Source: a virus
DNA length: 27,071 nt
Reading direction: 5' to 3' (one strand)
IMG/VR virus record: IMGVR_UViG_3300007722_000089
Coordinates: 1 to 27,071 of that record
Part shown: positions 1-27,071 of the stretch, one piece after another
Numbering within the stretch: the first letter of the stretch is position 1
Layout: the number at the start of each line of letters is the position of its first letter
Position numbers and translations under genes: made by a program
The notes under the pieces: model-generated
Told to the model about the DNA's origin: nothing
What the model saw: the letters and a program-made list of their open reading frames with translations, nothing else
The model's database searches: none

Positions 1-1
1 A

Positions 2-1039
2 AATTCTCTAGCTGTTAGCGGATCAACTGCAAGCATAGATACTAGTGGAAAATATTTGTTTTTCTCGCAATCTGTCCAGATGAGAGAAAAAATGGACATT
101 TATAAAACTTTCGCACAACGCCTTTTAGGCGATGCTGAGTCGCAATTTGTGGCTACAACCTCCACTACAACAACCACAATTAACGAAGCTCTATTTATTA
201 ACTTTAAACGCTTGTTTCATCGCGATCAAATTAAAAGAGAATCTTTTGCCATGAAGTTCTTTCCGACTGGAAGCGAGAACTTCTCTGGTTCAGGTGGGTC
301 GCTTGCGCGCTCTGGTACAGTGTTAAGCCCTTCAATTTTCACCGATGTAGGAGCCGCTAGCAATAAAGAAATTTCGTTTGGTGGCCAAATTGGTACTATT
401 GTCGATTCTTCAAATACAAATCGCCCTGTTGGTTTAATGTTTTATGATCAAGGCGTCGCTGTTTTAGACATGCGTTCTTGTATTGATTTCAAACAAGGGC
501 AAAATGGAATCGTAAGTGCAATGAGAGTAGCCACCCCCGCAACTCGAAATGGCTCTGCTTGGACAGGCGTTTCAACCACATTCCCAATCGCAGGCTCGCA
601 AGAGTATTTCGAAGCTACGGGCACCGTAGCTGCTACTGAAAATGGCGGGGTTTTGTATCCATTCTCTAGATTCTTGGTTTCTGGATCGATTGATGATATT
701 GTTGATCACATTGCTGTAAGCCGCTTCGGCGGTTCAGATCAAGCCAATGACGCAACAATCGTTTTTCAAAATGCAACCAACATCAACTCAACATTGATTT
801 TATGCCGCGCGGCGGCTGATGAGTTCAACTACTCTTCGAACCCAACCTTCGTCGATGACGACAATAGAATTGTCGTCATCGACGAAGGCCAAGAAGAGTC
901 TCAGCAATCCTTGACTTTTATCACGTCTGTCGGTCTTTACGATGCCAATAATAATTTACTTGCGGTTGCCAAGCTATCTCGGCCAGTTCAGAAAGATAGC
1001 ACGAGAGATCTTCAGCTACAAGTTAGATTAGATTGGTAA
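2..1039 (+). CDS. Phage structural (tail/baseplate-type) protein, 5' truncated
   Basis: The reading frame is open to the left edge, so the true start lies outside the window; an internal TTG at 56 is not a credible start. About 345 residues are visible. The protein is rich in Ser, Thr, Asn and Gly, with many short hydrophobic strands, no signal peptide and no membrane segment, which fits a virion component. It ends with a segment (GLYDANNNLLAVAKLSRPV, then a strand ending RLDW) that resembles the end of the 790-aa protein at 1365-3737. From memory, this type of ending occurs in structural proteins of large T4-like phages; that is recall, not a search. Inside it, at 846-888, is a perfect 20-bp inverted repeat encoding a DDDNR...VVIDEG stretch. 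The precise virion role is unknown. Confidence 0.7.
   Translation, partial: NSLAVSGSTASIDTSGKYLFFSQSVQMREKMDIYKTFAQRLLGDAESQFVATTSTTTTTINEALFINFKRLFHRDQIKRESFAMKFFPTGSENFSGSGGSLARSGTVLSPSIFTDVGAASNKEISFGGQIGTIVDSSNTNRPVGLMFYDQGVAVLDMRSCIDFKQGQNGIVSAMRVATPATRNGSAWTGVSTTFPIAGSQEYFEATGTVAATENGGVLYPFSRFLVSGSIDDIVDHIAVSRFGGSDQANDATIVFQNATNINSTLILCRAAADEFNYSSNPTFVDDDNRIVVIDEGQEESQQSLTFITSVGLYDANNNLLAVAKLSRPVQKDSTRDLQLQVRLDW
846..888. repeat. Perfect 20-bp inverted repeat, 3-nt loop, inside a coding region
   Basis: Positions 846-865 are the exact reverse complement of 869-888, with the loop AGA at 866-868. The arms are about half G+C, so the RNA hairpin would be very stable. It lies wholly inside the first structural gene and is translated. 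It is not followed by a T-run and is about 150 nt from the gene end, so it is not an ordinary terminator. Confidence 0.95.
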
Positions 1040-1055
1040 GTTTAAATCTAATCTA
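1024..1055 (+). other. 11-bp hairpin across the stop codon of the first structural gene
   Basis: Positions 1024-1034 (TAGATTAGATT) pair perfectly with 1045-1055, with a 10-nt loop that contains the TAA stop codon at 1037-1039. It is A+T-rich and has no T-run after it, so it is at best a weak terminator; an RNA-processing or 3'-end stabilising role is equally possible. A second small inverted repeat (AATCTA C TAGATT) overlaps its right arm. Confidence 0.5.
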
Positions 1056-1086
1056 CTAGATTGATTCTATTGCTTTTGAAGGTTTT

Positions 1087-1365
1087 ATGAAGAAAAAAAC
1101 AGAAGTAATCAAAAAAAAAGATCCGTCAGAAATACGAAAAATCAAGAAAGTTATTGATCAAATCAGTGATTATGATCAATTTCTTGTTTTGGGAATGTTT
1201 CATTTGACGAAAATAGAAAATAAAATGAAGCACCTTGAAGAAATTCAGCCTTCATTGGTTTCTTTCTCAAAAGAAGTCCTTGAAAAACACATGAAGTACA
1301 CCAAGCAACTTCAAGCAGCTTTACAAAAAATGGATTCTGAATTAACAAAGTTGGCTAAAAATTAA
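1087..1365 (+). CDS. Small lysine-rich coiled-coil protein, unknown function
   Basis: A 92-residue, highly charged protein with a Lys-rich N-terminus (MKKKTEVIKKKD) and heptad-like hydrophobic spacing from about residue 20 to the end, predicting one or two long helices. A ribosome site (GAAGG, near 1078-1082) precedes the ATG. Its TAA overlaps the ATG of the 790-aa structural gene in a TAATG arrangement, so the two are likely translationally coupled. Its position between two structural genes suggests a virion or assembly role, for example a small tail chaperone or spacer; this is inference from context only. No known family is recognised. Confidence 0.7.
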   Translation: MKKKTEVIKKKDPSEIRKIKKVIDQISDYDQFLVLGMFHLTKIENKMKHLEEIQPSLVSFSKEVLEKHMKYTKQLQAALQKMDSELTKLAKN

Positions 1366-3737
1366 TGACAATACAAGTTATTAGTCCCGATGAGATGGAA
1401 TTCTTCACTTTAGAAACTCATCCTACCCGAAACTATATTTCAAGTTCCACCGGAGGAATCGAAGGTGAATTGTACCTGTTCGCCCGTCGCTCCGACACTG
1501 AAAAAGACATATCCCCCATTCCAGCTTTTATTGATAGAACTTACGGAGATTACAATCTAGATTCTTTTTTAAATATTGGGCATCTGAATGGCTCTACCAC
1601 GCCATTCAACAACTATTCAGTGATGAATGATTATCTAGAGGCTTCGGGGCGACAATCGATTTCGGCGAGAAATTCACAAACATTAGAAATTATCCGGTTT
1701 GAGCCGCCTTTCAGGCTCAACTCCAACACTCTTCGGAAATTGGTTACTGTTGACACTCTTATGCCGTATTACAGGACTGAGTACCCAACTGCTCAATTCG
1801 GGTACAACAATTACCATTCATTGAATTTTTTTACTGCATCGGCACTCCCGGAAGAAGCAGCGCTTTTATACCCAAATTCAGCAAGTTCTGTATATCCACT
1901 GGGTTGTTATGCGGTTACTACATCATTTAGTTTTGATTTTTGGATTAATCCTCGCCAAACTACCGATGCCGAAGGAGATAATTTTAAAGCCGGAACGTTA
2001 TTCCATTTATCATCAACCTACGCTGTATCCTTGATTACTGGCTCTTCAAAAGATGCCAATGGATTTCCTGATGGTTTTAGGTTGCTACTACAACTAAGTC
2101 ATAGCGCCGATATTAGTCCGAGCGTCGCTATACCCGGCACGAATCTGAATGATTTGGTGTTTTTGTCTGATGACAATAGTTTAACAAAAAATGCGTGGCA
2201 TCATGTCTCTATTCGTTGGGATGGAGCAAAAAATAACAAAACTGGCTCCATGCTCGTCGATGAAGTTGAGTGTGGTCCTTTCGTAATTCCTTTCGAAACT
2301 GTTTACCCGTATGGATTGTCATATCCCGATGAACAACCCACTGTATTAGTGGTTGGAAATTACTACGAAGGTCTAAATACTGGTGTTTCTGCGCAGCGTT
2401 TGTTTTTATCGACCGATCCTGCCGCTAGAGATGGTTTCGTTAACATGGCGCCTGGGATTACTGGCGAAGAATTTCCTGCTGGGCATCAAATGAGGCATCC
2501 ATTGAATGCCGAAGTCCACGAACTAAAGATTTTCGATAAATACATCGACGACATTGCTCGCTTATCTTTTGCGTCAAGCAGCGTAGACAATTCTACATCC
2601 GAAGGGCTGATTTTCTATTTACCCCCTTTCTTCTCAGAGACATCTCCTATTAGAACATGGGATGCTTCTTCTTCTCAAGGCGGTATTTTACTCACACCTT
2701 TTTGTGCGGTCGATGGAAGAACGGCCGAACCATTCAATAAATTATTTTCTTTCGGTGTTGGTGGGCACCAAATCAATCTTGAGAATTTCACAACTGATTT
2801 AGCGCAAGGATTTTCTCCGCGTCATTGGTGTTTGACTGGGTCGGTTATCTCGATTGACGCAGCCACTCCAACTACTGCAAATGATTATCTCTACGCCACT
2901 GGCTCTAGCGTGAAAAGAAATTTGCTGATTGCGCCGTGTGATAATGGATTGGTATTTCCAAATTACGATTTATTGCCGCACTCAAATCACATAAGATTTA
3001 AAAATGATCTTGGCACTTTAGACCCGTCATGGATATCTCTGAGAGAACTAGTAGCCGATAGCACTTTTCACCCCGCTGCGACAGAAGAAGACGGAGCAAT
3101 TTTGTCTGGCGTCGTAGCAGCCACCCCAGATGATTTAAGACACGTTTCTGAAAATTCTCAGACTCTCACGATTTTTCAAAGAACTCGTGATAACACTTCT
3201 AATCAAGTAGTTTTTTTCGATATCAGCAACATGTTTTATGGAAACCAAATTAAACCGGGCACTTTTACACTAAGAGATATCGCTATCAGCGGGTCCGAAG
3301 GTAAGATGAACATCCTTATCAAAGATGATGGACGTGGTAATCTTTATCGAGCCGATGCATCAACATTTTGTGCTTCTTGGAATTCGATCGGGAATATTTT
3401 TTATAATGAAGGAATAGTGGTAATTAAAACTCCGCATTTGCCTTTTTTCGGGAAGGATCAATTTGAGATTAACTTCCAGGGTGTACAAAATATTCACACG
3501 CTGAAGTTCAATCTTTTGGCTAGGTCAAAAGCCCTCATTGCTTCTCATAATGCTACTTACGATTCGTCATTGTCGGCTTCTTTCAGCCCCAGCAACCCGG
3601 ATCAAAGATATGTGTACATTACAGGCATCAATATCCACGATGAGAATCTAAACGTCATCACGCGAACTAACCTCGCTCAACCTCTCCTCAAAAGATTTGG
3701 TGATAAAATGATGTTCCACGTCAAACTCAATTACTGA
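1365..3737 (+). CDS. Large virion protein with a LamG/concanavalin A-like domain
   Basis: A 790-residue protein, probably a tail or capsid-surface component. Roughly residues 184-335 resemble a LamG/concanavalin A-like lectin fold: a strand with FDFWINP, a later strand with WHHVSIRWDG near residue 279, and alternating strands between. Such domains in phage virions commonly bind carbohydrate or decorate the particle. The remainder is strand-rich with no recognised domain. The C-terminus (INIHDENLNVITRTNLAQP, then a strand ending VKLNY) resembles the end of the upstream structural protein. The start is the ATG within TAATG coupled to the preceding gene. Binding specificity cannot be judged. Other possibilities are a head-fibre or baseplate-wedge protein. 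Confidence 0.75.
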   Translation: MTIQVISPDEMEFFTLETHPTRNYISSSTGGIEGELYLFARRSDTEKDISPIPAFIDRTYGDYNLDSFLNIGHLNGSTTPFNNYSVMNDYLEASGRQSISARNSQTLEIIRFEPPFRLNSNTLRKLVTVDTLMPYYRTEYPTAQFGYNNYHSLNFFTASALPEEAALLYPNSASSVYPLGCYAVTTSFSFDFWINPRQTTDAEGDNFKAGTLFHLSSTYAVSLITGSSKDANGFPDGFRLLLQLSHSADISPSVAIPGTNLNDLVFLSDDNSLTKNAWHHVSIRWDGAKNNKTGSMLVDEVECGPFVIPFETVYPYGLSYPDEQPTVLVVGNYYEGLNTGVSAQRLFLSTDPAARDGFVNMAPGITGEEFPAGHQMRHPLNAEVHELKIFDKYIDDIARLSFASSSVDNSTSEGLIFYLPPFFSETSPIRTWDASSSQGGILLTPFCAVDGRTAEPFNKLFSFGVGGHQINLENFTTDLAQGFSPRHWCLTGSVISIDAATPTTANDYLYATGSSVKRNLLIAPCDNGLVFPNYDLLPHSNHIRFKNDLGTLDPSWISLRELVADSTFHPAATEEDGAILSGVVAATPDDLRHVSENSQTLTIFQRTRDNTSNQVVFFDISNMFYGNQIKPGTFTLRDIAISGSEGKMNILIKDDGRGNLYRADASTFCASWNSIGNIFYNEGIVVIKTPHLPFFGKDQFEINFQGVQNIHTLKFNLLARSKALIASHNATYDSSLSASFSPSNPDQRYVYITGINIHDENLNVITRTNLAQPLLKRFGDKMMFHVKLNY

Positions 3738-3756
3738 ACTTTCTCTAATTAGAGGT

Positions 3757-4203
3757 ATGGCTACTCGCAAAAAAACTACTATCACCGCTAAACCAAAAAA
3801 AAGACGCAGAAAAGGTAGGTATATTACTGGTGAACACATTAGCCCTAAATGCGCAGGGACGATAAAATATCGTTCTGGTTGGGAGCTTTCTGTTCTTAAG
3901 TCATTGGATTACGATGCAAGTGTGACTTCATATCTTTACGAAGCTTTTCACATCCCATATTTAGCAAATATCAGAACTGGTAAAATTAGAAAATATATTC
4001 CTGATTTTTATATCACATATGCTAATGGCCAGAAAAAAGTAGTTGAAGTAAAGCGAAAAGACAAAGTAACGGAACTGAAGACGGCCAAAAAATTACTAGC
4101 TGGCAAAGCTTGGTGCGACAAAAACAACATCATTTTTGAAGTTTGGACAGATGCCACGATTGCCAGAATTCGCAAAGAGCTTGAAACTAAAGGCATCTTA
4201 TGA
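3757..4203 (+). CDS. T4 gp4-like head-completion nuclease (PD-(D/E)XK / TnsA-like)
   Basis: A 148-residue protein matching the head-completion protein of T4-like phages, thought to act on the head after DNA packaging and to carry a TnsA-like nuclease fold. Visible in order: a basic N-terminus (KKRRRKGR), YRSGWE at 38-43, an IPY strand near 66-68, RKYIPDF at about 78-84, and VEVKRK at 96-101. E43, D83, E97 and K99 form a complete PD-(D/E)XK set. The following helix and the FEVWTD strand also match the gp4 pattern as I remember it. It sits directly after structural genes, as expected. Its stop overlaps the next ATG (ATGA at 4200-4203). A perfect 12-bp palindrome (CTCTAATTAGAG) lies just upstream at 3743-3754. 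Confidence 0.75.
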   Translation: MATRKKTTITAKPKKRRRKGRYITGEHISPKCAGTIKYRSGWELSVLKSLDYDASVTSYLYEAFHIPYLANIRTGKIRKYIPDFYITYANGQKKVVEVKRKDKVTELKTAKKLLAGKAWCDKNNIIFEVWTDATIARIRKELETKGIL

Positions 4204-5306
4204 AAACACAATTAAAATCTTACATATCTTTAGTTATAGAAAATCGATTAAACAAAGATAGTAGCGATAATTTTCGGCAGGTAAAATGGTTTGAAAATCT
4301 TGGAAAATACATCAAAGACGCGCCTCCTTATTATTACGTTCATTTTAGTGATTTAAACAAAGTTGGCATTAATCCTCGCTACAATCACTCTACACCTTTC
4401 GGAATTTATGCTTGGGTATTGAACTCAAAATTTTTTGAAATTTTGCAATCGAACCCACAGAGATTTTTTGCCACGGATCGTCCTTGCGTACACATATTAG
4501 AGTCTAGCGTCGGAGACGAAGAGACTTTGTTTTTGGATCAAGTAGGCCCTGCTGAGATAAAGTTTTTGGTGGAATGGTTAAGAACAGAGGGAATGCAATA
4601 TATTCCCAATTTTCCACCTTCTCTTGCTGGATTAGCTAACAAACCAGAGGAGCTTCTTCGAAGAATTGTAGTGCTAGCCAGAGAGGAAACGGCCAGATTA
4701 GCCACTTCCTACCCTTCTGGAAAACTTTATTGGGAAATTCTAGAGGTGTTTTGTAATAAAGATTACAAATTATGGCGCAAAATATTGATGCAACTAGGCT
4801 ACCAAGGGGTTGTAGATATTTCTCCTGAGCACGGGATCATTTATCCTTCAGAGCCCATGCAGGCTGTTTATTTTTCCAAAAGTTTTCTAACACAAATTAC
4901 CACGTTGCAAAATCCGTCTTCAAACGAGATGTGCGGCAAAGGAGAAGACCCGGTTGTTTCCACGATTGCCCATTTAGCACCGGAAGCTGGCGCCACGTTG
5001 GAACCAAAATTCATAGAAAAATATTGGCCTAAAATTATGGGCTCTAGTGAAAAAACAAAACAACACGTTTTAATTAGTTTATTGAAAACTGGTCGTTCTG
5101 AGTTTGAATCCAAAATTAGAGAACTACTCAAAAACGAACCCATGCTTTTGTATGTCCTGGCTGGGGTCATGCTTGGGCCTCAAAACAAATTAAACTCGCC
5201 AGAGTTTGTTGAGAAATTCTGGAATACCTACAAAGATTTAATGAAATCTCGTCTTTTGGCAACTCAGCGGCAGATTCTACAAAATCATTTTAAAATCTCG
5301 GCTTGA
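4200..5306 (+). CDS. ART-like paralogue family member A (HFS...GIY...QAVYF)
   Basis: A 368-residue protein with no confidently known family. It shares motifs with the genes at 8332 and 9505: an N-terminal helix (QLKSYISLVIENR), then HFSDLNKVGINPRY (His near residue 49), TPFGIYAW about 16 residues later, a hydrophobic strand (CVHILESS), and far downstream GYQGVVDI then EPMQAVYFSKSFL. This order (H-[FT]-[ST], an aromatic GIY strand, a late Q-x-V-[FY]-F strand) resembles the core of ADP-ribosyltransferase-like folds seen in phage polyvalent and toxin proteins; that is inference. The last 110 residues are helical and may form HEAT-like repeats. It overlaps the head-completion gene by 4 nt, so it may be expressed late and even be packaged. 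Confidence 0.7.
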   Translation: MKTQLKSYISLVIENRLNKDSSDNFRQVKWFENLGKYIKDAPPYYYVHFSDLNKVGINPRYNHSTPFGIYAWVLNSKFFEILQSNPQRFFATDRPCVHILESSVGDEETLFLDQVGPAEIKFLVEWLRTEGMQYIPNFPPSLAGLANKPEELLRRIVVLAREETARLATSYPSGKLYWEILEVFCNKDYKLWRKILMQLGYQGVVDISPEHGIIYPSEPMQAVYFSKSFLTQITTLQNPSSNEMCGKGEDPVVSTIAHLAPEAGATLEPKFIEKYWPKIMGSSEKTKQHVLISLLKTGRSEFESKIRELLKNEPMLLYVLAGVMLGPQNKLNSPEFVEKFWNTYKDLMKSRLLATQRQILQNHFKISA

Positions 5307-5324
5307 TGATGCTACACCATTTGA

Positions 5325-7715
5325 ATGACTGTCCAATTAACGCCGAAATCTAACATCAAAGGACCAATTTGTAGCGACTACAAAGATATTAACAAAGTCG
5401 TTGCTTTCGAAAAAGCCGCGAGAGCGTATCGGGCAAAGACTGAGCACTTCCAAATAAGCCATATTACTCAAAGCGTTTTTGGAACTTATGAGGTTATTTC
5501 GGGCATATCGTCTGGTCTGTATTTCGTTGACATTTTCAACAATAAAAAAAACCACGATACTTGCACTTGCAAGGATTTTTCTCAAAACCTACTCGGAACT
5601 TGTAAGCATTTGGAGGCAGTTTATTTGGCACTAAATGAATTAAAACTATTAGTTGCATACAAAAACACACAGCCTATTGCAGATTATATCACAATTATTG
5701 ATGGCAAAAATGTATTAATTGGAAAACATCAAAGCGTTAAAATTCAAAACGGAGAAATCGTTAAATACGATGAAAAAACTCTTAGGGCGTCAAGTGCTTC
5801 TGCGAGTTTATTAGAGAAAACCAAGGAAAGAAATGCTAATTTAGCTCGCAAAGCAAAAATAGAACGTTTGATAGCTGGCGATAAAATTAAAATTGATGTT
5901 TTGACAAAGCCGTTGTTTCCTTATCAGCAAGATGCAGTAAAATATATGACGGCTTCTGGCAGATCCTTGTTGGCTTTGCGCATGGGCGGCGGAAAGACCG
6001 CGAGCGTTCTTGCGGTATGCGAAATTCTAAAAACGACCGATAAAATCTTTCGTGTTTTATTGGTTGTTCCTGCTTCTCTTAAGCAGCAATGGGCAAACGA
6101 GATCAAAATATTTGTCGGCAGTAAATCTGAAATTGTGCATAAAGCCGAAGAACTTAAGCCCTTCAGTTCCAAGCCAACAAAAGATATCCAATACAAAATA
6201 GTAAATTACGAACTTTTGCTACGCAACCCAGACTTAGCTTACAACATTAACACAGATATTGTTATTTTGGACGAAGCTCAAAAAATAAAGAACTTCCGCT
6301 CAAAAACCGGCGAGATAATTCGTCGAATACCAAATAAATTCTTCTTTGCTTTGACAGGAACGCCAATTGAAAATCGTTTAGATGATCTTTATTCTATTAT
6401 GCAACTAATTGACGAAGATGTTTTCGGTCCTTTGTGGAAATTCAATTTTGATTTCCATTCTCAAACGGAAACTGGAAGAATTGATGGCTGCAAGCACTTG
6501 GATCTACTTAGAGAGCGGATTAAACCCGTCGTTTTTTCCAAGAATAGAGCGGAAATTTTAAGCCAACTTCCACCTTTAACAGAAGAGACGATTTATGTTC
6601 CTATGTCAGAGGCGCAGAGCGAAAGAGAAGAATTTTATCGAAAAGAGGCGGCGAAATTATTCGCAAAGGCTAGCGGCAAGGGTTTAACTCGTGGCGAACA
6701 ACAAATCCTCGCGGGTTATCTGCTAAAAGCCCGCCAAGCTTGCAACTCGTTAATGCTTTGTGAACCGGATAATCCAGATGCCACTAGTGATTCACCAAAA
6801 TTGGACGAACTTCAAACGATTGTATCTGACGTGTGCATCACAGAAGGCAAGAAGCTTGTCGTTTTTTCGGAGTGGATAGAACAGCTTAACATCATCGCTG
6901 CTATGTTAAAAAACATTGGCATTGATTATGTGATGCTTCACGGAGGCATTCCTACCAAGAAAAGACCAGATATCATTGAGTCATTCAAAACCCAAAATCA
7001 CAAAATGGTTTTTCTCTCAACGGATGCCGGGGGCATTGGGCTGAATTTGCAATTCGCAAGTTATGTGGTCCACTTCGATCTTCCATGGAATCCTGCCAAG
7101 CTCGACCAACGCACTGCTAGAACCCATCGCATCGGACAAAAGAATAATGTCTACGTTTATTATTTGTGCGCCGAGGAAGGCATCGAGAGGGGCATTAAAG
7201 ATGTACTTGTTTCAAAACGTGAGGTTCGTACTGCAACTCTAGAGGCTGATAGCAAAATTCAAGAAGTTGAACTTCAAAGTTTTGTAGATTATTTGAAAGA
7301 CAACACGGATATGTTTGCCATTCCAGCCATTGAACCAACCAAGGCCGCGATAGAACCCGAAGAGGTAAAAGTTACGCCGAAAGTTCGACAAATTATTCAA
7401 AAAATGAAAAAATTCAAAGTGCATCTTGATGAAAACAAATCAAAAGAAGCAATTCAGGAAGCTTTCGATATCATTTTGATGCTAATTTCATTTCTACAAA
7501 GTATGGATGCCTCTGACTACGATAGCGTTATTAAATTAATAACACGCAAACTCATGTCTAGTAATAATGTATATGTGAACGCTCACGGGGTTTTAGTTTC
7601 TCTTAGGCATTTCATGCAGCAAAAAAATGCTGCATCGGTTGGGCAAATATACCTCCGAACAACTCTTCTAAGAGCACGCAGCACTATCGATTCTCTTTTG
7701 GGTCTGTTAAAATAA
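5325..7715 (+). CDS. SNF2-family DNA helicase with N-terminal SWIM zinc finger
   Basis: A 796-residue Swi2/Snf2-type ATPase. A SWIM zinc-binding motif comes first (C80-x-C82-x10-C93-x-H95). The helicase core follows: a Q-motif-like FPYQQDAV, Walker A MGGGKT (K224), DEAQ (316-319), LTGTP (343-347), then lobe 2 with VVFSEW, LHGG, STDAGGIGLN and an Arg-finger motif RTARTHRIGQ (596-605). About 170 helical residues trail the core. Family members translocate on double-stranded DNA and remodel protein-DNA complexes or recombination intermediates; T4 UvsW is a functional analogue but lacks a SWIM domain. An in-frame TGA abuts the ATG, fixing the start; no clear ribosome site is seen. It lies beside a RuvC-like resolvase, consistent with recombination or replication-fork processing. 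Confidence 0.92.
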   Translation: MTVQLTPKSNIKGPICSDYKDINKVVAFEKAARAYRAKTEHFQISHITQSVFGTYEVISGISSGLYFVDIFNNKKNHDTCTCKDFSQNLLGTCKHLEAVYLALNELKLLVAYKNTQPIADYITIIDGKNVLIGKHQSVKIQNGEIVKYDEKTLRASSASASLLEKTKERNANLARKAKIERLIAGDKIKIDVLTKPLFPYQQDAVKYMTASGRSLLALRMGGGKTASVLAVCEILKTTDKIFRVLLVVPASLKQQWANEIKIFVGSKSEIVHKAEELKPFSSKPTKDIQYKIVNYELLLRNPDLAYNINTDIVILDEAQKIKNFRSKTGEIIRRIPNKFFFALTGTPIENRLDDLYSIMQLIDEDVFGPLWKFNFDFHSQTETGRIDGCKHLDLLRERIKPVVFSKNRAEILSQLPPLTEETIYVPMSEAQSEREEFYRKEAAKLFAKASGKGLTRGEQQILAGYLLKARQACNSLMLCEPDNPDATSDSPKLDELQTIVSDVCITEGKKLVVFSEWIEQLNIIAAMLKNIGIDYVMLHGGIPTKKRPDIIESFKTQNHKMVFLSTDAGGIGLNLQFASYVVHFDLPWNPAKLDQRTARTHRIGQKNNVYVYYLCAEEGIERGIKDVLVSKREVRTATLEADSKIQEVELQSFVDYLKDNTDMFAIPAIEPTKAAIEPEEVKVTPKVRQIIQKMKKFKVHLDENKSKEAIQEAFDIILMLISFLQSMDASDYDSVIKLITRKLMSSNNVYVNAHGVLVSLRHFMQQKNAASVGQIYLRTTLLRARSTIDSLLGLLK

Positions 7716-7753
7716 CTTGGTTGTAAATTAGCTATATGTAGCAAAGGATTAAA

Positions 7754-8335
7754 ATGATAGATTGTGCGCTGGCTGCGGATATTTCCACAACACACGTTGG
7801 ATATTGCCTACAAAACAAAGACACCGGAGAGACTCTTGCGATGTCTTCCATAAATCTCCCAAGTAAAGACTATACTGATATTTGGGAAAAAGTGGATGAT
7901 GTTAAAATAAAAATGACCGAGCTTGCTTTGTTCTGGAAAATGGCCGGTTGGAATGTCGCATCCATCTATGTCGAAGAATCATTGAAAAATTTCAAGGCGG
8001 GCGCTAGCTCTGCTGATGTTATTGTGAAGTTGGCACAATTCAACGCGATGGTATCGTTTTTAATAAGAAATTTGTTTGGAATCAATCCTGTATTTCTCAA
8101 TGTCAACACAGCAAGATCTAGGATTGGAATCAAAGTCTTGAAGAAAAAAGGCGTGAAAAACGACACCAAAAAACAAGTATTGGAGCAAGTGGCTGCCAAA
8201 GTTCAATGGAGTTGGCCGACCAAGGTATTAAAAAGCGGCCCCAACAAAGGTACGACAGCTTTTGAGGAAGAGGCTTATGACATGGCAGATTCCTGGGTTA
8301 TCTGTAAGGCTGGATGTACTATTTATAGAGCATGA
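7754..8335 (+). CDS. RuvC-like Holliday junction resolvase
   Basis: A 193-residue RNase H-fold nuclease. The acidic residues expected for two-metal catalysis are present: D9 in AADIS on strand 1, E74 in YVEES on strand 4, and D176/D179 in YDMADSW on the C-terminal helix. The Lys-rich insert (VLKKKGVKNDTKKQ) fits DNA binding. Enzymes of this group cut four-way junctions and branched DNA, allowing replicative concatemers to be resolved before packaging; T4 uses the unrelated gp49. An AAAGGA ribosome site precedes the ATG. The stop overlaps the ATG of the next gene (ATGA at 8332-8335). A RuvC-fold nuclease with another branched substrate remains possible. Confidence 0.82.
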   Translation: MIDCALAADISTTHVGYCLQNKDTGETLAMSSINLPSKDYTDIWEKVDDVKIKMTELALFWKMAGWNVASIYVEESLKNFKAGASSADVIVKLAQFNAMVSFLIRNLFGINPVFLNVNTARSRIGIKVLKKKGVKNDTKKQVLEQVAAKVQWSWPTKVLKSGPNKGTTAFEEEAYDMADSWVICKAGCTIYRA

Positions 8336-8411
8336 GCCAAAATCAATTACAAAAATTTATTCTCCAAGAACTCAATCGCCATAAACGCGAAGGAGTTGTT
8401 TTGGAAGATCC
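8329..8411 (+). repeat. 83-bp direct repeat, copy 1
   Basis: This stretch matches 9502-9584 at 82 of 83 positions (one C/T difference within the codon after AATCG). It begins at AGCATGAGCC, which includes the start codon of this gene, and ends at GAAGATCC, after which the two copies diverge sharply. Confidence 0.95.
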
Positions 8412-9486
8412 AATAAAGTATATTGAAAAATTCATAGGCCCGGACTATTTTTTACATTTCACAAACATCAACAAACTAGGGATTAACCCTCAATATCAGC
8501 ATCACACGCCAGCGGGGATATACAGCTACCCTTTAGAGCAAAAAATATTTAATGAACTCGCGGAAGACAGAATTGATTATGCGAGTGATTATAAGTACCT
8601 TATTTTATTTCGCAAAATAACTGATGATAAAATTTATGATTTTGAAATAGACGATATCACAGATGACGAACTTGAAAGAAAAATAATGGTCGCGCGTAAT
8701 TTAATCAATTTTCATTATTTGGACGAAGGAGGCCGAAATCCGGTGACTAATTTGCAAACGTTTTTTCAATTAGTTCAAAACAGTTCTTTACGACCTTTAC
8801 AAAAAAGAAAAATTTTTTTAGCTTGCGAAATTGATGGTTTAATCGATCGAGGTGAATCGTTTATAACAAATGACATCGCTGCCCAAGCGGTTTTTTTCAA
8901 CATTTCAAAAATAGAAATTCAGCAAGTGATGAAAAATCCTTTATTAAAAGAAAAATTGTACCAAGCAATCGCCGACAACAGCGCACTCAGTTCAAATACA
9001 AGAAAAAATCTTCCGCAAAACATTAATGACAAAATTATTAACGATCCTTTTGCTGATGATTATCAGAAAGAAGCAAATTTCCGTTATGCTTCGGAACATG
9101 CTTTGGTTAAATTTATTCATTTTGAACCAAAAAATCATCTCTCAGGGGGTTTAAAATTAAAAGCTTTTGAACAACTTACATTAAGATTTCCTGAGAAAGC
9201 TATTCCCTATTTTTACCGCAGCAATCGAGAGTTTCGAATGACTCTTTATCGAAGAATTGATATTAAAATTCTTAATAAAGAGTTCAGTAAAATCATAGCT
9301 TTCGAAGATCTTAACTTGCTTTTAGCAGAGGCAGTCAATAGGGTTGACAGTCAACTGCTGGATGAATTAGTGCCTTTGTTTCCAGAGTTAAAAGATAGAA
9401 ACAGGTGGCAAGATTTATATTTTGCCCTAGAGGATAGAAAAGAAGGTGATGGTATTTTCATGGCAGAATTGCAAAAATTTAGATGA
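8332..9486 (+). CDS. ART-like paralogue family member B
   Basis: A 384-residue protein paralogous to the next gene and to 4200-5306. Shared landmarks: N-terminal helix QLQKFILQELNRH, HFTNINKLGINPQY with His42, TPAGIYSYPL, a hydrophobic strand YKYLILF, then EIDGLIDRGESF and QAVFF at 185-189. The pattern is reminiscent of ADP-ribosyltransferase-like domains (H at strand 1, an aromatic second strand, a Q/E strand near the end), but catalytic residues cannot be assigned with certainty. Residues from about 240 on are helix-rich with repeated Leu/Phe/Ala spacing, possibly HEAT-like. No signal peptide or membrane segment is seen. The ATG overlaps the resolvase stop, so translation is probably coupled. 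Confidence 0.72.
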   Translation: MSQNQLQKFILQELNRHKREGVVLEDPIKYIEKFIGPDYFLHFTNINKLGINPQYQHHTPAGIYSYPLEQKIFNELAEDRIDYASDYKYLILFRKITDDKIYDFEIDDITDDELERKIMVARNLINFHYLDEGGRNPVTNLQTFFQLVQNSSLRPLQKRKIFLACEIDGLIDRGESFITNDIAAQAVFFNISKIEIQQVMKNPLLKEKLYQAIADNSALSSNTRKNLPQNINDKIINDPFADDYQKEANFRYASEHALVKFIHFEPKNHLSGGLKLKAFEQLTLRFPEKAIPYFYRSNREFRMTLYRRIDIKILNKEFSKIIAFEDLNLLLAEAVNRVDSQLLDELVPLFPELKDRNRWQDLYFALEDRKEGDGIFMAELQKFR

Positions 9487-9501
9487 TTTTCAGGAGTGTC
9501 A

Positions 9502-9584
9502 AGCATGAGCCAAAATCAATTACAAAAATTTATTCTCCAAGAACTCAATCGCTATAAACGCGAAGGAGTTGTTTTGGAAGATCC
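9502..9584 (+). repeat. 83-bp direct repeat, copy 2
   Basis: Second copy of the repeat at 8329-8411, with one mismatch. It spans the start codon and the first 26 codons of this paralogue. The neighbouring sequence is only moderately similar, apart from a 23-bp match over the HFTNINKL codons and a 20-bp match over the AQAVFF codons. Confidence 0.95.
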
Positions 9585-10671
9585 TTTTGAACAGATCAAA
9601 AAATGGATTAGCCCCACAACGTTTCTCCATTTCACAAACATCAACAAACTTGGGGTTAACCCACAGTACCATTGGAGTATTACTCCTGCCGGTGTTTATA
9701 GTTATCCGCTAAATGAGTCCGGTTACGAAGCTTTAATGAATGATGACTTCTCTTTCGGAAGCGATTTTAAATACCTAATTCTTTTTTCAATAACAGAAAC
9801 GAATCAAATTTTTGATCTGTCAGAAGATATTTCAGACGAAGATTACGCAGCGAAAATTGATATCGTCCGTCAATTTCCCAATTTTATATTTAAAAATAAT
9901 GATGTTTCGGGATACCCGAATACAAACATAAAAAAACTATATATTTTTGTCAACTCAAGTACATTGACTCCTTTCCAAAAAAGAAAAGCGTTTATGGCAT
10001 GTGGCATTAATGGGTTTATAGACAGGGGCGAGTCGTTTATAACGAATGATATTGAAGCCCAAGCGGTTTTTTTCAATCCAAAAATTATTTCTCAGCAACT
10101 CGTCATAAAAAATCCGTTGCTAAAAACAAAATTACACGATATTGTGGTGGGTGCTAGCCAAACATTGAGTAATACTGGGTTTGAAAACACTCCTCAGAAT
10201 GTTGTTGATAAACTCCTGGCTGATCCTTATTCAAATGACAGAATGAAATCATATGCCATATCCCACGCTTCGTTTCAGGCAATAAACAAATTTATAACTC
10301 CGCAAATTGATTCCACATTTCGTAGGTCAGCCCTTTCTGCCATTGGCGAGAAATACCCCGAAAAAATTATTCTTTTTTTTGATTCACAAGATCTTAAAAT
10401 AAGATGTGATGCATACAGATATGCCAAACAATCAATTGTTCATAAAAATTTAACTCATCTCCTTGCTAAAGAAAAACACATTGATGGATTTATTGTTTTA
10501 GCTGACCGAGCTTCGCAAGCCTTGGCTGAAAAATTTTTGCCTTATTTGGAACAATTTAAGCACGACTCAAAGTTTGAGACTCTCTACTTCTTGCTGAGAC
10601 ACAGAGACGAAAACGGAAACAAAAGCGGAACCTTCCAGACAGAACTTGAAAAATACCATAAATACATATAA
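9505..10671 (+). CDS. ART-like paralogue family member C
   Basis: A 388-residue paralogue of the preceding gene. The ATG at 9505 is chosen over an upstream GTG at 9496 because AGGAG (9492-9496) lies 8 nt before it and because it aligns with the start of copy B inside the 83-bp repeat. Motifs match copy B: HFTNINKLGVNPQY, TPAGVYSYPL, FKYLILF, GINGFIDRGESF and QAVFFNP. Outside these the two proteins have diverged substantially, especially in the helical C-terminal half. Tandem duplication followed by divergence, with the first 26 codons kept or re-homogenised, is the simplest reading. Function is unknown; an ADP-ribosyltransferase-like or other effector fold is inferred. Confidence 0.72.
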   Translation: MSQNQLQKFILQELNRYKREGVVLEDPFEQIKKWISPTTFLHFTNINKLGVNPQYHWSITPAGVYSYPLNESGYEALMNDDFSFGSDFKYLILFSITETNQIFDLSEDISDEDYAAKIDIVRQFPNFIFKNNDVSGYPNTNIKKLYIFVNSSTLTPFQKRKAFMACGINGFIDRGESFITNDIEAQAVFFNPKIISQQLVIKNPLLKTKLHDIVVGASQTLSNTGFENTPQNVVDKLLADPYSNDRMKSYAISHASFQAINKFITPQIDSTFRRSALSAIGEKYPEKIILFFDSQDLKIRCDAYRYAKQSIVHKNLTHLLAKEKHIDGFIVLADRASQALAEKFLPYLEQFKHDSKFETLYFLLRHRDENGNKSGTFQTELEKYHKYI

Positions 10672-10773
10672 GCTTTGGTTTAATTTATGCTACTTAAGAC
10701 GATGGACAACCGAAGAAAGAGACTATACCTTGTTGGCTGTTCGTCAACAAAGAACAGGAAATATTGAAGTCGT

Positions 10774-10992
10774 ATGAGGCGTTTTTATTTTAATCGAACC
10801 GAAGATGCTAGTGGTGTGTCCGGTACAGGACGTGTCGCAGAAGGCGTTGAGTTTGATACCGGGGTTGTAGCTTTGATTTGGCTGACTCCGTTTGGAAGTA
10901 TGTGTTTCTATCCTAATATTTGTGCTTTGGAGCACGTTCACAGCCACGGCGGCAAGACAAAGATTGAATATGTTGACTCTAAAGATGTTTAA
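10774..10992 (+). CDS. Small conserved protein (RTEDASGVSGTG...HSHGGKT type)
   Basis: A 72-residue protein with the pattern FNRTEDASGVSGTGRVAEGV, then WLTPFGSMCFYP and a closing HSHGGKTKIEYVD. I remember very similar short proteins as conserved hypotheticals in bacteria and phages, typically strand-rich with the same Gly-Thr-Gly and His-Gly-Gly-Lys features; no function is known to me. GAAG at 10767-10770 could serve as a weak ribosome site. About 100 nt separate it from the preceding gene and contain no convincing gene. Confidence 0.72.
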   Translation: MRRFYFNRTEDASGVSGTGRVAEGVEFDTGVVALIWLTPFGSMCFYPNICALEHVHSHGGKTKIEYVDSKDV

Positions 10993-11030
10993 TCTTTTCT
11001 GATCTTTCCCTCCTATGCTCTAGTCGCCCC

Positions 11031-11090
11031 ATGGCGACACTCTACACCGATAGCCAAATCCCTAGTTTTCTAGTTGAAAAAAGAAAATAA
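11031..11090 (+). CDS. Possible 19-aa upstream peptide coupled to the primase gene
   Basis: ATG at 11031 opens a 19-codon frame (MATLYTDSQIPSFLVEKRK) whose TAA overlaps the primase ATG as TAATG. The peptide resembles the first residues of the primase (MGSFYTDGSLIDFL): both carry YTD and FL at matching spacing. A TATGCT hexamer at 11014-11019 could be a -10 element giving a leader only a few nucleotides long, but no good -35 is seen. It may be a leader peptide that couples translation of the primase, or a chance frame. Confidence 0.3.
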   Translation: MATLYTDSQIPSFLVEKRK

Positions 11091-12112
11091 TGGGATCATT
11101 TTATACAGATGGCAGTTTAATTGATTTTTTGGATAACGTTTTTGGTGGAGGAAGTGTTACAGGCGGCACAAATAACCTTAATTACAATACTGTATGCCCT
11201 TTTTGTAAAGAAGAAAATAAAAAACTCGGCAAAGCTACTATTAAAGAAAAATTAGCGATAAAAATCCCAGAGGGATTTGTTAAGTGTTGGGTTTGCGGTG
11301 AAAAAGGAAGAAATTTACTTCCAATTTTGCGCAGGTTTTATCCGCACGCAGTCAACGAGTTTCGTTTAAGGTTTTACAAAGAAATTGATGGCAGTAATTT
11401 TGGGGACAATAAAGACACAACCATAAAACCCAAAGAGGCCCTAAAGCTTCCAGATGATTTTCACTTACTAGCGGAGCACATAGAGAATCCACGCCCGGAA
11501 ATACAAGAGGCTTTGCGCTACCTCGAATCTCGCGGAGCAACTTATCGAGATTTGTGGTATTATAAATTCGGAGTAGCGCCAAGTGACGAAAACCAACAAC
11601 GAAGAATTATTATTCCATCGTTTGATGAAATAGGCAATTTAAACTATTACACAGGTCGTTCGTATAGCCATTTTTACAAAAAAAAATACATTGACTGCGA
11701 TGAGGGCAAAGAGTCGTTTTTCTCTAAATTGAATATTGTTTTCAATGAGAGCAAAATTGATTGGTCTAAAGAGTTGACCATAACAGAAGGTCCATTTGAT
11801 TTGATAAAATGCGATGACAACGTGACTTGTATTTTGGGTTCCAATTTCTCCCAAGACTCAAAGCTGTATTCCAAAATCATGTATCATGGAACACCAATAT
11901 TATTGGCGCTGGATAATGACATGGAGCATAAAACGAATAAGCTGGGCAGGATGTTTAGTTATTACAACATTCCTACAAGGATTCTGAACATCCCGAAACA
12001 GTTCAAAGATGTTGGTGAAATGTCAAAAAAAGAATTTCTTTCTGCAAAGAAAAAAGCTTTACTCTGGTCTCCAGAGTGGTCTTTGCTGGCCAAGATAAAT
12101 TCCATGTTCTAA
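11090..12112 (+). CDS. DnaG-type DNA primase (zinc finger plus TOPRIM)
   Basis: A 340-residue primase-like protein. The N-terminal zinc-binding motif is CPFC (C36, C39) with CWVC (C66, C69). A helical linker contains YLESRGATYRD, and the catalytic core has RRIIIPSFDE, a TOPRIM EGPFD motif (E233) and LALDNDME (D275, D277). It would make RNA primers for lagging-strand synthesis. It is shorter than bacterial DnaG and lacks a helicase-binding C-terminal domain or a fused helicase, as in T4 gp61-like stand-alone primases. The replicative helicase must be elsewhere. The start overlaps an upstream 19-codon frame. Other TOPRIM/zinc proteins are less likely given the motif order. Confidence 0.85.
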   Translation: MGSFYTDGSLIDFLDNVFGGGSVTGGTNNLNYNTVCPFCKEENKKLGKATIKEKLAIKIPEGFVKCWVCGEKGRNLLPILRRFYPHAVNEFRLRFYKEIDGSNFGDNKDTTIKPKEALKLPDDFHLLAEHIENPRPEIQEALRYLESRGATYRDLWYYKFGVAPSDENQQRRIIIPSFDEIGNLNYYTGRSYSHFYKKKYIDCDEGKESFFSKLNIVFNESKIDWSKELTITEGPFDLIKCDDNVTCILGSNFSQDSKLYSKIMYHGTPILLALDNDMEHKTNKLGRMFSYYNIPTRILNIPKQFKDVGEMSKKEFLSAKKKALLWSPEWSLLAKINSMF

Positions 12113-12135
12113 AACCATGCACAAATCACTGTATT

Positions 12136-12172
12136 CCAAGTATTTTCATTTCAACACAAAGAAAATACTTGG
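12136..12172 (+). promoter_or_regulatory. 12-bp hairpin over the SbcCD ribosome site
   Basis: CCAAGTATTTTC (12136-12147) pairs perfectly with GAAAATACTTGG (12161-12172), leaving a 13-nt loop. The last two stem bases are the first two bases of GGTGA (12171-12175), the only plausible Shine-Dalgarno sequence for the ATG at 12181 (complementary to UCACC at the 16S 3' end). Folding would partly hide it. No T-run follows, so a terminator is unlikely. Confidence 0.6.
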
Positions 12173-12180
12173 TGACATAA

Positions 12181-15100
12181 ATGAAAATTGCACACTTAGC
12201 AGACATTCACATTCGCGGCATTTCTCGCCATAAAGAATATCGCGAGTCTTTTGAAGAGACGTTTCAAATTCTCCGCACAGAACAACCTGACTTCATCTTT
12301 CTTGGAGGGGATATTTGGCACACGAAAACCCAGGGCATCACGCCAGAAGGAATTGAGCTACTTGTTTGGTTGTTTGATGGTTTAGCCCAAATAGCCCCTC
12401 TTCATATGATTCTTGGCAATCATGATGCCAATTTGACAAATTCCGATCGCCAAGATGTCATATCGCCAATTCTAACTGCGATGAACAACAAAAAAATCTG
12501 TCTTTACAAAAAAAGTGGTGTTTATCCACTAGAAAATAAGATAAATCTTTGCGTCTTCTCTTGCACCGACGAAGAAGGTTGGAAAACAGTGTCTCCTATC
12601 CCTGGCAGTCTAAACATCGCGGCCTTCCATGGCAGCGTACTTGGCTGCAAATACGAAAATGAGTGGGCCAGCCCACACGGCGATGTTTCTATGGATTTTT
12701 TTAATGGTTACGATTTTGCACTTTTGGGCGATATCCATAAAATGCAATCTCTTGCAATGAGAAAAAATGCCAACCACAAGCAAGCGCCTTGGATTGCTTA
12801 CCCAGGATCTCTAATCCAACAAAATTACGCAGAGGCAGTTAAAAAAGGCTTCCTGATTTGGGACATCAAAACTCGCGATGATTTTGATGTGAAATTTCAC
12901 GCACTTGAGAACCGCTATCCTTTCGTAACAATCGATTGGAAGGGCGATGTTCGGGACACTCTTGCCCAGATTGAACACATCCACCCAGGTTCTAGATTTA
13001 GAATTCTGGCCAAAGAGTCCATTTCCCAATTAGAAATTGCTCATTTGCACAATGAACTTAAAACAGTTCATGGTGTTGAAGAAGTGAGGATCAAATTTGA
13101 TCTCAAGGCCCATAACACGGATATTCTTTCTGTCGGCGCTGACGGCGCCGTGATTACTAAATCAAACATCAAAAACGATATTGACGGAATTATAAAACTG
13201 TTCGCAGAGTTCAAAGAGAAAAACAAAGACTCTCTAGAAGCCTATTCAGAGCTCTCTGATAGCGAAGACGTTAAACCCTTGGTCGATTCATACTTACAGC
13301 GCTATAACGCCCAGGAGGGCGAAGCAGAGTCAACTCTTCGTAACGTTTTTTGGAAACTCAAAGCATTGAGGTTTGATAATGTCTTTCGTTACAATGAAAA
13401 CAACATCATCAATTTCGAAAATCTATCTGGCGTGGTTGGCTTGTTTGCCAATAACAGGATGGGTAAATCAAGCATTGTTGGCGCAATAATGTACGGGCTT
13501 TATAATTCTACCGACCGTGGACCTATGAAGAATGCTCACGTTGTTAATCGACAAAAGAAAAGCTGTAAAGTCTCGATTGATTTCAGCGTGGCAGGGGCGG
13601 ATTATCGTATTGAAAGACAAACTGTTAAGCAGACCCCAGGTGGCAAACGGAGTAAAGCTGCGATGCAAAAAGCCGCTCTGGAGGAGGATAAGTCAGTCAC
13701 GCATCTTAATTTGTTCAAACTAGAGCCATCAATCGACCCAGAGAAGCCCCCGGAGTATTTTGAGCTTAATGGCGAGCAGCGCGGGGACACTGAAAAAGAA
13801 ATTCGCAAACTCATTGGCACCGCTGACGATTTTATGATGACGGCACTATCGAGCCAAGGCGGCCTTAATCGATTTATTCAAGAAGGATCAACCGCGCGGC
13901 GTCAAATTCTTTCGCGTTTTCTAGAATTAGATATTTTTGAAAAACTTCACAGTTATGCAAAAGAAGATTGCCAAATTCTTAATTCCAAATTGAAGAAATA
14001 TTCTCAGTTTGATTGGCAAACTGTGTTGTCTTCTAAATGTGTTTCAAAAATTGAGTTTGAAACCGAGATTGAAAGCTTGGAAATAAGCCTATTTAATTTT
14101 AGAAAAGAAGTCGAAGAGCTAAAAATCGCTTTTGCTATTATTGCACACAACACTCATTCTCTTGTTACGGAGGAGCAATTATCTCGCCAAAAACGAAGCG
14201 TGGATAGAATTTTCCAAGAGATTAAGTTGACCCAAGAAAATATTGGCAAAGTTGAAGATTTCATTAAAAAGCAAACTCTTATTTTGGAAAACTTCAAAAA
14301 AAGCAAGCAAGAGAAGCACATCGAAGAATACAAAAAGCGTTTAGCCAGCCAACAAAAACTACATATGGTTTTAGTCACATTAAAACATCAGTATGAGTCG
14401 GAGTTGGCGACCCTCAACAACCAAGAAAAAACTGTTTATAAATTAACACTCGTTCCTTGTGGAGACTCGTTTCCTACCTGCCGGTATATCAGCGACGCTC
14501 ACCGCGATAAAAATTTATTACCTGGGCAAAAAGAGAAAATTCAAAAAATTCTTTCCGAACTCAACACAGCACGCCAAGAATTTGATATTGTGAAACAAGA
14601 TAATCTTGAGGAGAAAATTGAAAAATACGAAGCTCTACTTCATAAAGAGATTGTGCTAGAAGGCGAGATCTCTACAAAGAAAAATGATTTAAACCATTTG
14701 AGTCGCAACGCGGAAGGTTTACAAAAAGATTTAGCGCGCGAGCAATTTGTATTCGATGAGTTAGAGGCCCGTTACAATGGCACGAGTGATGATTTGGAGG
14801 TACAAAAAGGCAGAAAGCTTTCTGAGTCGCTCACAGAATACCAGAACAAAATTAATGAGCACGACAAACGCCGGTTGCTGGCGGCTCACAAAATTGGCGT
14901 TCTGACGACTGAAATTGAAAATATCGAACAAGAGCAAGAAGAATACAAAAGCCTGCTTAGGCAATTGCGACTTTACGAGTTGATCTTAACAGTTTTTTCT
15001 AAAACTGGAATACCTGCCATGATCCTTAAGTCACAGCTTCCCGCGATCAATGCAGAATTAGAAAAAATCCTGTCCGGTGTTGTAGATTTTAAAGTTATTT

Positions 15101-15450
15101 TAGACGCCGATGCATCTTCTAACAATCTCGATGTTTACATCGAGGATTCTAATTCCAAGAGAATCATCGAACTTGCTAGTGGCATGGAAAAGACAATGAG
15201 CTCTTTGGCACTTCGTGTGGCTTTGTTGAATTTATCAACACTTCCAAAGCCAGATATTTTCATTACCGACGAAAGTTTTGATGGCTTGGACGCATTTAGT
15301 CTGCCAAAATGCGTCGAGTTAATCCAATCACTAAAGAATCATTTCAAAACAATTCTGTTGATTTCGCATTTGGATCAAATAAAAGAGTCTGTTGATACTA
15401 TTCTCGATATTCAAAGCACAGAAACAGAATCACACATTGAAATAATTTAA
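12181..15450 (+). CDS. Fused SbcD-SbcC (Mre11-Rad50 / gp47-gp46) recombination nuclease
   Basis: A 1089-residue single chain joining the nuclease and ATPase normally encoded by two genes. Residues 1-300 are a metallophosphoesterase with D8/H10, GGD44, GNHD (79-82), then AFHG and LLGDIH. From about 390 comes the Rad50/SbcC half: Walker A NNRMGKSS (K429), long coiled coils, a hook CGDSFPTC (C760, C767), signature ASGMEK (S1000), Walker B FITDE (D1030, E1031), and LISHLD. Such complexes resect DNA ends for recombination-dependent replication. T4 gp46/gp47 also take part in host-DNA breakdown. The hook has five residues between its cysteines rather than the usual two. An intergenic hairpin may control translation. 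Identification is firm. Confidence 0.93.
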   Translation: MKIAHLADIHIRGISRHKEYRESFEETFQILRTEQPDFIFLGGDIWHTKTQGITPEGIELLVWLFDGLAQIAPLHMILGNHDANLTNSDRQDVISPILTAMNNKKICLYKKSGVYPLENKINLCVFSCTDEEGWKTVSPIPGSLNIAAFHGSVLGCKYENEWASPHGDVSMDFFNGYDFALLGDIHKMQSLAMRKNANHKQAPWIAYPGSLIQQNYAEAVKKGFLIWDIKTRDDFDVKFHALENRYPFVTIDWKGDVRDTLAQIEHIHPGSRFRILAKESISQLEIAHLHNELKTVHGVEEVRIKFDLKAHNTDILSVGADGAVITKSNIKNDIDGIIKLFAEFKEKNKDSLEAYSELSDSEDVKPLVDSYLQRYNAQEGEAESTLRNVFWKLKALRFDNVFRYNENNIINFENLSGVVGLFANNRMGKSSIVGAIMYGLYNSTDRGPMKNAHVVNRQKKSCKVSIDFSVAGADYRIERQTVKQTPGGKRSKAAMQKAALEEDKSVTHLNLFKLEPSIDPEKPPEYFELNGEQRGDTEKEIRKLIGTADDFMMTALSSQGGLNRFIQEGSTARRQILSRFLELDIFEKLHSYAKEDCQILNSKLKKYSQFDWQTVLSSKCVSKIEFETEIESLEISLFNFRKEVEELKIAFAIIAHNTHSLVTEEQLSRQKRSVDRIFQEIKLTQENIGKVEDFIKKQTLILENFKKSKQEKHIEEYKKRLASQQKLHMVLVTLKHQYESELATLNNQEKTVYKLTLVPCGDSFPTCRYISDAHRDKNLLPGQKEKIQKILSELNTARQEFDIVKQDNLEEKIEKYEALLHKEIVLEGEISTKKNDLNHLSRNAEGLQKDLAREQFVFDELEARYNGTSDDLEVQKGRKLSESLTEYQNKINEHDKRRLLAAHKIGVLTTEIENIEQEQEEYKSLLRQLRLYELILTVFSKTGIPAMILKSQLPAINAELEKILSGVVDFKVILDADASSNNLDVYIEDSNSKRIIELASGMEKTMSSLALRVALLNLSTLPKPDIFITDESFDGLDAFSLPKCVELIQSLKNHFKTILLISHLDQIKESVDTILDIQSTETESHIEII

Positions 15451-15451
15451 C

Positions 15452-15784
15452 ATGGGCATAACTTACATGGTCGCTGCTGATTTTTTGGAGAATGTTAAAT
15501 TTGGAGATCTACTCAAAGTTGATTATCCAATGATTGTTAATCAAGTAAATCATCCAGATGATACTATGAAGATAAGCATTTACGGCACGCCAAAACCAAA
15601 TGACAGGTCAAAATTACTTACCAAGGTATTCTGCGGGAAGTGTTTTGCTTTATATCTTGGAGAATTTTCAAAATCAAAAAAAAACCAGATAAAATCAAGA
15701 GCAAAGGTGATTGTTACTAACGAGCTAGGCGAACTTGTTACAGGCTGGGTTGAGATCGTTACTTTACAGAAAGTTGAATTATAA
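15452..15784 (+). CDS. Hypothetical protein, 110 aa
   Basis: An unrecognised, strand-rich protein. It contains a single CGKC pair at about residues 62-65, which on its own is not a full zinc site, and a basic segment (FSKSKKNQIKSRAKVIV) that could contact nucleic acid. It follows the SbcCD gene by one nucleotide and its TAA overlaps the ATG of the next gene (TAATG), placing it in the same operon. A second ATG at 15467 is an alternative start. No ribosome site clearly decides between them. Confidence 0.6.
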   Translation: MGITYMVAADFLENVKFGDLLKVDYPMIVNQVNHPDDTMKISIYGTPKPNDRSKLLTKVFCGKCFALYLGEFSKSKKNQIKSRAKVIVTNELGELVTGWVEIVTLQKVEL

Positions 15785-16092
15785 TGCCAGAAACGTGGCA
15801 AACTCTTGATGCAAATCGAGAAATAAAAATTCTGCATGAAGGAAAATTGGTGGTAATTAAACTAAAAGGAATCATAGTTCCTTTGTTTTGCGGTGTTTGC
15901 AATACTCCAATGCGAACTTTGGAAGATGGCTTATCTTTTAGAAAACACGAATGCTGTCATTGGTGCGCTTTAGAATGGGCCGACTCGGAATTTTATGATT
16001 GGGAAAACGGATGGCGCCCAACGAAAGAAAAAATACAAGAAGTTCTTGAAGCACGCAAATCTACAATTCTGAAACCCATCCTATTTACATAA
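15784..16092 (+). CDS. Small zinc-ribbon-like protein
   Basis: A 102-residue protein with a four-cysteine zinc-binding pattern: C36-x2-C39, then C57/C58 and C61 (FCGVC...HECCHWC). The acidic/aromatic C-terminal part (WADSEFYDWENGW) is helical. Zinc ribbons of this size in phages often modify host RNA polymerase or other complexes, but nothing here indicates a partner. It is coupled to the upstream gene by a TAATG overlap and lies 12 nt before the putative terminase partner gene. Confidence 0.65.
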   Translation: MPETWQTLDANREIKILHEGKLVVIKLKGIIVPLFCGVCNTPMRTLEDGLSFRKHECCHWCALEWADSEFYDWENGWRPTKEKIQEVLEARKSTILKPILFT

Positions 16093-16104
16093 CAGGAAAC
16101 CCCT

Positions 16105-16548
16105 ATGACAAAACCAAAAAATGAAGAAGAGACTCTCGCACCTACTGATGAAGAATTCGATGAGAGAGAAATTAAGGATTATGAACGCTACAAAACCCTA
16201 TCAGATATTATTGATAGTTCTTTTGGTACACCGTCACGGAAAAATTCCGGTTATTCAGTAAAAATGAAGATCGTTGGTGACGCTATCATGCAAGTAGCTT
16301 ATACCAGCGTGGGCAATTTCATCGGCGTAAGTCCGAACGCCGTCAAAGGCAAATTCCACAAAGAAGGCTTAGAAGCAATCAAAAATGCCCTTGATGTTGT
16401 TAAAGAAGACTATTTAGACGCAACAGACAAAGAGATTTCTTTCAAAATAGACAGCGAAAAAGAAGACATTGAGCTACTTCAAGGGTCTTACGGAAATCCA
16501 AAACGTACCTGCATTTATCGTTTAACTTGTATGGTAAAAATGAAATAA
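16105..16548 (+). CDS. Unknown protein just upstream of TerL; candidate small terminase subunit
   Basis: A 147-residue protein with a very acidic N-terminus (residues 1-30), a middle containing VGNFIGVSPNAVKG that could be a helix-turn-helix-like segment, and a strand-rich C-terminus. Gene order (directly before the large terminase) suggests a packaging role such as the small subunit, which recognises DNA. However, T4-type small terminases are mostly coiled coil and this is not, so the assignment is weak. AGGAAA six nucleotides before the ATG is a good ribosome site. The next ATG is 8 nt downstream of its stop. Confidence 0.6.
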   Translation: MTKPKNEEETLAPTDEEFDEREIKDYERYKTLSDIIDSSFGTPSRKNSGYSVKMKIVGDAIMQVAYTSVGNFIGVSPNAVKGKFHKEGLEAIKNALDVVKEDYLDATDKEISFKIDSEKEDIELLQGSYGNPKRTCIYRLTCMVKMK

Positions 16549-16555
16549 TGATTTT

Positions 16556-19500
16556 ATGGCTAGCTCTCCTACACGACAACAAATATTAGAAGAAATTATT
16601 AAATGTGGCAAAAATCCAATCCACTTTATTCAAAATTACGTTTACATCCAACATCCTACTCGCGGCAAAATCAAATTTGATACTTACAAATATCAAGATG
16701 ATTGCATTGCTGATTTTATCGCTTATCGTTTTAACATCGTTCTAAAAGCTCGTCAGCTTGGTTTATCCACGCTTGTAGCTGCCTATTGTTTATGGCTGGC
16801 GATTTTTCACAAAGACAAATCTATCCTTATTTTGGCTACCAAATTGGACGTGGCGCAGAATTTCATGAAAAAAGTGAAGTTCATGAAAGACTCCCTCCCG
16901 CCTTGGCTTGTACTTGCAAAAGTTACGGCTGAAAGCAAAAAACATCTTCAATTTAGTAACGGCTCGCAAGTTAAAGCTATTCCTACTACAGAAGATGCTG
17001 GTCGTTCTGAGGCTCTTACCATGCTTATCGTCGATGAAGCTGCATTCATTGAGGGATTTGAAGAAATCTATAAAGGTATTTTCCCAACGTTATCTTGTGT
17101 CGTGGGCGATACTAAAGTCCTAACTCCGAATGGATTTAAAGAAATCCAGGAATTTTGTAAAGATTTTAAAATTGGGGATTATTTTTCTTTAAAAGGTGAC
17201 GTTTTCGGGAAAAACGGATTAGAACCACTTTCTCACGGATATGTTTCCCCGGAAAGTAACACCCTAAAAATTACAACAAAAAAAGGATTTGAGCTAGAGG
17301 TGACCCGTAATCACCCGCTCTATAAACTCTGCGATGACGGAGGGCGCATGTCCCCGGCTAAAGAATTAAAAGTCGGAGACTACCTACGCATCCAGAAAAA
17401 TATGCAAATATTTTCCAAAGATGATTCAATTAAAAACCATCCCACCGTCAAACGTATGACGCCAAATTTTGCTTACATGCTGGGTGGTTATACTACAGAA
17501 GGGTATCAACAAAAATCAGACGGAAAATATAACTCAATTATTGTTTCTAGTCCTGACGAAGAGTTCAGAAAAGTTTACCTTGACAATGCTGTGGTGAAAA
17601 ATTTCCACCCCCAAAAAAACACTATAAAGTTAATTTGCTGTTCAGTAGAGTTGGTCGATCTTTTTTCAAAAGTTGGTGTAGTTTCATCGCATAAATGCGA
17701 TGAAAAAATTATACCAACCTCGATTTGGAGTCAACCAAAAGCAAATATTTCTGCTTATTTAAGTGGATTATACGATGGAAGTGGGTCTGTTTCATCCAAA
17801 TCGATCATATTAAACAGCGCAAGTCACAAACTACTACTAGAAATTCAGTTGCTTTTATGTAATTTTGGAATAGTGTCTAGTATTGCAAAAAACAACAGAG
17901 ATAAAATCTGGCAACGTGAACAAAAAAATGGACGTTTAACGCTCGGTGGCAAGCAATTACAGTCCCTAAAAAAATCATGGAATTTGCATATTCCACGATC
18001 TGAATACAAAAATTTTTATGATCAAATTGGTTTTCGCATCAAAAGAAAACAAAATAGTTTAAAATTATTTTCGGAAAAATTTAAACAAAATGATGAAAAG
18101 TCTTTTAATATTCCTGTTAGTATTTTTTCTAAAAAACTATCAGAAATAATTGAAAAAATTGGAATGTCCGGTAGGGCATTGCGTTTCAAGGGGCTGAGAA
18201 TTGATAAATTTACTACAGACAGACTAAAAACTGTCAGCCCTACTTTCATCAAAAAACTAAAACAATTTTTGCCAACTTTTTTTACCAAAGATCATGAATT
18301 TTTGAACGAATTAGAAGGTGATTTTTTTTGGGATGAAATAAAATTTATCGAAAAATCAGTCAATAAAACTTACGATTTTACCGTACCCGGAACGCACTCA
18401 TTTTTGCAAAATGGTATTCTAGGAAGTAACACGGGTGGACGCGCTATTTTGATTAGCTCTCCGAAGGGTACTTCTGGTGTTTTCTACGACACTTGGGTAT
18501 CTGCCGAGGCAAAGAAGAACGAGTTCAATCCAATTAAGTTGCCGTGGGACGTGCATCCTGAACACGGACCTGACTGGCTTGCCTCTCAAGCTGCAAATAT
18601 GTCGGCCAAAGATTTGGCCCAAGAGCATTTGTGCGATTTTCAGTCTTCCGGTGATACCTATATGGCCGCGGGAGACATCCAATGGGTTAAGGATAACGTT
18701 CGTCCACCTAGCGAAATGAAAGGTTATACCAAGGACATTTGGGTATGGAAACACCCCACCCCTGAGCACAGATATTTCATCAGTGCCGATGTTAGCCGTG
18801 GTGATGCCAAAGATTACTCAACTTTTCAAGTTATTGATGTAAATGAGTGTGAAGTAGTAGCAGAATACCAGGGCAAAATTGCCCCAGAGAAATTCCATGA
18901 ACCACTCATTGAAATCGGAACCGAATATAACATGGCGCTTATTTGTCAAGAACTCAACACTTATGGCTATGCTTGTGGTGTAGAATTAAAGAAGAGCGGT
19001 TATCCTAATTTATACTACGAGAAATATCCCAAAGAATCTTTGCAAGGCTTGCCTATTAATGATGACGACGCAATGTGTGGATATACAACGCACCTTGATC
19101 GTCCACTCATGCTGGAAAAACTCGATAGTTTAATCCGCAACAAAATTCTAAAAACATACTCGTCCAGACTCGCAAGAGAGTTTGAGACATTTATTTATAA
19201 TGGCAAAAAAGCCCTAGCTTCCAAAGGCAAGAATGACGATTTGGTAATGGCCCTCGCTATTGGTGTATGGTTAGTTGATTTGGCGGCTGGCAAAAATTCT
19301 GTCAGCGGTTACGAAATGGCTAAAGCACTTTTGGCACAAACAGGACATTCTAGTCGCACAGTTGTAAATGTTACAGGTATAGACAGAAGAAATCCAAGTA
19401 TTTACTTCGGACAAAATAGTTTTAACAACAGCGGATCGCCGCAAGCCAGAAGCCCTCAGTACAAAGAGGCAATGGAGCAATATGAGGGCTTAATGCGAAA

Positions 19501-19558
19501 ACCCGCATTCGATCCTTATGATTTTTCTTGGGTATATCCCACAACCAAACCCAAATAA
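16556..19558 (+). CDS. Terminase large subunit (TerL) interrupted by an intein
   Basis: A 1000-codon gene encoding the DNA-packaging motor. The mature protein (about 555 aa after removal of residues 181-625) has the ATPase motifs KARQLGLST (64-72, a variant Walker A without the usual Lys before Ser/Thr, as in some phage terminases), Walker B MLIVDEAA (D160, E161) and motif III ILISSPKG. The RNase H-type nuclease domain follows, with SADVSRGD (D745), ICQELN and NDDLVMAL (D894/D895). This order matches T4 gp17. The intein sits between Walker B and motif III, in the motor's active centre, so the ATPase is expected to be inactive until splicing. No ribosome site is evident; coupling to the upstream gene is possible. 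A + strand AT-only hairpin lies over its stop. Confidence 0.93.
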   Translation: MASSPTRQQILEEIIKCGKNPIHFIQNYVYIQHPTRGKIKFDTYKYQDDCIADFIAYRFNIVLKARQLGLSTLVAAYCLWLAIFHKDKSILILATKLDVAQNFMKKVKFMKDSLPPWLVLAKVTAESKKHLQFSNGSQVKAIPTTEDAGRSEALTMLIVDEAAFIEGFEEIYKGIFPTLSCVVGDTKVLTPNGFKEIQEFCKDFKIGDYFSLKGDVFGKNGLEPLSHGYVSPESNTLKITTKKGFELEVTRNHPLYKLCDDGGRMSPAKELKVGDYLRIQKNMQIFSKDDSIKNHPTVKRMTPNFAYMLGGYTTEGYQQKSDGKYNSIIVSSPDEEFRKVYLDNAVVKNFHPQKNTIKLICCSVELVDLFSKVGVVSSHKCDEKIIPTSIWSQPKANISAYLSGLYDGSGSVSSKSIILNSASHKLLLEIQLLLCNFGIVSSIAKNNRDKIWQREQKNGRLTLGGKQLQSLKKSWNLHIPRSEYKNFYDQIGFRIKRKQNSLKLFSEKFKQNDEKSFNIPVSIFSKKLSEIIEKIGMSGRALRFKGLRIDKFTTDRLKTVSPTFIKKLKQFLPTFFTKDHEFLNELEGDFFWDEIKFIEKSVNKTYDFTVPGTHSFLQNGILGSNTGGRAILISSPKGTSGVFYDTWVSAEAKKNEFNPIKLPWDVHPEHGPDWLASQAANMSAKDLAQEHLCDFQSSGDTYMAAGDIQWVKDNVRPPSEMKGYTKDIWVWKHPTPEHRYFISADVSRGDAKDYSTFQVIDVNECEVVAEYQGKIAPEKFHEPLIEIGTEYNMALICQELNTYGYACGVELKKSGYPNLYYEKYPKESLQGLPINDDDAMCGYTTHLDRPLMLEKLDSLIRNKILKTYSSRLAREFETFIYNGKKALASKGKNDDLVMALAIGVWLVDLAAGKNSVSGYEMAKALLAQTGHSSRTVVNVTGIDRRNPSIYFGQNSFNNSGSPQARSPQYKEAMEQYEGLMRKPAFDPYDFSWVYPTTKPK
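17096..18430 (+). mobile_element. LAGLIDADG-containing intein in TerL (445 aa)
   Basis: Boundaries come from the extein break: FPTLS before it and TGGRAILISS after it. Residue 1 is Cys (CVVGDTKVLTPNG, block A). Block B is GFELEVTRNHPLY with the expected TxxH. Two LAGLIDADG motifs, MLGGYTTEG and LSGLYDGSGS, each end in an acidic residue, so the homing endonuclease appears intact. Block F/G reads YDFTVPGTHSFLQNGILGSN, followed by Thr as the +1 nucleophile. The penultimate residue is Ser instead of the common His, a known kind of variation. It should self-splice and home into intein-less terL genes. Confidence 0.93.
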
Positions 19559-19571
19559 ATATAATTTATTT
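19553..19571 (+). terminator. AT-only hairpin over the TerL stop (weak terminator-like)
   Basis: AAATAAAT (19553-19560) pairs perfectly with ATTTATTT (19564-19571) around a 3-nt loop and is followed by T-rich sequence. The stem has no G or C, so termination efficiency would be low. The TAA of terL lies inside it. Confidence 0.25.
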
Positions 19572-19606
19572 TACAATTTTAGTTTGGCACGGCGCGTCAG
19601 ACCTAC

Positions 19607-19635
19607 TACACCTTTCAAAAGGAACATAAGGTGTA
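19607..19635 (+). promoter_or_regulatory. 8-bp hairpin hiding the ribosome site of the transglycosylase gene
   Basis: TACACCTT (19607-19614) is complementary to AAGGTGTA (19628-19635), with a 13-nt loop. AAGGTG (19628-19633) is the Shine-Dalgarno sequence for the ATG at 19639, so the stem would cover it completely. It could restrain early expression of a cell-wall enzyme, which would be harmful if made too soon. Confidence 0.5.
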
Positions 19636-19638
19636 AAT

Positions 19639-20238
19639 ATGATTTATATTAAAAGCTTATTTTTGTCTTTGGTGTTTTTGATGCACAGCATATCTCCAAG
19701 ATTGCCTGTGCAAAGAATTGCGCCTTTGGCTTATCTTATCAGTAGTGCCACTGATAATCCACGAGAACAAAGTGAGATGATTGTTGTTAGTTTTTTTGAA
19801 ACCAATTTTGGCACTCCTCGTAGCATTCCATATGGTCTAAGTGCCGTCAATACTAGGGGAAAAGACCTGTGGACATTGACACAAATCTCACTCAATGCTA
19901 TACGTTCCGCACAGTTAGCGTGCGGCAAAAACAGTCCGGTTGCCGTCGTTCTGGGAAGATACCATTCTGGTCATTGCGTGGCTGATAATTGGTCACGAAG
20001 CGAAGCCAGAATGGTGGAAACAGCAGAGTTGTTTTTAGAAACGTATAAGTTTAGAACTTTAATGATGGGGATAACATGGCATTTCAATTTGGGCTTAAAC
20101 AACGTGTGGAATTCAAAACCTCCCGAGGAACAAGGAATGGTGTCATCAGTTCCATTACCGCCTACGGCGAACCCAAAGCCCCAGCTTACATTATCACTGA
20201 TTCCGAGGCGCCTTATGGGCTCGCAGTTGGTTGGCTGA
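19639..20238 (+). CDS. Secreted SLT-like lytic transglycosylase (probable), 3' end overlapping another gene
   Basis: 199 codons. The N-terminus (MIYIKSLFLSLVFLMHS) looks like a signal peptide or anchor. The rest fits a soluble lytic transglycosylase pattern: a helix ending VVSFFETNFG with candidate catalytic E54, PYGLSAV where family members often have GLxQ, LTQISLNAIRSAQLACG, and VLGRYHSG in the place of the usual AYNxG. Such enzymes cleave peptidoglycan during lysis or genome entry. The last 55 codons read through the gene at 20076 in another frame and look unlike a folded domain, suggesting a lost stop, a frameshift or a true overlap. An RNA hairpin hides the ribosome site. The enzyme class is inferred from motifs only. 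Confidence 0.55.
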   Translation: MIYIKSLFLSLVFLMHSISPRLPVQRIAPLAYLISSATDNPREQSEMIVVSFFETNFGTPRSIPYGLSAVNTRGKDLWTLTQISLNAIRSAQLACGKNSPVAVVLGRYHSGHCVADNWSRSEARMVETAELFLETYKFRTLMMGITWHFNLGLNNVWNSKPPEEQGMVSSVPLPPTANPKPQLTLSLIPRRLMGSQLVG

Positions 20239-20273
20239 TTGAAGAAAGCGATATACTTTCCTGGGTATGCTAG
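20076..20273 (+). CDS. Small hypothetical protein, 65 aa
   Basis: A strand-rich protein reading FGLKQRVEFKTSRGTRNGVI, then PAYIITDS and VGWLIEESDIL, the look of a small SH3-like or KOW-like barrel. GGGGA six nucleotides before the ATG is a good ribosome site, which supports it against the overlapping frame of the upstream gene (163 nt in common). Its stop overlaps the ATG of the next small gene. Function unknown. Confidence 0.6.
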   Translation: MAFQFGLKQRVEFKTSRGTRNGVISSITAYGEPKAPAYIITDSEAPYGLAVGWLIEESDILSWVC

Positions 20274-20470
20274 CTCTTATCACGCATTTAAATTTTCACG
20301 AGACTTATTTGATTGAAAATCAAAGTAGTCATACTTGTGTTTCTGAAATTAAGAAATCATCAAATGGCAATTTTTACTTAGTTAATTGCGATAGAAGTGT
20401 AACAATTGCTTGGTTGAAAAATCTCGACAAAAAGGCTAGTTATTATCTTCAGCGGTGCAATTCATGTTAG
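20267..20470 (+). CDS. Small hypothetical protein, 67 aa
   Basis: An unrecognised protein with four cysteines (one central, one mid, two near the C-terminal CNSC) and short strands. The ATG overlaps the stop of the preceding gene by 7 nt and no ribosome site is evident, so expression would depend on coupling. Composition is plausible for a coding sequence but the evidence is limited to its frame and packing. Confidence 0.45.
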   Translation: MLALITHLNFHETYLIENQSSHTCVSEIKKSSNGNFYLVNCDRSVTIAWLKNLDKKASYYLQRCNSC

Positions 20471-20676
20471 CTATCCAGACAAAAAAATATTCCATATTCT
20501 CTCAAACGTGGCTTGCCATATATCCATTTTGTACAGTCTTAAATGAGCCATTTAGTCTCGATTATTCCGTTGCTCGTCGGCAAACATTGCCAATACCACT
20601 TAGCTCAGAAATCGGCCACAGCACCCAAGTCAATACTACGTTAGGGTGTTTGATGGTTCTTGGGATATCCTGCTAG
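20464..20676 (+). CDS. Weakly supported small ORF, 70 aa
   Basis: ATG at 20464 overlaps the stop of the preceding ORF. The translation is hydrophobic near the N-terminus (IFSQTWLAIYPFCTVL), giving at most one membrane segment, with no recognised motif and no ribosome site. It fills a stretch that otherwise would have no gene. A GTG nine nucleotides upstream is an alternative start. It may be a chance frame. Confidence 0.3.
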   Translation: MLAIQTKKYSIFSQTWLAIYPFCTVLNEPFSLDYSVARRQTLPIPLSSEIGHSTQVNTTLGCLMVLGISC

Positions 20677-20684
20677 TTAACTTC

Positions 20685-20897
20685 ATGTCGCTTGCAAGAA
20701 TCACTCGGGTTGTTGGAACTTTTCCAAAACTTTTAGATCTTCCTAATTCCAACAAGCTCGCACAAATATATTATTTTGCGGGAGAATCTGACATTATATG
20801 GTTGGAATCTCTTTCGGAGGATAGCATCTATCTTTCCGATATTAGGGAGGCGATATATTTCGTGGCAGAAGATTTAATTTATCAACTAGGAGTATGA
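20685..20897 (+). CDS. Small hypothetical protein, 70 aa
   Basis: An acidic protein with alternating strands (IYYFAGESDIIWLESL, AIYFVAEDLIYQL) and no known family. ATG at 20685 is chosen; GTG at 20646 would add 13 residues and overlap the previous ORF. Neither has a clear ribosome site. The stop overlaps the ATG of the next gene (ATGATG at 20894), typical of the tight packing here. Confidence 0.5.
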   Translation: MSLARITRVVGTFPKLLDLPNSNKLAQIYYFAGESDIIWLESLSEDSIYLSDIREAIYFVAEDLIYQLGV

Positions 20898-21091
20898 TGC
20901 AAGGGATTATTTCTGTTCGACGTGATGCGGATTGCTATGCAGTTGCATCGTATTTAAGATCAATAGGGGCCACAAAAGCCCAAATAGAAGAATCATCGAG
21001 GCTCATTTTTGTGGAATTCATAGAAAGCTCGTTTGAATTCGCTTGTCGTAACCACCATGGCGTGGTTAGATTGTTCATAGACGAGAAATAA
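20894..21091 (+). CDS. Small hypothetical protein, 65 aa
   Basis: A mixed alpha/beta protein (helix around AVASYLRSIGATKAQIEES, strands RLIFVEFIES and VVRLFIDEK). TAGGAG at about 20888-20893 directly precedes the ATG, so the second ATG at 20897, three codon positions later, has the better ribosome-site spacing and may be the true start. No family recognised. Confidence 0.55.
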   Translation: MMQGIISVRRDADCYAVASYLRSIGATKAQIEESSRLIFVEFIESSFEFACRNHHGVVRLFIDEK

Positions 21092-21094
21092 TCT

Positions 21095-21382
21095 ATGTTT
21101 ACTCAAGAACAAATCACGGAATTAACCAAAGCCCAAATTAAACTTAGTGAAATTTTGGAAAAACGTTCATGGTTTCTTGGCTGTGGTGTTGGGTTGAATC
21201 ACAGCAGAAACTTGCAGCTATCGATTCTCATCGATAGCAGTTATCCTGACGCCGATAAAATCATGAAAGAATTCTCCACAAAAGCTATTGGCGGTTTTTC
21301 TATTGTCGGAAAACTGCAAAACAAAGATAGGCTGCATGAAATTCTTGACAAAAATATCAAAAACAAAAATGAATCACTTTGA
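21095..21382 (+). CDS. Hypothetical protein, 95 aa
   Basis: An N-terminal helix (EEQ-like acidic, QITELTKAQIKLSEILEKR) is followed by strands (LQLSILIDSSYPDAD, GGFSIVGKLQ), an alpha/beta arrangement without a recognised family. A 9-bp inverted repeat with a 4-nt loop lies within it at 21217-21238. It starts 3 nt after the preceding gene and ends inside the -35 region of the purA-like promoter. Confidence 0.55.
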   Translation: MFTQEQITELTKAQIKLSEILEKRSWFLGCGVGLNHSRNLQLSILIDSSYPDADKIMKEFSTKAIGGFSIVGKLQNKDRLHEILDKNIKNKNESL

Positions 21383-21407
21383 ACAATCATTTTGGCTATG
21401 GTATACC
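21379..21407 (+). promoter_or_regulatory. Sigma70-like promoter of the purA-like gene
   Basis: TTGAAC (21379-21384), a 17-bp spacer and TATACC (21402-21407) with an extended -10 TGG just before it. Predicted start of transcription is near 21414, leaving a leader of about 14 nt that contains the GGGAG ribosome site at 21414-21418. This supports ATG 21428 as the start of the downstream gene. Confidence 0.6.
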
Positions 21408-21427
21408 TGGGCCGGGAGCGCCAAACG

Positions 21428-22597
21428 ATGACTGTAAAAATTGTGGTTGGGACAGATTTTGGTGATGAAGGCAAGGGCAGAATTGTTGACCTTATCACGC
21501 CAAATTTTTCATATGTAGCACGTTTTAACGGCGGAGCAAACAGCGGACATGTTGTTTATGTCAATGGTGAGAAATACGCTTTTCATTCCGTTCCATCGGG
21601 CATATTACATCCAAATGTTATTTGTGTGATAGGAAACGGTTGCGTACTAGATCCAAATCAATTTTTGGATGAGGTAGAAAGTCTTGTGACACGGGGAGTA
21701 AATCTTGCTGGCAGAATCCTCGTATCTGATCGCGCTCATCTTACACTGGCCAAACACAAGGAAGCTGATGACCCCTCTGGAAAGATCGGTTCCACCAAAC
21801 AGGGAATTGGCCCTACTTACGCTGACAAAATCTCGCGAGTCGGCATTCGTGCTTGCGATATCGCCCAAAGCGAAGAACCCGAACTAAGAAGAGCAGCCAC
21901 AAGAGGTTTCGAAAAATACCTCGCCAATACTTCGGTTATTCTAAACACCGCAATTGCCGAAGACAAGCATGTTCTTTGCGAGGGCGCTCAAGCTACTATG
22001 CTTGACGTAGATCACGGAACCTACCCGTTTGTCACCTCTAGCAATACGGTCGCTGGCGGGGCCTGCACGGGACTAGGAATTGGTCCCACTAAAATCACCG
22101 ATGTTCTTGGTGTATTCAAAGCTTACACGACCCGCGTAGGAAATGGACCCTTCCCCTCTCAAATGGAACCAGAGCTTGAAAATTTTATCCAAGAAAAGGG
22201 CCACGAATATGGGTCCACGACAGGACGAAAGCGTAAATGCGGGTGGCTTGATTTGGTCGCTTTGGAACATGCTTTTATGGTTAATGGTATAACTGAGTTC
22301 GCCATCACAAAACTCGATGTTCTAGATGGCCTAGAGAGAATCCCAGTCTGCTCAGGATACGGAGGAGAGGGTTACAAATTAATTTCGTACCCATCCTCCG
22401 CTAAAAAACTTGAAGAAATTAAGCCGATTTATTCTTATTTTCCCGGCTGGGATTCGACTGCCGGGATTCGAGATCAAAAATCGTTGCCGCAAAAAGCGAA
22501 AAATTTCATTAAGTTTTTAGAAGAAAGCTTGGGTGCTCGGTGTTCAATTATTTCAACCGGAGCAGATCGCGAAGAAGCCATTGTGTGTGCTACTTAA
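21428..22597 (+). CDS. Adenylosuccinate synthetase family enzyme (PurA/PurZ-like)
   Basis: A 389-residue enzyme of the family that joins aspartate to IMP (PurA) or, in some phages, to dGMP (PurZ, on the route to 2-aminoadenine DNA). It has GDEGKGR with D13, GGANSGH with H41, GSTKQGIGPTYADK, EGAQATMLDVDHGTYPFV, TTGRKRKCGWLD, TKLDVLDG and STGADR, so the IMP, GTP and aspartate sites are all present in order. Asp13, which I recall as replaced in classical cyanophage PurZ, is kept, favouring PurA or a PurZ0-like intermediate. The segment between about residues 145 and 180 is shorter than in E. coli PurA. ATG 21428 is set by the promoter and GGGAG site; a TTG at 21392 lies upstream of the predicted transcript start. 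The family is certain, the substrate is not. Confidence 0.93.
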   Translation: MTVKIVVGTDFGDEGKGRIVDLITPNFSYVARFNGGANSGHVVYVNGEKYAFHSVPSGILHPNVICVIGNGCVLDPNQFLDEVESLVTRGVNLAGRILVSDRAHLTLAKHKEADDPSGKIGSTKQGIGPTYADKISRVGIRACDIAQSEEPELRRAATRGFEKYLANTSVILNTAIAEDKHVLCEGAQATMLDVDHGTYPFVTSSNTVAGGACTGLGIGPTKITDVLGVFKAYTTRVGNGPFPSQMEPELENFIQEKGHEYGSTTGRKRKCGWLDLVALEHAFMVNGITEFAITKLDVLDGLERIPVCSGYGGEGYKLISYPSSAKKLEEIKPIYSYFPGWDSTAGIRDQKSLPQKAKNFIKFLEESLGARCSIISTGADREEAIVCAT

Positions 22598-22603
22598 AAA
22601 TAT

Positions 22604-23263
22604 ATGGCAATCCAAGATGACAAGCGCGAATTAGAACTAATTCGTTTATTTGATTTAAGTTTACCAGAAATCGCATCTAGAATTGGAACTGATGCGGTTT
22701 TAGAATTCAATGGAAAATTGATTGAGTTTGAATTAAAATCCACAACAAAAAAAAATGTTTCAACTGCGAGGGATTTTGGTTTCAATCATATCAATAAACT
22801 GAAATCAAAACATTGGATTTTTGGTATTTACGATGTTGGCGATGAGGCACTAGAAGAATGTTATTATGGCAGTCCGGCTTCAATGGCGCCTTGGCTGGAC
22901 AAGATAGAGCAAAAAATTTCTAAATCAGAAAGTTACATTGATTTGGCGTTGAAGCATTTAAGCGTAGAGGCAATTTTTGAATTATTGGGCGACAAAACCT
23001 TGTATAGCATCGATGATGCAAAAACTTTAATGAAAAACAATACGACAAATCAGGAACATTTAGTTCCTGATTTACCGGATTTCTATTTTTCGCAGACAAA
23101 AATGTTAATGCTTCTTAAGCTACAATTGAAAGCTTATATGCTTAGAGGAATCACGCTTAATAATCCGTCAATCCCATTGACCTATATTAAAAAATATCTT
23201 TCCAAAATCGAAGAATGCAATCCGCAAGGTCTTCGAGGGTTGATATCAAAAACGATTTCTTAA
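22604..23263 (+). CDS. PD-(D/E)XK nuclease-like protein
   Basis: A 219-residue protein. Residues 28-46 read GTDAVLEFNGKLIEFELKS, giving D30 and E43-x-K45 in the strand-turn-strand layout of PD-(D/E)XK nucleases, preceded by a helix with an acidic residue, as in type II restriction-type enzymes. The rest is mostly helical. It begins 6 nt after the purA-like gene without a clear ribosome site and is likely in the same transcript. Possible roles are host DNA breakdown or cutting of competing DNA. Its 3' end overlaps a convergent minus-strand gene by 77 nt. Confidence 0.65.
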   Translation: MAIQDDKRELELIRLFDLSLPEIASRIGTDAVLEFNGKLIEFELKSTTKKNVSTARDFGFNHINKLKSKHWIFGIYDVGDEALEECYYGSPASMAPWLDKIEQKISKSESYIDLALKHLSVEAIFELLGDKTLYSIDDAKTLMKNNTTNQEHLVPDLPDFYFSQTKMLMLLKLQLKAYMLRGITLNNPSIPLTYIKKYLSKIEECNPQGLRGLISKTIS

Positions 23264-23528
23264 AAATTTGTTGCTCCAAGACACAATTTAGCTTTCCTTT
23301 TTTAGTGAGTTGATCAAAAATTTCGTGTTTCAACCACATTTTCTCCATTGGTTTGTCTACGAACATTAGATTAACTAATAAAAAATTATCCTGCTTTTTG
23401 ATCACAGTTACCCAAAGCTCTTTTTGGTTTTTGATGGTTTCAAGAAAGGAATCCAGGGGTTCATTGTTGCCAATATTGGGTATACAGTGAACCACTGAGC
23501 CAGATTGTAGTTGAGAAGAGAGTGCCAT
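23187..23528 (-). CDS. Hypothetical protein, 113 aa, minus strand
   Basis: An unrecognised protein with balanced composition, a strand region (ELWVTVIKKQDNFLLVNLMFV) and a helical C-terminus. ATG 23528 is preferred over TTG 23552 because a strong promoter ends 6 nt before it. The gene would be transcribed without a leader. It converges on the nuclease gene, sharing 77 nt, and lies 42 nt downstream of the minus-strand gene at 23571-24347. Without it, 23264-23570 would be an unusual 307-nt gap. The promoter and the filled gap are the main support. Confidence 0.55.
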   Translation of the reverse strand: MALSSQLQSGSVVHCIPNIGNNEPLDSFLETIKNQKELWVTVIKKQDNFLLVNLMFVDKPMEKMWLKHEIFDQLTKKGKLNCVLEQQIFKKSFLISTLEDLADCILRFWKDIF

Positions 23529-23534
23529 AGGGGC

Positions 23535-23562
23535 AGTATACCCCAAACACAAGAAAGATCAA
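23535..23562 (-). promoter_or_regulatory. Sigma70-like promoter predicting a leaderless mRNA (minus strand)
   Basis: On the minus strand: TTGATC (23562-23557), 16-bp spacer, TATACT (23540-23535), then GCCCCT and ATG at 23528. The start codon A is 7 nt past the -10, where transcription normally begins. Confidence 0.6.
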
Positions 23563-23570
23563 GTCATAGT

Positions 23571-24347
23571 TTAATCGGTTTCGAATTCGACGTTTTCGCC
23601 TCGAATTCCGCCAACACCGAAAGATTTGCCGCCAGCACCGAAATTTTTAACAAAGTCCCAAGCAGCGCCAAGGTGGCTCTTGGAAACACTCTCGATGTCA
23701 GTTGTTTTGTTTTTGATGCTGTTGACCATCGTTCCGGCCAAACCTGCTTCGTAAATGAAAGTTTCTAATTGCGAGAAATTTAGATTCAAAATCGATTGAG
23801 AGATCGAAGCTGCTTGGCTAGGAGTAAATCCTTTTTTAGACATGCTTCCTTTCATAAAAGGAACTTTACTCAGAAAAGAAGAACTTTCTTTTCTGAAAAA
23901 TTCTTTTGAAATTTTGTCCGCAATGGCCTGTACTTGTTTTGGGGACATCAGAGTCGATAAAGGAACTAAGTCTTTTGTATCGGCATAAAGCTTTTCTTTG
24001 AAAAGATCAATTAGTTTAACAGAAATGTAATTCAAAGCCGAATCTAATTGAAACATAAGTTCCGTGGCATGGCCAACAATCTGCGCGGCTCTGCGTTCAT
24101 CTTCTTCGCTTTCGACTTCAGCCGCTAAATCTCCTACGCTTTTAGCAACGGCAGCTAGTAAAGGAATTTTTGACTTTACTGGTGCGACAGCTTTTGTTAA
24201 AGCCTGCGAAGCTTGCAGCAAACTATCGAGGTTTGTGCCTTTCATTGCTTCTAAAATTAAACGGCATTCGTATAAAACAGCTTCATTTATGATGCTTTGT
24301 TTATTTAGCTCAATATGCTCCATGAGCATTTTTAGATTTTTATCCAT
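23571..24347 (-). CDS. Helix-rich protein of unknown function, possibly virion-associated
   Basis: A 258-residue protein, nearly all helix up to about residue 230, then a Gly-rich tail (NFGAGGKSFGVGGIRGENVE). ATG 24347 is chosen because AAAGGAA stands 6 nt before it; a start 27 nt further upstream lacks this. The N-terminal part (MEHIELNKQSIINEAVLYE) and Gly-rich end somewhat resemble the style of the protein that starts at 26426, which is also helical with a Gly-rich C-terminal part, suggesting they may serve related structural or internal-virion roles. No family is recognised. It is divergent from the gene at 24436 over an 88-nt shared control region. Confidence 0.7.
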   Translation of the reverse strand: MDKNLKMLMEHIELNKQSIINEAVLYECRLILEAMKGTNLDSLLQASQALTKAVAPVKSKIPLLAAVAKSVGDLAAEVESEEDERRAAQIVGHATELMFQLDSALNYISVKLIDLFKEKLYADTKDLVPLSTLMSPKQVQAIADKISKEFFRKESSSFLSKVPFMKGSMSKKGFTPSQAASISQSILNLNFSQLETFIYEAGLAGTMVNSIKNKTTDIESVSKSHLGAAWDFVKNFGAGGKSFGVGGIRGENVEFETD

Positions 24348-24400
24348 AGTATTTCCTTTGCGTTGCAGGTTCACATCTAATTAGAATTCCAAAAGAGTTT

Positions 24401-24429
24401 TTGACTTCTCGAAAGAAATATAATAAGAT
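24401..24429 (+). promoter_or_regulatory. Sigma70-like promoter predicting a leaderless mRNA
   Basis: TTGACT (24401-24406), 17-bp spacer, TAAGAT (24424-24429), then GGTTTT and ATG at 24436. The A of the ATG falls at the expected transcription start. Confidence 0.55.
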
Positions 24430-24435
24430 GGTTTT

Positions 24436-24702
24436 ATGACAAAATTCAATACAGGCGACAACGCCCGCACTTTTTCGTTGCATCGTGTCCTAACTACTGC
24501 TATAACTTTCGACGCTACTGAATTACCATCCCCAAAACGCCTCGCTAAAGAGCTTTGGGTAGAACTTCCGAATGATTCGGAAGTTCGGGTTGTAGAGGCT
24601 AGAAAAAATATTCATAACGAAATTTGGTATTTATGTATGCACTTTCAACCACAAATCTTCGTTAGTCCATTGTGGATTTGCGAACACAACCTCATAGGAT
24701 AA
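24436..24702 (+). CDS. Hypothetical protein, 88 aa
   Basis: A small protein with strands around LWVELPNDSEVRVVEAR and EIWYLCMHFQPQIFVSPLWI; no family recognised. No Shine-Dalgarno sequence precedes the ATG, which fits the leaderless promoter immediately upstream. It heads a + strand run continuing into the small lipoprotein and the thioredoxin, and is divergent from the minus-strand gene at 23571-24347. It is a plausible early gene. Confidence 0.6.
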   Translation: MTKFNTGDNARTFSLHRVLTTAITFDATELPSPKRLAKELWVELPNDSEVRVVEARKNIHNEIWYLCMHFQPQIFVSPLWICEHNLIG

Positions 24703-24714
24703 TAGGAAATAATC

Positions 24715-24858
24715 ATGAAATATATTCTCAGACTTCTCGCAATCAGCTTAGTTTTGTCTGGTTGTCCAAGGCAACCAGCCACTGTTCAACATGACGCCAC
24801 TGTAGATGCGGTTGATGCCGCAGACGTGGATAGTGACTCTGCCACAAGTGATCAATGA
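24715..24858 (+). CDS. Small lipoprotein, 47 aa
   Basis: ATG 24715 follows AGGAAA by 6 nt. The product has a classical lipoprotein signal: MKYILRLLAISLVLSGC with lipobox LSGC (Cys17). The mature part would be only 31 residues, acidic (repeated DA, VD and SD), with few prolines. It would be lipidated and held on the inner leaflet of the outer membrane or on the inner membrane. Size recalls phage o-spanins (Rz1), but it lacks the proline-rich character and no partner i-spanin is seen; an envelope-modifying or superinfection-exclusion role is equally possible. The stop overlaps the thioredoxin ATG (ATGA). Confidence 0.7.
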   Translation: MKYILRLLAISLVLSGCPRQPATVQHDATVDAVDAADVDSDSATSDQ

Positions 24859-25139
24859 TCAATTTAATGTATTTTAAAGCTGCTTGGTGCGGACCATGCA
24901 AATCGTTGTCTCCAATGCTTACCGAAGTAGTAAACGGATTAGGTAATCTCCCAATGATTACTATTGATATTGACGAAAGGCCAGAAATGGCACTTCAATA
25001 TGGTGTTCAGTCAGTACCAACTTTAATTGTCGTTAAAGATGGCGCAGAGGCTTTTCGTCAATCTGGTTTGGTAACTCGCGGACGCCTCATGGAAGTCTTG
25101 AGACAATTCGCTAGCGCGAAACAAGTTCTGAACGGCTGA
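24855..25139 (+). CDS. Thioredoxin
   Basis: A 94-residue thioredoxin-fold redox protein with the active site WCGPCK (C12, C15), the cis-Pro loop SVPT, and the expected strand order ending in a helix (RGRLMEVLRQF). It would reduce disulphides in the cytoplasm; in T4-like phages such proteins typically serve ribonucleotide reductase. It is short, starting at strand 1 of the fold with no signal peptide. It is coupled to the small lipoprotein gene through a 4-nt overlap, an unexpected pairing of an exported and a cytoplasmic protein. Confidence 0.93.
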   Translation: MINLMYFKAAWCGPCKSLSPMLTEVVNGLGNLPMITIDIDERPEMALQYGVQSVPTLIVVKDGAEAFRQSGLVTRGRLMEVLRQFASAKQVLNG

Positions 25140-25167
25140 TTGACTCTTCCTGCCTTTCTGCTATGCT
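25140..25167 (+). promoter_or_regulatory. Sigma70-like promoter predicting a leaderless mRNA
   Basis: TTGACT (25140-25145), 16-bp spacer, extended -10 (TGC before) TATGCT (25162-25167), then TCCCGC and ATG at 25174. Spacing of the start codon is the same as at 24436 and at minus-strand 23528. Confidence 0.65.
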
Positions 25168-25173
25168 TCCCGC

Positions 25174-25500
25174 ATGGCAAAAAAATCTCTAAAAGAAAAA
25201 CTGATCGCCGAGTTCTCGGAAGCAATCAAAATTGTTAAATCTGAGGAACTTTCCTCCTCTGATAAAGCCGGGGAAATTCTTTCAGGCAAAGGCACTTTGC
25301 CTGAAGATTATTTGTGTGATTTCGGGTATTGGTTTGAAGTTAAAGAATTAGTAACTGAGGCTTTGCGTATCAAAACATTAGAAGAACTAGCAACAGAAGA
25401 GGAAGAAATTCGTGAGCGAGCCAAAAAAAATATTGCCCGTCTTGATAAGATCGCGAAACGCCTCAACGGTGCAAGCGGCGACTCCTCAGATAAAATTTGA
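25174..25500 (+). CDS. Helical hypothetical protein, 108 aa
   Basis: A highly charged, mainly helical protein (KKSLKEKLIAEFSEAIKIV at the start and an acidic-then-basic helix near 70-98) with a possible coiled coil. No Shine-Dalgarno sequence precedes the ATG, consistent with the leaderless promoter directly upstream. No family recognised. Its last 89 nt overlap the next gene in another frame. Confidence 0.6.
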   Translation: MAKKSLKEKLIAEFSEAIKIVKSEELSSSDKAGEILSGKGTLPEDYLCDFGYWFEVKELVTEALRIKTLEELATEEEEIRERAKKNIARLDKIAKRLNGASGDSSDKI

Positions 25501-25810
25501 GTCAAATATTGAAACAAAGCAAGAAGCGCTGCCGCTTTCTAAAGAGCTTCCCAAATTTACTCACGCCCCCCTAGAGAAAGCACTTCGAATTTCTTCTGAA
25601 AAAAAAGAAGACATTGAAAAACTTGATGAGCTCTACAACAACGGAATGAGAAAATTTAGGAAATACAAAGTTAGCAATCACGATCCTGAAATTGCGGTTG
25701 AGTTGGCCTTGTGTCGAATTTTGTACCAAGAGAAATGGAAAGAATTAATGAAAAAACATATTTCAACTTCAGTCTATTGGGTATTATTTAGCGAATTCGC
25801 GCACGAGTAG
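25412..25810 (+). CDS. Hypothetical protein, 132 aa, GTG start, long overlap with upstream gene
   Basis: GTG at 25412 is preceded by GAGGAA about 7 nt upstream, a good ribosome site, though the resulting overlap with the previous gene is 89 nt. A second GTG at 25469 would shorten the overlap but lacks such a site. The C-terminal two thirds are helical (EKKEDIEKLDELYNNGMRKF, then ALCRILYQEKWKELMKKH). No family is recognised. The 3' end overlaps the convergent metzincin gene by 23 nt. Confidence 0.55.
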   Translation: MSEPKKILPVLIRSRNASTVQAATPQIKFESNIETKQEALPLSKELPKFTHAPLEKALRISSEKKEDIEKLDELYNNGMRKFRKYKVSNHDPEIAVELALCRILYQEKWKELMKKHISTSVYWVLFSEFAHE

Positions 25811-26339
25811 CGCGCAAAAATTCTTGTTGATCGAGCCATGTAGGCTCGTAAGGTGTTCGGTGAGTGAAATCTCTACCGTTTATATCGAACATGGTTTCTA
25901 AAACCGTATTCGGATTCATCATTGCCTCTCCGAATCCCACTGTAGAGCAAATTGCGCGCTCATGTGGCGTCCTGCATATGTGCATCATTCCCATAAAATG
26001 TCCAAGCTCGTGTTGAGTCAAAGTTCGAAATTGTAATTCGTCTTCTGCGCATCGCGGGTCGAGAAAAATTTCGGTGGCTCCGGTTGAATAGTAAGCGGCC
26101 ATTTTCGTGCAATCTATCGCCAACCATCGACGAACCACTACGTCAACCCTGCCAAAAGCTAGTCTGAATGTTGGGCCTTTGAGTCGGTTCATGCTGGCGA
26201 TAGAAGATTCAATCCAGCGTTGATGAGCACGATCCCATCCTGCTTCCATGCCAACCCTCACTTCCCAACCGGGTCGTCTACTTAGATCCAAGTTAACGCA
26301 CCCAACCAAACAAATCAATAAAAGGATTAGTTTTTTCAT
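25788..26339 (-). CDS. Lipoprotein metzincin zinc protease
   Basis: A 183-residue protein on the minus strand. ATG 26339 gives a textbook lipoprotein signal (MKKLILLLICLVGC, lipobox LVGC, Cys14). The mature enzyme carries HELGHFMGMMH (H110, E111, H114, H120), the HExxHxxGxxH zinc site, and a Met-turn AMMNP (M141), which together define metzincins such as matrixins. It would be a secreted, membrane-anchored protease. An upstream ATG-less extension of 15 residues exists but would bury the signal. Phage metzincins are uncommon; possible targets are surface proteins or competing phage receptors, which is inference. It is convergent with the preceding + strand gene (23-nt overlap) and divergent from 26426. 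Confidence 0.88.
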   Translation of the reverse strand: MKKLILLLICLVGCVNLDLSRRPGWEVRVGMEAGWDRAHQRWIESSIASMNRLKGPTFRLAFGRVDVVVRRWLAIDCTKMAAYYSTGATEIFLDPRCAEDELQFRTLTQHELGHFMGMMHICRTPHERAICSTVGFGEAMMNPNTVLETMFDINGRDFTHRTPYEPTWLDQQEFLRATRARIR

Positions 26340-26425
26340 ATTATCCAAATAACTATAGTTGGGTTTATGCGCGTTGTGACACAAATAAATACATGCCTAC
26401 TTAAACTAAACAAGGAATTTGCAAC

Positions 26426-27071
26426 ATGAAAAAAAACACCCTTTTGCGTGAAGTGAAAAAGATTTCACAAGATTATTTAGAAAATCCACTTATTTTGGAA
26501 AAAAATTTATTTGTTCGCGAAACTGAATTAAAAACTCTTCGTGAGGCACTGGGCAAAAAATACCTTAAGTCTAACCCGGAATATCTCTTGGAAGAATACC
26601 GTGCCGGTGTTTTGATCCTAGAAGGCGCAGACGCTTTCACCAAAAATATGGAAGAGCTGGAAGAGGTCACCAAAGACCTTCTCACTCTCAAAGCTTATTT
26701 CGCTCCTCATGCCGCAAAGTTGCCAACAATTACTAAAAGTATCAACCTAGCTATTACGGAGATGCAAAAAGCCGAAGCTGAGATTACCCAAAGAGCTAGT
26801 GGAATCATCGGAAGCATTAAAGCTCAGATGAAATATGAGAACGCTCAGAGGTTCAACAGTTTACTAACGGAATTCAGCATCGGAGACGCAGCTAGCGCCG
26901 CGGCTAATTTTAGCCCATACGGTGGTGCCATAAATTCGGTCACTCCGGGAGGCCCTGGGGGCGCTTTGTTTGGTAATTTAGGCGCCTTGCCTGGGGGTCA
27001 CGTTGCTCAACGCGCAGGTAATGCAGTAAGGCACGCAAGTAGTGCTGGCAGGGCGGCTAAAGCTGCACTAG
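26426..27071 (+). CDS. Helix-rich, Gly/Ala-rich C-terminus protein, 3' truncated
   Basis: The frame opens at ATG 26426, with AAGGAA about 8 nt upstream, and runs to the right edge (215 codons seen). Residues 1-150 are helical and charged (LLREVKKISQDYLENPLI, coiled-coil-like EELEEVTKDLLTLK). After that it becomes Gly/Ala-rich (GGAINSVTPGGPGG, then HVAQRAGNAVRHASSAGRAA). The last part resembles amphipathic or membrane-active segments of internal virion proteins, but no family is recognised. The 86-nt upstream gap between it and the minus-strand metzincin carries an AAATAAATA element. Confidence 0.75.
   Translation, partial: MKKNTLLREVKKISQDYLENPLILEKNLFVRETELKTLREALGKKYLKSNPEYLLEEYRAGVLILEGADAFTKNMEELEEVTKDLLTLKAYFAPHAAKLPTITKSINLAITEMQKAEAEITQRASGIIGSIKAQMKYENAQRFNSLLTEFSIGDAASAAANFSPYGGAINSVTPGGPGGALFGNLGALPGGHVAQRAGNAVRHASSAGRAAKAAL

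Follow-up and report, generated by a model that had tools for sequence, protein, structure and literature searches.

A predicted membrane-tethered, matrixin-like metzincin lipoprotein encoded by phages and its tentative link to host lysis

The metzincin locus

The window analysed here is a virus record of 27,071 bases, taken as a whole, which carries genes for a T4-like terminase, an SNF2 helicase, a primase, and SbcC-like and RuvC-like proteins. Relatives of its terminase and helicase are distant and mixed. An open reading frame of 183 amino acids (ATG at 26339, stop at 25788 in the ORF list of the window) encodes MKKLILLLICLVGC, which holds both the signal and the lipobox of a lipoprotein, followed by a domain of 169 residues with HELGHFMGMMH and AMMNP (Table 1). 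The mechanical ORF caller places the start 15 codons upstream, at a TTG at 26384; the ATG was preferred because K-K and a hydrophobic core then directly precede the lipobox. E111 carries the same number as in the initial annotation.

Table 1. Features of the metzincin locus and of a possible partner gene, with positions in the window.
Feature	Position	Strand	Basis
Membrane-tethered metzincin lipoprotein (predicted)	25788..26339	minus	ORF, homologues, AlphaFold2, matrixin fold
Lipobox LVGC, residues 11-14 (L11-V-G-C14), lipidation of Cys14 expected	26298..26309	minus	sequence
Zinc site HELGHFMGMMH, residues 110-120	25980..26012	minus	invariant His/Glu in 13/13 rows of alignment A4
Met-turn AMMNP, residues 139-143	25911..25925	minus	M141 nearly invariant, P143 invariant in A4
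C77-C97, probable disulfide preceding the active-site helix	26049..26111	minus	paired presence/absence in A4
C122-C131, probable disulfide after the zinc site	25947..25976	minus	both Cys invariant in 13/13 rows
Divergent intergenic region, 86 bases, with the metzincin's own start signals	26340..26425	minus	
Signal-bearing protein of 199 aa, possible metzincin partner	19639..20238	plus	hhalign, alignment, HMM

The zinc ligands lie in the order H110-E111-L-G-H114-F-M-G117-M-M-H120, and the Met-turn (A139-M-M141-N-P143) sits 21 residues past H120. A six-frame search of the window shows the pattern HExxHxxGxxH a single time, and none of 400 order-1 Markov simulations of the window contains it. The metzincin gene is genuinely coding and its zinc site is intact, far more than chance would give.

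The gene is convergent with a plus-strand ORF (25412..25810), which it overlaps by 23 bases, and divergent from an ORF at 26426. A promoter-like GTCACA-17-TATAGT lies upstream of it at 26380-26352; matches of this kind are no more numerous than in shuffles, and a promoter for the metzincin at this place is only suggestive. No recognised lysis gene lies beside the metzincin in the window, a 27-kb fragment, and its neighbours have no known function. Also near the metzincin is a lipoprotein-like ORF of 47 amino acids (24715-24858), which shares bases with the beginning of a thioredoxin gene (region 24715-25139).

Predicted fold and related protein families

An AlphaFold2 model built from an alignment of 13 family members reached a mean pLDDT of 88.7 and aligned to karilysin and MMP-12 with a Z of 13.5 (VIA-align; rmsd 2.4-2.8 over 126-131 residues). 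Foldseek matched the model to myroilysin, MMPs, karilysin, archaemetzincin and snapalysin. The modelled fold is that of a small metzincin of the matrixin type. Profile searches were less telling: no model of Pfam, PHROG or NCBIfam reached its cut-off, with 14.0 bits for Pfam M10 (PF00413; gathering cut-off 24), and phmmer against the PDB returned only noise. Weak M10 matches were seen in 12 of the 13 family members (best E 8e-5).

The protein resembles the matrixins (MEROPS M10; karilysin, MMP-12) in HExxHxxGxxH, Met-turn and predicted fold. It differs from them by two extra conserved cysteine pairs, a membrane anchor, a CSPVGxG motif that separates the zinc site from the Met-turn, and the lack of a prodomain, for which the start of the domain about 10 residues past the lipid anchor leaves no space. 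Snapalysin (M7), one of the smallest metzincins, is of similar size and fold (Z 13.0) but is secreted without an anchor, and the window protein matches Pfam M7 weakly (11.8 bits, cut-off 25). Two phage M10 proteins in BFVD, a Zn protease of Lactobacillus phage 3-521 and A0A6J5P205 of an uncultured Caudovirales phage, have the same fold at an identity of 12-15% to the window protein.

Conserved residues and membrane anchor

Conservation was counted in alignment A4, whose 13 rows are homologues from unrelated phages. Every one of the 13 rows has H110, E111, H114, H120, C122, C131 and P143, and P23, G55, G113, G117, S132, G137, M141, D170, E173 and R176 are nearly invariant. The only departure from HExxHxxGxxH is found in L005 (HEVLHWYEWKH), where glycine is missing. 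The initial annotation had read a full zinc site with Met-turn, a lipobox and a metzincin from the sequence; the first two motifs are kept in homologues, the lipobox with Cys14 is clean, and the predicted matrixin fold agrees with the metzincin assignment.

C77 and C97 occur together in 11 of the 13 rows (shifted in L145), are both missing in L150 and L162 and never occur singly, and this joint presence or loss is the reason to regard them as a disulfide. Both pairs, C77/C97 and C122/C131, suggest disulfides and, together with the membrane anchor, an extracytoplasmic enzyme.

The anchor itself varies. A lipobox is present in eight members (window, L002, L005, L011, L033, the first copy in L136, L141 and L150), and an N-terminal transmembrane helix takes its place in four (the second copy in L136, L145, L146 and L152), L162 being counted in neither class. 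A similar juxtamembrane segment, P-(S/N)-(Q/H)-H-(D/N), follows both kinds of anchor. Phage G381, to which the L136 contig belongs, encodes one lipid-anchored and one transmembrane paralogue (3199-3756 and 11697-12383). Three of the four transmembrane forms group in the tree, L152 having no firm placement, and one or two anchor changes in the history of the family are possible. Since relatives exchange the lipobox for a transmembrane helix before the same segment, membrane tethering as such seems to be under selection.

The protein had been proposed to be anchored at the cell surface. However, in a Gram-negative cell the transmembrane forms would be placed at the inner membrane, facing the periplasm, and for this reason a tethered enzyme that faces the periplasm is more likely.

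Distribution and origin of the family

The family comprises 14 genes in 13 elements; a single Myxococcaceae MAG contributes two prophage-like loci and the rest are viral records, in agreement with the initial view of a phage-encoded protein. A tblastn search of 50,697 phages returned a single record, the 485-kb huge phage LR745208 (31% identity, E 5e-14). Further members came from IMG/VR contigs, by way of two-sequence and pattern scans, and from the two MAG loci, by way of a genome-contig scan. As far as the scans tell, which used degenerate patterns and are incomplete, the family is rare in viral_contigs.

A bacterial matrixin donor had also been envisaged, but no close relative was found in 84,980 species. 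A core-motif scan gave at least 119 stretches, and among the matches listed the only clear relatives were the two loci of the one MAG. Within Myxococcota, 1 of 379 genomes had a relative, namely the MAG already known. No relative was found among 291 genomes from the phylum to which a Bacteriovoracaceae MAG belongs (presumably Bdellovibrionota) or among 296 from that of a Saprospiraceae MAG (Bacteroidota), both searches being run without a positive control of their own. Altogether, 965 other genomes from three bacterial phyla held no family member. From these searches, the family looks phage-borne and discrete, with no bacterial donor in sight.

On the A4 profile, members scored at least 107 bits and generic bacterial HExGHxxGxxHxC proteins at most 37 bits, the one fair test being L142/L171 from outside the training set, as training members match by construction. 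L142 carries a family member split by a frameshift (10113-10693), either a degenerate gene or an assembly error. Among other candidates, L155 was dropped after the initial alignment with only 36 bits on this profile, L148 was at first aligned as a member and then left out, and L163 and L164 were chance pattern matches.

Gene neighbourhoods in relatives

In L005, L011 and L033, the metzincin lies downstream of baseplate and/or tail-fibre genes, amid holin-like, Rz-like and endolysin genes. In L011 and L033 the (baseplate and) tail-fibre genes come first, then those for small membrane proteins, the metzincin and endolysin, whereas in L005 the metzincin stands just ahead of the small membrane proteins. 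The holin-like (phrog_36209, E 0.003) and Rz-like (phrog_89, E 0.0035) matches, which are those of the small membrane proteins, are weak; the endolysins carry a peptidoglycan-binding domain. Beyond the metzincin, the lysis regions of L033 (4606-5364) and L005 (11833-12669) also encode two related proteins of no named family with HExxH-like motifs (PHEVGHV and PHERQHV).

Elsewhere, the metzincin adjoins a tape-measure gene in L162 (phrog_167, E 9e-14), lies near a tail fibre in L169 and within the tail module in LR745208. No clear lysis cassette adjoins it in L136, L145, L146 and L150. No lipoprotein neighbour common to the 14 loci was found with a strict filter, which missed the window's own lipoprotein.

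The protein encoded at 19639..20238 of the window is a distant relative of secreted proteins in L136, L146 and L150 (hhalign prob 93), which sit about 1.3-3.5 kb from the metzincin. It had no Pfam or PDB match, and its fold prediction reached a pLDDT of only 39.6; that it might be muralytic is a guess made from a motif.

The metzincin is the sole gene common to most loci across the carrier phages. Since no other gene is widely common to them, the pattern fits an accessory gene moving between phages, and the accessory character first ascribed to the gene, which has its own strand in the window, is borne out.

Possible functions

The function favoured here, if tentatively, is that of a late, tethered protease assisting envelope disruption and virion release. 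The metzincin would be exported and fixed to the membrane via its lipidated N-terminal cysteine, and its catalytic domain, with one or two disulfides, would lie in the periplasm or on the outer face of the membrane and cut a protein at that site. At a late step, cleavage of envelope proteins or of a phage lysis protein might let the envelope give way and the virions leave, with the metzincin supplementing the work of holin, endolysin and spanin. This role is proposed because of the analogy to the Listeria metzincin Mtz and the lysis-region position in three relatives. Mtz is phage-derived, has its gene past those for holin and lysin in prophages and sensitises cells to phage lysis, for which the catalytic glutamate is required (PMC8235301). 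The likeness to the Mtz/Tim pair is one of presumed role, as a phage metzincin outside the cytoplasm, and, in three relatives, of gene position near holin-like and endolysin genes; the pair differs in that it is Gram-positive and that Mtz is soluble and acts with a TIMP-like lipoprotein (PMC8235301). No TIMP-like partner was found for the present family, the ORF of 47 amino acids being the only lipoprotein-like candidate near the window gene. Spanins (Rz/Rz1) are alike by position only, as short, exported, membrane-anchored envelope proteins of the lysis region, but are non-enzymatic, whereas the window protein carries a protease site and lacks a coiled coil.

Proteolysis is not generally counted among the steps by which phages lyse Gram-negative hosts. 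A discrete, phage-restricted family of tethered matrixins in otherwise unrelated large phages, some of which carry it in a lysis region, makes proteolytic lysis testable by one catalytic mutant, and the family profile lets genes now without a family name be annotated. The wider proposal, that Gram-negative phages use a dedicated tethered matrixin in lysis as a proteolytic complement to endolysin and spanin, and that in some phages a lipid-anchored and a transmembrane copy serve the two membranes, is doubtful. Of the three roles suggested at the outset, release has the best, though indirect, support, and shaving of surface proteins the weakest; the third, a block to superinfection, is the main rival.

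Such superinfection exclusion, in itself unlikely, would mean that the tethered periplasmic protease keeps the DNA of competing phages out by cleaving either a periplasmic entry factor or the arriving phage's tape-measure or ejection proteins. An accessory gene spread across unrelated phages would suit this role, as would its placement on its own strand in the window, in the second copy of L136 and in L146, the presence of the gene at two separate prophage-like loci in a single MAG, and tethering on the periplasmic side, the place of phage entry. However, three relatives carry the gene inside a tail/lysis region, consistent with late expression, and the literature searched yielded no known exclusion protein with a metzincin fold. 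If exclusion were the true role, a proteolytic exclusion factor would be likewise unusual.

Ranking below exclusion and rather improbable is a protease of host takeover or lysogenic conversion, which would trim or degrade host envelope proteins in the course of infection or lysogeny, to the benefit of nutrition, stress handling or fitness, and have no part in lysis or exclusion. It is in line with the moron-like placement among varying neighbours and with a G+C of the gene slightly above the window average (0.47 vs 0.39), but several copies lie in late regions, and bacterial homologues outside prophage-like loci, which might show a benefit to the host, were not found.

That the protease shaves surface proteins or receptors off the host from outside is highly improbable. 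In E. coli, lipoproteins with Val at +2 are sorted to the outer membrane and those with Asp at +2 are kept in the inner membrane, and outer-membrane lipoproteins of Gram-negative bacteria mostly face inwards unless exported. By this rule, the lipobox and Val at +2 would direct the window protein to the outer membrane, but two lipid-anchored relatives have Asp at +2 and four relatives are transmembrane-anchored, both pointing to the periplasmic face; a Gram-positive host would revive this reading. Least probable of all is a virion-associated protease acting at entry, for which the tape-measure and tail-module positions in L162 and LR745208 might speak, since nearly all members carry an N-terminal export signal and a lipid or transmembrane anchor, and export is unusual for virion proteins.

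Other genes of the window

A gene at 21392-22597 encodes an adenylosuccinate synthetase that matches the PurZ-named phrog_1211 (E 6e-108). It scores 497 bits with the PurA model and 132 bits with the PurZ model (cut-off 300) and keeps GDEGKGR; by sequence, it looks like PurA rather than the Z-genome enzyme. The large subunit of the T4-like terminase (16556-19558) is split by an intein bearing a LAGLIDADG endonuclease. A protein of 1089 amino acids (12181-15450) joins a metallophosphoesterase to an SbcC-like part, as if an SbcD-SbcC fusion. Two tandem paralogues (8332-9486 and 9496-10671) share with a third protein (4200-5306) a segment of no named family, 'HF(S/T)(D/N)...G(I/V)NP', and similar segments are carried by two tandem ORFs of L150 (1896-3062 and 3221-4390).
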